A stretch of DNA of 64,000 nucleotides from Pseudomonas tumuqii (lineage in GTDB: Bacteria; Pseudomonadota; Gammaproteobacteria; Pseudomonadales; Pseudomonadaceae). The notes below the pieces were generated by a model. That model had not been told where the DNA came from, did not search any database, and saw only the letters and a list, made by a program, of their open reading frames with translations. Position numbers and translations under genes: made by a program. Location: NCBI RefSeq assembly GCF_013184545.1, contig NZ_JAAOJA010000005.1:62001-126000 (forward strand). The letters are read 5' to 3'. Positions 1 through 64,000 of this stretch are shown piece by piece (the stretch's first letter is position 1; every line of letters begins with the position of its first letter).

Positions 1-227
1 AGGTTGCCGTCGTCGGAGTTGATCAGCGCACTGTTGTCGCCCTTGCCGCCATTGGCGCGGGCGATCAGCCGGCGATCCTGGCTTTCCATGCGGTAGTTCA
101 CCCCGTAGGACAGGGTGGTATCCAGGGACAGCGCCCAGTCCCCCGAGCGCGTCTGAAAGGCATTCCCCTGGCTCGCTGCCAGCAACGCCAGGCAACCGGC
201 CGTCCATGCTGATCTCTGTGTTGCCAC
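1..227 (-). CDS. DUF1302 family protein, N-terminal part (cut by window edge)
   Basis: Only the first ~75 codons are inside the window; the gene runs off the left edge. The frame starts at a GTG preceded by AGGAG at a good distance; the nearest ATG is out of frame. The N-terminus is a signal peptide ending near AFQTRSGDWA, followed by an early beta-strand-like segment (LSLDTTLSYGVNYRME). That segment is typical of DUF1302 proteins, which are predicted outer-membrane barrels often found with DUF1329 and MMPL genes. A second DUF1302 gene lies at 57375-59267. A sigma-70-like promoter and a perfect 13-bp inverted repeat lie directly upstream, so expression is probably repressor controlled. The family call rests on a short stretch. 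Confidence 0.6.
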   Translation of the reverse strand, partial: MATQRSAWTAGCLALLAASQGNAFQTRSGDWALSLDTTLSYGVNYRMESQDRRLIARANGGKGDNSALINSDDGN

Positions 228-248
228 GATGATCTCCTGCTGTGTTGT

Positions 249-282
249 TTTTATCGGAACCGGAACATCGGTTCCGATAAAA
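249..282. promoter_or_regulatory. Perfect 13-bp inverted repeat, operator-like
   Basis: The arms TTTTATCGGAACC (249-261) and GGTTCCGATAAAA (270-282) are perfect inverted repeats with an 8-nt spacer. The right arm overlaps the -10 element of the minus-strand promoter of the DUF1302 gene. This geometry suits a dimeric repressor, for example of the TetR type. No regulator gene is visible nearby, so the cognate protein may lie beyond the left edge. Confidence 0.6.
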
Positions 283-307
283 TAGTAGTCCATTCTTCTT
301 TTGGCAA
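279..307 (-). promoter_or_regulatory. Sigma-70-like promoter of the DUF1302 gene
   Basis: On the minus strand TTGCCA (307-302) and TATTTT (284-279) are separated by 17 bp, upstream of the GTG start at 227. The operator-like repeat overlaps the -10 box, consistent with repression by steric block. Confidence 0.5.
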
Positions 308-394
308 GCCCGGCAAAGATTTTTTTCTTCCGGCCGTGGCCGGCGCTAGAGAGTCCGCGGCGCTGCAGCGCGCAGATGTGGCGGGTTGGCATAC

Positions 395-423
395 TTGACG
401 GAATCGGAATTCATGTTTCTATT
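395..423 (+). promoter_or_regulatory. Possible promoter of phaZ
   Basis: TTGACG at 395-400 and TCTATT at 418-423 are 17 bp apart, about 80 bp before the phaZ start. The -35 is good and the -10 is weak, so this is only a candidate. Confidence 0.3.
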
Positions 424-503
424 TAACAAGCGACAGCAGGGAAGCACAGCGTTTGGTCAGGAGGACAACCCTTAGAAAACCAATAATAGAGTGGAGAACT
501 GTC

Positions 504-1364
504 ATGTTTATCACTGCCAAACCGCGTGTCCGCTGGCTGGGCCTGATCACCCTGCTGGCGTGCTGTTGCGCCACCCCGAGCTGGGCCGACTCGCCCTGCA
601 GCGAACGCCAGAAAAGCCTGCTGCTGCCCGGAAAGATCAGTTGCAGTCACCAGTCGACCTGGATTGCCTCAGGCCCCCTGAGCCTGCGCAAGGTGATCTA
701 CCAGACCCCGGCCGGTACACCACCTGCGGACGGCTGGCCGGTGGCGCTGTTCTATCAGGGCTCGTTCTTCGCCCTGGACGATTTCGTCTATTACAGCGAC
801 GAGTGGCTGGGCAAACTCTACAACGAGGGCAAGACCATCAAGACTCTGCTCGATAACGGTTATGCGGTGATCGCGCCCAGCGCCCCGGCCGACCTGTTCT
901 GGCAGACCAATATCCCCGGTCTGTCGGGAGAGCTGTACCCAAGCAGCACCGACTTCAGCTTCCTGAGCAATCTGTTCCAGGCCATCGACAGCGGTCATTT
1001 CGGCCCGCTCAACGGCCAGCGCAAATACGCCACCGGGATCTCCAGCGGCGGCTACAACACCAGCCGCATGGCGGTGTCCTTCCCCGGCCAGTTCAAGGCC
1101 CTGGTGGTGCATTCCGGCTCCTACGCCAGCTGCAGCGGTCCGCTCTGCTCGGTGCCGGACGTCTTACCTGCCGATCACCCGCCGACCTACTTCGTCCACG
1201 GTTTCGTCGACCTCACCGTGCCCTGGTGGAGCATGGACATGTACTACGACCGCCTGCTCTACCAGGGCATCCCTACAGGCCGCTATACCGAGCCCTTGGG
1301 TAACCACGAATGGTTCGACGCCTCACCGGGCAAGGTGCTCGCCTGGTTCAACGCCTACCCCTGA
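504..1364 (+). CDS. phaZ: Extracellular medium-chain-length PHA depolymerase
   Basis: A secreted serine hydrolase of 286 residues, predicted to hydrolyse medium-chain-length polyhydroxyalkanoate outside the cell. A signal peptide ends around ATPSWA (residues 24-29). The lipase box GISSG (178-182) gives nucleophile S180; D236 (HGFVD) and H268 (GNHEW) complete the triad. The intervals S-D 56 and D-H 32 equal those I recall for the Pseudomonas fluorescens GK13 PhaZ triad (S172, D228, H260), and the length is close to that enzyme (278). I chose the ATG at 504, with GTGGAG upstream, over a TTG 51 nt earlier that would put an extension before the signal peptide. Other secreted esterases share the fold, so the substrate is inferred. 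It stands alone, followed by a MITE-like repeat. Confidence 0.8.
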   Translation: MFITAKPRVRWLGLITLLACCCATPSWADSPCSERQKSLLLPGKISCSHQSTWIASGPLSLRKVIYQTPAGTPPADGWPVALFYQGSFFALDDFVYYSDEWLGKLYNEGKTIKTLLDNGYAVIAPSAPADLFWQTNIPGLSGELYPSSTDFSFLSNLFQAIDSGHFGPLNGQRKYATGISSGGYNTSRMAVSFPGQFKALVVHSGSYASCSGPLCSVPDVLPADHPPTYFVHGFVDLTVPWWSMDMYYDRLLYQGIPTGRYTEPLGNHEWFDASPGKVLAWFNAYP

Positions 1365-1549
1365 CTGAGAGCTTGTGAAAAAACTCTCGCCTACTGCGAC
1401 CGCCCCCTGACGCCCGCTGCTGGCGTTGCGTTATGCAAAAAACAGGGTCATTTAGCTCACTAAACTCCCCCGTTTTTCGCGTAACGCGCCTTGCCGCGGA
1501 CACCAGGAGACGCTTCGCTACGGCGCTCGATATTTTCACAACCTCTGAG
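1365..1549. repeat. MITE-like repeat, long version
   Basis: Fills the whole gap between the phaZ stop and the end of the next gene. It begins CTGAGAGCTTGTGAAAAAA and ends with the imperfect inverse ATTTTCACAACCTCTGAG. The 32 bp at 1369-1400 are identical to the reverse complement of 17492-17523, inside a shorter element of the same family. The centre (about 1435-1490) holds further inverted sequence. No coding capacity is seen. Confidence 0.6.
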
Positions 1550-1552
1550 CGA

Positions 1553-2518
1553 CTAGATCCGGCAGGCCGCCATGCCCCGACGCAGCGTCTCGACCTCCTG
1601 GGGCTGATCGAAGATCAGTTCCAGCCGTGAGTCCTTGCGCCATTCGCTGTTTTGCCAGTGCAACGGCTGGCCATCCAGGGCATTGGCCGAGAGCCAGCCG
1701 GCATTGGTCTGCAGCACCAGCTTGGCGCGGCGCCAGGCCAAGCTGCCGAGCCACTGCTGCACCTGCATCAGCTCGAAACGCTGACTCGGATGCCAGCGCC
1801 AGCCGATGCTCCAGCCTTCGGCTTGTGCCTGAACCTGGCAGATCGGCTCGGCGGGCGTGCGCCAGATCTGCGGCACGGTTGCGGCGACGCTGCCGGGCAG
1901 GTCGTCCAGCCCCGTGCCCGCCTCGGCCCGGGCGGCGAAGCCGGGCAGTTGGTGCAAGGGCAAAGCCGCCTGGCTCGTCCATCGCAGCGGGCGTGCCGGC
2001 AATTGCGCCTGGATCCGCGCCCTGGTTCCCTCGTCCAGGTTCTCGGCCTTGTTCAGCAGCAACAAGCCGGCACTGCTCAAGGTGGCTTGCTGGCTGTCGG
2101 GCAAGCCAGCGCCGGCGGCCAGGGCGGCGGCATCCAGCACCAGCACCGCCGGCTGCACGGCCAACACGCCCAGCCAGGGCGGCTCGCGCAATTGGCGCAA
2201 CAGCTCTAGCGGATGGCCCAGGCCGGACGGCTCGATCAGCAGGCGATCCGGTCTGGCCTTGCGCAGCAGCCGGCTCAAACCGACCTGAAAGGGCACGCCG
2301 TTGACGCAGCACAGGCAACCGCCGGCCACTTCACCCATGGCGATGCCGTCGTCGTCGCTGGTCAGCAGGGCCGCATCCAGGCCAATCAGGCCGAACTCGT
2401 TGATCAGCACCGCCCAGCGCTCAGCGGCCGGGCGCTGGGCCAGCAGGTTGCGGATCAGGCTGGTCTTGCCGGCGCCCAGGGGGCCGGCGATCAGGTGGGT
2501 GGGGATATTCTTGAGCAT
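1553..2518 (-). CDS. COG0523 (CobW/YjiA-like) GTP-binding protein
   Basis: A 321-residue P-loop GTPase of the COG0523 metallochaperone family. The P-loop is GPLGAGKT (12-19); the family metal-binding CxCC motif is CLCC (68-71), after GG; EPSGLGHP (96-103) is the Walker-B/switch region; NKAE follows as the G4-like motif. A C-terminal CobW_C-like domain follows. Such proteins are thought to deliver or handle zinc or cobalt. The neighbourhood (second COG0523 gene, dksA2, folE2, Zn transporter) suggests zinc. The ATG at 2518 places the P-loop at the usual distance from the N-terminus. I saw no Zur-type palindrome directly upstream, so its own regulation is unclear. Confidence 0.8.
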   Translation of the reverse strand: MLKNIPTHLIAGPLGAGKTSLIRNLLAQRPAAERWAVLINEFGLIGLDAALLTSDDDGIAMGEVAGGCLCCVNGVPFQVGLSRLLRKARPDRLLIEPSGLGHPLELLRQLREPPWLGVLAVQPAVLVLDAAALAAGAGLPDSQQATLSSAGLLLLNKAENLDEGTRARIQAQLPARPLRWTSQAALPLHQLPGFAARAEAGTGLDDLPGSVAATVPQIWRTPAEPICQVQAQAEGWSIGWRWHPSQRFELMQVQQWLGSLAWRRAKLVLQTNAGWLSANALDGQPLHWQNSEWRKDSRLELIFDQPQEVETLRRGMAACRI

Positions 2519-2628
2519 GGGCCTATGGTGCGGGTTTGCCTGCCGGGAGAGAACCCCAAGCAGGGCGCAGACTGAATAAAAGTCGCATGCTAGAGTCGGC
2601 AAACTGCTTATTGGCCATGCCACCGCAC

Positions 2629-2696
2629 TGTAGGAGCGGCAGGGGCGCCTAGCCCATGCCCGCGAAACGCTATCGCGGCCAGGGGCCGCTCCTACA
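2629..2696. repeat. REP-like hairpin (TGTAGGAGCGGC family)
   Basis: TGTAGGAGCGGC (2629-2640) and GCCGCTCCTACA (2685-2696) form a perfect 12-bp inverted repeat around a GC-rich loop. This is a common Pseudomonas intergenic repeat type. It lies between the divergent COG0523 gene and the small secreted protein gene. Confidence 0.7.
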
Positions 2697-2742
2697 GAAT
2701 CCACCTGTACCTGCCATTGCCTGTTTACCGAGGTCTTTAACA

Positions 2743-3096
2743 ATGCGTGCCGTTCTACTGCTTGGCTTGTACCTATTGTCCGGGCTGGCCTGGGGTGAGG
2801 CCTGCGTGATCCACAGTCAGGCCGAGCGCCTGGACGTCAAGGTCTGTCAGCAGAATCGCAGCATCCCGCCAAACCTGTTTCGCAGCGGCTTCTGCCAACC
2901 GCAACTGAAGGGGCAGAAGGTTGAAGTCGCCTTCGTCGAGCAATGCCCGATCGGCGCCTACGGCGTCTGTCGCAACGCTCAGGTCGGCGGCATGCCCTAT
3001 CAGCAGGACATTCACTATTACGGCGTGGCCAGCGACGCCGCCTACCTCAAGCCGTTCTGCGAGCGGCAGAGCAAAGGCGTGTGGATGGCGCGCTAG
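2743..3096 (+). CDS. Small secreted hypothetical protein
   Basis: 117 residues. The N-terminus MRAVLLLGLYLLSGLAWGEA is a clear signal peptide, so the product is probably periplasmic. The mature part is basic and contains six cysteines (C24, C38, C54, C70, C76, C107 by my count), enough for disulfides. I do not recognise a family with confidence. The ATG at 2743 is chosen because it gives an intact signal peptide; upstream codons run into the REP hairpin. It ends 91 bp before the convergent DUF1826 gene. Confidence 0.65.
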   Translation: MRAVLLLGLYLLSGLAWGEACVIHSQAERLDVKVCQQNRSIPPNLFRSGFCQPQLKGQKVEVAFVEQCPIGAYGVCRNAQVGGMPYQQDIHYYGVASDAAYLKPFCERQSKGVWMAR

Positions 3097-3106
3097 CCAC
3101 TCCCAA

Positions 3107-3170
3107 GTAGGGTGCGCCATGCGCACCGATAACAACTCGACTGTCCGCCGGTGCACAAGTCGCACCTTAC
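3107..3170. repeat. Intergenic repeat of the GTAGGGTGCG family
   Basis: GTAGGGTGCG at 3107 and CGCACCTTAC at 3161-3170 form an inverted repeat with one mismatch. It is related to the element at 23927-23988. It lies between convergent genes and could act as a transcription barrier. Confidence 0.5.
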
Positions 3171-3187
3171 TCTTGCAGTACCCTGCA

Positions 3188-3924
3188 TCAGGTCAGCCAG
3201 TCCAGGGTCAACAACAAGCGCCGCGCGCCTGGTGGCAGTTGCGGCGAGCGGTGAATCAGCCCGCCACCCTCGTTACCGATCCATTTCTCGCCCTTGGCCA
3301 GCAGCACATGGCCGGCCGCGGCGCGTTCGATCCGGGCCTCATCCACGGGCTCGGCGGCCGGGTCGCCGAGGTGACGCCTCGTCATCACGCCCTCGCGCAA
3401 CCACTGGCTGCCAACCCCGGCATAGCTGGTGATCAGGCGCAGCGGCACATGGTCGACGTGAAAGCGCGGGCACATGGCCTTGTCCAGCACGCGCAGGCGC
3501 AGGCCGATGCGCTGGGCGTCGAGCAGGCAGGCGAAGGCACTGACCAGCCAGGCCACATCGGCGATAAAGGCCGCGTGGCCGGGCAACTCGCCATAGCCCT
3601 GGAGCAGGTCGCCAAGCTCCACCGGGCTCTCCGAGTGCACCAACTCCAGCACCCTGGACTCCGCCAGCGGCTCGCCCCTGGCCAGAAACTGCTCGGCGAA
3701 CGCGCCGATCGCTGGCGGCAAGCGACGCTGCCAGACGGCCAGGTTGACCTCATCACGCAACACCTCGCCGAGCACCTCGACCTGCTCGCCGACCACCTGC
3801 TGCAACGGCTGCCTGGCGGGTATACCCGCCTCCCTCATCCGGCGCAGCGCGCCACCTTCTCCCGGAGGGAGAAGGGCATAAGGATGGCGTCGCTGCGCGA
3901 CTTTCACATTAATGGGCACGAGCA

Positions 3925-3925
<1 letters not shown>
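3188..3925 (-). CDS. DUF1826 domain-containing protein
   Basis: 245 residues. Start and upstream stop overlap as TGATG, so translation is probably coupled to the COG0523 gene above it. DUF1826 genes commonly accompany zinc-responsive COG0523 genes in Pseudomonas. The segment CPRFHVDHVPLR and a later GLIHRSP give an HxD...H pattern reminiscent of 2-oxoglutarate/Fe oxygenases, but the function is not established. Residues ~12-33 are encoded by a repeat hairpin (3855-3875) that appears inserted in frame. It is the last gene of the dksA2-COG0523-DUF1826 operon, inferred to be Zur regulated. Confidence 0.7.
3829..3885. repeat. Intergenic-type repeat embedded in the DUF1826 coding region
   Basis: CCTTCTCCC (3855-3863) and GGGAGAAGG (3867-3875) form a perfect 9-bp hairpin with a 3-nt loop, flanked by CCTCATCCGG. 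This combination normally sits between genes in pseudomonads. Here it is read through in frame near the DUF1826 N-terminus. Confidence 0.5.
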
Positions 3926-5133
<1,208 letters not shown>

Positions 5134-5147
5134 TGCAGGGGTCTCCA

Positions 5148-5573
5148 TCATTGTTCGGCGTGACGCAGGTGTTTTTCTCGCTGTTCCTGGCGTTCCTTGG
5201 CTTCGATGCACAGGCTGGCGGTGGGCCGCAGCAACAGGCGCTTGAGGCCGATCGGCTCGCCGGTTTCGCCGCACCAGCCGTATTCGCCACGGGCCAGGCG
5301 AGCGAGCGCTTGGTCGAGCTTGTCGAGCAGTTTCTTTTCCCGCTCGAGCTGGCGCAGCTGCCACTGCCGCTGTTCTTCGGCGCTACCGATATCGGCCGGG
5401 TCGCTGCTGGTTTCGCGCTCGCGCAGGGCCTCCAACTCCTCGGAAATGCGCGCCTGCAAGTCACCACGCTGGCTCAGCAGCAAGGTGCGGAAGAATTGCT
5501 GCTGGGCGTCGTTCATGTAGTCATCGGCCGGCTGGGCGAGCAGCTCGGCTTCGGTAAGCAGGGTCAAGGTCAT
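5148..5573 (-). CDS. dksA2: DksA2, zinc-independent DksA paralogue
   Basis: 141 residues. DksA proteins enter the RNA polymerase secondary channel and, with ppGpp, reprogram transcription. The acidic coiled-coil tip is present (D58, D61 in DPADIGS). The zinc finger is degenerate: the four canonical cysteines are reduced to C101 and C122, with T104 and A125 at the other positions. This is the C-x2-T/C-x2-A pattern of Pseudomonas DksA2, which works without zinc. It is the first gene of the leftward operon, and its start lies ~30 bp from a Zur-type palindrome, so it should be induced by zinc starvation. Confidence 0.9.
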
Positions 5574-5603
5574 GGTTCGAATTCGCTGGCGTGACGTTTC
5601 AAT

Positions 5604-5618
5604 TGTTATAACATAACA
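5604..5618. promoter_or_regulatory. Zur box between divergent dksA2 and folE2 operons
   Basis: TGTTAT-AAC-ATAACA is a perfect 6-3-6 inverted repeat in an AT-rich patch. It fits the TGTTATANNATAACA core of gammaproteobacterial Zur sites. It is 31 bp from the dksA2 start and 32 bp from the chosen folE2 start, so one Zur dimer pair could repress both operons. Confidence 0.8.
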
Positions 5619-5649
5619 TTTAATGTCACTGCCTAGCGCTGGATTTCTG

Positions 5650-6546
5650 ATGAACGCCCTGACTCTGCCGGATATCGCCGCCCAAGCGACTCACCACCAA
5701 CAACCCCTGGACTGGGTCGGCATGGGCGCAATCGCCCTGCCGCTGCAGTTTGCCGGGCAACGGATCAACGCCCGTGCCGATGCCGGGGTCAGCCTGGATG
5801 ATGGCGGCGCGCGCGGCATTCATATGTCGCGCCTGTACCTGGCACTGCAGGTCCTGGAGACCGAGAGCCTCAGCCCGCCGTTGCTGCGCCAGCTGCTGGG
5901 CGAGTTTCTTGACAGCCACAAAGGCCTGTCGCGGCAGGCCCATATCAGCCTGCGCGGCGAGGCCTTGCTTAGCCGCCCGGCCCTGGTCAGCCCGTTGTCG
6001 GGCTGCAAGGCCTACCCCTTCGAAGTGCGTGCACACCAGGATTCATGGGGGTTCCACGTGGAACTGCAGGTGCAGGTCGGCTATTCCTCGACCTGCCCCT
6101 GCTCCGCCGCCCTGGCCCGCCAGCTGATCCAGCAGCGCTTTATCGAGGACTTCGCCAACCAGCCGCTCGACCATCAGCAACTGCTGACCTGGCTCGGCTC
6201 GACCCAGGGCATTCTGGCCACACCGCATAGCCAGCGCAGCACCGCCACCCTGCAGGTGCGCCTGAGTCCGCAGGCCGATCAACTGCCCTTGATCGAGCTG
6301 ATCGACCGCGCCGAGCAGGCCCTCGGCACCGCGCTGCAGACCGCGGTCAAGCGCGCCGACGAGCAGGCCTTCGCCCTGGCCAATGGGCAGAACCTGATGT
6401 TCTGCGAAGACGCCGCACGGCGCCTGCACAGCGCCCTGTTGCAGCAGCCCGGGCTGAGCGCCTTCAGCCTGCGCGTGGTTCACGCGGAAAGCCTGCACGC
6501 CCACGATGCCGTGGCTGCCAGCAGCTGGAACTGGAGCCCGACATGA
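5650..6546 (+). CDS. folE2: GTP cyclohydrolase FolE2 (type IB)
   Basis: 298 residues. Converts GTP to dihydroneopterin triphosphate, the first step of folate synthesis, using a metal other than zinc; it replaces Zn-dependent FolE when zinc is scarce. The family signature SSTCPCS (146-152) holds the catalytic cysteine region, and GIHMSR (57-62) is typical of the family. I prefer the ATG at 5650 (MNALTLPDIAAQ) to one at 5623, because the latter is only 5 bp from the Zur box. The stop overlaps the next start as ATGA, so it is translationally coupled to the Zn transporter genes. Confidence 0.9.
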   Translation: MNALTLPDIAAQATHHQQPLDWVGMGAIALPLQFAGQRINARADAGVSLDDGGARGIHMSRLYLALQVLETESLSPPLLRQLLGEFLDSHKGLSRQAHISLRGEALLSRPALVSPLSGCKAYPFEVRAHQDSWGFHVELQVQVGYSSTCPCSAALARQLIQQRFIEDFANQPLDHQQLLTWLGSTQGILATPHSQRSTATLQVRLSPQADQLPLIELIDRAEQALGTALQTAVKRADEQAFALANGQNLMFCEDAARRLHSALLQQPGLSAFSLRVVHAESLHAHDAVAASSWNWSPT

Positions 6547-7214
6547 TCCGCTGCCAGCACCTGCAATGGGGGCCGAGCGGCCAGCCGCTGACCCCGCCGC
6601 TGGATCTGCAACTGCCCAGCGGCAGCCTGACCGGGCTGATCGGCAGCAACGGTTGCGGCAAGAGCAGCCTGCTCAAGGTGATCGCCGGCCTGCAACAACC
6701 GCTGCGCGGACGCCTCGAACTGGGCGTGCCGCGTCTCGGGGGCGTGGCCTATCTGGTGCAACAGCAGGCCCTCGACCGGCAATTCCCGATCAGCCTGCAG
6801 AGCCTGGTCAGCGCCGGCTTCTGGCGCAGCCCGCTGAACCGCCGCGCACGCCGGGCGCGCCTGCAACAGGTACTCACCGACTGGGGTCTGCTCAACCTGC
6901 AGCGACAACCGCTGCAGGCGCTGTCCGGCGGCGAGCTGCAGCGCGCGCTGCTGGCACGGCTGAGCCTGACCGATGCCCGGGTGTTGCTGCTGGATGAACC
7001 CGAAGCGGCGCTGGACGATCACGGCCAGGCCCTGCTCTGGCAGCATATCCAGCGCTGGCAGGCCGAGGGCCGCACCCAGCTGCTGGTCAGCCATGACCTC
7101 GCCAGCCTCAGCCAGCGCCTGGACAACGCCCTGCAGCTGTCGCGCAGCGGTTGCCGCTTCGCGCCGATCCGCCAGCTGATCGGCCAGCGCCCGTCCTTGG
7201 AACAGGTGGCCTAG
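6543..7214 (+). CDS. znuC: Zinc ABC transporter, ATP-binding subunit (ZnuC-like)
   Basis: 223 residues. Energises metal uptake with the permease and binding protein encoded just downstream. Walker A GSNGCGKS (34-41), Q-loop around Q73, signature LSGGELQR (127-134), Walker B LLLDEP (148-153), H-loop H184. It is shorter than typical ZnuC (~250-260), because the C-terminal tail is missing. The start overlaps folE2 and the stop is 1 nt from the permease start. The Zn assignment comes from the Zur-box context and the binding protein. Confidence 0.85.
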   Translation: MIRCQHLQWGPSGQPLTPPLDLQLPSGSLTGLIGSNGCGKSSLLKVIAGLQQPLRGRLELGVPRLGGVAYLVQQQALDRQFPISLQSLVSAGFWRSPLNRRARRARLQQVLTDWGLLNLQRQPLQALSGGELQRALLARLSLTDARVLLLDEPEAALDDHGQALLWQHIQRWQAEGRTQLLVSHDLASLSQRLDNALQLSRSGCRFAPIRQLIGQRPSLEQVA

Positions 7215-7215
7215 G

Positions 7216-8070
7216 GTGGAACTGCTGTGGGCACCCTTCGTCGAATTCGCCTTTATGCGCCGCGCCCTGCTCGGCGGCGTGGTACTGGCGCTGAGCGCCG
7301 CGCCGCTGGGGGTGTTTCTGATCCTGCGCCGCCTGAGCCTGATCGGCGACGCCATCGCCCACGGCATCCTGCCCGGTGCCGCCATCGGCTTCTGGCTGTT
7401 CGGCCTGAGCCTGCCGGCCCTGACCCTCGGCGGTCTGGTCGCCGGCCTGGGCATGGCCGGCCTGGCCGCCTGGATCACCCGCCATACCGGCCTGCGCGAA
7501 GATGCCAGCCTGGCGGCCATCTACCCGATTTCCCTGGCCAGCGGCGTACTGCTGCTGGGCCTGGCCGGACGCCAGCTCGACCTGCTGCACCTGCTGTTCG
7601 GCTCGGTATTGGCCGTCGATCAAAGCACGCTCGACGGCATGCTGCTGGTCTCGCTCGGCAGTCTGCTGGGCCTGGCGCTGATCTACCGCTGGCTGCTGCT
7701 GGACAGCCTCGACCCGCTGTTTCTCGCCAGCGTCAGCCGCTTCGGCCCGCTGGCCTACGGCCTGTTCCTGACCCTGGTGGTGCTCAACCTGGTGATCGGC
7801 TTCCAGGCCATAGGCGCACTGATGGTGGTCGGCCTGATGATGCTGCCGGCCGCCGCCGCGCGCTTCTGGAGCGGCCACCTGCCCTGCCTGCTGCTGCTCG
7901 CCGCACTGACCGGCGCGACCTGCGTCTGGCTCGGCCTGCTGCTGTCCTATTACGCCAACCTGCCCAGCGGTCCCTGCATCGTGTTGCTGGCCGGCCTGGC
8001 CTATGCCCTTTCCGTGCTGTTCGGCCCGCTCAACGGCCTGCTGCGCGCCCAGCCCTTACCGTCACCCTGA
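7216..8070 (+). CDS. znuB: Zinc ABC transporter, permease (ZnuB-like)
   Basis: 284 residues, about eight hydrophobic segments, ABC-3 (metal) permease family. The start is GTG directly after the ATPase stop, giving MELLWAPFVEFAFMRRALLGG; the start FMRRAL...G and the later GDAIAHGILPGAA are characteristic of ZnuB/TroC-type permeases. Part of the folE2-znuCBA operon. Confidence 0.85.
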   Translation: MELLWAPFVEFAFMRRALLGGVVLALSAAPLGVFLILRRLSLIGDAIAHGILPGAAIGFWLFGLSLPALTLGGLVAGLGMAGLAAWITRHTGLREDASLAAIYPISLASGVLLLGLAGRQLDLLHLLFGSVLAVDQSTLDGMLLVSLGSLLGLALIYRWLLLDSLDPLFLASVSRFGPLAYGLFLTLVVLNLVIGFQAIGALMVVGLMMLPAAAARFWSGHLPCLLLLAALTGATCVWLGLLLSYYANLPSGPCIVLLAGLAYALSVLFGPLNGLLRAQPLPSP

Positions 8071-8080
8071 GGAACGCTCC

Positions 8081-8953
8081 ATGCGTGTATTGATCGCCCT
8101 GTTCGTCCTGTTCGCGTCGCTGCCCCTGAACGCAGAGGAGAAACTCAAAGTCGTCACCAGTTTCAGCATTTTGGCCGATATTACCCGACAGATAGCCGGA
8201 GATAAGCTCGAACTGCGCAATCTGGTCGGGGCCGATGCCGACGCCCACCTCTACCAGCCGAGCGCCGACGATGCCAAGGCCGTGCTCAACGCCGACCTGA
8301 TCATCGCCAACGGCCTGGGCTTCGAGCCCTGGCTGCAGCGCCTGATCGCCAGCAGCGAGGCCCCCGGCACACGGCTCGACGCCAGCGCCGGGGTGCTGCC
8401 GCTGATGCTCGATGAAGACGGCGACAAGGTCCCCGACCCCCATGCCTGGCAGAACCTGGCCAATGCCGAGATCTATGTGCAGAACATCGCCAAGGCGCTG
8501 AGCCAGGCCGACTCGGCCAATGCCGCCTATTACAGCGCCCGCCGCGATGCCTACCTGGGCGAGATCCGCGCCCTGCTCGGCGAGGCACGCCAGGGTCTCG
8601 GCCAACTGCCGCCGGCCCAGCGCAGCATCATCACCAGCCACGACGCCTTCGCCTACCTGGGCCAGGCCTACGGCCTGAATTTCATCGCGCCCCAAGGGCT
8701 TTCCACCGAAGACGAGCCCTCGGCCGCCGAAGTGGCCGCCCTGATCCGGCAGATCCGCGCCGACGGCGTGCGCGCGGTGTTCGTGGAAAACATCCGCGAC
8801 CCGCGGCTGATCGAGCAGATAGCCAACGAAGCCGGGGCCAAGGTCGGCGGCACCCTCTACTCGGACGCCCTGGCCAGCACAGGCCCGGCCAGCAGCTACC
8901 TGGGCATGTTCAGGCACAATCTCGACACCCTGCTGGCCGCGCTCAAGCCATAA
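8081..8953 (+). CDS. znuA: Zinc-binding periplasmic protein (TroA/ZnuA-like)
   Basis: 290 residues with a signal peptide ending near LPLNA (residue ~18). Cluster A-I metal-binding protein delivering Zn to the ZnuBC-like transporter. Predicted ligands are H56 (DAHLYQP), H121 (PDPHAW), H187 (TSHDAF) and D262 (YSDAL). The third His, where Mn-specific proteins carry Glu, favours zinc and a TroA-like site. The His-rich loop of classical ZnuA is absent; only a short acidic stretch (DEDGDKVPD) occupies that place. ATG at 8081 has TGAGGA upstream. Last gene of the operon. Confidence 0.85.
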   Translation: MRVLIALFVLFASLPLNAEEKLKVVTSFSILADITRQIAGDKLELRNLVGADADAHLYQPSADDAKAVLNADLIIANGLGFEPWLQRLIASSEAPGTRLDASAGVLPLMLDEDGDKVPDPHAWQNLANAEIYVQNIAKALSQADSANAAYYSARRDAYLGEIRALLGEARQGLGQLPPAQRSIITSHDAFAYLGQAYGLNFIAPQGLSTEDEPSAAEVAALIRQIRADGVRAVFVENIRDPRLIEQIANEAGAKVGGTLYSDALASTGPASSYLGMFRHNLDTLLAALKP

Positions 8954-9033
8954 GGCACGGGCGGCGCCAGCCGCCGATTTACCTGCCCTCGCCTGCCGGG
9001 ACCTGCCGACCTTCTCGTCGTGCAGGACTTACC

Positions 9034-9295
9034 TGATGTTCATCGGACAACTGGCCTGGGAAATCGGCAAAGCCCATGACCTGTGGACGGCGGCGGTGCT
9101 GCCTGGGGCGCTGAACTGCTTGCCAGGCTGACCGGCAAACCGGCGCACCTGACCCGGAGCCAGGTGCGCACCTTCTATGGCGTCAAACAGGAATACGCCA
9201 TCCGTAAGGCCTGTGAACAGGCTTACCAGCCCAAATCCCCCTCTGCGGCCTTGCGCGAAACCTTCGTGTATTTACAGCGGCGACAATCTGCTTGA
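9034..9295 (+). pseudogene. Remnant of a sugar-nucleotide epimerase-like gene (3' part)
   Basis: A frame from 9034 (MFIGQLAWEIGKAHDLW) stops at ~9129, while a second frame continues from about 9083 with AELLARLTGKPAHLT...RTFYGVKQEYAIRKA...ALRETFVYLQ. The second piece resembles the C-terminus of NAD-dependent epimerase/dehydratase proteins. I read this as a frameshifted 3' fragment. The match is from memory of family patterns and is weak. Confidence 0.3.
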
Positions 9296-9332
9296 GGCTG
9301 TGCGCTCTCACATCAACCGAACCTCACAGCCC

Positions 9333-9827
9333 ATGCCCAGCCATCCGGCCTTTACCTTGCGCGGTTACCACGCCCAGGATCTGCAGGCGTTAGTCGAGCT
9401 GTTCAGCGCCGCGGTGCATCAACTCGGCGCCGCTGACTATGAGCAGACCCAGCGCCAGGCCTGGGCACCGGCGCAAGCAGACATGCCCGCCTGGAAAACT
9501 CGTCTAGCGGCCCTGGAGCTGTTAATCGCCGAAGATAGCCGGCAACTCGCCGGTTTTATCGGTTTTACCAGCGATGGCCATATCGACCTGCTGTTCACCG
9601 CCCCGCGCTATGCGCGCCAAGGCGTAGCCGCGATGCTGTATGCGGCCGCGCAAACGCGCATAGAAGCCGCGGGGGCCACTTCGGTCTTTACCGAAGCCAG
9701 CCTGACGGCGCGACCCTTCTTTGCGCGCCAGGGCTTTTCTGTGGAACAGGCACAGACGGTGGTGCGCGGCGCTGTTACCTTGCAGCGCTTCGCCATGCGC
9801 AAGCCACTGCGCCCCCTGAATGGCTGA
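9333..9827 (+). CDS. GNAT family N-acetyltransferase
   Basis: 164 residues. The acetyl-CoA binding region is seen at YARQGVAAMLYAAA (an R/Q-x-x-G-x-A/G-like motif A) followed by a beta strand and FFARQGF near the C-terminus, as in GNAT enzymes. The substrate is unknown. The ATG at 9333 is preceded by only a weak ribosome site; the frame is open further upstream into the pseudogene region, but without GNAT features. Confidence 0.75.
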   Translation: MPSHPAFTLRGYHAQDLQALVELFSAAVHQLGAADYEQTQRQAWAPAQADMPAWKTRLAALELLIAEDSRQLAGFIGFTSDGHIDLLFTAPRYARQGVAAMLYAAAQTRIEAAGATSVFTEASLTARPFFARQGFSVEQAQTVVRGAVTLQRFAMRKPLRPLNG

Positions 9828-9850
9828 GCGACAGCCAGCCCGGAGTAGCC

Positions 9851-10087
9851 ATGACTCATCTGACCTGGACGGGGCTTGCACTGGTACTGCTGGCAGTCGC
9901 GGCTCTGGCCTGCTGGAACTGGCGCAGTAACCGCCAACTCCAGCAGCTGGATCAGCGCATCCGCCGGCAGCGCGAATTGCTCGAGCAAATCGACAGCGTG
10001 CTGGAAAACCCGCACCTCAGCGAAGAACAACAGCTGATCAGGAGCGAAGCCCTGCTGGCCAAGCTGCGGGAAAGCAGCAAGCCCTGA
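9851..10087 (+). CDS. Small membrane-anchored coiled-coil protein
   Basis: 78 residues: an N-terminal transmembrane helix (about residues 6-24) followed by a charged, Gln/Leu-rich segment (QLQQLDQRIRRQRELLEQ) likely to form a coiled coil. No family recognised. A CGGAG ribosome site precedes the ATG. It lies 23 bp after the GNAT gene on the same strand and may be cotranscribed. Confidence 0.55.
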   Translation: MTHLTWTGLALVLLAVAALACWNWRSNRQLQQLDQRIRRQRELLEQIDSVLENPHLSEEQQLIRSEALLAKLRESSKP

Positions 10088-10151
10088 ACGGCCGTCGCAG
10101 TGGCCGCGACCGCAAGCCCTGGCAGGCACCGAGCTGCGCGACGCGCCATCT

Positions 10152-10167
10152 ATATCTTAAGAGATAT
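10152..10167. promoter_or_regulatory. Operator-like inverted repeat
   Basis: ATATCT-TAAG-AGATAT, 6-bp arms around a 4-nt centre, stands out as AT-rich in GC-rich surroundings, 72 bp before the start of the next gene. It may be an operator or part of a promoter. Confidence 0.3.
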
Positions 10168-10238
10168 GGTCAAGAGCCGACGACGCGTGGCAGTGTGGGC
10201 TATCGCATCGCTCATTTTTTTCGTACGGATGGACTGTC

Positions 10239-10643
10239 ATGGATATTGCCGAATTCGCCGACCTGCTGGCCGCCGCCAAGGCCCAGCCGGAACCGCAACG
10301 CTTGCTGCTGGTGTTCGTTTCCGCCGAGCTGCCGGAAGATGCGACCGAAGAGGAACGCCAGCGCCACGCCGAGAACCAGGGCGGCTCGCTCAAGCCGGTG
10401 CTGTGCGTCGACAAGCTGCCGGACGAGCTGGTGGATTTTGCCGGGCTGCTGGCCGAGTCCAGCCGTACCGGGGTGGCCTGGGACCTGGTGTTCGCCGCCG
10501 GCCTGGCCGGGCGCGCAGGCATGGTGCCGAGCAGCGACGAGGCTGAGCAGCCCTTGAAGATGATGGTCGGGGCCATCGAGGCCGGCAGCATCGGCAACTT
10601 CGTCGCCTTCGACCGCGAGGGGCATGCGGTGAGTTTCTACTAG
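10239..10643 (+). CDS. Conserved hypothetical protein
   Basis: 134 residues, acidic, cytoplasmic, no membrane segment. Begins MDIAEFADLLAAAKAQPEPQRLLLVFVSAELP and ends REGHAVSFY. I recognise it only as a conserved protein of pseudomonads, sometimes labelled as a ribonucleotide reductase subunit without any visible basis: no radical, Cys or nucleotide motif is present. Upstream lies the 16-bp inverted repeat at 10152. Confidence 0.6.
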   Translation: MDIAEFADLLAAAKAQPEPQRLLLVFVSAELPEDATEEERQRHAENQGGSLKPVLCVDKLPDELVDFAGLLAESSRTGVAWDLVFAAGLAGRAGMVPSSDEAEQPLKMMVGAIEAGSIGNFVAFDREGHAVSFY

Positions 10644-10905
10644 CCGCCGATCGAATCAAACCCTGTGAGTATCCCGTTACGCGTTGCTGCTGGCCCCGGA
10701 TCTCGATGCCGGGGTAGCGCGGGCAGGAGGCGTTTGGTGCGCCCGGCGCTCCCTACCCGAGCCGGCGCCAACGCCTCTTTCCTGTACCTGTCGAACGAGC
10801 GGCCCGCTGCGCAAGTAGCAACGACTTAGTGCCAAGGTTGGCTGGCTCGCTGCGCGTCCCCATGTGAAGGTCCCTGGACTGGTAAACCACAACAGGGAGG
10901 TCCGG

Positions 10906-11628
10906 GTGAAAGACGCAGAATTGTGCCGCTGGTTGCTGGAAGTGAACGAGCCCTGGGAGGTCAGCCGGGTTCGTGTCGATACCCACAGCCGCGAGCTGCA
11001 TGCCTACCTGAGCACCGGCAAAACCTGGTTCGGCCGCTACCTCGGCGAACAGCCGCGCTCACGCTGGCGGCATCTCAATATCGGCGCCTACAAGACCTAT
11101 ATCCATGCCAGCCTGCCAGAGCAGGACGGCCAGGCAGCGCAAGCCTTCCTCGGTAAAAGCGCCAGCGACTTCACCCATGGCCTGGCCCGACGGGTGATCC
11201 AGTGCCTGCAGGATGGCCTGCGCTATCGCCAGGTCTGCGCCCTGCTGGATATCGACATTCACCTCGCCTGGCAGATTAAGCATGCGATCGAGTCCGGCCA
11301 GTTGGCCGCGACGGATACGGACCTGCGGGCGCGCCTGCAACTGGACGATCCGGCGGGGCAAACCGCCAGCACGATTCCCGCCAGCGACGACGGCATATGG
11401 CTGCGCCTGCTGGCGCTGGATTGCCCGTTCGAGATTCGCCTGCTGAGCCTGAAACTGCTGCTGGCTCGCGCCCGCCAGGACTTTGCCAGGGCCCATGACC
11501 CGGATATGCAGAGCCTCAGGATCAACGAACTGCGACGCTTCTTCATCAAACACGAAAAGCACCTGGAGCATGAGATCGCCCAGCTGAACAACGACCGGCA
11601 GCAGGCCACGGAGGGCGACCAGCCATGA
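10906..11628 (+). CDS. Protein with ISL3-transposase-like N-terminal domain, no catalytic domain
   Basis: 240 residues. I start at GTG 10906, preceded by AGGGAGG at 5 nt. Residues ~8-70 (EVNEPWEVSRVRVD...RWRHLNIGAYKTYIHASLP) resemble the N-terminus of ISL3-family transposases, where WxHLN...YLHARVP is typical. The zinc-binding cysteines and the DDE domain are missing. The rest is helical and rich in Leu, Arg and Gln. It may be a domesticated DNA-binding protein. It overlaps the next gene by 4 nt (ATGA), so it is coupled to 11625-12620. The ISL3 relationship is my pattern recognition, not a search result. Confidence 0.5.
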   Translation: MKDAELCRWLLEVNEPWEVSRVRVDTHSRELHAYLSTGKTWFGRYLGEQPRSRWRHLNIGAYKTYIHASLPEQDGQAAQAFLGKSASDFTHGLARRVIQCLQDGLRYRQVCALLDIDIHLAWQIKHAIESGQLAATDTDLRARLQLDDPAGQTASTIPASDDGIWLRLLALDCPFEIRLLSLKLLLARARQDFARAHDPDMQSLRINELRRFFIKHEKHLEHEIAQLNNDRQQATEGDQP

Positions 11629-12620
11629 GCAACGCCACAGCGACAAGCGTACTGCTGGATCTGCGCCAGGCCAGCGCCCTAATCGAACGCGGCGAAACCC
11701 TGGCCATCGCCGGCCACCTCGAGTGCCTGGCGGCGCTGCCCAAGGGTAACTGGATCGGCGGCACCACCCCCTACTTCATGGCCAGCGAGGGCGGCACCTG
11801 TCGCCTCGACCGGGTGTTCGTCCAGCCCTTCGGCCAGCAGGTCGGCGAGATCGCCTGCTATGACCGCGAGCGGCTACCGCACATGCTCGAAGACGCCCCG
11901 GAAAATGGCTTCAGCATCGTCATTCTGCCGGCCGGCAGTGCCGTGCTCGAGGACTATGCCCGCGAGGCACCGAATTACCCGGACATGTACATCAAGCCGA
12001 TTGCCGGCTGGGTGGCGGGCGTGCACCTGGATCAGCTGGGCAGCGCCCAGGCCCAGGTGATCGACGGCCGCAGCGGGCGCTGTTACGTCGACCAGGCCAT
12101 CGTCCTGCACATCCCCCTGCCGCCCGACCAGACGGCGCTGGTGCATGCGGTGAACCTGTTCAAGCCCGGCGCGGGACCGACGCTGAGCTTCGACGAGACC
12201 GGCTTTGCCGCCCGCGACTGCCTGATCGATGGCGTGCGCGGCAGCTTGCTGGAGCTGATTCGCGAACGCGGCATCGACACCCGCCTGCCGCTGGTGGCCG
12301 ACTACTGCGGGGCCATGATCAATGTCAGCATCCAGTCGCTGGAGTCAGAGCCGGGTCTGGTGTCCTTCTACGCGCCGGTGTTTGCCGGGGTGGACTACCG
12401 TTTCGCCGACGCGGTCGAGGACTACAGCGCGCGCTTTCTGCAGGCCATGCCCCGCGACGGCGGGCCCATCCTGTTCGGCTGCAACTGCATCCTCAACTAC
12501 CTCTATTCGCAGTTGCAGGGCCGCCAGACGGCGCGACTCACCGGCCCCATCACCTTCGGCGAAGTCGCCTACCAGCTGCTCAACCAGACGGCGGTCTACC
12601 TGACGCTCGAGCACAACTGA
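11625..12620 (+). CDS. Conserved hypothetical protein
   Basis: 331 residues, cytoplasmic, no signal peptide. Conserved-looking blocks include GNWIGGTTPYF (about 46-56) and LFGCNCILNYLYSQL near the C-terminus, with paired cysteines in GCNC. I do not assign a function; the GTTPYF and GCNC blocks vaguely recall FIST-type ligand-binding proteins. The overlapping start with the gene before it and the 124-bp gap to the cNMP/CBS gene suggest a shared regulatory role. Confidence 0.55.
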   Translation: MSNATATSVLLDLRQASALIERGETLAIAGHLECLAALPKGNWIGGTTPYFMASEGGTCRLDRVFVQPFGQQVGEIACYDRERLPHMLEDAPENGFSIVILPAGSAVLEDYAREAPNYPDMYIKPIAGWVAGVHLDQLGSAQAQVIDGRSGRCYVDQAIVLHIPLPPDQTALVHAVNLFKPGAGPTLSFDETGFAARDCLIDGVRGSLLELIRERGIDTRLPLVADYCGAMINVSIQSLESEPGLVSFYAPVFAGVDYRFADAVEDYSARFLQAMPRDGGPILFGCNCILNYLYSQLQGRQTARLTGPITFGEVAYQLLNQTAVYLTLEHN

Positions 12621-12744
12621 ACGACCCGTGACCGAGAAACCATCGCCTGCCCGGCGCTGGACGCGTTATGGTTAGCAGGCCATCACGAACCAGCCAGGGC
12701 GCGACGGGCGCCGCTCGACCGCCCGCCACCCTCAAGAGGCCCGC

Positions 12745-14652
12745 ATGCAGATCGAGTTGATCGAAATCCGCGACCACCTGCAGCGCTTCCCCCCCTTCGA
12801 CGGACTGCCCGAAGACAGCCTCGACGAGATCGCCCGCCAGGTGGAGGTCGCCTACTTCAAGGCCGGTAGCGAGATCCTCAGCTTCGGTGCGCAGATCCAC
12901 GAGCTGCACTATGTGCGCAGCGGCGCGGTGGAGATCTACCGTCGCAGCGGCGCCCTCTACAATCGCCTGACCGAGGGCGACATCTTCGGCCAGTTCGGCC
13001 TGCTGCGCGGGCACAAGGTGCGGCTGCCGGCCCGTGCCATCGAAGACAGCCTGATCTATTTCATTCCCGGCCGCCTGTTCGAGCAGCTCTGCGAGGCCCA
13101 TGACTTCTTCGCCGACTTCGTCGAGGCCGAGGGCCAGTCGCGCCTGAAGTCGGCGGTGGACAGCCAGGGCAAGGCCAGCGAACTGATGAAGATCAAGGTG
13201 CGCCGGCTGGTCTCCCGGCAAGCGGTCAGCGTGCCCCTGGACACCCCGGTGCAGCAGGCCGCGCGGGTGATGACCGAGCAGAGCGTGTCCTCCCTGGTGA
13301 TCGTCGACCCACAGGCCAGCGGGTCCGAGCCCAGCGACATGCCGGCAACCGAGCAACAGGGCCAGCTGATGGTCGGCATCGTCACCGACCGCGACCTGCG
13401 CTCCCGGGTAGTGGCCGAGGGCCTGGCCGCGAACACCCCGGTCAGCCAGGTGATGACGCCCAGCCCGATCACCCTGCAGGCCGACGCCTCGGTGTTCGAG
13501 GCCATGCTGTGCATGCTGCGGCATAACATCCATCACCTGCCGGTGGTGTACCGGCGGAGGCCGGTGGGGGTGATCAACCTGGCGGACATCATCCGATACG
13601 AATCGCAAAGCAGCCTGTACCTGGTCAACAGCATCTTCAACAGACAGTCGGTAGCCGAGCTCAAGGCCTTGCTGCCGGACTTGCGCGCCACCTTCGTGCG
13701 CATGGTCAACGACGAGGCCAGCGCGCACATGATCGGCAGCGCCATGTCGGGCATCGGCCGCAGTTTCACCCAGCGCCTGCTGGAGCTGGCCGAGCAGCAG
13801 TTCGGCCCGCCGCCGGTGCCCTACTGCTTCATGGCCCTGGGCTCCATGGCCCGCGACGAGCAACTGCTGGTCACCGACCAGGACAACGCCCTGGTCCTCG
13901 ACAACCGCTTCGACCCGCGGGTCCACGACGAGTATTTCCTCAAGCTGGCGACCTTCGTCAGCGACGGCCTGGCGGCCTGCGGCTACAGCTACTGCAAGGG
14001 CGGGATCATGGCCACCAACCCCCAGTGGCGCCAGCCGTTGCGGGTGTGGAAGGGCTATTTCAACCAGTGGATCGACCGCCCCAACCCGCAGACCCTGCTC
14101 AACAGCTGCATCTTCTTCGACCTCGACAGCGTCCATGGCGAAACCGAGCTGGTCGAGAGCCTCAAGGATCTGCTCGCGGAAAAGGCCAGCCGCAACCCGC
14201 TGTTTCTCGCCAGCCTGGCGCGCAATGCCCTCAACCGCACCCCGCCGCTGGGCTTCTTCCGCACCTTCGTGATGGAAAAGGATGGCCAACAGAACAACAT
14301 CATCAACCTCAAGGGTCGCGGCACCGCGCCGCTCACCGACCTGATCCGCGTGCACGCCCTGGCCTGTGGCTCCAAGGCGCAGAACTCCAACGAGCGGCTG
14401 GACGCCATCGCCGCCACCAAGCTGATGCCCCAGGAGGCCATCAGCAAGCTGCGCTACGCCCTGGAGTTCCTCTCCATCGTGCGCATCCGCCATCAGGCCA
14501 TGGACCTCGAGGCCGGCCGCGAGCCGGACAACTACATCGAGCCGGAAAAGGTCTCTGCCAGCGAGCGTTACAACCTCAAGGAAGCCTTCCAGGTGCTCAG
14601 CAATGCGCAGAAATTCCTGCGCTTCCGCTACCCGGCAAGCTGTTCCCTGTGA
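12745..14652 (+). CDS. cNMP-binding / CBS / DUF294 nucleotidyltransferase-like protein
   Basis: 635 residues, cytoplasmic signalling protein. A cyclic-nucleotide-binding domain (about 15-120, with GDIFGQFGLL at 78-87) is followed by two CBS motifs (about 150-290; MTEQSVSSLVIVD, VMTPSPITL), then a DUF294 GlnD-like nucleotidyltransferase domain with the signature GSMARDEQLLVTDQD (366-380) and a C-terminal helical DUF294_C region. The family is common next to acetate-related genes and is thought to sense adenine nucleotides. Its last codons overlap the GTG of the exonuclease gene, indicating coupling. Confidence 0.85.
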   Translation: MQIELIEIRDHLQRFPPFDGLPEDSLDEIARQVEVAYFKAGSEILSFGAQIHELHYVRSGAVEIYRRSGALYNRLTEGDIFGQFGLLRGHKVRLPARAIEDSLIYFIPGRLFEQLCEAHDFFADFVEAEGQSRLKSAVDSQGKASELMKIKVRRLVSRQAVSVPLDTPVQQAARVMTEQSVSSLVIVDPQASGSEPSDMPATEQQGQLMVGIVTDRDLRSRVVAEGLAANTPVSQVMTPSPITLQADASVFEAMLCMLRHNIHHLPVVYRRRPVGVINLADIIRYESQSSLYLVNSIFNRQSVAELKALLPDLRATFVRMVNDEASAHMIGSAMSGIGRSFTQRLLELAEQQFGPPPVPYCFMALGSMARDEQLLVTDQDNALVLDNRFDPRVHDEYFLKLATFVSDGLAACGYSYCKGGIMATNPQWRQPLRVWKGYFNQWIDRPNPQTLLNSCIFFDLDSVHGETELVESLKDLLAEKASRNPLFLASLARNALNRTPPLGFFRTFVMEKDGQQNNIINLKGRGTAPLTDLIRVHALACGSKAQNSNERLDAIAATKLMPQEAISKLRYALEFLSIVRIRHQAMDLEAGREPDNYIEPEKVSASERYNLKEAFQVLSNAQKFLRFRYPASCSL

Positions 14653-15386
14653 AGCGGCCCGGTGTCCCGCGTAGAACCACTCATGCAGCACCTGCGGACT
14701 GGCAGAACCTCTTCACCCGGCTCGCGCAAACGGCCAAGGATCCACGTCTGAGCGCCTTCTATCAGGCCGGCGCGGTGGCCGCCGACACCCCGCTGGAGCA
14801 GGTGCCGCTGGTGGCGCTGGACGTGGAAACCACCGGCCTGGATTGCCGCCGCCACTCGATCGTCAGCCTCGGCCTGGTGCCCTTCAACATGGCGCGCATC
14901 CGCTGCGGCCAGGCGCTGTACTGGGTGGTCAAGCCGGTTTCCGAGCTGAGCAGCGAGTCGGTCACCTTCCATCACATCACCCACAGCGACATCCGCGATG
15001 CACCCAGGCTGACGACCATTCTCGGCGAACTGCTGACGGCCATGGCCGGCAAAGTGATGGTGGTGCATTACCGCACGCTCGAGCGCGGCTTTCTCGACCA
15101 GGCGGTCCGTCAGCATCTGGGCGAGGCGCTGCACTTCCCGGTGATCGACACCATGGAACTGGAGGCCCGGCTGCACCGCCGTCAACGCCAGCCGGGCTGG
15201 CTCGACCGCCTGTGCGGCCGCCAGCCGACCTCCATCCGCCTGGCCGACAGCCGCCTGCGCTATGGCCTGCCGCTGTACCAGGCGCACCACGCCCTGACCG
15301 ATGCCCTGGCCACGGCGGAGCTGTTGCAGGCGCAGGTCGCCAGCCACTATTCGCCGACCACACCGGTCGGCGCGTTGTGGAGCTGA
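14649..15386 (+). CDS. DEDDh 3'-5' exonuclease (DnaQ/PolC epsilon-like)
   Basis: 245 residues. Starts at a GTG that overlaps the preceding TGA. Exo I is ALDVETTGLD (56-65), giving D58 and E60; an Exo II-like segment is VVHYRTLERGFLD; Exo III is HHALTDALATAELL, with the His and Asp expected of DEDDh enzymes. This gene-pair arrangement (DUF294 protein plus exonuclease) is frequent in Pseudomonas. The biological substrate is unknown. Confidence 0.8.
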   Translation: MKRPGVPRRTTHAAPADWQNLFTRLAQTAKDPRLSAFYQAGAVAADTPLEQVPLVALDVETTGLDCRRHSIVSLGLVPFNMARIRCGQALYWVVKPVSELSSESVTFHHITHSDIRDAPRLTTILGELLTAMAGKVMVVHYRTLERGFLDQAVRQHLGEALHFPVIDTMELEARLHRRQRQPGWLDRLCGRQPTSIRLADSRLRYGLPLYQAHHALTDALATAELLQAQVASHYSPTTPVGALWS

Positions 15387-15406
15387 GCGGGTTGTTGCGC
15401 ATCATC

Positions 15407-15494
15407 TTGTGGGAGGGGCTGGGCGACACTCCGCTTTAGCCGCGAGTTCTTAACCAGAGGGCCAAAAGCATCGCGGCTAAAGCCCCTCCCACAA
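15407..15494. repeat. Intergenic nested inverted repeat
   Basis: TTGTGGGAGGGGCT (15407-15420) pairs perfectly with AGCCCCTCCCACAA (15481-15494). Inside, CTTTAGCCGCGA (15434-15445) pairs with TCGCGGCTAAAG (15471-15482). This is a common Pseudomonas intergenic family. It lies between the exonuclease gene and the shared terminator. Confidence 0.7.
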
Positions 15495-15545
15495 TGATTG
15501 CTGTGGTGGCTCAAGCGGCCCAGCCCTGCGTAATGTCGCTCACAA

Positions 15546-15569
15546 AAAACGCGCCCGAAGGCGCGTTTT
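15546..15569. terminator. Bidirectional rho-independent terminator
   Basis: AAAACGCGCC-CGAA-GGCGCGTTTT: GC stem with flanking A and T runs on both strands, between the convergent exonuclease and BCCT genes. Confidence 0.85.
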
Positions 15570-15586
15570 GCATTACCCAGCAGCAG

Positions 15587-17254
15587 TCAGCGCGGCTCGC
15601 TCAGCAAGCCTTTGACGATCGACACGCAGCCCACCAGCAAGACGATGGTGAACGGCAGGCCGGTGGACACCGCCATCGCCTGCAAGGCCACCAGGCCGCC
15701 GCCAAGCAGCAGGGCGATGGCGACCACGCCCTCCATGATGGCCCAGAAGGCCCGTTGCGGAATCGGCGCATTGACCTTGCCGCCGGCGGTGATGGTATCG
15801 ATCACCAGCGAGCCCGAGTCCGACGAGGTGACGAAGAACACGATCACCAGGACGATGCCGATAAAGGAGCTGATCTCGGCCAACGGCAACTGCTCCAGCA
15901 TGACGAACAGCTTCAGCTCCAGCGCGGCATCCTCCACCCCGGTGAAACCGGCGCCGACCAGTTGGCCAATGCCGGTGCCACCGAAGGCGGTCATCCACAG
16001 CACCGAGGCCAGGGAAGGCACCAACAGCACCGCCACCAGGAACTCGCGCACCGTGCGACCGCGGCTGACCCGGGCGATGAACATGCCGACGAAGGGCGAC
16101 CAGCTGATCCACCAGGCCCAGTAGAAGGCGGTCCAGCCCTGGCTGAAGTTGGCGTCTTCGCGGCCGATGGGGTTGGACAGCTCGGGCAGATAGGCCAGGT
16201 AGCTGCCCAGGTTGCTGAAGAAGCCGGTGACGATCGCCAGCGTCGGACCCACCAGAATGATGAAGCCGAGCAACAGGATGGCCAGCACCATGTTGATTTC
16301 CGACAGGCGCTTGACGCCCTTGTCCAGGCCGGCCAGTACCGACATCAGGGCAATCGCGGTAATGCCGATGATCAGCAGCACCTTGCTGGTATCGTTCGCG
16401 GTAATGCCGAACAGGTGATCGAGGCCGGCAGCCGCCTGCTCGGCGCCCAGGCCCAGGGAAGTGGCCAGGCCGAACAGGGTGGCGAACACCGCGAGGATGT
16501 CGACCACATGCCCCGGCCAGCCCCACACCCGCTCACCGAGCAGCGGGTAGAAAATCGAGCGGATGCTCAGCGGCAGGCCCTTGTTGAACGAGAACAGCGC
16601 CAGGGCCAGGGCCACAATCGCGTAGATCGCCCAGGGGTGCAGGCCCCAGTGGAAGATGGTGGAGGCCATCGCCAGGCTCGCGGCCTCCTGCGCATTGCCG
16701 GCGGCGGCGCCCAGCGGCGCCCAGTCGGTGCGCAAACCATCCTCGCCGAGACTGACTCCGCCCATGGCCGAGGAAAAGTGCGACATCGGCTCGGCCACGC
16801 CATAGAACATCAGGCCGATGCCCATGCCCGCGGCGAACAGCATGGAAAACCAGCCGGCATAGGAATAGTCGGGCGTCGCCTCCTTGCCACCCAGGCGTAC
16901 CTTGCCCAGCGGCGAGACGATCAGAAACAGGCAGAGCAGGACGAAGATATTGGCCGAACCGAGAAAGAACCAGGCCAGGTTAGCGGTCAGCCAATCGCGC
17001 ATGGCACCGAACAGCGGTTCGACTTGGCTTTGCAACGCCAGGGCCAGGACCACGAACAGCACCACGGTCAGGGCCGAGATACTGAAGACCTTGCCGTGGA
17101 TATCCAGGTTGAACAGGAACCGGCCCTTGATGTTGTCCTGGCCGACCACATAGTCGGTATCGATCAGATTGGCAGCCCCGCTCGGGGCCGGAATGCCACC
17201 CGGTATTTCCGCTTCTGGCTGTGGCGTCGTGTCATGCAAAGGGGGTCTTCCCAT
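15587..17254 (-). CDS. BCCT family glycine betaine/choline-type transporter
   Basis: 555 residues, about twelve membrane segments after a ~45-residue polar N-terminus. Imports quaternary amines such as glycine betaine. The motif WAWWISWSPFVG and the following FIARVSRGRTVREF match the BCCT signature, with the Trp cluster used for betaine binding. The glycine-rich MGIGLMFYGVAEP segment is also typical. I start at ATG 17254, preceded by AAGGAG, rather than 21 nt upstream. A perfect 19-bp palindrome lies ~78 bp upstream. The substrate is likely glycine betaine, choline or carnitine; sequence alone does not decide. Confidence 0.85.
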   Translation of the reverse strand: MGRPPLHDTTPQPEAEIPGGIPAPSGAANLIDTDYVVGQDNIKGRFLFNLDIHGKVFSISALTVVLFVVLALALQSQVEPLFGAMRDWLTANLAWFFLGSANIFVLLCLFLIVSPLGKVRLGGKEATPDYSYAGWFSMLFAAGMGIGLMFYGVAEPMSHFSSAMGGVSLGEDGLRTDWAPLGAAAGNAQEAASLAMASTIFHWGLHPWAIYAIVALALALFSFNKGLPLSIRSIFYPLLGERVWGWPGHVVDILAVFATLFGLATSLGLGAEQAAAGLDHLFGITANDTSKVLLIIGITAIALMSVLAGLDKGVKRLSEINMVLAILLLGFIILVGPTLAIVTGFFSNLGSYLAYLPELSNPIGREDANFSQGWTAFYWAWWISWSPFVGMFIARVSRGRTVREFLVAVLLVPSLASVLWMTAFGGTGIGQLVGAGFTGVEDAALELKLFVMLEQLPLAEISSFIGIVLVIVFFVTSSDSGSLVIDTITAGGKVNAPIPQRAFWAIMEGVVAIALLLGGGLVALQAMAVSTGLPFTIVLLVGCVSIVKGLLSEPR

Positions 17255-17331
17255 GTGGAGTTCTCCTTGAGGCATTTAACTCGCTGGCAAGCACAAGAAG
17301 GACGGATACGCCCAACTTACAACTCCTCGCG

Positions 17332-17350
17332 ACCGGAAAACTTTTCCGGT
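17332..17350. promoter_or_regulatory. Perfect 19-bp palindrome upstream of the BCCT gene
   Basis: ACCGGAAAA-C-TTTTCCGGT. Its position in the upstream region of the transporter gene suits an operator. A second hairpin, TGCCGGCC-ACA-GGCCGGCA, lies at 17384-17402. The 354-bp gap 17255-17608 otherwise holds only the MITE-like element. Confidence 0.4.
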
Positions 17351-17431
17351 TAGCCGGCCAGGGTAACAGGCCTACCCCATGCCTGCCGGCCACAGGCCGG
17401 CATTCGCAGGCCAAATGCCGTCATCCACCGA

Positions 17432-17527
17432 CTCGGAGCTTGTGAAAAAATCCAGCGCAGCCGCGGGCGTTTGGAGGCGTTCGCAGAGACAGTCGCAGTA
17501 GGCGAGAGTTTTTTCACAAGCTCTGAG
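17432..17527. repeat. MITE-like element, short version
   Basis: Terminal inverted repeats GAGCTTGTGAAAAAA (17436-17450) and TTTTTTCACAAGCTC (17509-17523) are perfect over 15 bp and extend to ~19 bp with one mismatch. The body is ~58 bp and non-coding. The right 32 bp equal the reverse complement of 1369-1400. No target duplication is obvious. Confidence 0.65.
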
Positions 17528-17608
17528 GACTTGGCGCATGCCGCCCTGTTGGTGCCACACTGCAGGGGTAACAGATTCGCCACCCGGCATCAGCGCACAG
17601 GAACCGGC

Positions 17609-19054
17609 ATGCCCCTGGACTTCGCGATCCCCAATCTATTCGCCTACCTGATCGCCGTGATCCACGCCCTCGGCATGCTCGCGGCCGTGCATGCCGTGCT
17701 GACCGTACGCACCGCCCAGGGCGCTCTGGCCTGGGCGATGTCGCTGTTCTTCATGCCCTACCTGACCCTGTTGCCTTACCTGGTGTTCGGCCGCAGCCGC
17801 TTCGATGCCTATATCAAGGCCCGGCGCCACGCCGACAAGCAGATGCACCAGGCCATGGCCGCGCTGAACTGGCGACCCTGGGTCGACGAAGCCCTGAGCG
17901 CCAGTGCCGCGCCGGTCTACCAGCAACTGCGTGCCCTGCCCCGGCTGGGCCTGATGCCCTGCCTGGCGAACAATCAGGTGCAGTTGCTGATCGATGGCGA
18001 GGCGGCCTTCGCCGCGATCTTCAGCGCCCTGGCCAGCGCGCGCAAGGTGATCCTGTTGCAGTTCTTCATCGTCCGCGACGACCGCCTCGGCCAGCGTCTG
18101 CAGGACCTGCTGCTGGAGCGCGCGGCCGCCGGCGTGCAGGTTTTCGTGCTCTATGACGACATCGGCAGCCACGCCCTGCCGCGCCATTTCAGCGAGAAGA
18201 TGCGCGCCGGCGGCATCCAGGTCCACGCCTTCACCACCGGCGGCGGGCTGCTCAGTCGCTTCCAGCTGAACTTCCGCAACCACCGCAAGATTGTGGTGGT
18301 CGATGGCGAATGTGGCTTTCTCGGCGGGCTCAATATCGGCGACGAATACCTCGGCCACAAGCCGCCCCTGGCGCCCTGGCGCGACACCCATGTCGAGGTG
18401 CGCGGGCCGGTCGTCGCCTGCCTGCAGGAGTCCTTTGCCGAAGACTGGTTCTGGGCCACTCGCCAATTGCCGCCGCTGTTGCTGCCCGAGGCCTACCCGG
18501 GCGAGGGCATGCTCTGCCAGCTGATCGCCAGCGGCCCGGCCGACCCACAGGAAACCTGCGCACTGCTGTTCGTCGAGGCGATCCACAGTGCCCGCGAGCG
18601 GGTGTGGATCACCAGCCCCTATTTCATCCCCGACGAGGCGCTGTTCGCCGCCTTGCGCCTGGCCGTGCTGCGCGGCGTCGATGTGCGCATCCTGCTGCCG
18701 GCGCGGCCCGACCACCGGGTGGTCTACGCTGCCTCCAGCCTGTATGCCTTCGAGGCCTTGCGCGCCGGGATCCGGGTATTCCGCTACCAGCCGGGCTTCC
18801 TGCACCAGAAGGTCATGCTGATCGACAGCAGCGTCGTCGCCATCGGCAGCGCCAATCTGGACAATCGTTCGTTCCGCCTGAATTTCGAGATCACCCTGCT
18901 GACCTTCGACCCCGGCTTTGCCACCGAGGTCGAACAGATGCTCGAAGAAGACCTGCGCAATTGCCGCGAACTGATAGGCGCCGACCGCCTCGACCTGCAT
19001 CGCCTGCAACAGCTCGGCATGCGCGTGGCGCGGCTGATTTCGCCGATCCTCTAG
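17609..19054 (+). CDS. cls: Cardiolipin synthase
   Basis: 481 residues, membrane bound. Joins two phosphatidylglycerols to cardiolipin. Two N-terminal hydrophobic segments (about 8-30 and 38-60) precede two phospholipase D HKD motifs: [18 protein letters not shown] in the middle and [20 protein letters not shown] near the C-terminus. Length and layout match bacterial ClsA. The ATG at 17609 gives the usual short N-terminus before the first membrane helix. Its stop overlaps that of the convergent PepSY gene within one CTAG. Confidence 0.9.
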
Positions 19055-20271
19055 CAGGCGGCAGGCGTCTCGGCCAGCGCCTGCCGACTGCGCTGCCCGC
19101 CGAGTGCCCGCGAACGACGCTTCCTCGCCCAGATGACCACCCCGGTCAGCGACAGCATGGCCACCGCCAGGCCCAGTAGCGACACCAGGATGCGCCCCGG
19201 CAGGCCGAGGATGCGCCCCGAGTGCAGAGGGAACTGCGCCTGCATGAAGATATCCCCGGCGCTACCGCTGCCCGGTATCAGGGTGCCCGCGATGGCGCCG
19301 CTCTGGCCGTCCAGGTACAGCCAGGGATTGCCCAGGCCGCCGTCGCCGTGGTCGTTCTGCGCGGTGTAGAAACCGACGCCATAGACATCGAATTCCGGCG
19401 AATAGAACAGCCCGCCGGCCGGGTGCTCCAGGCCCAGGCGTGCCGCTTCGGCTGCCGCCAGACTGACCGCTTCGGCGCGGCTGATGCCCGGTTGTTTCTG
19501 CTCATCGAGGCTGACCGGGGTGCGGCTGGCGAAGGGGCTGGGGGTCAGCGGCGAGAACAGCTCGACCAGCGGGCGGGTCACCTGCACGTTGAGGTTCATC
19601 GACACCGAGGTCACCGCCAGGACCAGCAGCAGGGCCCAGATCCACACGCCGCCGGAACGGTGCAGGTCGAAATTGAGCTTGTAACCGCCCTGCTGCCAGC
19701 GAAAGACGAACGACTTGCGCCAGGCGCGCCAGCTTGGAAATGACAGCCACAGGGCGACAAAGGCGTCCAGGCTCCAGACGATGGCGACGATGCCGAACAG
19801 CAGAATGCCCAGCTCGAGGCCGAAACCGTCGGGGATATGCAGGCTGTAGTGCAGCTTGTAGAGGAACGGCATCAGATTCTCGCGGCTCAACGACAGCGCG
19901 CCCCACAGGCGCCGACCCTGCTCCTCGCCGGTCACCGGGTCGAGGGCCAGCTGATTGAAATCCAGCTCATAGGCCTTGCCGGTGGCCGGGTCGACCCGCG
20001 GATTGACGCTGACGCCGAAGGCGTGACCCGGCTCGGTGTACAGCGGCATGAAGCCGACCTGCACCCGCGGGTCGCGCGCCTCCAGCTGGGCGGCCAGGGC
20101 CTCGGGCGACTGCAGCGGGCCGGCACTGCGGGATTCGAACAGCTGCGGATTGAGCCACTCGTCGATCTCGTGATCCCAGGAGATCACCGCGCCGGTCAGG
20201 CCGGAGACGAACAGGAACACTGCGATAAACAGGCCGAACCAACGGTGCAGAACAACAAAGGCGGAACGCAT
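19051..20271 (-). CDS. PepSY-associated membrane protein, siderophore-linked
   Basis: 406 residues with about four membrane helices: residues ~10-32, around 135-165, ~210-230 and ~360-385. PepSY_TM proteins are often next to TonB-dependent siderophore receptors and are thought to reduce ferric siderophore or assist iron release in the inner membrane. The N-terminal [23 protein letters not shown] with conserved His-Arg-Trp is typical. It follows the receptor gene by 69 bp on the same strand and is probably in the same Fur-controlled transcript. Confidence 0.8.
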
Positions 20272-20339
20272 GGGCTTTCTCGTCGAGGTAGGCGGCCATG
20301 CCTGCCGCAGCCTTGCGAGCCGCGACAGGCGCCGGTTTG

Positions 20340-22430
20340 CTAGTAGTTCCAGCTGACTGTCATGCTGGCGTTGCGCGGGGCACCGTAATAGGCCTGGGTC
20401 CAGTACAGGCTGCTCAGGTACTTCTCGTCGGTGAGGTTGTTGAGGTTGGCCGAGACCGTCCAGTTGCGGTCGATCTCGTAGCTGGCCATCAGGTTGACCA
20501 GCCCGTAGGCGTCCTGCTCGGCGATGCCGTTACGCGTCTCGTCCTGCCAGCTCATGCTGGCGCCGACCTTGAGCTGCTCCAGCCCCGGAATGCGGTAGGT
20601 GGTGGAAGCGCGCAGCATATGTTTCGGCGAGTAGGTGACGGCGTGCTTGTCCTCGGCATCGCGGATATCGACGAAGGTGTAGCCGGCGGTAGCCTGCAAG
20701 CCTTGCAGCAGTTCGCCGGAGACTTCTACCTCGTAACCTTCGCTGGTGATGCCTTCCTCGCCTTTATAGAAGGTGGTGCCAGCGTTCATCCCGGCCACCG
20801 CGGCGACGTTGTCCTGCTCGGTGCGAAACACCGCCAGGCTCAGGTTGACCTTGTCATCGAGCAATTCGGCCTTGATCCCGGCTTCGTAGTTGACCCCTTC
20901 GACCGGGGCCAGGCGAGTACCGCTGCTGTCCTGCTTGATCTGCGGATCGAAGATTTCGGTGTAGCTGGCATAGACCGAGTACTGCTCGTTGAGGTCGTAA
21001 ATCAACCCGGCATAAGGCACCACTTCGTTGTTATACGAGGTGGATTTGCTCTCGCCGTAATTGCTGCCATCGCTGTCGACATCGACTACCCGCGCACCGG
21101 TGATCAGGCTCAGACTATCGCTCAGGCTCCAGCGCGCGGCGGAGTAGACGCTCTTCATGCGGTCGGTGAAATCGCTGCCATTGCTGCCTGCATCGTTCAG
21201 CGGCCGCGGGTAGTCGCCGTGCCAATCTTCCAGCGGCGGCAGGGCGCTACCGGTCGAGGAGTCGTACCAGGAGATATCTTCCAGTTCGGATTTCGACCAG
21301 CTGCCGCCCACCACCAGTTCGTGCTCGCGCCCGGCCAGAGCAAAGGGGCCGCTGGCGTAGAGGTCGGCGATCAGCTGCTTATTCTTCTCCTTGTATTCGG
21401 ACGGGTAGCTGAACAGGCCCAGGCCGGTGTCGCGGTCCGGGCTGCCGTACATATAGAACAGCGAGCTGTCGGCCTTCTTCTCGACATGGGTGAGCACGGC
21501 CTTGGCCTGCCAGCCGTTGGCGAAGCTGTGCGCCAGTTCGGCGAACGTGCGATTTTCCTGCACGTCCCAGTAGGCCCAGTCGGTCGAGGTGCTGGTGGAG
21601 CGCGAGTAGTCGGTGGCCGAGCCATCGCTGAAGTTGAGCGGCAGCGCACCCCACATCGGGCTATTGGCGTCGCTCTTCTGCAGGGTGTGGCCGAGGGTGA
21701 ACAGGCTGCTGTCGGCCAGATCCACCTCGATCACCCCGTGGAAGATGTTCTTCTCGCGGGAATAGCGATCCAGGTAGGAGTTCTTGTTTTCGTTGGCGTA
21801 GACCGCACGGCCACGCACATTGCCCGACTCGCTCAGCGCGCCGGAAACGTCGACATCGATGCGCCGCTTGTCCCAGGAACCGGCGCTCAGGTCGATGCGC
21901 GCCTGGGGCGCCAGGGTCGGCCGCTTGCGCACGAAGTTGATGGTCGCCGAGGGATTGCCGGTGCCGGACATCAGGCCGTTGGCGCCGCGAATGACCTCGA
22001 CCCGCTCGAAAATCGCGGTATCCAGATCACCCTCGACGTTGCCGTAGACGAAGGGGATGCCGATGCCGTCGTACTGGAAGTTGGTGATGTCGAAGCCGCG
22101 GGCGCTGTAGTAGGTGCGGTCGGTCTCGACTTCCTGGACCTGAATCCCGGTGGTGTATTTCAGCGCGTCGTTGACGCTGCTCAGCTTGAAGTCCTGCAGT
22201 TGCGCGCCGCTGATGGTGGAGATCGACTGCGAGGTCTGCCGTGGCGTCAGCTCCAGCTTGGTCGCCGCACTGCTGGGCGCGGCCTTGTAGCTGTCTGGCT
22301 GCGCGCTGTCGGCGCTGCCCACTACGGTCTGCGCCTCGAGTTGCAGGGACTCACCGTCGGCGGCCAGGGCATGGTTGAAACTGCAAGCGGCGGCGATGGC
22401 CACGGCCAAGCGGGTCTTTCTGCACAACAC
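20340..22430 (-). CDS. TonB-dependent siderophore receptor
   Basis: 696 residues. An outer-membrane gated barrel for ferric siderophore uptake. The signal peptide ends near NHALAA. The plug domain begins around TPRQTSQSISTISGAQL, with IERVEVIRGANGLMSG-type plug sequence, and the barrel ends with an aromatic residue (SWNY). No N-terminal STN signalling domain is seen, so it is not a transducer. I choose GTG 22430, with GGGGAG 7 nt upstream, over an upstream TTG. The siderophore is not identifiable. A 14/19 Fur box lies ~100 bp upstream. Confidence 0.88.
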   Translation of the reverse strand: MLCRKTRLAVAIAAACSFNHALAADGESLQLEAQTVVGSADSAQPDSYKAAPSSAATKLELTPRQTSQSISTISGAQLQDFKLSSVNDALKYTTGIQVQEVETDRTYYSARGFDITNFQYDGIGIPFVYGNVEGDLDTAIFERVEVIRGANGLMSGTGNPSATINFVRKRPTLAPQARIDLSAGSWDKRRIDVDVSGALSESGNVRGRAVYANENKNSYLDRYSREKNIFHGVIEVDLADSSLFTLGHTLQKSDANSPMWGALPLNFSDGSATDYSRSTSTSTDWAYWDVQENRTFAELAHSFANGWQAKAVLTHVEKKADSSLFYMYGSPDRDTGLGLFSYPSEYKEKNKQLIADLYASGPFALAGREHELVVGGSWSKSELEDISWYDSSTGSALPPLEDWHGDYPRPLNDAGSNGSDFTDRMKSVYSAARWSLSDSLSLITGARVVDVDSDGSNYGESKSTSYNNEVVPYAGLIYDLNEQYSVYASYTEIFDPQIKQDSSGTRLAPVEGVNYEAGIKAELLDDKVNLSLAVFRTEQDNVAAVAGMNAGTTFYKGEEGITSEGYEVEVSGELLQGLQATAGYTFVDIRDAEDKHAVTYSPKHMLRASTTYRIPGLEQLKVGASMSWQDETRNGIAEQDAYGLVNLMASYEIDRNWTVSANLNNLTDEKYLSSLYWTQAYYGAPRNASMTVSWNY

Positions 22431-22532
22431 AAGGACTCTCCCCAATGCGAATATCGAATGCCCTGCAGGGTCGTCCTTGCTTGCAGGGGGCGCTTACCAG
22501 CACGCGCGCATCGGCGGCCCAGGCACACCGAT

Positions 22533-22551
22533 GCAAATGCTAATAATTATC
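22533..22551 (-). promoter_or_regulatory. Fur box upstream of the siderophore receptor
   Basis: Minus strand GATAATTATTAGCATTTGC matches the 19-bp Fur consensus GATAATGATAATCATTATC at 14 positions and sits in an AT-rich patch ~100 bp before the receptor start. More AT-rich sequence continues to 22620. Confidence 0.7.
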
Positions 22552-22662
22552 GATTGAATTTTCGCAGCAGCTTGCCGTCCTCGTCAACGTAATTGAACTT
22601 TATTATCGTTTGTTAATCATTCTTGATAGCGCGCCACCAACGAAGGGCCAGGCGCCCGCAGA

Positions 22663-23178
22663 TCAGCGCGGCTGCAAGCCGCCGCAATCGGTCGCAATCC
22701 AGCGCGCATGGCTCTGCATGCTGCTGTTGCGGCCGCCGTAGGTGCCCTGCACCTGGGTAGTGAACGCCTTGTCGCTGAGAAAGCGCGTCTCGCCCTCGCC
22801 CTGTCCATCCGGGCAACTGAAGCGGAATTTCCACAGCTCGGCGCTGCGCTCGGTGATCTCGTGGCTGCAACCTGACTTGGGGTCCTGCAGGGGAATGTCC
22901 TGGGCCTTGATCTGCGCCTCGCTCATGCACACGCGCACGCCCTGGTCGCCCAGCTGCACACCCTGCTGGGCCATCATCTCCTCCATCATCTGACGCTGTT
23001 CGGGCGGCAGGTTTTTCACCTGCTCGAGCATTTGCTGCATGTCCGGCAGCGCCTGGCCATCGACCTGCATATTGCTCGAGCTGATTTCCCACAGACCGGG
23101 CTGGATATCCTGCGCCGTGGCCAGCACGGGCAACAGGCACAGGGCCAAGGACAGGCGTTTAATTACTGAGATGCGCAT
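22663..23178 (-). CDS. DUF3617 family secreted protein
   Basis: 171 residues with a signal peptide (MRISVIKRLSLALCLLPVLATA). The family core GLWEISSSNMQVDG is near the N-terminus, followed by a Met/Gln-rich helix (LPPEQRQMMEEMMAQQG) and four cysteines. DUF3617 proteins are small periplasmic proteins of unknown function. It is preceded by a ~90-bp gap from the GNAT gene on the same strand. Confidence 0.75.
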   Translation of the reverse strand: MRISVIKRLSLALCLLPVLATAQDIQPGLWEISSSNMQVDGQALPDMQQMLEQVKNLPPEQRQMMEEMMAQQGVQLGDQGVRVCMSEAQIKAQDIPLQDPKSGCSHEITERSAELWKFRFSCPDGQGEGETRFLSDKAFTTQVQGTYGGRNSSMQSHARWIATDCGGLQPR

Positions 23179-23274
23179 GACAAAACTCCATAAGTTCGCT
23201 ATCGACCCTGCAAGCGTAGGTTGAGTTAGCGACGCAGGCCGACGGTTGATGAAAACCCGGTGCGCGCGGCGCCT

Positions 23275-23766
23275 CTACGGGGTCACGTCTTCGCGGTAGA
23301 TCTGCAGGCCGCGCGCCTGGTAGTTGGCCAGGGCGCCGGGGTGATCGAGGCTGCAGGTGTGCACCCAGACCCGCGTGGTGCCCGGCCAGGCCCAGGCGGA
23401 CTGCAGGGTGTGGGTCAGCAGCGGGCCGCCGAAGCCCTGGCCGAGAAACGCCGCGGCCAGGCCGAAATAGAGGATCTCCACCGCGCCCTCGGCATCGCGC
23501 AGCAGCTCGTAGTAACCGGCGATCGCCCCCTGGTGATAGGCCACCCAGGTGCGGTGACCGGGTTGCTCGACCAGCTCGCGCCATTGCGCCTCGCTCCAGC
23601 TCAGCTTGTCCGTCCAGGCCCAGGGTTCGCCCACCAGCTGGTAGAGAAAGCGGTTGAGCTGGAATTGCTTGTGCCGGCATTCGACGATCTGCAACTCCTC
23701 GGGCAGCGGCTTGGGCCGCAGCTGCTCGGGGCTGTGCATGTCCAGGTAATAGGTGATGGTGCTCAT
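23275..23766 (-). CDS. GNAT family N-acetyltransferase
   Basis: 163 residues. The acetyl-CoA pocket is GLAAAFLGQGFGGPLL, followed by VWVHTCSLDHPGALANYQARG, a pattern typical of GNAT enzymes. The ATG at 23766 is followed by MSTITYYLDMHSPEQL; the frame is open further upstream, but that part is repeat-derived. The substrate is unknown. Confidence 0.8.
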   Translation of the reverse strand: MSTITYYLDMHSPEQLRPKPLPEELQIVECRHKQFQLNRFLYQLVGEPWAWTDKLSWSEAQWRELVEQPGHRTWVAYHQGAIAGYYELLRDAEGAVEILYFGLAAAFLGQGFGGPLLTHTLQSAWAWPGTTRVWVHTCSLDHPGALANYQARGLQIYREDVTP

Positions 23767-23926
23767 CGGCTTCCTTTTGTAATCACGAAAATCGGAGGCA
23801 CACCCCAAGGTGGGGGCTGGCACACCAGGGGCCAAGATAACCAACCCCATGCCATAAGCAAGGCTCTGTCCCAAGACTGGGTTGTGTCCAGATGCTCGGA
23901 ACTTGAGTGCGCGGTAGCCTGCCGGC

Positions 23927-23988
23927 GTAGGGTGCGCCGTGCGCACCAAGAGTTCGCAACCTGCGCTGGTGCACGCAGCGCACCCTAC
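23927..23988. repeat. Intergenic repeat of the GTAGGGTGCGC family
   Basis: GTAGGGTGCGC at 23927 and GCGCACCCTAC at 23978-23988 form an 11-bp perfect inverted repeat. Related to 3107-3170. The surrounding 339-bp gap (23767-24105) holds this repeat and a terminator and no convincing gene. Confidence 0.6.
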
Positions 23989-24027
23989 CCGACTCGACAG
24001 AAATCCGAGCACAGCCCTAACGAACAA

Positions 24028-24058
24028 AACCCCCACCGGCCTGCGCCAAATGGGGGTT
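24028..24058 (-). terminator. Rho-independent terminator of the TRAP operon
   Basis: On the minus strand AACCCCCA, a 15-nt loop and TGGGGGTT form a hairpin followed by TTTGTT, ~50 bp after the end of the DUF1850 gene. Confidence 0.65.
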
Positions 24059-24105
24059 CTCCTCTACGACGACCAGGGCTTGTGGCCTTGGGAGCAGACG
24101 CGGCC

Positions 24106-24527
24106 TTAACCGTCGTCCTGGCCTGTATCCACGGAGGATGCAGGGGAGCCCAGCTCACAGCTCCAGAGTTCCAACGCCGGCTGGATCGCTTGTGGCGGGC
24201 CGAGCCAGTCGCTCATCGAGCGACAACGCTGGTTGAAACACAGTTGGTAATCCCCCGCCTCGGGGGTTCGCCCCAAGCGCAGCGGTTGCAGGGGCGCTAG
24301 CTGGCGTTGGTAATGCCAGCTGCCCTCACGCAGTTCGGCATCGGCAGGGATTTCCATGCCGGCACCAGACCCTTTGACCCGCGCCTCGCCGAGCAACAAG
24401 CCCTCTGGCGTAACGCGGTAATCCTCTTCCCAGCGGACCTTTTCGATCGTGTGCTGCCAGGCCAGGGTAAACCCCGGCACCGGCAGTTCAGCCCACACCA
24501 CCCCGGCCAGGCCCATGCACAATCCGA

Positions 24528-24531
<4 letters not shown>
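24106..24531 (-). CDS. DUF1850 protein of the TAXI-TRAP operon
   Basis: 141 residues with a signal-peptide-like N-terminus (MIGLCMGLAGVVWA). DUF1850 proteins regularly accompany TAXI-type TRAP transporters. The core FTLAWQHTIEKVRWEEDYRV is the family hallmark. Its start overlaps the permease stop by 4 nt, so the two are coupled. Its role in transport is unknown. Confidence 0.8.
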
Positions 24532-26555
<2,024 letters not shown>

Positions 26556-26786
26556 GGAGCTTATGCCCTCATTACAACGTCGATAAGGTGCAAGAGTCGC
26601 CAACAAAACCTGCCGTGCTCAGCACGCTGGTTTTATTCGCAGCTCTACCTGCAGGATGGCGCATGGCTGCGCCAGGCAGGATGGGTTAGCCGTGCAGCGG
26701 GGTAACCCATCCAGTTGTGGCCATGGGTATCGCTTCGCTCAAGCGAGCCTCCGGGCTCAGCTTGGGCGAAACCCAATCCATCTTTC

Positions 26787-27740
26787 TTACAGTGCGCCGA
26801 CTTCCTTGTAGAAGCGCTCGGCACCCGGATGCAGCGGGATCGGCAGGTTCTTCGCCGCGCCTTCCAGCTTGATGTCCTTGGCCGCGGAATGGGCGTTGCC
26901 CAGACGCTCGAGGTTGTCGAACATCAGCTTGGTCATCTGGTAGGCCACTTCCTCGGAGACGTCTTCATGGCTGACCAGGATGTTCTGGATCGCCACCGTC
27001 GCGATGTCGACATCCTGACCGTCGTAGGTGCCGGCTGGAATGACGGCAGGCAGATAGGCCGCGTTGTCGATCTTGGCGCTCACGTCGGCCGGGATGGCGA
27101 CGAAGTTGATCGGCAGGGTGGCGGCCAGATCGCGGATCGCCGCCATGCCCAGACCCGAGGATTGCAGGGTGGCATCCAGCTGGCGGTTCTTGATCAGCTC
27201 GACCGACTCGGCGTACGGCAGGAACTCGACCTTGCCCATGTCTTCATAGCTCAGACCCGCCGCGGCGAAGATCGCCCGAGCATTCAGCTCGGTGCCGGAC
27301 TTCGGCGCGCCGACCGAGATGCGCTTGCCCTTGAGGTCGGCCAGGGTGGTGATGCCGGATTCCTTGTTGGCGACGATCTGGATGTAGTTCGGGTAGGTGC
27401 CGGCGATCGCCCGCAGCTTCTTCAACGGCGCCTTGAAGCCGGCGTCTTCCACGCCGTTCCAGGCATCGGCCACCGAATCACCGAGGGCCAGGGCCAGTTC
27501 GCCACGGCCACTCTGCAGCAGGTTGAGGTTTTCCACCGAGGCCTTGGTCGCCTGCACCGAGGTTTTCGCGCCGTCGATGCCGGTGCTGTAGAGCTGCGAC
27601 AGGCCCACACCGATCGGGTAGTAGACCCCGCTGGTGCCGCCGGTGAGGATATTGATGAAGGTTGGCGCGGCAAAAGCCGCGGTGCTGGCCGTCAGGGCCG
27701 CGGCAGCAGCGAGCAGACTGAAACGCTTGGTCAATCGCAT
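26787..27740 (-). CDS. TAXI family TRAP transporter substrate-binding protein
   Basis: 317 residues with a signal peptide ending at AFA-APTF. The TAXI signature INILTGGTSGVYYPIG follows directly. Periplasmic receptor for the fused permease encoded 231 bp downstream (the gap is partly repeat). A sigma-54 promoter lies ~270 bp upstream. The ligand is not predictable from sequence. Confidence 0.9.
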   Translation of the reverse strand: MRLTKRFSLLAAAAALTASTAAFAAPTFINILTGGTSGVYYPIGVGLSQLYSTGIDGAKTSVQATKASVENLNLLQSGRGELALALGDSVADAWNGVEDAGFKAPLKKLRAIAGTYPNYIQIVANKESGITTLADLKGKRISVGAPKSGTELNARAIFAAAGLSYEDMGKVEFLPYAESVELIKNRQLDATLQSSGLGMAAIRDLAATLPINFVAIPADVSAKIDNAAYLPAVIPAGTYDGQDVDIATVAIQNILVSHEDVSEEVAYQMTKLMFDNLERLGNAHSAAKDIKLEGAAKNLPIPLHPGAERFYKEVGAL

Positions 27741-28010
27741 GGAGTATCTCCGTCGTTGTTATGGCTTTATGCAGCGTTTTTTCACTGTAGACGATGCACG
27801 GCCGCCGCAGCGGCTATGCAGGTCCGGGGGTCGATCAGACTGGGCGAAAGTGGCGAATGCCCGCACCCGGCCGAAGCCTGGCACGCAAGAGGCGGCATAG
27901 CGGAGCTGGGCGAGACTGGCTCGCGGGGGACGTACGGCAGTTCATAGGCTCACCTCTGGTCTTTCTTATAATCGCCGACGCAAACAACGCGTGGGGCGTA
28001 GCAGAGCTAT

Positions 28011-28027
28011 AGCAGATGCCGTGCCAA
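28011..28027 (-). promoter_or_regulatory. Sigma-54 promoter of the TAXI-TRAP operon
   Basis: Minus strand TTGGCACGGCATCTGCT: GG (28025-28024), 10 nt, GC (28013-28012), with the full TTGGCACG -24 block. The inferred start is near 28000, giving a ~260-nt leader before the binding-protein gene. The adjacent DctD-like gene supplies a sigma-54 activator. The rest of the 500-bp gap holds a repeat at 28139-28200 and no gene. Confidence 0.7.
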
Positions 28028-28138
28028 GGGTTGCAAGGCCCGGTCTAGAAGGCTTCGACCGAATGACCCGAGGGGTAATGAGCGGAATAATGCCTACCCT
28101 TGAACGACCATAGGCGAAAATCAGCCGACGCTATCAAC

Positions 28139-28200
28139 CCGTAGCCCGGATGAAATCCGGGGGAAGTTCATCGCCTGTGCAGGCCATCCCGGATGGCGCC
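28139..28200. repeat. Intergenic repeat of the GTAGCCCGGATGAAATCCGGG family
   Basis: GTAGCCCGGATG followed by AAATCCGGG and later CATCCCGGATGGCG, a short hairpin-forming repeat common between Pseudomonas genes. A degenerate relative is at ~29642. Confidence 0.45.
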
Positions 28201-28240
28201 GGGCCTTATTGGGGCCAGGTTGCCGCTGCGCAGGTTTGCT

Positions 28241-29593
28241 TCAGTCCTCGTCGCCGCTGCCGGCCGGGCGATAGCTGCTGCGCTGCAGGCCGTGGCGCTG
28301 CATCTTCTCGTTGAGGGTGCGCCGCGGCAGCTGCAACAGCGCCATGACCTCGGCGATATTGCCCTGGCAGTGCTGCAAGGCGCGGTGCAGGCATTGCGCC
28401 TCGAAGGTTTCCATCTGTTCGGCGAGGGACTGCGCCGGCAACTCGCCCGCGCTGTCGACCGGGGTACTCAGGCCCAGGGCATGGCGCTCGGCGGCGTTGA
28501 TCAACTCGCGCACATTGCCCGGCCAGTCGTGGCCGAGCAGCCGCGCCAGTTCGGCCGGCGACAGCGCCGGCATTTCCCGCCCGTGGCGCTCGGCGGCCTC
28601 GCGGGCGAAGTGTTCGAACAACAGGGGAATGTCCTCGCGGCGTTCGCGCAGCGGCGGAATGCGCAGGCTGGCGACATTCAGCCGGTAGTACAGATCCTCG
28701 CGGAAACGCCCGGCGCGCACCTCGTCGAGCAGGTCCGGCTTGGCCGCGCTGATCACCCGCAGGTCGACCTGGATGCTGCGGTTGGAACCGAGCCGTTCCA
28801 GGGTTTTCTCCTGCAGCACGCGCAGCAGCTTGACCTGTTGCGCCAGCGGCAGGCTTTCCACCTCGTCGAGGAACAGAGTGCCGCCGTCGGCGTGTTCGAT
28901 GCGGCCGATGCGCTTGCCCTGGGCACCGGTGAAGGCACCGCTTTCGTGGCCGAACAACTCGCTCTCGAACAACTGTTCCGGGATCGCCGCACAGTTGAGG
29001 GCGACGAAGGGTTTGCCGGCGCGCGGACTGAAATCATGCAGGCAACGGGCGACCCGCTCCTTGCCGCTGCCGGTGTCGCCGCGAATCAGGATATTCACCG
29101 AGGTGCCGGCCAGTTCGAGGATCTGCCGGCGCAGGTTTTCCATCGGTCGCGAGACGCCGAGCAGCTGCGCCTCGATATGGTCCTTGAGGGCGAACTGCTG
29201 ACGCAGCTGGCGGTTCTCGCAGACCAGCCGGCGCTTGTCCAGGGCGCGGCGCACGCTGTCGAGCAGGCGCTCGGGGGTGAAGGGCTTCTCGATGAAGTCG
29301 TAGGCGCCGTTCCGCAGGGCCTGCACCGCCATCGGCACATCGCCATGGCCGGTGACCAGGATCACCGGCAGGTCGCGGTCGAGCTCCAGCAGCTTGTCCA
29401 GCAGTTGCAAACCATCGGTGCCGGGCATGCGCACGTCGCTGATGACGATGCCGGCAAAGTCGCGGTCGATCAATGCCAGGGCCTGGGCCGCGCTGGCGCA
29501 GGTCTGCACCCGCAGGCCGGACAGCTCCAGCCACTGCTGCACCGCCTCGCGGATCGCCGCCTCGTCATCGACCACTATTACCTGACCGCTCAT
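28241..29593 (-). CDS. Sigma-54-dependent response regulator, DctD/MifR-like
   Basis: 450 residues. Receiver domain 1-120 with D9/D10, phosphoacceptor D53 and K103; AAA+ domain ~145-375 with Walker A GDTGSGKE (172-179) and the sigma-54 contact loop GAFTGA (219-224); Fis-type helix-turn-helix at the C-terminus (LLQLPRRTLNEKMQRHGL). It activates sigma-54 promoters when phosphorylated. The likely kinase is encoded at 31188-32942 and the likely target is the TAXI-TRAP operon next door. Placement near a zinc cluster recalls mifR/mifS of P. aeruginosa, but orthology is not proven. Confidence 0.85.
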   Translation of the reverse strand: MSGQVIVVDDEAAIREAVQQWLELSGLRVQTCASAAQALALIDRDFAGIVISDVRMPGTDGLQLLDKLLELDRDLPVILVTGHGDVPMAVQALRNGAYDFIEKPFTPERLLDSVRRALDKRRLVCENRQLRQQFALKDHIEAQLLGVSRPMENLRRQILELAGTSVNILIRGDTGSGKERVARCLHDFSPRAGKPFVALNCAAIPEQLFESELFGHESGAFTGAQGKRIGRIEHADGGTLFLDEVESLPLAQQVKLLRVLQEKTLERLGSNRSIQVDLRVISAAKPDLLDEVRAGRFREDLYYRLNVASLRIPPLRERREDIPLLFEHFAREAAERHGREMPALSPAELARLLGHDWPGNVRELINAAERHALGLSTPVDSAGELPAQSLAEQMETFEAQCLHRALQHCQGNIAEVMALLQLPRRTLNEKMQRHGLQRSSYRPAGSGDED

Positions 29594-29732
29594 AGCACCT
29601 CCTCACTCGACGGCCGCAGTGTAGCGCCACCCGCGCGATCCGGTAGCCCGAATGCGAGGCGGGGGATACCCGCTCCCGGTCACAGGCCCGCTGCGACCGC
29701 CACTCGAGGCACAGGTGCAATCCGCAGCGCCA

Positions 29733-30140
29733 TCAGCCGTCGTTGCCGGCTTGCTGGACCAGGGTCATGGCAAAGACACCGTTGCCCACCGACCAGTCGG
29801 AATAGTCGTTTTCATGCATGAAAATAAAAATATCCCGCGCAGACAAGCCAGCCATCCGCTCCAGGTTATGGGCGATCGCGGCGTAAAGATCGCGCTTCAT
29901 CGCATCGCTGCGGCCGCGGCGCAGGGTGATTTCCACCACCACCAGCTGCTCCGATCGCGCGATGCCGTTAAAGCTACGGTCATAGAAGAACTGCTCGCCA
30001 CTGTACGCCGAAACCAGGTTGAACAGTTCCGACTCGGGCATGCCGATACTGTCGACCAAGGCCCTATGGATACCTTCGACAAGCTGTTGGCGGTGCATCT
30101 GACTGGTATTTTCATGAACATGGGTACGGACGAATGGCAT
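29733..30140 (-). CDS. Tautomerase-superfamily protein
   Basis: 135 residues. Begins Met-Pro, so removal of Met exposes the catalytic Pro1 of the tautomerase superfamily. The ~130-residue length, with HENTSQMHRQQLVEGIHRAL and a repeated beta-alpha-beta layout, fits the Tautomerase_2 / malonate semialdehyde decarboxylase-like group rather than 62-residue 4-OT. The substrate is unknown. It diverges from the LysR gene across 151 bp and is probably its target. It lies between dctD and dctB homologues. Confidence 0.7.
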   Translation of the reverse strand: MPFVRTHVHENTSQMHRQQLVEGIHRALVDSIGMPESELFNLVSAYSGEQFFYDRSFNGIARSEQLVVVEITLRRGRSDAMKRDLYAAIAHNLERMAGLSARDIFIFMHENDYSDWSVGNGVFAMTLVQQAGNDG

Positions 30141-30270
30141 TTGATTTTTCCTCTCTGATCCATAGGGGGGCGCGGCACTAGAGGCCTGCCGGCTCTTTGC
30201 CTGGAAGATCCAGGCGAGTCAGAGATTTGGATAAATCAGCCTTGCCGAAAAGCGATTTCCTTGGCCAATC

Positions 30271-30291
30271 TATGTGACATAAACTCACATA
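30271..30291. promoter_or_regulatory. Perfect inverted repeat abutting the LysR start
   Basis: TATGTGA-CATAAAC-TCACATA, 7-bp arms, ends at the nucleotide before the LysR ATG. It likely serves LysR binding or autoregulation. It leaves no room for a Shine-Dalgarno site, so the lysR message may be leaderless or the true start lies further in. Confidence 0.45.
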
Positions 30292-31191
30292 ATGAAACGC
30301 CGACTCCCCTCCCTGAACGCCCTGCGCGCCTTCGAAGCCGCCGCCCGGCTCGGTCGAATGACCGCGGCGGCCGATGAGCTGTCGGTCACGCCGGGCGCCA
30401 TCAGCCGTCAGGTACGACAGCTCGAATCCACCCTGGGGCTGCAGCTGTTCGAAGGCTCGAAGAACAAGCCGAGCCTGACCAGCCACGGCAGGGCGCTGCT
30501 GCCCAGCTTGTCGGCAGCGTTCGACCAGATGGAGAGCGCCTTGCGCGCGGTGACCGAGGACGCCCGGGGCACACTGGACGTCTTCTGCCTGGGGAGCTTC
30601 AGCATGCGCTGGCTGATCCCCCGGCTTTACCATTTCAACGAACTGCACCCGGACATTGACGTGCGGTTGAGCACCACTAACCAGCAGGCGCTGCCCCCTG
30701 GTGATCACTACGACGTCATCATCGATGTCGAAGCGAGCACTGCAGCGGCGCCAGCCCTCGAACTATTCCCAGAGAGTCTCGGCCCGGTGCTCGCGCCCGC
30801 TCTGGCGGCCACGCTGACCCTGCACGGCCCCGCGGATCTGGCGGGCGCGCCACTGCTGCGCACCAAAACCCGACGCAATGCCTGGGCAATGTGGTGCCAA
30901 TCGGTGGGCGTGGTTCCGCTGGCGGCTTCGGGCCCCGAATTCGAGCACTATTTCTTCAGCCTGGAAGCCGCTCTTGGCGGCCTGGGTGTCTGCGTCGCGC
31001 CTTGGCATCTGGTCGCCGATGACGTGCTCGGCGGCCGCTTGATCGCGCCCTTCGGTTTTCAGCAAAGCGGTTATCGCTACGTGGCGCGTGGCCGGCCGCG
31101 GCACCAGCACGCCGAGTCGTTTTGCCAATGGTTGGTGCAGCAGGCGGAGCAGGCGCCGCTGCCGCTGGTCTGCAGCTTAACCGGCCGCTAG
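30292..31191 (+). CDS. LysR family transcriptional regulator (GcvA-like)
   Basis: 299 residues. N-terminal winged helix (RLPSLNALRAFEAAARLGRMTAAADELSV pattern, residues ~4-60), then a substrate-binding domain. The opening PSLNALRAFEAAARLG and the AISRQVRQLE recognition helix are characteristic of the GcvA/AmpR-like branch. Divergent from the tautomerase gene. The stop overlaps that of the convergent kinase gene in a CTAG. Confidence 0.85.
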   Translation: MKRRLPSLNALRAFEAAARLGRMTAAADELSVTPGAISRQVRQLESTLGLQLFEGSKNKPSLTSHGRALLPSLSAAFDQMESALRAVTEDARGTLDVFCLGSFSMRWLIPRLYHFNELHPDIDVRLSTTNQQALPPGDHYDVIIDVEASTAAAPALELFPESLGPVLAPALAATLTLHGPADLAGAPLLRTKTRRNAWAMWCQSVGVVPLAASGPEFEHYFFSLEAALGGLGVCVAPWHLVADDVLGGRLIAPFGFQQSGYRYVARGRPRHQHAESFCQWLVQQAEQAPLPLVCSLTGR

Positions 31192-32942
31192 ACGCCCGGC
31201 GCGGCCGGCAACCTGAGGGTGAACAGCGCGCCGCGCTCGCCATTGGCCACCTCCAGACTCCCGCCCAGCTCACGGACGATGCCGTAGGACACCGCCAGGC
31301 CCAGGCCCAGGCCCTGGCCCACCGGTTTGGTGGTGAAGAACGGCTCGAATACGCGCGTCAGGTTTTCATCGGCGATGCCGCCGCCCGTGTCGCCGATACG
31401 CAGCAGGCACTGCTCGCCCTGGCGCTGGATCGACACGCTGAGCAACCGCTGCTCGGCGCAGGCCATGGCATCCAGGGCATTGTTCAGCAGGTTGAGCAGC
31501 ACCTGCTCGAGGCGAATCGCATCGCCCAGCACCATGGCGTTGCTGTCGGTTTCGCAGTGCAACTCCACCTGTTCGCTGCGCAGGCGTGGCGCCAGCAGTT
31601 GCAGCGCCTGCTCCAGCACGTCACCCAGGCGCAAGCGTTCGCTGAGGCCGGCCGGGCTCTTGCGGGCGAAGGTCTTCAGGTGCCCGGTGAGCCCGGCCAT
31701 GCGTTGCAGCAAGCCGTCGATGCGGCGCAAGCCTTCGTGCACATCGGCCTGGCGACCGCTGTCGAGCAGCAGGCGCAGGCTGCCCAGCTGCATCTGCATG
31801 GCGGTCAGTGGCTGGTTGATTTCATGGGCCATGGCCGCCGACATCTGCCCCAGGGCGGCCATCTTCGCCGCATGCACCAGGCCATCCTGGGCCTCGCGCA
31901 GCTCGGCGGTGCGCAGCGCCACCTCGCGTTCCAGGCGCTCGCGAATGCCCGCCTGCAGGCGCTGGTTCTTGCGCCGCTGGGCGAGAAACAACAGCAGAAA
32001 CGCCAGGGTCATCCACACCCCGGCGGCGGCCAGGCGGTAGCTGCGCACGCTGTTCACCAGCGCCTGCGGCTCGACCAGCAGGTGCAGGGTCCAGTCTTCC
32101 TCGGGCAGCGCCAGGCGTTGCCAGAGGTAGTCGCGGCGCCCGTCCGGGCCATCGACCCGACGCCATTCGCTGTCCTCGCCGATGCGCTGGCGCAACTCGC
32201 TGGCCAGCGGTTGCAGCGCCTGCTCGGCGTACTTGCGCACCTCCACCAGCTCGGCGCGGGCCTGTTCGCTCAATGCCTCCAGGGCAAGAAAGCGCCAGGC
32301 CGGGCGGCTGCTGAGAATCACCACCGAGTAGCTGTCGGCCACCAGCAACACCCCGGACTGCCCGGCCCACTCGCGCTGCAACGCCTCCAGTTCGAGCTTG
32401 GCCACCAGCACGCCGAGCACGCTGCCGTCATCGTCGCGCACCACATGGGAGAGGAAATAACCTGGAACCCCGGTGGTCACGCCCACCGCGAAATAGCGCC
32501 CGGACGACTGGCGCACGGCATCCTGAAAGTAGGGGCGGAAGGCGTAGTTGTTGCCGACGAAGCTGCTCCAGTCGCGCCAGTTGCTCGCCACCAGCGTCTC
32601 GCCCCGGCTGTCGAGCAGGTAGAGCACGGTGGAGCCGGCGGCGGCATTCAACTGTTCCAGGCGCTGATTAAGTTTTTCGCGCAGCAGGCGATCGTTCGGC
32701 GCATGCAGCAGCGACTTGATATCGCTGTCCAGCGCCAGCACCTCGGGCACCGAGCGGAAGCGCTCGACCAGGGTATGAATCGACTGGGCATAGAGTTGCA
32801 ACTGGCCACGCGCCTCGACGCTGCGCTCCTGCCAGGCGCGCTGCTCGGCATAGCGGCCGGCCAGCCACATGCTGACGAGCAGGCCGAGGAGGATCAGCAG
32901 CACGATCAGGATGACGCGGTAACGCGGGAAGAAAGCGGGCAT
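31188..32942 (-). CDS. DctB-like sensor histidine kinase
   Basis: 584 residues. A membrane helix at ~8-30, a periplasmic double-Cache-like sensor (~35-290) and a second helix around 300 are followed by a coiled linker, an H-box AMAHEINQPLTAM and a HATPase domain (NLLNNALDA; GDTGGGI; GLGLGLAVS). DctB-type kinases sense C4-dicarboxylates or related acids. The cognate regulator is probably the DctD-like protein at 28241-29593, separated by an inserted LysR/tautomerase pair. The start at 32942 (MPAFFPRYRV) puts the first helix at the N-terminus. Confidence 0.85.
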   Translation of the reverse strand: MPAFFPRYRVILIVLLILLGLLVSMWLAGRYAEQRAWQERSVEARGQLQLYAQSIHTLVERFRSVPEVLALDSDIKSLLHAPNDRLLREKLNQRLEQLNAAAGSTVLYLLDSRGETLVASNWRDWSSFVGNNYAFRPYFQDAVRQSSGRYFAVGVTTGVPGYFLSHVVRDDDGSVLGVLVAKLELEALQREWAGQSGVLLVADSYSVVILSSRPAWRFLALEALSEQARAELVEVRKYAEQALQPLASELRQRIGEDSEWRRVDGPDGRRDYLWQRLALPEEDWTLHLLVEPQALVNSVRSYRLAAAGVWMTLAFLLLFLAQRRKNQRLQAGIRERLEREVALRTAELREAQDGLVHAAKMAALGQMSAAMAHEINQPLTAMQMQLGSLRLLLDSGRQADVHEGLRRIDGLLQRMAGLTGHLKTFARKSPAGLSERLRLGDVLEQALQLLAPRLRSEQVELHCETDSNAMVLGDAIRLEQVLLNLLNNALDAMACAEQRLLSVSIQRQGEQCLLRIGDTGGGIADENLTRVFEPFFTTKPVGQGLGLGLAVSYGIVRELGGSLEVANGERGALFTLRLPAAPGV

Positions 32943-33069
32943 GCGCGACTCGCAGCAAGGCAATCCCGGCATGGTAAGGCAAAAGCGCCCGGCATCGCTG
33001 CCGGTATGTTCGATGGCCGCCAACGGCTATAGTCGTCACTCGGCCGGTCCGGCCAACGAGCGAATCAGC

Positions 33070-33906
33070 ATGGCAAAGACCAAGGCAGATCAAGCAACCA
33101 GCCCGCGCTTCTGGCGCGACGCCCAATTGCCGTTCGTCGAGGCGCGCGATGTGCTGGATGGGCGTCAGTTGTGCTACGCGCCGCACTCCCATGAGTTTTT
33201 CTCGATCGGCGCCATCACCCGCGGACGCAGTACCTACCTCAACGAAAAGGCCCGCGAGCGGCTCGCCGCCGGCACCGTGGTGCTGATGAACCCGGGCGAC
33301 GTGCATGCCTGCAACCCCCTGGACGGCCAGGCGTGGTCCTACCGCATGTTCTATGTCGACGTGGCCTGGCTGACCGAACTGCAGCACCAGCTGGGCTTCA
33401 GCCGCAACCAACCGTTGCGCGCCTTCGCCGATATCCTCAGCCACGATCCCGTGCTCTACCGCGGCCTGAACCGCCTCTATCGCCTGCTCGGCGACGACCA
33501 GGCCGAGGTCATGCACAAGCATTGCGCGTTGCTGGATTTTTTCGCCGAGCTGCAGCAACGCCTCGACCCCGCACCGGCCAAGCCACGCGAGGACAACCCG
33601 CGCCTGCGCCTGGCCGCCGAGTTAATCCGCGAACGCTGCACCGAGGCGCTGAAGCTGGAGGACATCTGTGCGGCGGCCGGGCTTTCGGCGTCCTACCTGA
33701 CCCGCAGTTTCCGCCGCTGCTACGGCATGACCCCGCATGCCTACCTGATCAACAGCCGCGTCCAGTTCGCCCAGGCCCGCCTCAGGCGTGGCGGACAGAT
33801 CGCCGAGGTCGCCCTGGCGGCCGGCTTCGCCGATCAGGCGCACCTGCAGCGCACCTTCAAGCAGCTGCTCGCCGCTACCCCCGGGCAATACCGCCATGCG
33901 CACTGA
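33070..33906 (+). CDS. AraC family transcriptional regulator
   Basis: 278 residues. N-terminal cupin (CYAPHSHEFFSIGAITRG, with His residues) and C-terminal double helix-turn-helix (LKLEDICAAAGLSASYLTRSFRR; IAEVALAAGFADQAHLQRTFKQ). Such regulators commonly sit beside the LysE-type exporter gene they control. Here that exporter is convergent and adjacent, with no gap. The ATG at 33070 gives the expected cupin spacing. Confidence 0.85.
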   Translation: MAKTKADQATSPRFWRDAQLPFVEARDVLDGRQLCYAPHSHEFFSIGAITRGRSTYLNEKARERLAAGTVVLMNPGDVHACNPLDGQAWSYRMFYVDVAWLTELQHQLGFSRNQPLRAFADILSHDPVLYRGLNRLYRLLGDDQAEVMHKHCALLDFFAELQQRLDPAPAKPREDNPRLRLAAELIRERCTEALKLEDICAAAGLSASYLTRSFRRCYGMTPHAYLINSRVQFAQARLRRGGQIAEVALAAGFADQAHLQRTFKQLLAATPGQYRHAH

Positions 33907-34494
33907 TCACCACAGCAGCAGATAGAGCGCCGAGGCCACCAGCAGCAGGGCCAGGCCGCGATTGAACAGGCGCATGCGCCGCGGCTGCTCGAGGTACTGG
34001 CGCAGGAAGGCGCCGGCATAGGCCCAGCAGGCGATCGACAGGTAGCAGATGACGAAATACAGCGCGGCGAACTGGCCGACCAGATACGGCTCGCCATCGG
34101 CCGCGAACGCCCCTATGCCGGCCAGCGATGCCAGCCACGCCTTGGGGTTGAGCCACTGCATCGCCGCGCCGCTGAACAGCCCGGGCGCGCGCTGCGCCTT
34201 GCCGCTATCGAGCCGACCGTCGTCGCGCGCCAGGCCATAGGCCATATAGAGCAAGAAGGCCACGCCGGCCCCATGCAGCAGGGTCTTCAACGGCGGCCAC
34301 TGCTGCAACAGCTGTTGCAGGCCCAGGCCCATGGCCAATAACAGCAGGGTAAAGCCCAGGGTCGCCCCGGTCACATGCCACAGGCTGGCGCGCAGGCCAT
34401 AACGGGCGCCGGCGCTGAGCGCCACCAGATTGACCGGCCCAGGGGAAATCGAAGCGGCCAGGGCAAAGGCCGCCATGGAAAGTAGCACCGTCAT
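33907..34494 (-). CDS. LysE family amino-acid exporter
   Basis: 195 residues, about six membrane helices. The motif AASISPGPVNLVALSAGARYG is the LysE/RhtB signature, and QWLNPKAWLASLAG is the second conserved block. Exports an amino acid or related compound. Probably controlled by the adjacent AraC protein. Confidence 0.88.
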   Translation of the reverse strand: MTVLLSMAAFALAASISPGPVNLVALSAGARYGLRASLWHVTGATLGFTLLLLAMGLGLQQLLQQWPPLKTLLHGAGVAFLLYMAYGLARDDGRLDSGKAQRAPGLFSGAAMQWLNPKAWLASLAGIGAFAADGEPYLVGQFAALYFVICYLSIACWAYAGAFLRQYLEQPRRMRLFNRGLALLLVASALYLLLW

Positions 34495-34579
34495 CGCACA
34501 CCCATTCAGTTCGCCGATAGAGCGGCAATACTGACGGGCGCGATCCGTGCGGTATTGAAGAAAAGTGCCCTGCCCAGCT

Positions 34580-35764
34580 TCAGCGATACAGATCCGCCCG
34601 GGTCCAGGGCAGGTCGTGGCTGCCGTCGGCGTGCGGCTTGACCGCGAGGATCTGGTGCAGGTTCATCCAGCCGCGGGCGAAACCGTAGGCGCAGCCGGCC
34701 AGGTACAGGCGCCAGATGCGCAGGGCCTGCTCGGGCACCAGTTGCGCGGCCTGCTCCAGCTGGGTTTCCAGGCGCGCGCTCCAGTGCTCCAGGGTGCGCG
34801 CGTAGTGCAGGCGCAGGCTTTCCACGTCGACCACTTCCAGGCCGGCATCGCTGAGCTCTGTGGTCATGGTCGCCAGGTGCGGCAGTTCGCCGTGGGGGAA
34901 CACGTAGCGGCCGATGAACTCGCCGCCGCCGCGCGCGACCGGGCGGCCGTCGCTGTGTTTCGCGGTGATGCCATGGTTCATCACCAGGCCGCCGCTCTTC
35001 ACCGCGCCGAACAGGCGCTGGCAATACAGCGGCAGGTTGGCGTGGCCGACGTGCTCGAACATGCCGACGCTGACCACCTTGTCGAAGCGGCCGTCCTGCG
35101 GCAGGTCGCGATAGTCCAGCAGTTCCAGCTGCACCTGCGCCGCCAGCCCTTCATCCTTGACCCGTTGCCGGGCCAGTTGCAGCTGCGCCTGGCTGAGGGT
35201 GATGCCATACACCTCGACGCCGAATTCACGGGCGGCGAAGCGCGCCAGCCCGCCCCAGCCGCAACCGACATCGAGCAGACGCTCGCCCGGCTGCAGGCGC
35301 AACTTGCGGCACAGGTGGCGCAGCTTGGCCTGCTGGGCCTGCTCGAGGTCTTCGCCGCCGGTCTCGAAGTAGGCGCAGGAATAGACCATCTCGCGGTCCA
35401 GCCAGAGCGCGTAGAAGTCGTTGGACAGGTCGTAGTGGTAGCTGATCGCCGCCGCGTCGGTGGCCTTGTCGTGGGCGCTGCGCGGCTGCTCGGGGAGCGA
35501 CTCTTCGTCGAGCAGCGCCTGGCTGAGGGCATCGCCGAGTTCGATCACCGCACTCATCGATCCTTCCAGCTCCAGGCGCCCCTCGACATAGGCGCCGCCC
35601 AGGGCAGCCAGGCTCGGGTGAGCCAGTTGCGCCACCAGGCTCGGGTCTTTGACCACCATGGTGACCCGCGGCTCGGGTCCCAGATCGATCTGCTTGCCGT
35701 CCCACAGACGTAGCCGCAGCGGCAATTGCAGATCACGCAGGTTAGGCGGCAGATACGCGAGCAT
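34580..35764 (-). CDS. cfa: Cyclopropane-fatty-acyl-phospholipid synthase
   Basis: 394 residues. Adds a methylene group from SAM across cis double bonds of membrane lipids. SAM-binding LLDVGCGWGGLARFAA lies around 160-175, MVYSCAYFE before it, SVGMFEHVGH and the GGGEFIGRYVFP block after it, all characteristic of Cfa. A GGAGG site precedes the ATG. It lies 81 bp after bufC on the same strand, so it might share that transcript, though a functional link is not obvious. Confidence 0.88.
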   Translation of the reverse strand: MLAYLPPNLRDLQLPLRLRLWDGKQIDLGPEPRVTMVVKDPSLVAQLAHPSLAALGGAYVEGRLELEGSMSAVIELGDALSQALLDEESLPEQPRSAHDKATDAAAISYHYDLSNDFYALWLDREMVYSCAYFETGGEDLEQAQQAKLRHLCRKLRLQPGERLLDVGCGWGGLARFAAREFGVEVYGITLSQAQLQLARQRVKDEGLAAQVQLELLDYRDLPQDGRFDKVVSVGMFEHVGHANLPLYCQRLFGAVKSGGLVMNHGITAKHSDGRPVARGGGEFIGRYVFPHGELPHLATMTTELSDAGLEVVDVESLRLHYARTLEHWSARLETQLEQAAQLVPEQALRIWRLYLAGCAYGFARGWMNLHQILAVKPHADGSHDLPWTRADLYR

Positions 35765-35845
35765 AGAAACCTCCAGCTGAACAAAATCACTGAAAGACTA
35801 GTTCAACTGACTCGCTTGTCAGGCCATCGGTTCCATAGATAATGG

Positions 35846-36631
35846 CTATCCGCCATGTCGTTGCAACAGGCCGTCGCCAAGCCACTGGCGCAGCCAGGTG
35901 GCGGCCTGCAGCGGCGCCTCCTGCCCCAGCTGGTGCAGGTGCGCACAGAGCTCGGCGAAACTCCAGCCGGCCACCGCCATGCCGTGCAAGGCCGCGGCCT
36001 CGTCGGGTTCCAGGCTGCGGTACTGGCTGACCAGGCCGTGGCGCCAGATCAGGCAGACCTGCGCCTGCTCCAGCGCCGTGCTGGCGGGAAAGGCATCCTG
36101 CGCCTTGCTCGCGCGCCAGAGCGCCAGGCTGTTGTGCCGGCAGAGCTGCCATTGCACGCTGGGCAGCAGGCGCACCTGCAGGTTCGGCCAGTCCTCGGCG
36201 GGCAGACTGGCCACCTGCGCCAGGGTCAGGGGTTCAGCCGCGGCCGCGTCGAAGGCCAGGCCGAACGCCCACTCCAACCGCGCCAGTTCGCCGAGCGGGG
36301 CCGCCTGTGCCGGCACCAGATAGGTCTCGATGAAGCTCGCCAACTCGGCGCCCAGCCAGCGCAGGCTGAAGTACCGCGAGGGGTGCGCCGCGATATAGGC
36401 GCCGGCCAACGCATCGAACTGCTGGTCGCCGAGCCAGCCGTGCACGGCCGGATAATCGCCGCGCAAGGCTTCCAGCAGGCGCGCGCGGTAGGCGTTGTGG
36501 TAGATCGCCAGGCCCTGTTCGGCACTCAGCGCCGGGCTGCCGAGCAGGCTGGCACGCAACGCCGGACTGGCTGTCGGGTCGCCGCCGAGCAGGTAGGCCT
36601 CGAGTTCGCGCTGCCAGTCGTTCAGGCGCAT
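35846..36631 (-). CDS. bufC: BufC/HvfC-type partner protein (DUF2063)
   Basis: 261 residues. DUF2063 proteins pair with DUF692 enzymes and help recruit the precursor peptide. The N-terminal LNDWQRELEAYLLGG and the ALSAEQGLAIYHNAYRARLLEAL block are family hallmarks. The start overlaps the bufB stop by 10 nt. Predicted cytosolic. Confidence 0.85.
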   Translation of the reverse strand: MRLNDWQRELEAYLLGGDPTASPALRASLLGSPALSAEQGLAIYHNAYRARLLEALRGDYPAVHGWLGDQQFDALAGAYIAAHPSRYFSLRWLGAELASFIETYLVPAQAAPLGELARLEWAFGLAFDAAAAEPLTLAQVASLPAEDWPNLQVRLLPSVQWQLCRHNSLALWRASKAQDAFPASTALEQAQVCLIWRHGLVSQYRSLEPDEAAALHGMAVAGWSFAELCAHLHQLGQEAPLQAATWLRQWLGDGLLQRHGG

Positions 36632-37467
36632 GGCCGGTACTCCTGCAGAGCCACGGCGGCATAGGCGCGCGCCTGCTCCAGTTCGCCGAGTAGCTCGTCC
36701 AGCACCGGGTAGTGGTCGTCACGCTCGAGCAGGGTGGCCACCGGGCCGAGGTGGCGCAGGGTGCGCTGATACAGCTGCCAGACCGGATCGCTGACCGGCT
36801 GGTCGTGGGTGTCGATCAGGTAGCTGCCGTAATCGCTGTGCCCGGCCAGGTGCAGTTGGCGGATCCGCTGCTTGGGCAGCCCGCTGATGAAGTCCCAGGG
36901 CTCGAAGCCATGGTTGCGCGCGCTGACGTAGACGTTGTTGACGTCGAGCAGCAGCTCGCAGCCGCTGAGTTCGCTGAGCGCGGCGAGGAACTGCCATTCG
37001 CTGAACTGATCGTCGGCGCTGCGCAGGTAGCTGGAGACGTTCTCCAGCACCAGCGGCCGCTCGAGCAGGTCCTGCACCTGGCGCACCCGCGCGGCGACGT
37101 ACTGCAGGCTTTCCTCGGTGTAGGGCAGCGGCAACAGGTCATGCAACTGGTGGGCGTTGCCGCGGCTCCAGCACAGGTGATCGGAGATCCACGCCGGCTG
37201 CACCCGCTGCGCCAGGCGCTTGAGCCGGCGCAGGTAGTCGTGGTCCAGTTGGTGCGGGCCGCCGATCGACAGCGACACGCCATGCATCACCAGCGGGTAG
37301 TGCTCGCCGATGGCGTCCAGGTAATAGAGCGGCTTGCCGCCCTCGACCAGGTAGTTTTCCGAGATGATCTCGAACCAGTCGACAGCCGGTCGCTGCTCGA
37401 GAATCGCTTGGTAATAGGGAGTGCGCAGGCCCAGGCCATAGCCCAGGCTGGATGATTCGGCGGACAT
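36622..37467 (-). CDS. bufB: Multinuclear iron oxidase BufB (MNIO, DUF692)
   Basis: 281 residues, TIM-barrel DUF692 family. MNIO enzymes modify cysteines of RiPP precursors; in bufferin systems they form thiooxazoles that bind copper. Metal-ligand segments are visible: HGVSLSIG, SDHLCW, LENVSSY, LDVNNVYVS, HLAGH and DTHDQPV. The ATG at 37467 follows bufA by 61 bp. The copper role is from the literature on the family; nothing in this sequence proves it. Confidence 0.88.
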   Translation of the reverse strand: MSAESSSLGYGLGLRTPYYQAILEQRPAVDWFEIISENYLVEGGKPLYYLDAIGEHYPLVMHGVSLSIGGPHQLDHDYLRRLKRLAQRVQPAWISDHLCWSRGNAHQLHDLLPLPYTEESLQYVAARVRQVQDLLERPLVLENVSSYLRSADDQFSEWQFLAALSELSGCELLLDVNNVYVSARNHGFEPWDFISGLPKQRIRQLHLAGHSDYGSYLIDTHDQPVSDPVWQLYQRTLRHLGPVATLLERDDHYPVLDELLGELEQARAYAAVALQEYRPCA

Positions 37468-37528
37468 GTCAGGCTCCTTGAACAACCGCGGGAGCGGAGT
37501 GGCCGTAATCCGGCCACTCCGGGTGCCG

Positions 37529-37783
37529 TCACTCGCCGACGGTGCCCTTGGCCGCATTGCACTCGGCCAGGGTCATGCTCTTGAAGCCCTGGCCCTTGCA
37601 GGCACCCTGGCCCTTGCAGCTGTTGTTCGCGGTCTTGCAATCGTTCTGGCCCTTGCAGCCGTTGATGCCATAACAGTGCACCTTGGCTTCTTCGGCCACC
37701 GCCATGGTGCTGGTCAGGCCGGCGAACAGGGTAGCGGCGGCAAACGCCAGGGCGGCGCCGGAAGCCATAGTCTTGGTAGTCAT
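37529..37783 (-). CDS. bufA: Bufferin-type precursor peptide (DUF2282-like, six Cys)
   Basis: 84 residues. A Sec-type signal peptide (about 1-30, ending MAVA) is followed by a core with six cysteines: C37, C43, C49, C56, C62, C75, several in repeated CKGQ/CK contexts (GCKGQNDCK, SCKGQGACKGQG). Six Cys plus a signal peptide directly before a DUF692 gene is the bufferin arrangement: a periplasmic peptide, modified on Cys, thought to buffer copper. The first gene of bufABC, 200 bp after dmpI on the same strand. Confidence 0.82.
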   Translation of the reverse strand: MTTKTMASGAALAFAAATLFAGLTSTMAVAEEAKVHCYGINGCKGQNDCKTANNSCKGQGACKGQGFKSMTLAECNAAKGTVGE

Positions 37784-37860
37784 GGGGTAATCCTCGAATA
37801 GTCTGGGAGTGCCGATCGCCGCAAGGTTTGCAGGCCGGCATTCAACTAGAGCGAGGTCGC

Positions 37861-37883
37861 GGCGTGGCGTTACAGGCCACGCC
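37861..37883. other. Hairpin between dmpI and bufA
   Basis: GGCGTGGC-GTTACAG-GCCACGCC, an 8-bp perfect stem in the 200-bp gap. It lacks a T run, so it is not a classical terminator. It may attenuate dmp transcription or separate the buf operon. GTAAC lies in the loop on the minus strand, loosely like an ECF -35, with no clear -10. Confidence 0.35.
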
Positions 37884-37983
37884 GAGATTTCTTGCCGATA
37901 GGCGTTCCGACGACAACGGCAATACCGCGTCCAAGATGAGCGCAAGGCAGTCCGCCGCCAACGCCGGGCGGCGGCACAGGCCA

Positions 37984-38175
37984 CTAGCGCCTGACCTTGC
38001 TCGCCGGTTCGCCGCCGATGCCGAAGTGGTTGCTCGGCATCTCGGTGATGATGACCCGTACCCGTTCGATCGGCGCGTCCAGCGAGCGCGACATGGCCTC
38101 GCTGACTTCGCGGATCAGGGTTTCCTTCTGCTCGTTGCTGCGACCTTCGAGGATGTACAACTGGGCGATGGGCAT
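37984..38175 (-). CDS. dmpI: 4-oxalocrotonate (2-hydroxymuconate) tautomerase
   Basis: 63 residues starting Met-Pro, so Pro1 becomes the catalytic base; R38/R39-type arginines occur in [11 protein letters not shown]. It ketonises 2-hydroxymuconate in the 4-oxalocrotonate branch. The ATG at 38175 is required to expose Pro1; an ATG 18 nt upstream is discounted. Last gene of the dmp operon. Confidence 0.92.
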
Positions 38176-38229
38176 GGCCTCGTCCTCCAACAATAGAGGC
38201 GGCCGACCGTGCAGGCCGGCCGCGGGGGT

Positions 38230-39024
38230 TCAGATAAAGCGCGCGGACACCGAGCCGAGGCCCTGGTAGCGCACGCAGATGTTGTCGCCCGGCGCCACCG
38301 GCACGGCGGCGGTGATGCCGCCAGTCATGATGAAGGTGCCGGCCGGGATATGCTCGCCGCGCTCGGCCAGCAGGTTGGCCAGCATCGCCACGCTGGACAG
38401 CGGATGGCCGAGCACCGCGGCGCCGGCGCCGAGTTCCACCACTTCGCCGTTCTTCTCCATGACCACGCCGAGGGTGCGCAGGTCGACCTCCTCCAGGCTG
38501 GCCATGCGTCCGCCGGTGATGAAGCGGGTCGAGGAGGCGTTGTCGGCGACCACGCTGATCAGGTCGAACTTGAAGTTCTCGTAGCGCGAGTCGATCACCT
38601 CGACCGTGGGGATCACGTAGTCGATCGCCGCGATCACGTCGCCGAGGTGGCAGCCCGGGCCGTGCAGTGGCGCCTTGGTCACCACCGATATTTCCGCCTC
38701 GATCTTCGGGTGGATCAGCTTGGAGCAGTCAATTACGCCGCCGTCCGGCACGCTGAAGTAGTCGGCGAGGAAGCCGTAGATCGGCGTTTCCACGCCCATC
38801 TGCGCCATCTTCGCCCAGGAGGTCAGGCCCATCTTCAGGCCGACGATCTTGTTGCCGCGGGCCTCCTTGCGCCGACGGATTTCCCACTGCACGTCGTAGG
38901 CGTCGGCGAAGGTCATCGAGGGGAAGTCGTGAGTCACCTTGCCGATGTCGTGGACATTCAGCTCGGCGTTTTCGATGTGCTCGGCCAGGGCCAGCACCTG
39001 TTCGCGGGTCAGGGTACGGTTCAT
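38230..39024 (-). CDS. dmpH: 4-oxalocrotonate decarboxylase
   Basis: 264 residues, fumarylacetoacetate-hydrolase-like fold. Mg-dependent decarboxylation of 2-oxo-3-hexenedioate to 2-hydroxypenta-2,4-dienoate, in complex with DmpE. Conserved [18 protein letters not shown] and KIEAEISVV (Glu metal ligands) are present. It overlaps dmpG by 4 nt. Length equals DmpH of pVI150 as I recall it. Confidence 0.92.
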
Positions 39025-40061
39025 GCGCTCACCTTCTGCTGCTGACGGGCCCGGGCCATGTCCAGGGCCAGGTCTTCGATCATGTCTTCCTGGCCACCGA
39101 CGGTGCCGCGCCGGCCCAGTTCGACCAGGATGTCGCGGGCCGACACGCCGTATTGCTTCTCGGCGCGCTGGGCGAACAGCAGGAACGAGCTGTACACCCC
39201 GGCGTAGCCCAGGGTCAGGGCGTCGCGATCGACGCGGATCGGCTGGTCCATCAGCGGCACCACCAGGTCCTCGGCCACGTCCATGATCTGGTACAGGTCG
39301 ATACCGGTCTCCACGCCCATGCGCTTGCACACCGCGACGAACACCTCCAGCGGGGTGTTGCCGGCACCGGCGCCGAGGCCGGCGACCGAGCCGTCGATGC
39401 GCGCGGCACCGGCCTCGATGGCGGCCAGGGAGTTGGCGATGGCCATGCCCATGTTGTGGTGGCCGTGGAAGCCGACCTCGGTGGCCGGGTTCAGCTCGGC
39501 GCGCAGCAGGCCGATTTTCTCGCTGACTTCATCGGGCAGCATGTAGCCGGCCGAGTCGGTGCAGTAGATGCAGTTGGCGCCGTAGCTCTCCATCAGCTTG
39601 GCCTGCTCGAGGACTTTCTCGGCGCTGATCATGTGCGCCATCATCAGGAAGCCGACGGTGTCGACCCCGAGCTTGCGCGCCATGCCGATGTGCTGCTCGG
39701 AGACGTCCGCCTCGGTGCAGTGGGTGGCCACGCGGATGGTCGAGACGCCACAGTCCAGCGCCATCTTCAGGTGGTCGACGGTGCCGATGCCGGGCAGCAG
39801 CAGCGCCGAGACCTTGGCCTGCTTGAGCTGCGGGATCACCGCGCGCAGGTACTCCTCGTCGCTGTGTGCCGGGAAGCCGTAGTTGATCGAACGACCGCCG
39901 AGGCCGTCGCCGTGGGTGATCTCGATCAGCGGCATGCCGGCGGCGTCGAGACCGGTGGCGACCGCGACCATCTGCTCCAGGCTGATCTGGTGGCGCTTGG
40001 CGTGCATGCCGTCGCGCAGGCTCATGTCGTGCAGGATGACGCTCTTGCCGTGCAAATTCAT
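39021..40061 (-). CDS. dmpG: 4-hydroxy-2-oxovalerate aldolase
   Basis: 346 residues. HMGL-like TIM barrel with Mn: [16 protein letters not shown] (Asp ligand) near the N-terminus and the [12 protein letters not shown] His ligands around 195-205. Cleaves 4-hydroxy-2-oxovalerate to pyruvate and acetaldehyde, and channels the latter to DmpF. The C-terminal communication domain is complete. 11 bp after dmpF. Confidence 0.95.
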
Positions 40062-40072
40062 GGTGCTACTCC

Positions 40073-40996
40073 TCAAGCCAGCGCGATGTCGCGACGCGGC
40101 AGTTGAATGGTGCCGGCGGCGATTTCCTCGGCGAACATCTCGCCGGTGCGCAGCGCGGCGGCGGTCATGATGTCGAGGTTGCCGGCGTACTTGGGCAGGT
40201 AGTCGCCCAGGCCTTCGACTTCCATGAAGATCGACACGCGGTTGCCGTCGAACACCGGACCGTTCTTCAGGCGGTAGCCGGGCACGTACTTCTGCACCTC
40301 GGCGATCATCGCGTGGACCGAGGCGGTGATCGCGGCCTGGTCCGGCTCGCCGTCGGTCAGGCAGTGGATGGTGTCGCGCATCATCAGCGGCGGCTCGGCC
40401 GGGTTGATGACGATGATCGCCTTGCCTTCCCTGGCGCCGCCGACCTGCTCGATGGCGCCGGCGGTGGTGCGGGTGAACTCGTCGATGTTCTTGCGCGTGC
40501 CCGGGCCGACCGAGCGCGAGGAGACGGTGGCGACGATCTCGGCGTAGGCCACCGGCTGCACGCGGGATACCGCGGCGACCATGGGGATGGTGGCCTGGCC
40601 GCCGCAGGTGACCATGTTGACGTTCATTTCCAGGCGGCCGACGTGCTGCTTGAGGTTGACCGGCGGCACGCAGTAGGGGCCGATGGCCGCCGGGGTCAGG
40701 TCGACCATCAGCACGCCGAGCGCGTTGAGCTTGCGGCTGTTCTCGGCATGCACATAGGCCGAGGTGGCGTCGAAGGCGATGCGGATGTCGTCGTCCAGCA
40801 CGTGCGGCAGCAGGCCGTCGACGCCTTCGGCTGTGGTCTTCATGCCGAATTCGCGGGCGCGCTTGAGGCCGTCGGAGTTGGGGTCGATGCCGACCATCCA
40901 CACCGGCTCGATCCACTCGGAACGGAGCATCTTCATCACCAGATCGGTACCGATATTGCCGGGGCCGATAATGGCCGCCTTGAGTTTCTTGCTCAT
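40073..40996 (-). CDS. dmpF: Acetaldehyde dehydrogenase (acylating)
   Basis: 307 residues. Rossmann motif [11 protein letters not shown] near the N-terminus and catalytic Cys in [12 protein letters not shown] (~C132). Converts acetaldehyde, NAD+ and CoA to acetyl-CoA, as the partner of the DmpG aldolase. Confidence 0.95.
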
Positions 40997-41015
40997 GGGT
41001 TTGTCCTCTGTTCGA

Positions 41016-41801
41016 TCAGGTGAAGCGCACGGAGGCGCTGCCGATGCCGCCGATCTCGACGCGCATGAAGTCGCCGGCCTTGACCGGCTCCAGGGGTACC
41101 AGCGAGCCGGAGAGGATCACTTCGCCGGCCTTCAGCGGGATGCCGAAACGGCCGAGGGTGTTGGCCAGCCAGGCCACGCAGTTGACCGGCGAACCCAGGG
41201 CCGCGGCGCCGGCGCCGGTGCTGAGCAGCTGGCCGTTCTTCTCCACCAGCATGCCGCAGGTGACCAGGTCGACCTGGCGTGGCGACACCGCCGTGTCGCC
41301 GAGCACGAACAGGCCGCAGGAGGCGTTGTCCGCTACTGTGTCCTCGATCCTGATTTTCCAGTCGCGGATGCGCGAGTCGACGATCTCGAAGCAAGGCATC
41401 ACGCATTCGGTGGCGGCCAGCACGTCGGCGTTGGTCACGCCGGGGCCGATCAGATCTTTTTTCAGGATGAAGGCGATCTCGCCCTCGGCCTTGGGCTGCA
41501 TCAGCCGCTGGCTGATCGGCATGGCCTCGCCGCTGTTGAACACCATGGCGTCGGTCAGGTAACCGAAGTCCGGCTGATACACACCCAGCATGTTCTGCAC
41601 CGCCTTGCTGGTGACGCCGATCTTCTTGCCGATGATCTTCTCGCCGGCGGCCAGCCGGCGTTCGAGCATGCGCAGGGAGATGTGGTAGGCGTCGTCGATG
41701 CTGATGGCGAAACCGCGCTCGGTCAGCGGGCTGACCGCCTCACGGTTGACCATCGCCTGGTACAGCTCGTCGCCGAGCTCGTTGATCAATATCTGGTCCA
41801 T
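41016..41801 (-). CDS. dmpE: 2-hydroxypent-2,4-dienoate hydratase
   Basis: 261 residues, same fold as DmpH. Adds water to 2-hydroxypenta-2,4-dienoate to give 4-hydroxy-2-oxovalerate. Conserved [19 protein letters not shown] and [10 protein letters not shown] contain the metal-binding region. The length agrees with DmpE. Confidence 0.93.
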
Positions 41802-41814
41802 GCTTGTCTCTCTC

Positions 41815-42696
41815 TCAGGAAAGGGGGGCGGCCTCGGCGAGGAAATCCTCGACCAGGCGGGCGAAACGGCCGGCGTGTTCGATCTGGGTCCAGTGGCCGC
41901 AGTGGCCGTAGACGTGCAACTGGGCGTTGGGGATCCAGTGGGCCAGGGTCAGCGAAGTCTCCAGCGGGATGACTTGGTCTTCGCGACCATGCACCACCAG
42001 GGTCGGATGGGGCAGCGCGCGGATCGCCCGCTCGTCGCTGCACAGCGCCTCGATCCAGCGCTGGCGCGGGGCCGGGAACATGGCGGCGAAGGATTCCTGG
42101 AAGCCCGGGCGGATGCTGGCCTGGTAACGCAGTTCGGCCAGGTCGTCGTTGACCAGGCCGCGATCGCAGGCGAACAGGTCGAGCAGCGCGCGCATGTTGG
42201 CCAGCGATGGCCTGTAGCCCCAGGCCGCGTCCAGCCCCGGGGTCAGCTCGAAGGGCACGCCGACGCTGCCCATCAGCACCAGCCGGCGCACCCGCTCGGG
42301 GTGACGCACGGCCAGGGCCAGGGCGATGGCGCCGCCGAAGGAATTGCCGACCAGGTCGGCCTGGGCGATGCCCAGGGCGTCCAGCACGCCGAGGGCATGC
42401 AGCACCCAGGTGTCGAGGCTGTAGTGAGCATCCGTCGGGCGCTCGCTGTAGCCGAAGCCGAGCATGTCCGGGGCGAGCACCCGGCGGCTCTGGGCCAGCT
42501 GCGGCATGACCAGGCGCCAGTTGGCCCAGGCGGTGACGCCGGGGCCGGAGCCGTGGATCAGCAGCAGCGGAAAGCCGCTGCCCTGCTCCAGCAGGTTGGT
42601 GCGCCAGCCGGCGGCGAGGATCTCGCGACCCAGCTCGGGGCTAGGCTCCAGAGCCTGCTCCGCTGCCTGGGGGGGTGCCTTCAGGGATGCAGTCAT
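41815..42696 (-). CDS. dmpD: 2-hydroxymuconic semialdehyde hydrolase
   Basis: 293 residues, alpha/beta hydrolase. HGSGPGVTAW oxyanion loop, nucleophile elbow GNSFGG, Asp in HGREDQVIP, and His in YGHCGHWTQIEH. Hydrolyses 2-hydroxymuconic semialdehyde to formate and hydroxypentadienoate, the route needed for methylated catechols. The N-terminus has about ten residues more than DmpD of pVI150; an internal start is possible. Confidence 0.93.
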   Translation of the reverse strand: MTASLKAPPQAAEQALEPSPELGREILAAGWRTNLLEQGSGFPLLLIHGSGPGVTAWANWRLVMPQLAQSRRVLAPDMLGFGYSERPTDAHYSLDTWVLHALGVLDALGIAQADLVGNSFGGAIALALAVRHPERVRRLVLMGSVGVPFELTPGLDAAWGYRPSLANMRALLDLFACDRGLVNDDLAELRYQASIRPGFQESFAAMFPAPRQRWIEALCSDERAIRALPHPTLVVHGREDQVIPLETSLTLAHWIPNAQLHVYGHCGHWTQIEHAGRFARLVEDFLAEAAPLS

Positions 42697-42703
42697 GGCC
42701 GCC

Positions 42704-44164
42704 TCAGAGTTTCACGCAGATGTTTTTCAGCTCGGTGTAGAACTCCAGCGAGTGCACACCCCCTTCGCGGCCGATGCCCGACTGCTTGCTGCCGCCGAAG
42801 GCGGTGCGCAGGTCGCGGAGGAACCAGCTGTTGACCCAGACGATGCCGGCCTCGATCTGGCCGGCGACGCGGTGGGCGCGCGAGCTGTTCTCGGTCCAGA
42901 TCGCCGACGCCAGGCCATAGGGCAGGCTGTTGGCCAGTTCGATGGCCTCCTCTTCCGTATCGAACGGGCGGATATGGCAGCAGGGGCCGAAGATTTCCTC
43001 GGTGACCACCGCCGAATCGTCGGAGAGGCCAGTCCAGATTGTCGGCTGCACCCAGGCGCCGCCGGCCAGGTGCGCCGGCATGTCCGGCACACCACCGCCG
43101 GTGACGACAGTGGCGCCGTCATCGACTGCCTGCTGGTAATAGCTGAGGACTTTTTCGCGGTGCTTGAGGCTGACCAGCGGGCCGAAGTTGCTGCTGGCGT
43201 CGTCCGGCGGCCCGATCACCAGGCTCTCGGCACCGGCCTTGAGGCGGGCGACGAACGCGTCGAAGATCGGCCGCTCGACATACAGCCGCTCGGTACCGAG
43301 GCAGACCTGGCCGCAGTTGGCGAAGGCCGAGCGCAGGGTGCCCTCGATGGCCTTGTCCATATCGCAGTCGGCGAACACGATGCCGGCGTTCTTGCCGCCC
43401 AGTTCCAGCGACACCTGGCGCACGCCCTTGGCCGCGGCGCGCATGATGGTTTCGCCGGTGCCGGTCTCGCCGGTGAAGGTGTAGGCGTCGACGTCCGCGT
43501 GCTCGGTGAGGAAGGCCCCGGCCGAATCGCCGCCGAAGCCATGCACCACGTTGTACACGCCCGCCGGTACGCCGGCGGCCTGCATCACCTCGCCGAGCAG
43601 GGTGGCGGTCAGCGGGGTTTCCTCGGATGGCTTGACCACCACGCAGTTGCCGCAGGCCAGGGCCGGGCCGACTTTCCAGGTCATCAGCAGCAGCGGCAGG
43701 TTCCACGGGCTGATCACCCCGATCACCCCCTTGGGCCGGCGCACGCCGTAGTTGAGCGCACCGGCGCCGTCCGGGGTGGCCATCTCGAAGGCTTCGTTGG
43801 CGACATTCTTCAGCAGGTCGGCGAACACCTTGAAGTTGGCCGCCCCGCGCGGGATGTCGATGTGGCTGGCCAGGGATTTCGGCTTGCCGGTGTCGAGGCA
43901 TTCGGCCTCGAGAAACTCGTCGAAGCGGGCCGTGATGCCGTCGGCCACGCGATGCAGAATCTCCGCGCGCTCGGCCACCGTCAGCTTGCCCCAGGGGCCC
44001 TTGAGTGCGGCGCGGGCGGCCTTGACCGCGGCGTCGACCTCGGCGCGGCCGGCCTCGTGGACGCGGCCGATCACCTGGCCGTTGGCCGGGTTGATGTCCT
44101 CGAAGGTGCGGCCGCTGGCCGAACCGATGAAGGCACCGTTAATGAAATGCTTGATCTCTTTCAT
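42704..44164 (-). CDS. dmpC: 2-hydroxymuconic semialdehyde dehydrogenase
   Basis: 486 residues, aldehyde dehydrogenase superfamily. FTGETGTGETI cofactor loop, general base Glu in SLELGGKNAGIV, and catalytic Cys in NCGQVCLGTER. Oxidises the ring-fission product to 2-hydroxymuconate (the 4-oxalocrotonate branch). The length equals DmpC. Confidence 0.95.
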   Translation of the reverse strand: MKEIKHFINGAFIGSASGRTFEDINPANGQVIGRVHEAGRAEVDAAVKAARAALKGPWGKLTVAERAEILHRVADGITARFDEFLEAECLDTGKPKSLASHIDIPRGAANFKVFADLLKNVANEAFEMATPDGAGALNYGVRRPKGVIGVISPWNLPLLLMTWKVGPALACGNCVVVKPSEETPLTATLLGEVMQAAGVPAGVYNVVHGFGGDSAGAFLTEHADVDAYTFTGETGTGETIMRAAAKGVRQVSLELGGKNAGIVFADCDMDKAIEGTLRSAFANCGQVCLGTERLYVERPIFDAFVARLKAGAESLVIGPPDDASSNFGPLVSLKHREKVLSYYQQAVDDGATVVTGGGVPDMPAHLAGGAWVQPTIWTGLSDDSAVVTEEIFGPCCHIRPFDTEEEAIELANSLPYGLASAIWTENSSRAHRVAGQIEAGIVWVNSWFLRDLRTAFGGSKQSGIGREGGVHSLEFYTELKNICVKL

Positions 44165-44198
44165 CTGCGCAATCTCTGCAATAAGTCGAACCGGGGCT

Positions 44199-45119
44199 TC
44201 AGGTCAGCACGGTGAGGAAACGTTCGTTGAGCTGGCGGTCGTGGTAGAAGATCGCCTTGCCCAGTTGGTCGGCGGTCCAGGTCACCACCGGGTGATCGGG
44301 GTAGTGGTAGTCGCCGCCGCAGAACACCTCGTTGCGGTTACCCGACGGGTCGAAGAAGTAGATGGTCTTGCCATGGGTCAGGCCGTGACGGGTCGGGCCG
44401 ATGTCGATCGAGGTGTCGGTCATGCTGATCAGGTCGGCGGCGCGCAGCACGTCCTCCCAGGTCTCGAGGAAGAACGAGGCGTGGTGGAAGCGGCCCTTCT
44501 CCGGGTGGAGGATGAAAGCCACGTCGTGGGCCTTCATGCACAGGCTGAGGAACTGGGCGATGCGCGTGCCGCCATCGAGTACCTGTTCGGCGAGGGTGAA
44601 GCCGAGCACCTCGGTGAACAGGCGCAGGGTCTCGTCCAGCTCATCGCCGTACAGCAGGCAATGGTCGAAACGCACCGCGCGCATGCCCTTGAGGCCACGC
44701 GGCCAGGCTTCCGGGTTGACCTCGGCGAGGCCCCATTTGCCGGTGACCTGCTTCTGCGCGAACAGCTCGAAGCGGTGTCCGGACGGCGAGCTGAACTGCA
44801 CCCGCCGCCCGCAGTCCTTGAGTTCGCCGGCCGGCAGTTCTTCCACCTGGCAGCCGAACTCCAGCAGCTCGCCGGCCAGGCGGGTCAGGCAGGCATCGTC
44901 GATCACCTTGAAGCCCATGAAATCCATGCCCGGCTCGTCGGCCTCGCGCAGCACCACGGAGAACTTGTCGGTCTCGGTCCAGGCCTTGAGATAGACCCGG
45001 CCTTGCCCGTCGCGGTCGACCTCGATCAGGCCGAGCAGGTCGACGTAGTGTTCGAGGGCCTTGGCCATGTCCAGCACGCGCAGTTGCACGTGGCCGGGAC
45101 GCATCACACCTTTTTTCAT
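44199..45119 (-). CDS. dmpB: Catechol 2,3-dioxygenase
   Basis: 306 residues, extradiol type I. Fe(II) ligands H153 (RFDHCLL), H213 (RFHHASFF) and E264 (NRNEVFCGG); acid-base H198, H245 and Y254 are also present. Numbers from the second ligand on are one lower than in XylE because of a one-residue deletion near position 182. Performs meta cleavage of catechol to 2-hydroxymuconic semialdehyde. Starts 3 nt inside the end of the ferredoxin gene. Confidence 0.96.
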
Positions 45120-45454
45120 AACGACACCTTTTGTCTTTGTTGTGGGTCGACCGTGCTTTCGCTGCACGGTTTTGAATAACGCTCGATACACAGATCGCTG
45201 CGGGCAAACAGGCGGCAGGCCAGGACGTAGCCCTGTTCGCGGGCGTCTGCCGGGACGTGCTTGCAGCTCATGCGCCCGCACTCGTAGTCGCCGGCCAGCA
45301 CCCGCACCTTGCACAGGCCACAGCCGCCCCCGCGGCAACCGACCGGCACGCAGAGCAGGCCGTGCTGCTCCATGGCGGTGAGGACCGGCAGCGCCTCGTC
45401 GCAGCTGAAGCGCTGGCCACTGCGGGCCTCGGTCACCTGGTGTTGTCTGCCCAT
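45116..45454 (-). CDS. dmpQ: Chloroplast-type ferredoxin reactivating the dioxygenase
   Basis: 112 residues. [2Fe-2S] ligands in CRGGGCGLC and a downstream LACRLF. XylT/DmpQ ferredoxins re-reduce oxidised Fe in catechol 2,3-dioxygenase, especially with substituted catechols. It lies directly before dmpB with overlapping stop and start. Confidence 0.93.
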
Positions 45455-45465
45455 GGCGGCGACCC

Positions 45466-46527
45466 TCAGAGACGCTTGAACAGCGCGGAACGCTGGCTGT
45501 CGCCGGCGCCATCGGCGGCGGTGAGGAAGCGCTCCATGAAGATGTCGCGCTCGAACAGGCGGCCCTGCATCAATGTGCTGATGGCCGCGTCGATCATCGG
45601 TGGCGGCCCGCACAGGTAGGCCTTGTGCCCGCTGAAGCGGCCGTCGAAATGGGCCTTGGCGGCGTCATGCACGAAGCCCTTGAAGCCCTGCCAGTCCGGA
45701 TCGTCAGTGGCCTGGCTGAGCGCCGGCACATAGGTGAAATTGCCGTGCTCGCGGGCCAGGCCCTCGAACAGCTCGCGGTTGTAGAGTTCGGCGACGTTGC
45801 GCGCGCCCTGGAACAGGGTGATCTGGCGGCTGTCGCCCTGTTCGAGCAGGTCGAGGATCATCGACTGCGGGCTGGACAAGCCCGAGCCACCGGCCATGAA
45901 GATCAGGTCGCCCGGCTGCGAACCGCGCACGAAGAACTGCCCGTAGGGGCCGGACAGCTGCAACTGATCGCCGACCTTGAGCTGCTGGTGGATATAGCCG
46001 GTGGCGGCGCCGCCCTCGACCAGGCGCACATGCAATTCCACTTCGCTGGCCTGGCCCGACGGATTGGCCAGGGAGAACGCCCGGCTGCCGTCGATGCCCG
46101 GCAGGTCGAGGTTGACGTATTGCCCGGACTGGAAGGCCATCGGCCGATCGAGGCGCAGGTGCACGCCCTTGATGGTCGGCGACAGCTCGACGATGGCACT
46201 GACCGTGGCGCGGAAATCCGCCACCGGATGGCCGAGAAAGTCGGGGTCGACGTCGATGTCGGCCTCGATGGTCACGTCGCTCTGCACGGTGGCGCAGCAG
46301 GCCAGCACCTTGCCCTCCTCGCGCTCGATGTCCATCAGGGCGAAGGGCGAGGCGGCGCCGATCTCGACCTCGCCTTCCAGCACCTGCACCTTGCAGGTGG
46401 CACAGGTGCCATGGCCGCAGGCGAAGGGCAGCCACACGCCCTGACGCAGGGCGGCCTGGAGGATGGTCTGGCCTTCCTCCACGTCGATCTGTTCGCCGGT
46501 CGGTTCGATGGTGACGGTGTAACTCAT
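45466..46527 (-). CDS. dmpP: Phenol hydroxylase reductase component P5
   Basis: 353 residues. N-terminal plant-type [2Fe-2S] domain (C37, C42, C45, C77), FAD domain ([10 protein letters not shown]) and NAD(P)H domain ([21 protein letters not shown]). Passes electrons from NADH to the DmpN di-iron centre. The length equals DmpP. Confidence 0.96.
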
Positions 46528-46537
46528 GGTGCTCACC

Positions 46538-46897
46538 TCAACTCGCGGAGTTGCCCAGGCCGTTCAGGCCGGGGGTTTGCAGACGCAGCATGTCCTTGTG
46601 GCGGAGGCCGTTGGCGTCCAGGCTGGCGGCGAAATCCGGTGACCATGGCTGGTCGTTGAGCAGCCAGACGCTGGCGCTGAAATCGACCTTGGCGGTATCC
46701 GGGTGGGCGGCCATGGCCGGGCGCAGCACTTGCTCGCACAACTCGGCGAAGCCCATGGCCGGATCGACCAGCAGGGCGAACGGCGAGCAGAACATCAGGT
46801 GGCGATCCCAGCCCAGGTACAGCAGGCGATTGCCGTGGAAGTTGGCTTCGAGGTCGAGCGGGGGGAATTCATAAGCCCCGATGGCATTGACGGTCAT
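46538..46897 (-). CDS. dmpO: Phenol hydroxylase component P4
   Basis: 119 residues, small subunit of the DmpLNO hydroxylase (gamma-type). Contains YLGWDRHLMFCSPFALLVDP, typical of P4 proteins. The length equals DmpO. Confidence 0.93.
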   Translation of the reverse strand: MTVNAIGAYEFPPLDLEANFHGNRLLYLGWDRHLMFCSPFALLVDPAMGFAELCEQVLRPAMAAHPDTAKVDFSASVWLLNDQPWSPDFAASLDANGLRHKDMLRLQTPGLNGLGNSAS

Positions 46898-46960
46898 GAA
46901 GAGGTTCCTCTTGTTCTGGGTATCGGAAGGAGCGGGACGGCGCTGCCGTCCCGCGCCGGC

Positions 46961-48499
46961 TCAGCTCGCCTTGGGCAGCGGGGCGACGGCCGGATTCAAG
47001 CCCTTCCACTGCAGCCAGCGCTGGTGCTCGGGCGAGCCGAGGTACTCGAAGTTGTCCTCGCCGATATTGATGTTGTAGTAGTCGCGCACCACCGACTCGA
47101 TGTCGGCGCCGCCACAGTTGCCCTGGTAGATCTGGTGCACCGGCAGCCAGGCCTGGACGTACTTCTGCGGCTGGTTCTTGAAGATGTCGCAGCAACCATC
47201 CGAGCAGAAGTGGTAACGCTCGCCCTCGTGCACATGGCTGCGATGGCTGAGCTGGGTGGCGTCGTCCGGCTCGGTGAAGATGGTCGGTATCTGGCACACC
47301 TGGCACAGCTGCGGCAGGGTGTTGTTGTAGAAGCGCTCGCCCTTTTCCTGCTGCTCGCGCCAGAAGGTGAAGCGCTCGCGGTAGTACTGGTCGAAGGTGT
47401 TCGGGTACTTGGCCGACAGCCAGTCCATCTCCTCCTCGTTGGGCATCCAGGTGTGGAAGTTGGTGGCCTGGCTGTACTGGTAGAAGGTCGCCCAGGCCTG
47501 GTGGGAGACGTGCTCCTTGCCGATGGTCGACTGCTCGACGTACTTCGGCGCCCGGATGCCGTAGCGCTCCAGGTCCTTGAACAGCGCGCCGCCGGCCTGC
47601 TCGAAGTAGACCTCCCAGGCTTCGGCCCAGGACATGACTTTGTTCGGCAGCATGTAGTCCATCATCATGCCGACCAGTGTCAGCAGGCGGTTGCCACGCC
47701 AGAACCACTTGTCGATCCAGCCCTGGATGATCGGCACGTTGTCCTCGTGCTGCTCGAGCATGAACTTGATCACCTCCAGGCCCAGGGTCATGTGCCGCGC
47801 CTCGTCGGACTGCGCCGAGAAGCCGAAGGTGACGGTGGCCATGTCGCCGTTGTAGGCCGCGCCGGACATGAAGGGCACGAACAGCAGGTTGGTCAGCACG
47901 TACTCGAAGGAGAACGAGATCGCGGTGAGGAACTCGAACGGCCCGGCCGTGCGCGCATCGTCGAAGAACGACTTGGGCACCGAGAGGAACCACACGCGGT
48001 CGTGCATATGGGCAAAATCATGCAGGCCGTTGAAGTGCTTGTTGTAGTGGCTCATCGCGTGAACCTGGGTCTGCACGTGGCGCAGCTCGTCGATCGCCTG
48101 CATCTGGCAGGCGACCCGCGCACCGGCGCCGCTGAACTGCCGGCCGACCCGGGCGAAGCCCTGGAACGCCTGGTACTCGCAGGGGCTGATGCCACCGAGG
48201 AACAGCTTCAGCGCATTGACGTAGCGCGCATCGGAGATGGTCTGCTGGCCGTTGTTCTGGGCGAAGGCGTCGAGAATGGCGTAGAGCTTCTTCTCCTTCT
48301 CGGCCTGGTACTTCCAGTAGGCATCCATGGTCAGGCGGAAGGGGTCTTCCCACTTGTCCCAGTCGGTGATCTTGATGCCCTCGAAATCCTCGTGGGGGAA
48401 GATGGCCTTCTTGTCCTGGTAGCTGGGCTCCCAGTCGAGGTCGCGGGTCAGGTAGCGGTACTTGTCTTTGAGGCCGAGTTTTTTCTTGTTGGCGGTCAT
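46961..48499 (-). CDS. dmpN: Phenol hydroxylase component P3, di-iron oxygenase subunit
   Basis: 512 residues, the catalytic alpha subunit. Carboxylate-bridged di-iron ligands are visible as E108 (CEYQAF), E138 and H141 (DELRH), E199 (FEYVL), E233 and H236 (DEARH). A C-terminal TRASH/YHS-like segment holds CQVCQ and HFCSDGCCDIF cysteines, as in P3 proteins. Hydroxylates phenol to catechol with O2. Confidence 0.96.
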   Translation of the reverse strand: MTANKKKLGLKDKYRYLTRDLDWEPSYQDKKAIFPHEDFEGIKITDWDKWEDPFRLTMDAYWKYQAEKEKKLYAILDAFAQNNGQQTISDARYVNALKLFLGGISPCEYQAFQGFARVGRQFSGAGARVACQMQAIDELRHVQTQVHAMSHYNKHFNGLHDFAHMHDRVWFLSVPKSFFDDARTAGPFEFLTAISFSFEYVLTNLLFVPFMSGAAYNGDMATVTFGFSAQSDEARHMTLGLEVIKFMLEQHEDNVPIIQGWIDKWFWRGNRLLTLVGMMMDYMLPNKVMSWAEAWEVYFEQAGGALFKDLERYGIRAPKYVEQSTIGKEHVSHQAWATFYQYSQATNFHTWMPNEEEMDWLSAKYPNTFDQYYRERFTFWREQQEKGERFYNNTLPQLCQVCQIPTIFTEPDDATQLSHRSHVHEGERYHFCSDGCCDIFKNQPQKYVQAWLPVHQIYQGNCGGADIESVVRDYYNINIGEDNFEYLGSPEHQRWLQWKGLNPAVAPLPKAS

Positions 48500-48509
48500 G
48501 GCTTGGCTC

Positions 48510-48779
48510 CTAATTTTTCCACTCGAGAACGAAGGCGTCGTCGTCCTCGTCGACGTTGCCGCCGATGGTGATCACGTCCAGCAGCATTTCCTGCACGTCC
48601 CAGGCGCGGCCGAGCCGCTCTTCCATGGTGTCGCGACGGATCTCCAGACGGCCTTCGGCCTCGATGCGGATCATTGCCGGCTGGTGCTCGACCCGCGCAT
48701 GGGGGTTGTCATGGCTGATGCCATCCACCAGGTAGCGGGCGTTGTCGTTGTCCTGCAGGACGATGTAAACGAGCGACAT
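48510..48779 (-). CDS. dmpM: Phenol hydroxylase coupling protein P2
   Basis: 89 residues, cofactor-free effector protein that binds the hydroxylase and couples electron transfer to oxidation. Family sequence RYLVDGIS and AMIRIEAEGRLEI are present. Confidence 0.94.
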   Translation of the reverse strand: MSLVYIVLQDNDNARYLVDGISHDNPHARVEHQPAMIRIEAEGRLEIRRDTMEERLGRAWDVQEMLLDVITIGGNVDEDDDAFVLEWKN

Positions 48780-48790
48780 GGTCTGGATCC

Positions 48791-49780
48791 TTATTGAATG
48801 TTCAGGCCGAGCTTGTTCAGCCGGGCGAGGAAGTCCTGCTGCACGCTGGCGAATGCCGCGCCGCCGGCACTGATCTCGGCCAGGGGCGCCAGCGCCTCGA
48901 GGGCACGGGCCGACCAATGGGCAATCCAGGTTTCGATCTGCTGGCGATTGCTCTCGCTCTCGGCGGCCACGGTCTTGACCATGGCATCCACCCAGCGGCT
49001 GTTCTCGGCGTACCACTGGCGCATGAACTCGGTGAGCATGCCGACGTCGCCGGCGCCTTCGGCACTCAGGGTCTCGTCGAACTTCTGGTAGATCAGCGGG
49101 AACAGCAGGCCATCGCTGACCAGGTTCTGCGCCAGGCTCAACTCGAACCAGTCCTTGACCACGAAGCTGTCCTCGACGTAGCGGCGCAGGCCCTGCCACA
49201 GCGGATCTTCCAGCCACAGCTGCTTGCCCTGCTCGAGCGCCGCGGTGCCGCCGCCGTCGAGCAACAGGCCGATGCGCGACAGGTACTGGGCTATCCCTAA
49301 GCGGTCCATGGCGGAGTAGATGTGCATCTGCACCACGGTGGTGGCGCAGCCATCGGCGGCGATGCCGCTGTTGTTCATGTTGGCGCCCAGCTCGGCGTGG
49401 CGCAGCGGCACCAGCACCCGCAGAATGCGTGCGCGCTGCTCGTCGCTCAGGCGTCCCAGCAGCTCGCGCTTCTCGCAGAAGGCGTACTCGTGCTCGGTGG
49501 TTTCCTGCATGCGCGCGCGGGTCTGCACGTAGGTGCCGTAGTAGTACTGGCGCGGATCGCTGACCGCATACCAGTCGCGCATCACCAGGCAGGTGCGGGT
49601 GACATCGTTGAGCAGCTTGTCCGGCTGCCACTGCGGGCGGTAATGGAAATTCAGCGTGGCGGCGACGTCGTAGCTGGCCTCCTGATAGCGGCTGGCCGGC
49701 TTGTCGCCGAAGCGTCTGCGGATATGGCTGAAGGTCTGGCGGATCGGCTCCACCGTGTTCGTCTTGATCTCTATGCTCAT
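48791..49780 (-). CDS. dmpL: Phenol hydroxylase component P1
   Basis: 329 residues, the beta subunit of the hydroxylase. Ferritin-like fold without the di-iron ligands. RRRFGDKPASRYQEASYDVAA near the N-terminus is characteristic. 10 bp before dmpM. Confidence 0.95.
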   Translation of the reverse strand: MSIEIKTNTVEPIRQTFSHIRRRFGDKPASRYQEASYDVAATLNFHYRPQWQPDKLLNDVTRTCLVMRDWYAVSDPRQYYYGTYVQTRARMQETTEHEYAFCEKRELLGRLSDEQRARILRVLVPLRHAELGANMNNSGIAADGCATTVVQMHIYSAMDRLGIAQYLSRIGLLLDGGGTAALEQGKQLWLEDPLWQGLRRYVEDSFVVKDWFELSLAQNLVSDGLLFPLIYQKFDETLSAEGAGDVGMLTEFMRQWYAENSRWVDAMVKTVAAESESNRQQIETWIAHWSARALEALAPLAEISAGGAAFASVQQDFLARLNKLGLNIQ

Positions 49781-49827
49781 CTCGACCGTACCTGTTGTTG
49801 TTGTGTGTGGCTGCCGTGGGCAGGCTC

Positions 49828-50097
49828 TCAGTCGCGCTTGCCCGGCATGCGGCGGCCGGCTTCACCGAAGCGCCACTTGACCATGTCGTCGTCGACTGCC
49901 TGGGCCATCGCCTGGTCCATCACCACCACATGGTTGTGCTGGCAGAACTGGGTGAACGCGGCTTGCGGCAGCACCAGCTCGACGAACAGGTCCGGGTAGC
50001 CGATGGCGAAATCGAACTCGACGAAGCGGGCACCTGGTTCGCTGCGCACCCGGATGTAACGCGGCAGGTCTTCAAAACGGGGTTCAAGCGTGTTCAT
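49828..50097 (-). CDS. dmpK: Phenol hydroxylase component P0, assembly factor
   Basis: 89 residues. P0 proteins help insert iron into the oxygenase. Contains RYIRVRSEPGARFVEFDFAIG. The first gene of the operon, ~40 bp downstream of the -24/-12 promoter. Confidence 0.92.
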   Translation of the reverse strand: MNTLEPRFEDLPRYIRVRSEPGARFVEFDFAIGYPDLFVELVLPQAAFTQFCQHNHVVVMDQAMAQAVDDDMVKWRFGEAGRRMPGKRD

Positions 50098-50137
50098 GTT
50101 CGGGCCATCTCCCTTGGTGGCGGGTGACAGGCCTAAC

Positions 50138-50153
50138 GCAACGGCTGTGCCAA
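50138..50153 (-). promoter_or_regulatory. Sigma-54 promoter Po of the phenol operon
   Basis: Minus strand TTGGCACAGCCGTTGC: GG at 50151-50150, 10 nt, GC at 50139-50138. It matches the TGGCAC-N5-TTGC consensus at every conserved base. Transcription would begin near 50126, ~30 bp before dmpK. Confidence 0.9.
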
Positions 50154-50261
50154 TGATCGAAAAAAACTTACAAGCAATTGATTTATAAAGGCTTATTTAA
50201 AATAAAAGGCGGCAAGAAACGCTCCGCAGGGCGCGGCGCGGCCAAGCCGATACGGGCTTTT

Positions 50262-50308
50262 TTGATGATTTGATCAAATGCCCCAGGCCGGCTTGAGCAA
50301 ATGCTCAG
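50262..50308. promoter_or_regulatory. Two DmpR upstream activating sites
   Basis: UAS1 TTGATGATTTGATCAA (50262-50277) and UAS2 TTGAGCAAATGCTCAG (50293-50308) are imperfect inverted repeats of the TTGATCAATTGATCAA type bound by XylR/DmpR. Their centres are 31 bp apart and ~143 and ~174 bp upstream of the inferred start. A weaker third half-site is near 50342-50356. Confidence 0.85.
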
Positions 50309-50352
50309 CCAGCGGAAATGGGCGGACAGGCGGCGCCAATTTCATCAATTGG

Positions 50353-50382
50353 TTGACTTCCAAGTGCGCATGGATCTGGATA
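50353..50382 (+). promoter_or_regulatory. Possible sigma-70 promoter of dmpR
   Basis: TTGACT (50353-50358) and TGGATA (50377-50382), 18 bp apart, ~190 bp before the dmpR ATG. The -10 is poor, so this is tentative. Confidence 0.3.
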
Positions 50383-50574
50383 TGGTGACTGCCCAGTCGA
50401 GCCGCGAGGCGTTGTGCCAGCACTCGACCGCCAACCACCCCACGCCCTTGCCTGGCCGGAAAATGCAGGCAAAAGCAGGCAACCGGCAGGTAACTTCAGC
50501 CATCTTCAGGGGCTGAAGGGAAACCGGCCCGAGGTGGTTCTCCCCTTACAAGAACAATCAGGGGTCCTATTGCC

Positions 50575-52260
50575 ATGGCAATCAGGTACAAGCCACAACT
50601 GCAACATTCGGACTTTCAGGATCTGAGCAAACAGATCCGTTTTCAAAGCATGGAAGGCAAGATCTGGTTCGGCGAACAGCGCATGTTGCTGATGCAGGTT
50701 TCCGCCATGGGCAGTTTTCGCCGCGAGCTGGTGAGCATCCTCGGCATCGAGCGGGCCAAGGGCTTCTTCCTGCGCCTGGGCTATCAGTCCGGCCTCAAGG
50801 ACGCCGAGCTGGCGCGCAAGCTGCGCCCGCATTGCAGCGAGCTGGACATCTTCCTCGCCGGCCCGCAGCTGCATTCGCTCAAGGGCCTGGTCAAGGCGAT
50901 CCCCACCGAGCTGGATATCGACATCGAAACCGGGCGTTTCTACGTCGAGGTGGAGTGGGTCGACTCCTTCGAGGTGGAAATCTGCCAGAGCGAACTGGGG
51001 CCGATGGCCGACCCGGTGTGCTGGACCCTGCTCGGCTACGCCTGCAGCTACTCCTCCTCGTTCATGGGCCGCGAGGTGATCTTCAAGGAGATCACCTGCC
51101 GCGGCCGCGGCGACGACAAATGCCGGATCGTCGGCAAGCTGGCCGAGGAATGGGACGACGCCGAGGCGTTCAAGCAGTATTTCAAGAACGATCCGATCAT
51201 CGAGGAACTCTACGAGTTGCAGTCGCAACTGGCCTCGCTGCGCACCAGCCTGCAACGCCAGGAAGGCCAGTACTACGGCATCGGCCAGTCCCAGGCCTAC
51301 ACCAAGGTCTGCCAGATGATCGACAAGGCCGCCCAGGGCAAGGTCTCGGTGCTGCTGCTCGGCGAAAGCGGGGTGGGCAAGGAGGTGATTGCGCGCAGCG
51401 TGCACCTGCGCAGCGCCCGCGCCGAACAGCCGTTCGTCGCGGTCAACTGCGCCGCCATTCCACCGGACCTGATCGAAGCGGAGCTGTTCGGCGTGGAAAA
51501 GGGCGCCTTCACCGGCGCGCTGCAGTCGCGCATGGGCCGTTTCGAGCGGGCCAACCAGGGCACCATCTTCCTCGACGAAGTGGTCGAGCTGAGCCCGCGC
51601 GCCCAGGCCACCCTGCTGCGGGTATTGCAGGAAGGCGAACTGGAACGGGTCGGCGACAACCGCACGCGCAAGGTCGACGTGCGGGTAATCGCCGCCACCA
51701 ACGAAAGCCTCACTGAGGCGGTCAAGACCGGCAAGTTTCGCGCCGACCTGTTCTACCGGCTCAACGTGTTCCCGGTCAGCATCCCGCCCCTGCGCGAACG
51801 CCTGGAGGATATCCCGCTGCTGGTGGAGCATTTCCTCAAGCGCTTCCACAGCGAATACAACAAGAAGACCCTGGGCCTTTCCGACCTGGCCATGGAGGCC
51901 TGCATGCACTACCCCTGGCCGGGCAATATCCGTGAGCTGGAGAACGTCATCGAGCGCGGCATCATCCTCACCGAGAGCAACGAGAGCATCAGTATCGAGG
52001 CGCTGTTCCCGCAGTTGCAGATGGAAGAATTGCTCGAGAGCCGGCTGTCCAACGAAGGCACCCTGCTGCAACCGGCCGCCGAGCAGAACTGGATCGAACA
52101 GGTATTGGGTTCCGGGCTGAGCCTGGACGCCATCGAAGAACAGCTGATGCGCGAAGCCATGCAGCGCGCCAATAACAACGTCTCCGGCGCCGCGCGCATC
52201 CTCGGCCTGACCCGCCCGGCCCTGGCCTACCGGCTGAAGAAGATCGGCATCGAGGCCTGA
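50575..52260 (+). CDS. dmpR: DmpR-type phenol-responsive sigma-54 activator
   Basis: 561 residues. Sensor (V4R) domain ~1-210 with residues equivalent to the MopR/DmpR phenol pocket H100 and W128, and the zinc site C149, E172, C175, C183 (each six lower than MopR numbering). AAA+ domain ~235-475 with Walker A GESGVGKE (263-270) and GAFTGA (310-315). C-terminal Fis-type helix-turn-helix ending [11 protein letters not shown]. Direct binding of phenol relieves repression by the sensor domain, and the protein then activates Po. Divergent from the dmp operon. Its last 54 nt are duplicated at 52827-52880. Confidence 0.94.
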
Positions 52261-52826
52261 GCGCCTCCGGGTCTTTGTAGGATGCGGTTGAGCGTAGCGA
52301 TACCCATCGGCGCTCGTGAGAACCGCCGATTAATCAAGGCTCTGTCCCGACTACGTGTTGTATCGCCAGGCGCGAATTGCCTGCGGTTCGTAGGAGGGTC
52401 CGGGCGGCGTTCCGTGACCTCGGGGCGAGCTTTTCGCTGTATCCGCCAAGCGATGAGCAGACAGCCCTTCGGGCTGCATTCGCCGCGGGGTCGCGCCTCC
52501 CACAAGACATCGCAGCTATGTAGGGTGGATGACGCCTTTTTCATCCGCCATCGTTGATGGTGGATGGGTGAAGCGTCATCCACCCTACGGTGTCGCAGTC
52601 CTTGCACATGAACATAGGATCTACAAGACATCGCAGCATGCAACACGTAGCTGGGGCTCAGCCTTAATCAATGACACGGCGCAAGCCGGGAACGCTCGTG
52701 CACCCAGCACCTCTGGATCGCCATGAAGGGTGGGCCGGACGGCGTAGGGTGGGCTTTAGCCCACCGATCCTGAACGTCGCAATCTTGGTGGGCTGAAGCG
52801 GAACGCCACCCGGCCCACCCTACGCG
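52261..52826. repeat. Repeat-filled spacer between dmpR and the duplicated fragment
   Basis: No convincing gene. It contains TGTAGGATGCGGTTGAGCG at ~52276, a GTAGGGTGGATGACGC...GCGTCATCCACCCTAC hairpin at ~52517-52588, and a GTAGGGTGGGCTTTAGCCC...GGCCCACCCTACGCG element at ~52745-52826. All are short mobile-type intergenic repeats. Confidence 0.6.
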
Positions 52827-52880
52827 CTGACCCGCCCGGCCCTGGCCTACCGGCTGAAGAAGATCGGCATCGAGACCTGA
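52827..52880 (+). repeat. Duplicated 3' end of dmpR
   Basis: 54 nt matching the last 54 nt of dmpR (52207-52260) at 53 positions (GAGGCC becomes GAGACC). Encodes [16 protein letters not shown] on the plus strand, with no upstream gene body. On the minus strand it supplies the end of the LRAT-domain gene. Confidence 0.9.
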
Positions 52881-53383
52881 CTGAGCCGCTGCAACTGCGG
52901 ACAGGCCCGCACCAGCAGCCTGGGCAGCAGGCGCCAGACCAGGCCCAGCGCCGCCAGGGGACGAGCCAACAGACCGCGCACCTGGTCGCTGCGCGGGCAG
53001 CCATAGCGGCACCAGGTGCAGAAGTGCTCGCAGTTGTTGGTCAGCAGCCGATAGCGGCTCTCGCCAAGCCGCGAGCGGGCCCTGGCCACCACCTGCCCGG
53101 CCGCGAAGCCGGGTAGGGGACGGTACTCGATCCACACCGGCCGGTTCGCCGTGAACCGCTCGAGCGGCACCTCTTCCACCGGCCCGGCCTGCAGCGATTC
53201 GCACAACCCGGCGTAATGCACCACTCGCCCGTTGCCGACATAGATGCCGTGATGGCAATAGCCATGGCGCGGCGTGACCAGGTGTGCGCCCAGTGGCGGC
53301 TCGACGTCCGCATCGATATCCCAGAGCACCTGGCGTGCCCCGCGCGTTGCGCTTGCCTGGAAAAGCGGGTGGGTACTGTTCAT
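52847..53383 (-). CDS. LRAT-domain (NlpC/P60-like) protein with chimeric C-terminus
   Basis: 178 residues. Lecithin:retinol acyltransferase-like domain with H45 (CHHGIYVG), H56 (VVHYAG) and C118 (TNNCEHFC), the circularly permuted NlpC/P60 catalytic set. Bacterial members are poorly characterised acyltransferases or amidases. The last ~11 residues (..SMPIFFSR) and the stop are read from the antisense of the duplicated dmpR end, so the native C-terminus has been replaced. GGAG lies 7 nt before the ATG at 53383. Divergent from the YCF48 cluster. Confidence 0.75.
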   Translation of the reverse strand: MNSTHPLFQASATRGARQVLWDIDADVEPPLGAHLVTPRHGYCHHGIYVGNGRVVHYAGLCESLQAGPVEEVPLERFTANRPVWIEYRPLPGFAAGQVVARARSRLGESRYRLLTNNCEHFCTWCRYGCPRSDQVRGLLARPLAALGLVWRLLPRLLVRACPQLQRLSQVSMPIFFSR

Positions 53384-53610
53384 GGCCGGCTCCAACCTGC
53401 GAAGCCCTTGGCTGACCAAGGGCTTCAGCTGCGTTGCCAGGTTCGTTGCATCAAGCGCGCCAGCAGCGGCATATCGCCGGACTAGACGGGTTACCGGCGG
53501 GACGGCCTGCCCGATGCCGAGGCGCCACCGCGGAAATGCTCAAGAAACGCCCAACAAGCGGGCATCCTCCGGCTCGGCCAACGGCAGACCGGCGGACCTC
53601 TCGAGGCTGT

Positions 53611-53655
53611 TTTACCAAATGGATAAAGCTCCGGGCGATTTGATTATTTGCTCAA
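53611..53655. promoter_or_regulatory. DmpR-type upstream activating sites of the MMPL cluster
   Basis: TTGATTATTTGCTCAA (53640-53655) matches the reverse complement of dmp UAS2 at 13 of 16 positions, including the 10-mer ATTTGCTCAA. A degenerate second site TTTACCAAATGGATAA (53611-53626) has its centre 29 bp away. They lie ~133 and ~162 bp before the inferred start, close to the dmp layout. Confidence 0.75.
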
Positions 53656-53754
53656 AGGCAAGGCGCCCCGCCGCGCTGCAATTCCCCGCCGAACAAGCCT
53701 CACAGAACATAAAAACAAATACGTTTCAGTAACTTGCAAACCAATACAGGAGAC

Positions 53755-53769
53755 TGGCACAGGCGTTGC
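53755..53769 (+). promoter_or_regulatory. Sigma-54 promoter of the YCF48-MMPL-DUF1302-DUF1329 cluster
   Basis: CTGGCACAGGCGTTGC: GG 53756-53757, 10 nt, GC 53768-53769. It matches Po of the dmp operon at 14 of 16 positions. The inferred start near 53781 is ~41 bp before the first ATG. Confidence 0.85.
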
Positions 53770-53821
53770 TCTAGGGTCACCAACCGCTGCAAGACAACAA
53801 CAATCCAAGTGGTGACCCGTA

Positions 53822-54835
53822 ATGAGCTTCACTCCCAAGCCGCGTAACGGCCTGCCCTGCGCTATTGCCACCTCGCGTCGGCCTCGTACCACCCTTGCCC
53901 TGCTTCTGCTGCCCGTGTTGCTGACCGGCTGCGAGGCCGAACTGAATCTGGCGGCGGTCGGCGAGGCAACCAGCCACGCCAGCCTGCGCACCGATCATTA
54001 CCAGGCGTTGGCCAGCAACGCGGCAGTCAGCGTGCTGGTCGGCAACGACGGCGTGGTCCTGGTCAGCCAGGACCAGGGCCTGACCTGGCAGCGCCAGCAA
54101 CTGCCGGGGCAACCCGGTCTGATCGATGTGGATGCCTGCCCGGACGGCAGTTTCATCGCCCTCGGTTTCGACAACCAGCTGTGGCACAGCGCCGATCAGG
54201 GCCTGAGCTGGAATGCCCAGGCGCTGCCGACCCAGGAGCAGATGCTCACCGCGACCTGTACACCCGATGGCGCCTGGTGGGCGGCGGGCGGCTTCACCAC
54301 CCTGCTCAACAGCCGGGACCAGGGCGCCAACTGGGATGAAACCAGCCTGGACGAAGACGCCATGCTCACCACCCTGCAGTTTCTCGACGCGCAGCAGGCG
54401 GTGGTCACCGGCGAGTTCGGCCTGCTCTTCAGCAGTCGCGACGGCGGCCGAAGCTGGCAGGCCAGCGGCCGCCTGCCGGAGGAGTTCTACCCGCACGCCA
54501 GCCGCTTCGTCAGCCTGGATGAAGGCTGGGTCGGCGGCCTCAATGGCTTCATCTACCACACCGTCGACGCCGGCCAGAGCTGGCAACGCCAGGACACTCC
54601 GTCCGCCGCACCGATCTTCAACTTCAGCGCCAACCGCGACGGCCTGTTCGCCATCGGCGATCACAGCAGCGTGCTGCGTCTGAGCGGCGAGCGCTGGCAG
54701 GCATTGCCCACGCCGAATGCGCCGACTTACCTGCGCGCCGTCGGCAGCGACGACCATCGTCTGACCGTGGCCGGCGGCCGCGGCCTGTTGCTCAACCTCG
54801 ATACCCGCCCGGCCCTGGCCGCCCAGGCTCAGTGA
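53822..54835 (+). CDS. YCF48/BNR-repeat lipoprotein
   Basis: 337 residues. N-terminal signal with lipobox LLTG-C37, so probably lipid-anchored in the envelope. The rest is a beta-propeller with Asp-box-like repeats: VSQDQGLTWQ, HSADQGLSWN, NSRDQGANWD, SSRDGGRSWQ, HTVDAGQSWQ. YCF48-like proteins next to MMPL/DUF1302/DUF1329 genes are probably assembly or accessory factors. First gene of the cluster, preceded by a sigma-54 promoter. Confidence 0.8.
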   Translation: MSFTPKPRNGLPCAIATSRRPRTTLALLLLPVLLTGCEAELNLAAVGEATSHASLRTDHYQALASNAAVSVLVGNDGVVLVSQDQGLTWQRQQLPGQPGLIDVDACPDGSFIALGFDNQLWHSADQGLSWNAQALPTQEQMLTATCTPDGAWWAAGGFTTLLNSRDQGANWDETSLDEDAMLTTLQFLDAQQAVVTGEFGLLFSSRDGGRSWQASGRLPEEFYPHASRFVSLDEGWVGGLNGFIYHTVDAGQSWQRQDTPSAAPIFNFSANRDGLFAIGDHSSVLRLSGERWQALPTPNAPTYLRAVGSDDHRLTVAGGRGLLLNLDTRPALAAQAQ

Positions 54836-54839
54836 GGCT

Positions 54840-57335
54840 ATGACCATGTCCATGCACCGCTTCACCCATTTCTTCTACCTGGCCAAACTCTGGCTGTTCC
54901 GTAACCCGCGCCGGGTGCTGGCGCTGATCGGCGCGCTGACCCTGTTCTTCGCCCTGCAGATCCCGGCGCTCAAGGTCTATACCGACTTCGCCGACCTGCT
55001 GCCGCAGGAACACCCGTATATCCAGCTGCACAACAGCATCAAGGACACCTTCGGCGGCGCCAACGTGCTGGTGATCGGCGTCGAGTTCGAGGACGGCGAC
55101 CTGTTCAGCAACGCCAACCTGGCCACCCTCGACCGGGTCACCCAGGCGGTGGACAACCTGCCGGGGGTCAACCACAACCTGGTCAGCAGCCTGACCCACC
55201 GCAACTCGCGCAAGATCTGGCTGACCGAGGTCGGCAGCATCAACTCCGAACCCTACTACCAGCCCGAATTCGGCGCGCTCGACGACGCCCAGCTGGCGGC
55301 GATGAAGGCCGACGTGGTGGCCAACCCGCGGGTCTACGGGCCGCTGGTATCGCCCGACCTCAAGGTGGCGCTGGTCAAGGCGCAGCTGATCGAGGGCCAG
55401 CTCGACTACGCACAGACCTTCGCCCAGCTGCAGGCCCTGCGCCAGGCGGAAGTGCGCGACGGCGTCAAGCTGTACGCCACCGGCCAGCCGGTGCTGGTCG
55501 GCTGGGCCTACACCTACATGGAGCAGATCCTGCAGATCTTCGTGTTCACCGTGTTGGCCATGCTGGCCCTGCTGGTGTTCCATTTCCGCAAGGCCTACGG
55601 CGTGCTGATCCCGCTTGGCGGGGTGCTGATCTCGACCATCTGGGGCCTGGGCATCATCAGCCTGCTGGGCTACAACCTCGATCCGCTGGGCCTGGTGATT
55701 CCCTTCCTGATCGCCGCGCGGGCCATGAGCCACGGCGTGCAGCTGGTGGAGCGTTACTACGCCGAAGTGCGCGAGCGCGGCAACGGCCAGCTGGCCGCAC
55801 GCGCCACCTTCGACAGCCTGTTCCGCCCCGGCACCCTGGGCATCGCCTCGGACGCCATCGGCCTGGCGCTGATCGCCATCGGCTCGATCGCGCTGAACAC
55901 CAAGCTGGGCATCTACGCCTCGCTGTGGGCGACCACGGTGATCTTCTCGGTGCTGATCGGCGTGCCGCTGCTGCTGTCGATCCTGCCGCAGCCGAAGCAT
56001 CCCGAAATCAAGGAAACCTTCCTGCGCCATATCGGCGCCACCTGCGCCGCCACCGTGTCGCGCCCCGGCGCCGCGCGCAAGCTGCTGTGGCTGGCCGCCC
56101 TGGCGATTGTCGCCGGGCTGTGGGCGTCGGCGCAGGTGCGCATCGGCGACTCCGAACCCGGCTCGCCGATCCTCTATCCCGAGCACGACTACAACCTGTC
56201 GTCCAAGCAGATCAACCAGCGCTTCCCCGGCTCCGAGGAGCTGTACATCATCGCCGAGCACGCCGAGAACGGCGGGATCAAGCGCCCGGAAGTGCTGCGC
56301 GCCCTGCAGTCGCTGCAGGCGCACATGCTCGGCGACCCGACGGTGGGCGGCAGCAAGGGCCTGCCGGACCTGGTCAAGCAGGTCAACCGGCTGATGCACA
56401 ACGACGATCCGCGCTGGTTCCAGATCCCCCATGACGCCGATTACGTCGGCGGGCTGATGTTCACCTACATGGCCTCCAGCCCGATCCCAGGGGCGCTGGA
56501 CGAGTTCAACGACACCGACGACCGCATCGCCAACCTGGTGTTCTATTACAAGGACCGCCAGGGCGAGACCATCCGCCGCGCCATGCACATGGCCAAGCAG
56601 TGGATCGCCGAACACGGCGAGGAAGTCCCCGGCCTGAGCATCCGCCTGGCCGGCGGCACCCTCGGCGTCGCCGCGGCGATGAACGAGTCGGCGTTCGAGA
56701 CCAACCTGCTGGTGCTGCCGCTGGTGTTCCTGCTGATCTTCGCCTTCGTCATGGTGTTCTACACCAGCTGGCACGCCGGCCTGATGATGCTGATGGCGAT
56801 GCTCTTCGCCACCGTGCTGACCTACGCCTACATGGGCCTGGCCGGGATGAGCATCGACATCAACACGGTGCCGGTGATCGCCGTGGGCATCGGCGTCGGC
56901 ATCGACTACTCGATCTACATGATGGACCGCATCCGCGAGGAGATGGTCAAGAGCGGCAACCTGTCCGCCGCGGTGCACCGCGCCATCGCCACCACCGGCA
57001 TGGCGATCAGCTTCACCGCGCTGACCCTGATGGCCGGCATCATCATGTGGGCGCTGCTCTCCGACCTGCGTTTCCAGGCCGACGCCGCCAAGCTGCTGTG
57101 CGTGATGATCGTGATCAACGGCATCGCCGCCATGTTGCTGGCCCCGGCCTGGGTGCTGGTGTTCAAGCCGCGCTTCATCACCGATGCCTACGTCGATGCG
57201 GACGGCGTGATCCACGCCGACCAGGACGCCGAACCGACCAGCCCCGACGCCACCCCAATTGCCACCGATCCACTGTCGACCGCCCTTCGGGAGCAGGGCG
57301 GCGGACTGCTGTCCGAGGCGCGCCAACCGGCCTGA
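54840..57335 (+). CDS. MMPL/RND-family transporter
   Basis: 831 residues, about twelve membrane helices in two halves: TM1 ~27-45, then a periplasmic loop and helices ~230-380; TM7 ~425, a second loop and helices ~640-790. VIAVGIGVGIDYSIYMMDRIREE is the conserved RND segment with Asp and Tyr in the proton path. MMPL proteins move lipids or hydrophobic molecules through the envelope using proton flow. No adaptor (HlyD-like) or TolC gene is present, so a DUF1329/DUF1302 route is inferred. 4 bp after the YCF48 gene. Confidence 0.85.
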   Translation: MTMSMHRFTHFFYLAKLWLFRNPRRVLALIGALTLFFALQIPALKVYTDFADLLPQEHPYIQLHNSIKDTFGGANVLVIGVEFEDGDLFSNANLATLDRVTQAVDNLPGVNHNLVSSLTHRNSRKIWLTEVGSINSEPYYQPEFGALDDAQLAAMKADVVANPRVYGPLVSPDLKVALVKAQLIEGQLDYAQTFAQLQALRQAEVRDGVKLYATGQPVLVGWAYTYMEQILQIFVFTVLAMLALLVFHFRKAYGVLIPLGGVLISTIWGLGIISLLGYNLDPLGLVIPFLIAARAMSHGVQLVERYYAEVRERGNGQLAARATFDSLFRPGTLGIASDAIGLALIAIGSIALNTKLGIYASLWATTVIFSVLIGVPLLLSILPQPKHPEIKETFLRHIGATCAATVSRPGAARKLLWLAALAIVAGLWASAQVRIGDSEPGSPILYPEHDYNLSSKQINQRFPGSEELYIIAEHAENGGIKRPEVLRALQSLQAHMLGDPTVGGSKGLPDLVKQVNRLMHNDDPRWFQIPHDADYVGGLMFTYMASSPIPGALDEFNDTDDRIANLVFYYKDRQGETIRRAMHMAKQWIAEHGEEVPGLSIRLAGGTLGVAAAMNESAFETNLLVLPLVFLLIFAFVMVFYTSWHAGLMMLMAMLFATVLTYAYMGLAGMSIDINTVPVIAVGIGVGIDYSIYMMDRIREEMVKSGNLSAAVHRAIATTGMAISFTALTLMAGIIMWALLSDLRFQADAAKLLCVMIVINGIAAMLLAPAWVLVFKPRFITDAYVDADGVIHADQDAEPTSPDATPIATDPLSTALREQGGGLLSEARQPA

Positions 57336-57374
57336 GCCGGCGTGCACCAACAACCCACCGCAAGAGGTTCTGCC

Positions 57375-59267
57375 ATGCAGACAAGAATAAGAAAAAGCCT
57401 GAAACACTGGACCCTGGCCACGCTGGCGGGCGCGGGCTGCGGCCTGACCCCGCTGGCCGCGGTCCTGGCCGACGAGGAGATGCAGGTCACCGGTTTCGTC
57501 GAGAACGCCACCTTCGCCCGCGATAGCGTCGGCCTGTCGAAATTCCGCAACACCCTGCAGGTCAACGCCGACCGCAAGTTCGGCGACCTCGGCCAGCTGA
57601 ACTTCAACAACACCGCTTTCCACGCCACTTTCCGTGGCACCTACGACGGCGTCTACGACCTCAACAGCAGCGAGTACGGCAGCGGCGCGGGGGGCGCCAT
57701 CGAGCTGGAGAACAGCGTGGCCGGCAACAGCGTGCCCCACGGTGGCGGCCTGACGGTGCCCGGCACCCTGCTCGGCTTCGACCAGGCGCGCAACCCCAAC
57801 GAGGGCATGATCGTACTCGGCGAGAACCTGCACAAAACCCGCGGCGGCGTGGCCTTCGGCGTGCCGGTGCGGCCCTGCGACAAGGACAGCCGCGGCTGCA
57901 TCGACGACTACCTGGACGCCAGCAGCGACGACCTGCGCTTCCCCGAGTTCAACGAGCGCCTGGACTTCATCCGCGAGCTCTACGCCGACTTCGACAATGA
58001 GCTGCCCAACGGCGACATCCTCAGCTGGCGCCTGGGCAAGCAGCAGGTGATCTGGGGCCGCACCGACCTGTTCCGCGTGCTCGACGTGATCAACCCGGTC
58101 GACTATTCGCGCAACAACATCTATGACGAGCTGGAAGACATCCGCATCCCCATGTGGATCGCCAAGGCCGACTGGCGCATGGGCGCCGGCGAGCTGTTCG
58201 ACGACCTCAACCTGTCGTTCGTGTGGAACTTCGACAAGTTCCGTCCGCACAACCTCGGCCAGTGCGGCGGGCCCAACTCGATCCTCGACGCGGCCTGCTT
58301 CTTCCGCGGCATGAACAACCTGTGGGAAAACGGCGGCACCGTGGCCAACTTCGCCAACGGCAACATCGCCACCGACTTCGGCCCCGGCCAGATCGGTATC
58401 CGCAAGGCGCACATGCCGTCCTGGAGCCTGTCCAACACTCAGTTCGGGATCAAGCTGGAAGGCGTCTACGGCGACTTCGGCTTCAGCCTCAATGCGCTGA
58501 CCTACCGCTCGCAACTGCCTTCGCTGCGTGGCGGCATCCCGGCGACCAACGCCTTCACCGGCGAGACCGCGGTGTGGCCGAGCCTGATCGCCTTCGACAT
58601 CCACTTCCCGCGGGTCAACCTGCTCGGCGGCTCGATGGACTACTACTCGCAGGCGATCGACACGGTATTCCGCGTCGAAGTGGCGCACACCGAGGGCGAG
58701 GAGTTCGCCAACACCCTGCAGTCGCGGCTGTTCTCCGAATCCGACGTGACCCGCTACGTGATCGGCGCGGACAAGAACATCTTCATCCCGCTGCTCAACC
58801 CGGGCCGCGCCTTCCTGTTCTCGGCGCAACTGTTCGGCCAGCACATCCACGAACACCAGGAGGAGACACGCGCACTGGGCAAGGTCGGCATGCCGGACTG
58901 GGAGCAGAACTGGATCGGCACCCTGCTGGTCAAGGGCTGGTGGATGAACGATCGGCTCAGCCCGCAGTTGCTCGCCGCGCATGACTTCAAGGCCCAGGCC
59001 ACGGCCATCGCCCCGAGTGTCGAGTACCTGTTCAGCGACAACCTGAAGATCACCGCCGGCGCCAACATCAAGGTCGGTCGCGGCGCCCGCGAGTACGACG
59101 ACTGCCGTACCTGCAACCCCTGGGACCCCTTCACCAGCGCCGGCCAACCGGAAGGCATGAGCCTTGGCCTGTCCGGCTATGAACCCCTCGGTCGTTTCCG
59201 CGCCGGCCCTATCGGCATGGCGCAAAAGGAAGACGAACTGCAACTGACCCTGCGCTACAGCTTCTGA
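57375..59267 (+). CDS. DUF1302 family predicted outer-membrane protein
   Basis: 630 residues. The signal peptide ends near AAVLADEE. The mature protein is beta-rich, with alternating amphipathic strands and a C-terminal aromatic (LRYSF), as expected of an outer-membrane barrel. The segments LSWRLGKQQVIWGRTDLFRVLDVINPVDY and IRIPMWIAKADW, split here for length, are the DUF1302 hallmarks. Works presumably with the DUF1329 protein encoded 18 bp downstream. Confidence 0.85.
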   Translation: MQTRIRKSLKHWTLATLAGAGCGLTPLAAVLADEEMQVTGFVENATFARDSVGLSKFRNTLQVNADRKFGDLGQLNFNNTAFHATFRGTYDGVYDLNSSEYGSGAGGAIELENSVAGNSVPHGGGLTVPGTLLGFDQARNPNEGMIVLGENLHKTRGGVAFGVPVRPCDKDSRGCIDDYLDASSDDLRFPEFNERLDFIRELYADFDNELPNGDILSWRLGKQQVIWGRTDLFRVLDVINPVDYSRNNIYDELEDIRIPMWIAKADWRMGAGELFDDLNLSFVWNFDKFRPHNLGQCGGPNSILDAACFFRGMNNLWENGGTVANFANGNIATDFGPGQIGIRKAHMPSWSLSNTQFGIKLEGVYGDFGFSLNALTYRSQLPSLRGGIPATNAFTGETAVWPSLIAFDIHFPRVNLLGGSMDYYSQAIDTVFRVEVAHTEGEEFANTLQSRLFSESDVTRYVIGADKNIFIPLLNPGRAFLFSAQLFGQHIHEHQEETRALGKVGMPDWEQNWIGTLLVKGWWMNDRLSPQLLAAHDFKAQATAIAPSVEYLFSDNLKITAGANIKVGRGAREYDDCRTCNPWDPFTSAGQPEGMSLGLSGYEPLGRFRAGPIGMAQKEDELQLTLRYSF

Positions 59268-59285
59268 TCACCACGAGGAAGACCC

Positions 59286-60599
59286 ATGAACAAGCAATTC
59301 CGCTTCCGTTTCGCCGCCCTTGCCCTGGCCATGAGCGCAGGTGTCGCCCAGGCCGACTCGGCCGTGATCGACAACTCGTTCTACCCCTACCAGGCCGAGA
59401 AACCGGCGTTTGCCGGGCTCAGCGCCGGCCTGACCATCAACAAGGCCAACGTCGCCCAGTTCAAGGACATCATCGATCCGGCCTTCTATGGCTTTATCGA
59501 GAAGGGCTGGCTGGACATGCAGGTCGGCGAGACCACCTCCTTCGACCTGCACCCCAACTATGTCGAGGCCACCCGGCAGGGCCAGGACAAGGTCAAGCTC
59601 GGCGCCAAGCCCGGCGAGATCGAAGGCTGGGTCGCCGGCCGGCCCTTCCCCCAGGAGCCGGACGCCAATGACCCGCGCGCCGGCGAGAAGCTGGCCTGGA
59701 ACTACAAGTACGGCTACAACTGGGGCGACAGCGCGGCCATCTCGCCGTTCTACTGGAAGTACCGCGACATGGACTCGGCCAAGGTCGAGCGCACCATCAA
59801 GTTCGACTTCCACTTCCTCAACTTCACCGGCCGGGTCAACCAGCAGCCGCTGCCGGCGATCACGCCGAACCCCTCGCAGCTGTTTCGCGGCATCTACGTC
59901 AAGGTTCTGGAACCCTATGACGTGCGCAACACCCAGCTGCTGATCCACCGCGCCGAGGACGACCTCAAGCGCGACAACTCCTGGCTCTACCTGGGCTTCC
60001 AGCGCCGCGTGCGCCGCCTGGCCACCGGCCAGGTAACCGACGCCTTCCTCGGCTCGGACCTGATGATCGAGGATTTCGAGGGTTACAACGGGCGCATCTC
60101 CGACATGAACTGGAGCTACAAGGGCACCAAGTTCCTGTTGATGCCCTTCTACAACCACAACGACCTGACCCTGGACAGCGAAACCCACAAGGACAGCGAC
60201 GGCTACCAGGTGGTGGCCTTCGCCGGCCAGGGCGGCTGTTTCCCCAACATCACCTGGCAGCTGCGCAAGGTCTACGAGGTCGAGTCGGCGCCGGTCGAAG
60301 GCAGCCACCCGCTGTCCAAGCGCGTGCACTACGTGGATGCGCAGACCTTCACCGTGCCGCGCACCATTTCCTATGACCGCAAGGGCAGCCTGTGGAAGAC
60401 CTTCACCATCGGCCAGGCCCACCCCGATCATCACCTGGCGAAGAACAAGGGCAGCGGTGTGTCGATCGACGACAGCTTCAGCATGATCGACGTGCAGGCC
60501 ATGCACTGCACCACCGGCCAGTTCAAGGGTCAGGTCGACCCGGCAATGAGCAAGCCGGAAATGTTCAGCGTGCAGCACATGCGCGCGACCGGTAACTGA
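59286..60599 (+). CDS. DUF1329 family periplasmic protein
   Basis: 437 residues with signal peptide (cut after AGVAQA). DUF1329 proteins are sometimes annotated as lipoprotein-sorting like and may carry hydrophobic cargo through the periplasm. Characteristic blocks are [16 protein letters not shown]-like [25 protein letters not shown] and RKGSLWKTF. Last gene of the cluster, followed by a terminator. Confidence 0.85.
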
Positions 60600-60617
60600 C
60601 AGGCAATACCCCCCGCA

Positions 60618-60642
60618 ACCGCCCGGCAGCACGCCGGGCGGT
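60618..60642 (+). terminator. Rho-independent-like terminator of the MMPL cluster
   Basis: ACCGCCCGGC-AGCAC-GCCGGGCGGT stem 19 bp after the DUF1329 stop, followed by TTGCTC. The stem is strong and the T tract is short. Confidence 0.65.
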
Positions 60643-60739
60643 TTGCTCACTACCCCCGAATTCAACTCAGGCGGCGCCCGCGCGGCACGGCAACGCTGGC
60701 CCGTGCGTCTGCCGCCACCTTTATTACGGATCGGAAGCC

Positions 60740-62299
60740 ATGTCCCAGCGCGCGCCAGACCCAGGCCAGGCTCAAGCCCAGCAACAACTGCTGTTGCTGA
60801 CCGACAGCCAGGCCAACATCCTCTACGCCAGCCCGGCGCTGTGCCGTCTGGCCGGCTTCGGCGAAAGCGCCCTGCTCGGCCGCCCCGCCAGCTGCCTGCG
60901 TCACCCGGAGATGCCGCCGGGGCCGATCAAGGATCTCTGGGCGACCCTCGGCCGCGGCCAGTCCTGGATGGGCATGCTGCAGAACCGCCGGGCCGACGGC
61001 CAGCCGTTCTGGGTCGACGCCTTTATCAGCCCGGTGCTGGAAGACGGCAAGGTGCGCGAATACCAGGCCATCTATCGCCTGCCCCAGGCCGAGGCGATCC
61101 AGCGCGCCAGCGCCATCTACCGCACCCGCAGCCAGGGCAGGCAGCCGGCGGCATTGCGCTGGCAATGGCTGACCCGCCAGCGCGCCCAGTCCCTGCTGGC
61201 GCTGCTGGCCTTCAGCCCGCTCGGCCTGCTCGCCCTGAGCCACAGCCCGCAGCTGGGCGGCGCCGTGCTGGCCGCGAGCGCCAGCCTCTGCTGGCTGCTG
61301 TTGAGCCTGCACGGCAAGCCCTTCGCCGCGCTGGTGGCGGACAGTCGGCGCATCGTCGAGCACCCGATCAAGCAGCTGATCTACACCGGGCGGATCGACG
61401 AAGTCGGCCAGTTGCAGCTGAGCAACCGTCTGCAGGAGGCGCGTCTGGCCTCCATGGTGGCGCGCATCGGCGACAGCAGCAGCCGGGTCAGCGCCCATGC
61501 CGACCATACCCGGCAACTGCTCGGCACCAGCAATCAGGCGGCCGAGCAGCAGCAACAGGCCCTGGATGGCATCAGCGCCGCAGTCGAACAGCTCAGCGCG
61601 ACCATCCAGGAAGTGGCGGGCAACACCCGCAATGCCGCCGAACAGACCCAGCAGGCGCAGGCCTTGAGCGACGATGGCCAGCGCCAGGTGGGCAATGCGC
61701 ACCAGAGCATCGCCGCCCTCGCCGCCACCCTCGACCAATCGGCTGCGGCCGTCACCGCCCTGAGCCAGCACAGCCAGAGCATCGGCGGGATACTCGCGGT
61801 GATCCGCAGCATCGCCGAGCAGACCAACCTGCTGGCCCTGAATGCCGCCATCGAGGCGGCGCGGGCCGGCGACAACGGCCGCGGCTTCGCCGTGGTGGCC
61901 GACGAGGTACGCTCCCTGGCCCAGCGCACCCAGGCCTCCACCGACGAAATCCAGGGCATGATCGAAGCCCTGCGCCAGGGCACGGCGCAGGTGGTCAAGG
62001 CCATGCAGCAGGGCCTGCAACAGTCGCGGGCCAGCGTCGAACAGGTCGACGCCACCGCCCAGGCCCTGGCGCACATCACCCTGCGCATCGGCGAGATCGC
62101 CGGCATCAGCAGCCAGATCGCCGCCGCCGGCCACCAGCAGAGCCAGGCCGCCGAGGAGATCAACCAGAAAATCCACGCCCTGCAAGGCCTGGCCAGCCAC
62201 AGCCTGCAACTGCAACGCGACACCCTCGACCTCGCCGACCAGGTCAGCAGCCAGGCCAGCCGACAGCGCGCGCTGATCGAGCATATGCACGGGCACTGA
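60740..62299 (+). CDS. PAS-containing, Aer-like methyl-accepting chemotaxis protein
   Basis: 519 residues. N-terminal PAS domain (~20-115; [33 protein letters not shown]), two short membrane segments (~150-195) with little periplasmic exposure, then a signalling domain with the conserved tip [18 protein letters not shown]. This is the layout of Aer, which senses redox through PAS-bound FAD. In phenol-degrading P. putida, an Aer-type protein mediates metabolism-dependent taxis to phenol, so the location may be meaningful. The HAMP domain is not obvious. Confidence 0.85.
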
Positions 62300-62967
62300 T
62301 GCCAAGGCGGTGGACAGATTCCGGCGGTAGGCGCCAGCCTGCTGCCGGTCAGCGCTTGGGAACATAGCCAGCACCGTCGCGAGAGCGTCTCCAGGCGTTC
62401 GCGGCGAGGCGTGCAGCGTTCAGCTCGGCCGCGGCTCCAGCCAAACCTGGCCCTTCCCCAGCGCAGTTATCCACAACCGCAGGGTGGTTGCGCCTGCGCG
62501 ACCCATCCGCTGGCATAGCGGCTGCGCATAGGGGGGAGGCGAAAGGCGACTTGCCGTTTAGCCGCCGAGTGCTTAAGGTCGAGCTACCTTTGCTGGCCCG
62601 GTGCCAGCCTCCGCGTCAGCCGTTACCAAAAGGATATTTGGTATGTGTTGCCCATCACCCGATTGGCCCAGGCTTGCCATAGCAGCGCCGCGCCATGCCG
62701 CCCCGCTTGGTCGTTGCGCACTGCGCTCGACGCACGGCAGCGGCAAGCTGCCCAGACAGCACTTATCCGCGCCGAATCGGTTGCGGGAAAACACGCGACC
62801 ACGCGATTACCCACTGCTGACTGCCGTTACAGGTAATGGCTTGAACTGTGAGGCGCTTACGATAAGCGTCGGTGGCGTGCAGGCGGGCTTATCTGGGATG
62901 CTGGGCTATTCAATAACGAAGTTTTTTAATTATTACTAAAGCTGTGATTTTTAGAATGGAACTTTGA
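62300..62967. other. Gene-free transition into AT-rich island
   Basis: No convincing gene in 668 bp. GC-rich until ~62830, then the base composition falls sharply. A lone DnaA-box sequence TTATCCACA is at 62467-62475, and an inverted repeat TACCAAA-AGGATA-TTTGGTA is at 62624-62643. The composition break suggests an island border. Confidence 0.5.
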
Positions 62968-63381
62968 ATGAGTAATCGAATAGAAGGCCAGAACATAACG
63001 GAAACCATATCTGTGCATGGGTTTTTATCTGGTGCCACGATAGGTACATGGCAGGCAGATTACCCTTTGACCGCTCTCGACTTTGAGCACATAAAAAACG
63101 GTAAACCTATTACGTTTAACTGGGCAAACAGCATTCTTTTAGCAACCTTTGGTTTTGGATTAAACCTATTTGGGAAAGGAGCATCCCAATTGGCTGGCGT
63201 ACAGCAGCAGATATATTTCGGCGAGTGGTTAGCGCTAGGTGCAGGTATTTTGGTCTGTATTGTATTGTATCTGATAGGAGTTGCTCTACCAAATGACAGA
63301 AAGCTCATAATGAAAAATATTCAGGAGCATTTTACAAACTCTCCTAAACAACGTCGGGTAGTAAAAGGAGAGCAGCAATGA
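62968..63381 (+). CDS. AT-rich hypothetical membrane protein
   Basis: 137 residues with two predicted membrane helices (about 54-72 and 87-107), a polar N-terminus (MSNRIEGQNITETISVHGFL) and a basic tail. Base and codon use are far more AT-rich than the preceding 62 kb, indicating recent transfer. No family recognised. It overlaps the next gene by 4 nt (ATGA), so the two form an operon and may act together. Confidence 0.65.
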   Translation: MSNRIEGQNITETISVHGFLSGATIGTWQADYPLTALDFEHIKNGKPITFNWANSILLATFGFGLNLFGKGASQLAGVQQQIYFGEWLALGAGILVCIVLYLIGVALPNDRKLIMKNIQEHFTNSPKQRRVVKGEQQ

Positions 63382-63830
63382 CTTTTACGCGAAATAATCT
63401 ACCTAAGTCATACCGGCCATATGAAAGCCTAGTTGTTTGCAGTAACACTATTAATGGTGGTGGTCACATAGCTGCAATCGGAGAAACGTTACCTTTAATA
63501 ATAGGGAAAGGGGAAAAGCCACAAATTTGGCTTCAAGCATTAAATAATTCCGAGACCAAGGAATTTCTGTCTGTAGTAGAGAATTCTGTATCAAAACACC
63601 CTGCTGTCGAAGTTAAAGAAATTTCGGGCTCTGTAGTTGTGACTATTCAGGGGAAGCTTGTGCTAAGCGTTAAAGCCATATCTGATGATAGCGCAATAGT
63701 AGATGAACTGGACATGAGGCCTATTGGCCTGAATTTATTCGGTAACTCTTCCTCCATGACTGTTGGCGGTTCTACGTTCTCTCGTAACTCAATGTCGGGC
63801 GGTGGTGTTTTAATTGGACTCGGTGGCTAG
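63378..63830 (+). CDS. AT-rich hypothetical protein
   Basis: 150 residues, soluble. Begins MTFTRNNLPKSYRPYESLVV; a central block CSNTINGGGHIAAIGETLPLIIGKG looks structured, and the tail is rich in Gly, Ser and Asn (SSMTVGGSTFSRNSMSGGGV). No family recognised. Translationally coupled to the upstream membrane protein. Same foreign composition. Confidence 0.65.
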   Translation: MTFTRNNLPKSYRPYESLVVCSNTINGGGHIAAIGETLPLIIGKGEKPQIWLQALNNSETKEFLSVVENSVSKHPAVEVKEISGSVVVTIQGKLVLSVKAISDDSAIVDELDMRPIGLNLFGNSSSMTVGGSTFSRNSMSGGGVLIGLGG

Positions 63831-63840
63831 TAAAGTAATA

Positions 63841-63897
63841 GAGGGGCACGGTTTTCGCTTCTGTTTGATCACTCAAGCGAAACCATGGTCTGCCCTC
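63841..63897. other. Long imperfect hairpin after the AT-rich gene pair
   Basis: GAGGGGCA and GGTTTTCGCTT (63841-63860) pair with AAGCGAAACC and TGCCCTC (63875-63897), leaving single bulges and a 14-nt loop. No T run follows, so it is either a degenerate terminator or another structured element. Confidence 0.4.
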
Positions 63898-63956
63898 GAT
63901 TGCCCTGTTATCTAATCAAACGTTATGCATTTCACACACGGATGATTGTAAAGTAA

Positions 63957-64000
63957 ATGACGAAAGTTATGAGAAAAGCCATACCTCCTAAAGTGAAGGA
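63957..64000 (+). CDS. Start of a further gene, possibly an HNH endonuclease
   Basis: Only 14 codons are visible: MTKVMRKAIPPKVK, then the window ends. The second Met at 63969 is an alternative start. RKAIPPKVK is how many small HNH nucleases begin, just before the CxxC zinc motif, but this is too short to decide. Confidence 0.25.
   Translation, partial: MTKVMRKAIPPKVK

Follow-up and report, generated by a model that had tools for sequence, protein, structure and literature searches.

A YCF48-MMPL-DUF1302-DUF1329 envelope cassette in Pseudomonas tumuqii is probably a second target of the phenol sensor DmpR

We analysed a 64,000-nt stretch of Pseudomonas tumuqii DNA (the window; contig NZ_JAAOJA010000005.1), whose positions serve as coordinates throughout (Table 1). 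Here the gene for a DmpR-type regulator lies between the dmp phenol catabolic genes and a compact run of four genes, YCF48-MMPL-DUF1302-DUF1329, which had been proposed from an earlier reading of the locus and is confirmed by Pfam domains. The regulator carries the full set of DmpR domains (an XylR_N plus V4R sensor, a sigma-54 AAA+ domain and a Fis-type HTH), and its best NCBIfam model is MobR, at 735.9 bits below the cut-off of 999. The 3' end of dmpR is locally duplicated in this strain; this repeat, which the compared relatives lack, is sited elsewhere than the upstream activator sites (UAS) and promoter of the cassette.

Table 1. Features of the dmp-dmpR-cassette locus, in window coordinates
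Feature	Position	Strand	Remarks
dmp phenol hydroxylase components and catechol 2,3-dioxygenase-like gene	44199-50097	-	
dmp operon sigma-54 promoter (Po-like)	50137-50152	-	TGGCACAGCCGTTGCG
dmp UAS, proximal to dmp promoter	50262-50277		
dmp UAS, distal	50293-50308		
dmpR-type regulator	50575-52260	+	XylR_N, V4R, sigma-54 AAA+, Fis HTH
Distal cassette UAS, weak	53611-53626	+	TTTACCAAATGGATAA; palindromic
Proximal cassette UAS, DmpR/XylR-type	53640-53655	+	TTGATTATTTGCTCAA; palindromic
Cassette sigma-54 -24/-12 promoter (Po-like)	53755-53770	+	TGGCACAGGCGTTGCT; exact GG-N10-GC
YCF48/BNR beta-propeller gene	53822-54835	+	PF14870 6.3e-17
MMPL/HAE3-type RND inner-membrane transporter gene, 831 aa	54840-57335	+	PF03176 1e-24; MmpL3/SecDF match
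DUF1302 outer-membrane beta-barrel gene	57342-59267 (GTG 57342, or ATG 57375)	+	PF06980 1.2e-43
DUF1329 periplasmic LolA-like carrier gene	59286-60599	+	PF07044 1.1e-74
PAS-containing chemoreceptor gene	60740-62299	+	candidate fifth member

The cassette genes are separated by gaps of 4-18 bp, or by 39 bp before DUF1302 if the later ATG is its start. The N-terminus of the YCF48 protein has a lipobox-like LLTGC, and the MMPL protein finds its best NCBIfam match in HAE3 (TIGR00921), scoring 122.7 bits where the cut-off is 351.9. The structural model of the DUF1302 protein has barrel strands and porin-like matches at low confidence (mean pLDDT 63), so we take from it only that the protein is a barrel. 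The model of the DUF1329 protein (pLDDT 82.5) is LolA-like: its nearest PDB folds are LolA-like/DUF1329 structures (9tp6, 3bk5 and 4z48; E 6e-16 to 5e-14), all matched by the DUF1329 sequence profile too. The chemoreceptor gene is a possible fifth member of the cassette; of 81 loci, 16 have a co-oriented homologue no more than 200 bp from DUF1329, 9 having too little DNA to tell, and in the window a hairpin-like repeat separates the two genes.

Upstream of the cassette we re-found the dmp-like sigma-54 promoter of the original prediction, with the exact GG-N10-GC spacing of -24/-12 elements at DmpR/XylR-type promoters and 14 of 16 bases in common with the dmp promoter; TGGCA[CT]-N5-TTGC matches only these two promoters in the whole window. 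Palindromic sites of ~16 bp lie in a pair 100-200 bp farther upstream, about three helical turns apart, the spacing of UAS pairs in the XylR/DmpR regulator group (PMC6449761). The proximal member begins 115 bp upstream of the -24 element; the site itself stood as predicted, and its agreement with the proximal dmp UAS, 14/16, is one base better than the 13/16 given for it; with the distal dmp UAS, reverse-complemented, it agrees at 13/16. Also borne out was a weaker second site 29 bp further up (31 bp at dmp), which agrees with the palindromic consensus at 11/16 positions and with the dmp sites at 8-10/16; some relatives have a stronger counterpart, for example L014 (TTGATCAAATCGACAA). The Po promoter has an IHF site between UAS and promoter. 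Across 58 loci, matches to an IHF site in this interval showed no excess over shuffles (mean shuffle fraction 0.28; best in the window 7/9).

Sites of this kind are rare. The strict UAS pattern TTGAKNANWTGMTCAA has two matches in the 5.5-Mb genome, one at the dmp promoter and one at the cassette promoter, and allowing one mismatch adds two places outside the region (C4 and C8) and one inside dmpR, none with a second match alongside among the matches listed, a list that does not extend to weaker partners. Scored jointly for paired sites and -24/-12 elements, the stretch upstream of the cassette reaches 35, compared with a maximum of 28 in 20,000 mononucleotide shuffles. A score of at least 32 is reached at 60 of 79 orthologous loci and in 6 of 7762 control windows from the same loci, with dmp, dmpR and phenol-hydroxylase zones left out; in a control set still containing the dmp promoter, 63 of 12450 windows score at or above the observed value. 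Among the 19 loci below 32, a phenol hydroxylase gene is visible in six (L133, L135, L171, L173, L174 and L175).

The original prediction had staked itself in part on conservation, and the paired UAS and -24/-12 elements are indeed kept before orthologous cassettes beside dmp/dmpR. Among the 21 readable upstream regions of family genomes (window included), all contain a UAS matching at 12/16 or better and 20 keep the -24/-12 core, the exception being L022, with ATGC in place of TTGC. Wherever a DmpR of at least 64% identity is in view, the site is present in 46/46 loci by a looser count and 44/46 by a strict one; UAS-UAS spacing is 29-32 bp in 58 of the 66 loci bearing a site. The gene order dmp - dmpR - cassette recurs in 18 of 20 fetched regions, and in 44 of 80 named loci dmpR lies upstream of the cassette and reads in its direction. 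In one genome (G171) dmpR sits on the opposite side of the cassette in the other orientation, and UAS and promoter are both retained. Across 248 family genomes, a close DmpR occurs in 23/23 with an ortholog of the transporter versus 30/225 without (p = 4e-18, a value uncorrected for shared ancestry; named loci and G genomes are in many cases conspecific).

The cassette is nevertheless accessory, since it is missing from 30 of the 53 genomes that encode a close DmpR. In the DNA fetched around six close DmpR homologues (L209-L214) there is neither a cassette nor a phenol hydroxylase; a close DmpR is therefore not proof of phenol use. Pseudomonas veronii T1 also has the dmp-dmpR-cassette arrangement, sites included, on a conjugative IncP plasmid. 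That the plasmid carries a working unit was not borne out, since this copy has a broken MMPL frame, interrupted at the identical place as in G192; the MMPL gene of G190 carries a stop, and some carriers are thus without an intact pump.

The P. tumuqii genome encodes two further XylR_N regulators, 43-46% identical to DmpR, each of which adjoins a full paralogous cassette in the order A-B-C-D (DUF1302, DUF1329, YCF48, RND), with no clearly visible UAS pair. Cassettes of this genome adjoin 3/3 XylR_N sensors, DmpR counted, or follow a strong sigma-54 promoter. A universal rule that an XylR_N regulator stands beside a cassette was rejected: at least three cassette genes were in view in only 7 of 34 sampled XylR_N loci (L197, L202, L204 and L221-L224), and any DUF1329 in 11 of 34. 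This sample combines 14 of 15 foreign rows (the weak G273 was dropped) with 20 hand-picked, non-random ones; six of its stretches are shorter than 20 kb, that of L206 being only 4 kb. A common UAS/promoter was not found at other cassettes in 13 loci scanned, except for L182, which has a strong sigma-54 site and a weak UAS pair; the paired sites at L215 and L218 belong to dmp operons.

Because the sites are real, rare and conserved, and the cassette co-occurs with DmpR and is linked to dmpR, it is very likely that DmpR controls the cassette as well as the dmp genes; the dmp-like on-switch and its recurring arrangement in related bacteria are likewise why we think that the phenol sensor probably switches both. 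Phenol or methylphenols would switch on DmpR, which we infer to bind the paired sites (53611-53655) and, once bound, to activate sigma-54 RNA polymerase at the cassette promoter; the four genes would then be transcribed, presumably as one phenol-induced transcript, alongside the dmp phenol-hydroxylase operon. We consider it likely that the product of this second, putatively DmpR-controlled operon is an AmeABCD-like trans-envelope system protecting against hydrophobic aromatics, in which the MMPL/HAE3 RND protein would be the inner-membrane pump, the DUF1329 protein a LolA-like periplasmic carrier, the DUF1302 protein the outer-membrane barrel and the YCF48 propeller an assembly or docking factor. 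Hydrophobic aromatics, or lipid damaged by them, would most likely leave the inner membrane by this path, and the cell would be protected during phenol degradation. Leaving the direction of transport aside, the cassette most likely serves to handle toxic hydrophobic aromatics at the envelope. The originally predicted passage of a hydrophobic compound through the envelope agrees with the domain content, the LolA-like DUF1329 model, PMC10866462 and PMC6394551.

A DmpR-controlled route for uptake or lipid handling, in place of an efflux pump, is a possibility we hold tentatively: DUF1302 and DUF1329 would import a hydrophobic substrate or shuttle lipids, with the RND protein feeding or emptying the path. 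LolA-like folds are carriers of lipids or lipoproteins, the 13 DUF1302 and 14 DUF1329 genes of this genome exceed the needs of a general pump, and two carriers with a broken MMPL frame retain DUF1302 and DUF1329; phenol itself, on the other hand, crosses membranes unaided. In P. putida, PP_0765/PP_0766 (DUF1302/DUF1329) and PP_2018/PP_2019 are required for growth on Tween 20 and have been modelled as a transport complex (PMC10866462), a phenotype compatible with uptake or lipid handling as much as with export. Against uptake, Castellaniella defragrans deleted for AmeABCD tolerates non-functionalised monoterpenes less well, and its CCCP-treated cells show a higher net influx of Nile Red (PMC6394551).

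That the sigma-54 promoter mainly serves another activator of the XylR/NtrC family seems improbable. The two further XylR_N regulators beside paralogous cassettes are candidates, but those cassettes lack a clear UAS pair, whereas the UAS considered here matches a dmp UAS at 14/16, has its strict pattern at dmp and cassette only, and travels with a close dmpR. We regard it as very improbable that UAS and promoter merely arose when the dmp promoter region was duplicated and no longer work: retention in 60/79 loci, with helical spacing mostly preserved, and even where dmpR has moved (G171), speaks for function over the strong resemblance to the dmp promoter, and the duplicated dmpR tail, which might be taken as a sign of such an event, is absent from compared relatives and located elsewhere.

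DmpR, a model regulator that also serves as a biosensor chassis, is usually treated as the regulator of a single operon. It is conceivable, though we would not yet lean on it, that the gammaproteobacterial DmpR regulon has a second, deeply conserved target, an envelope machine switched together with phenol hydroxylase, and that sigma-54 aromatic sensors widely own effector-matched cassettes; such private cassettes are suggested by the adjacency to XylR_N sensors or strong sigma-54 promoters in the P. tumuqii genome. If so, phenol degradation would bring its own envelope system, with relevance to how tolerant bioremediation strains are and to what DmpR biosensors switch on off-target, and the cassette would offer a clean, inducible system for finding the cargo of DUF1302/DUF1329/YCF48/MMPL cassettes.

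Several known systems bear comparison (PMC6449761, PMC4630880, PMC6394551, PMC10866462; PMC7012976 also bears on the question). The cassette promoter resembles dmp Po in promoter, UAS and spacing, and differs in preceding envelope genes, not phenol hydroxylase, and in its weaker distal UAS. Like the P. putida proteins, its DUF1302 and DUF1329 would partner a periplasmic protein and a transporter of the efflux type; there, the genes are split over two loci and the phenotype concerns Tween 20. With AmeABCD the cassette shares, at the level of protein families, DUF1302 (AmeA), DUF1329 (AmeB), YCF48/COG4447 (AmeC) and an HAE3-type RND protein (AmeD), and in both cases the cassette adjoins catabolic genes (PMC6394551). 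All four families form one tight gene run in the window, in the order C-D-A-B, which also occurs on A. aromaticum plasmid 2, and not A-B-C-D as in AmeABCD; that system concerns monoterpenes instead of phenols, and the passages of its report used here describe no DmpR-type control (PMC6394551).

Closely similar systems have been predicted or shown earlier in other bacteria (PMC6449761, PMC4630880), and the original statement that no DmpR-controlled DUF1302/DUF1329 system had been described fails as worded because of them. In Aromatoleum aromaticum EbN1, a deletion mutant showed that the NtrC-type sigma-54 regulator EtpR is required for an 'efflux' cluster (ebA326, ebA327 ... ebA335) beside the p-ethylphenol genes (PMC4630880). 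There too a phenolic effector acts through a sigma-54 regulator on catabolic genes and an adjacent putative solvent-efflux cluster, a likeness at the level of description; the pathway, unlike ours, is that of anaerobic p-ethylphenol degradation. In Betaproteobacteria, COG4447-COG1033-PF07044-DUF1302 operons were predicted in 2019 to be controlled by AphR, an XylR/DmpR-group regulator of Burkholderia sp. 383, or by AphS or AphT, and it was suggested that they help the cell to cope with toxic aromatics (PMC6449761). These operons share with the window cassette the same four families and predicted control by the XylR/DmpR group. They differ in being assigned to AphS or AphT as well, whereas the P. 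tumuqii cassette combines a Pseudomonas DmpR and a clear Po-like promoter with a dmp-dmpR-cassette order that recurs and with conservation that extends across Gammaproteobacteria.

Upstream of the YCF48-MMPL-DUF1302-DUF1329 cassette, the original prediction of a sigma-54 promoter sharing 14 of 16 bases with the dmp operon promoter (Po) was borne out, as was its weaker second upstream activator site (UAS); the main UAS is likewise present, and its likeness to one dmp UAS, put at 13/16, is 14/16. A strict UAS pattern matched the whole genome twice, at dmp and at the cassette upstream site; allowing one mismatch added three places, one of them within dmpR, which encodes a regulator with a XylR_N sensor domain, and two elsewhere, and no second listed match adjoined any added place. 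Strong sigma-54 sites are scarce (15 in the genome vs. 2 for the reversed pattern, by a definition that leaves out the dmp promoter itself by its last base), and the combined paired-UAS and promoter score was unreached in 20,000 mononucleotide shuffles of the cassette upstream stretch.

Features of the window and of further cassettes in the same genome (L181, L182 and L251 are fetched regions of contigs C7, C1 and C18)
Feature	Position	Strand	Remarks
dmp operon		-	phenol hydroxylase components, catechol 2,3-dioxygenase-like gene, aldehyde dehydrogenase
dmpR	50575-52260	+	between dmp operon and cassette stretch
LRAT-domain (NCEHF) gene	52847-53383	-	178 aa; divergent from cassette, between dmpR and UAS
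Distal UAS	53611-53626		weak
Proximal UAS	53640-53655		14/16 to one dmp UAS; 13/16 to reverse complement of the other
-24/-12 element TGGCACAGGCGTTGCT	53755-53770		textbook form; 14/16 identity to dmp promoter
Inverted repeat GCCCGGC...GCCGGGC	60620-60647		GC-rich; between DUF1329 and chemoreceptor gene; spotted by eye
PAS chemoreceptor gene	60740-62299		directly after DUF1329
C7 cassette	L181:4170-18773		DUF1302-DUF1329-YCF48-MMPL-chemoreceptor-regulator; adjoins second multicomponent hydroxylase
C1 cassette	L182:5946-15950		strong sigma-54 site between divergent regulator and genes leading to cassette
C18 cassette	L251:8812-15464		DUF1329-DUF1302-MMPL-YCF48; strong sigma-54 site 130 bp before first gene

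An MMPL ortholog of at least 78% identity occurs in 23 of 248 family genomes (the window's counted), cleanly separated from paralogs, the next at 37%. In the first set, 21 of these 23 loci had readable upstream DNA, the two exceptions being L029, truncated by its contig, and L033, a split match. Every one of the 21 has a UAS matching at 12/16 or better, and the -24/-12 core is intact in 20, with ATGC replacing TTGC in L022; the region behind L033, from genome G192 and fetched as L178, also has both UAS and promoter. Named genomes were scanned with MMPL, keeping the best 80 of 138 matched places; these span Pseudomonas, Stutzerimonas, Halopseudomonas, Marinobacter, Alteromonas/Paraglaciecola, Marinobacterium, Neptuniibacter and others, and 76 hold the four genes in the window's order, the stretches of the other four (L117, L127, L171, L174) ending early. 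Because many named loci come from the same species as the family set, the two sets are not independent. The check proposed with the original prediction, for the same sites before orthologous clusters, came out positive: among 79 loci with enough upstream DNA (the 80 named plus L178, minus L107 and L168), 60 carry paired UAS and promoter at a score of at least 32, as compared to 6 of 7762 control windows drawn from these loci after masking of the dmp zones. A phenol hydroxylase gene is in view in six of the 19 loci scoring below 32, and in two genomes with two cassettes (L149 with L167; L146 with L164) the sites precede one cassette and are absent before the other.

The order dmp (minus), dmpR (plus), cassette (plus) is found in 18 of 20 fetched regions; the exceptions are L058, a contig start, and genome G171, which retains the sites despite having dmpR on the cassette's other side. 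In 44 of the best 80 named loci, a DmpR of at least 64% precedes the cassette in the same orientation, no more than 1504 bp ahead of the YCF48 match. With such a DmpR in view, the site is present in 46 of 46 loci by a looser count and in 44 by a strict one, which fails at L133 and L135; in the Alteromonadaceae (L133, L135, L138, L140) the sites are doubtful, since the pair from the looser scan is irregular in spacing or weak. Close DmpR homologues occur in 23/23 genomes with the cassette vs. 30/225 without (Fisher p = 4e-18, uncorrected for ancestry), and for six homologues lacking the cassette (L209-L214) no phenol hydroxylase was found in the fetched DNA either. In our judgement, DmpR very probably controls the cassette.

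In P. veronii T1, from an aniline-contaminated site, a conjugative IncP plasmid bears dmp genes, dmpR, YCF48, DUF1302 and DUF1329 (the last two genes reached across the record's start), together with the same sites; an IS66 element lies just past DUF1329. Its MMPL is broken (L229:20001-22246), with ~69 residues missing and the frame changed. G192 has the identical break (L178:8276-10491), and both retain the UAS/promoter and the cassette genes next to MMPL.

The window's genome (5.5 Mb) is of Pseudomonas kind; by transporter gene, its nearest relatives among the best 80 of 138 matches in named genomes are Pseudomonas sp. MMS21 TM103, P. aestuarii SA3-5, a Pseudomonas MAG and Pseudomonas sp. 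CC6-YY-74 (94-96%). The final 54 bases of dmpR (52207-52260) recur 620 bp downstream at 52827-52880 (98%). In L096, L097 and L102 this sequence is single-copy and the extra ~620 bp are absent, so, compared with those three loci, an insertion or duplication is present in the window; the LRAT-gene stretch is alignable in them, and in L150 as fragments only.

Three XylR_N regulators were found in this genome, each adjoining a full four-gene cassette; the genome-wide XylR_N search found none on the C18 contig. A paralogous cassette on contig C16 (L183:7278-13852) has two in-frame stops within its MMPL match. Elsewhere the link is common, not general: at least three cassette genes occur at 7 of 34 sampled XylR_N loci, and a visible UAS/promoter of the window's type is mostly absent at those cassettes.

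Pfam assigns the four products as YCF48 propeller, MMPL, DUF1302 and DUF1329. Matches of the MMPL profile among solved structures extend to MmpL3 and SecDF, and its nearest NCBIfam model is HAE3, at a score below the model cut-off. The predicted DUF1329 structure (pLDDT 82.5) matches Porphyromonas gingivalis LolA3 and one solved DUF1329 protein; that of DUF1302 is weak (63), yet barrel-like. The YCF48 protein start carries LLTGC, a lipobox-like motif. The inverted repeat after DUF1329 could be a terminator. In 16 of 81 loci a homologue of the chemoreceptor gene is found less than 200 bp from DUF1329 in the same orientation, and another chemoreceptor follows the L181 cassette; phenol taxis may thus be linked to the DmpR regulon.

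We propose that phenol-bound DmpR would switch on two sigma-54 promoters: Po, serving degradation, and the cassette promoter, serving an envelope system. In the latter, the RND protein would extract hydrophobic aromatics, or damaged lipid, out of the inner membrane; DUF1329 would shuttle this cargo, DUF1302 would pass it across the outer membrane, and YCF48 may aid assembly. The best outside evidence for this mechanism is that deleting AmeABCD, a four-family RND system of Castellaniella defragrans, lowers monoterpene tolerance (PMC6394551), which favours export. By contrast, P. putida DUF1302/DUF1329 genes are required for growth on Tween 20 (PMC10866462), which counts against pure efflux, and uptake is a credible though less probable role. 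We judge export or tolerance somewhat the likelier.

The original prediction knew of no described DmpR-controlled DUF1302/DUF1329 system. For Gammaproteobacteria, Pseudomonas included, this stands in that no paper on a DmpR-controlled cassette was found in one open-licence collection; for Betaproteobacteria it does not. One study predicts that AphR in Burkholderia sp. 383, and AphS/AphT in other Betaproteobacteria, control the same four-family cassette; it also notes that one of these operons contains a chemoreceptor gene, and already proposes a toxicity or solvent-stress role (PMC6449761). Another shows EtpR to be necessary for an 'efflux' cluster adjoining p-ethylphenol genes (PMC4630880), and a third lists DUF1302 and DUF1329 genes within a Zoogloea phenol-hydroxylase cluster (PMC7012976). 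Given these precedents and the lack of a gammaproteobacterial DmpR paper in that collection, the window's cassette is a new, well-conserved case of a kind of arrangement already known.
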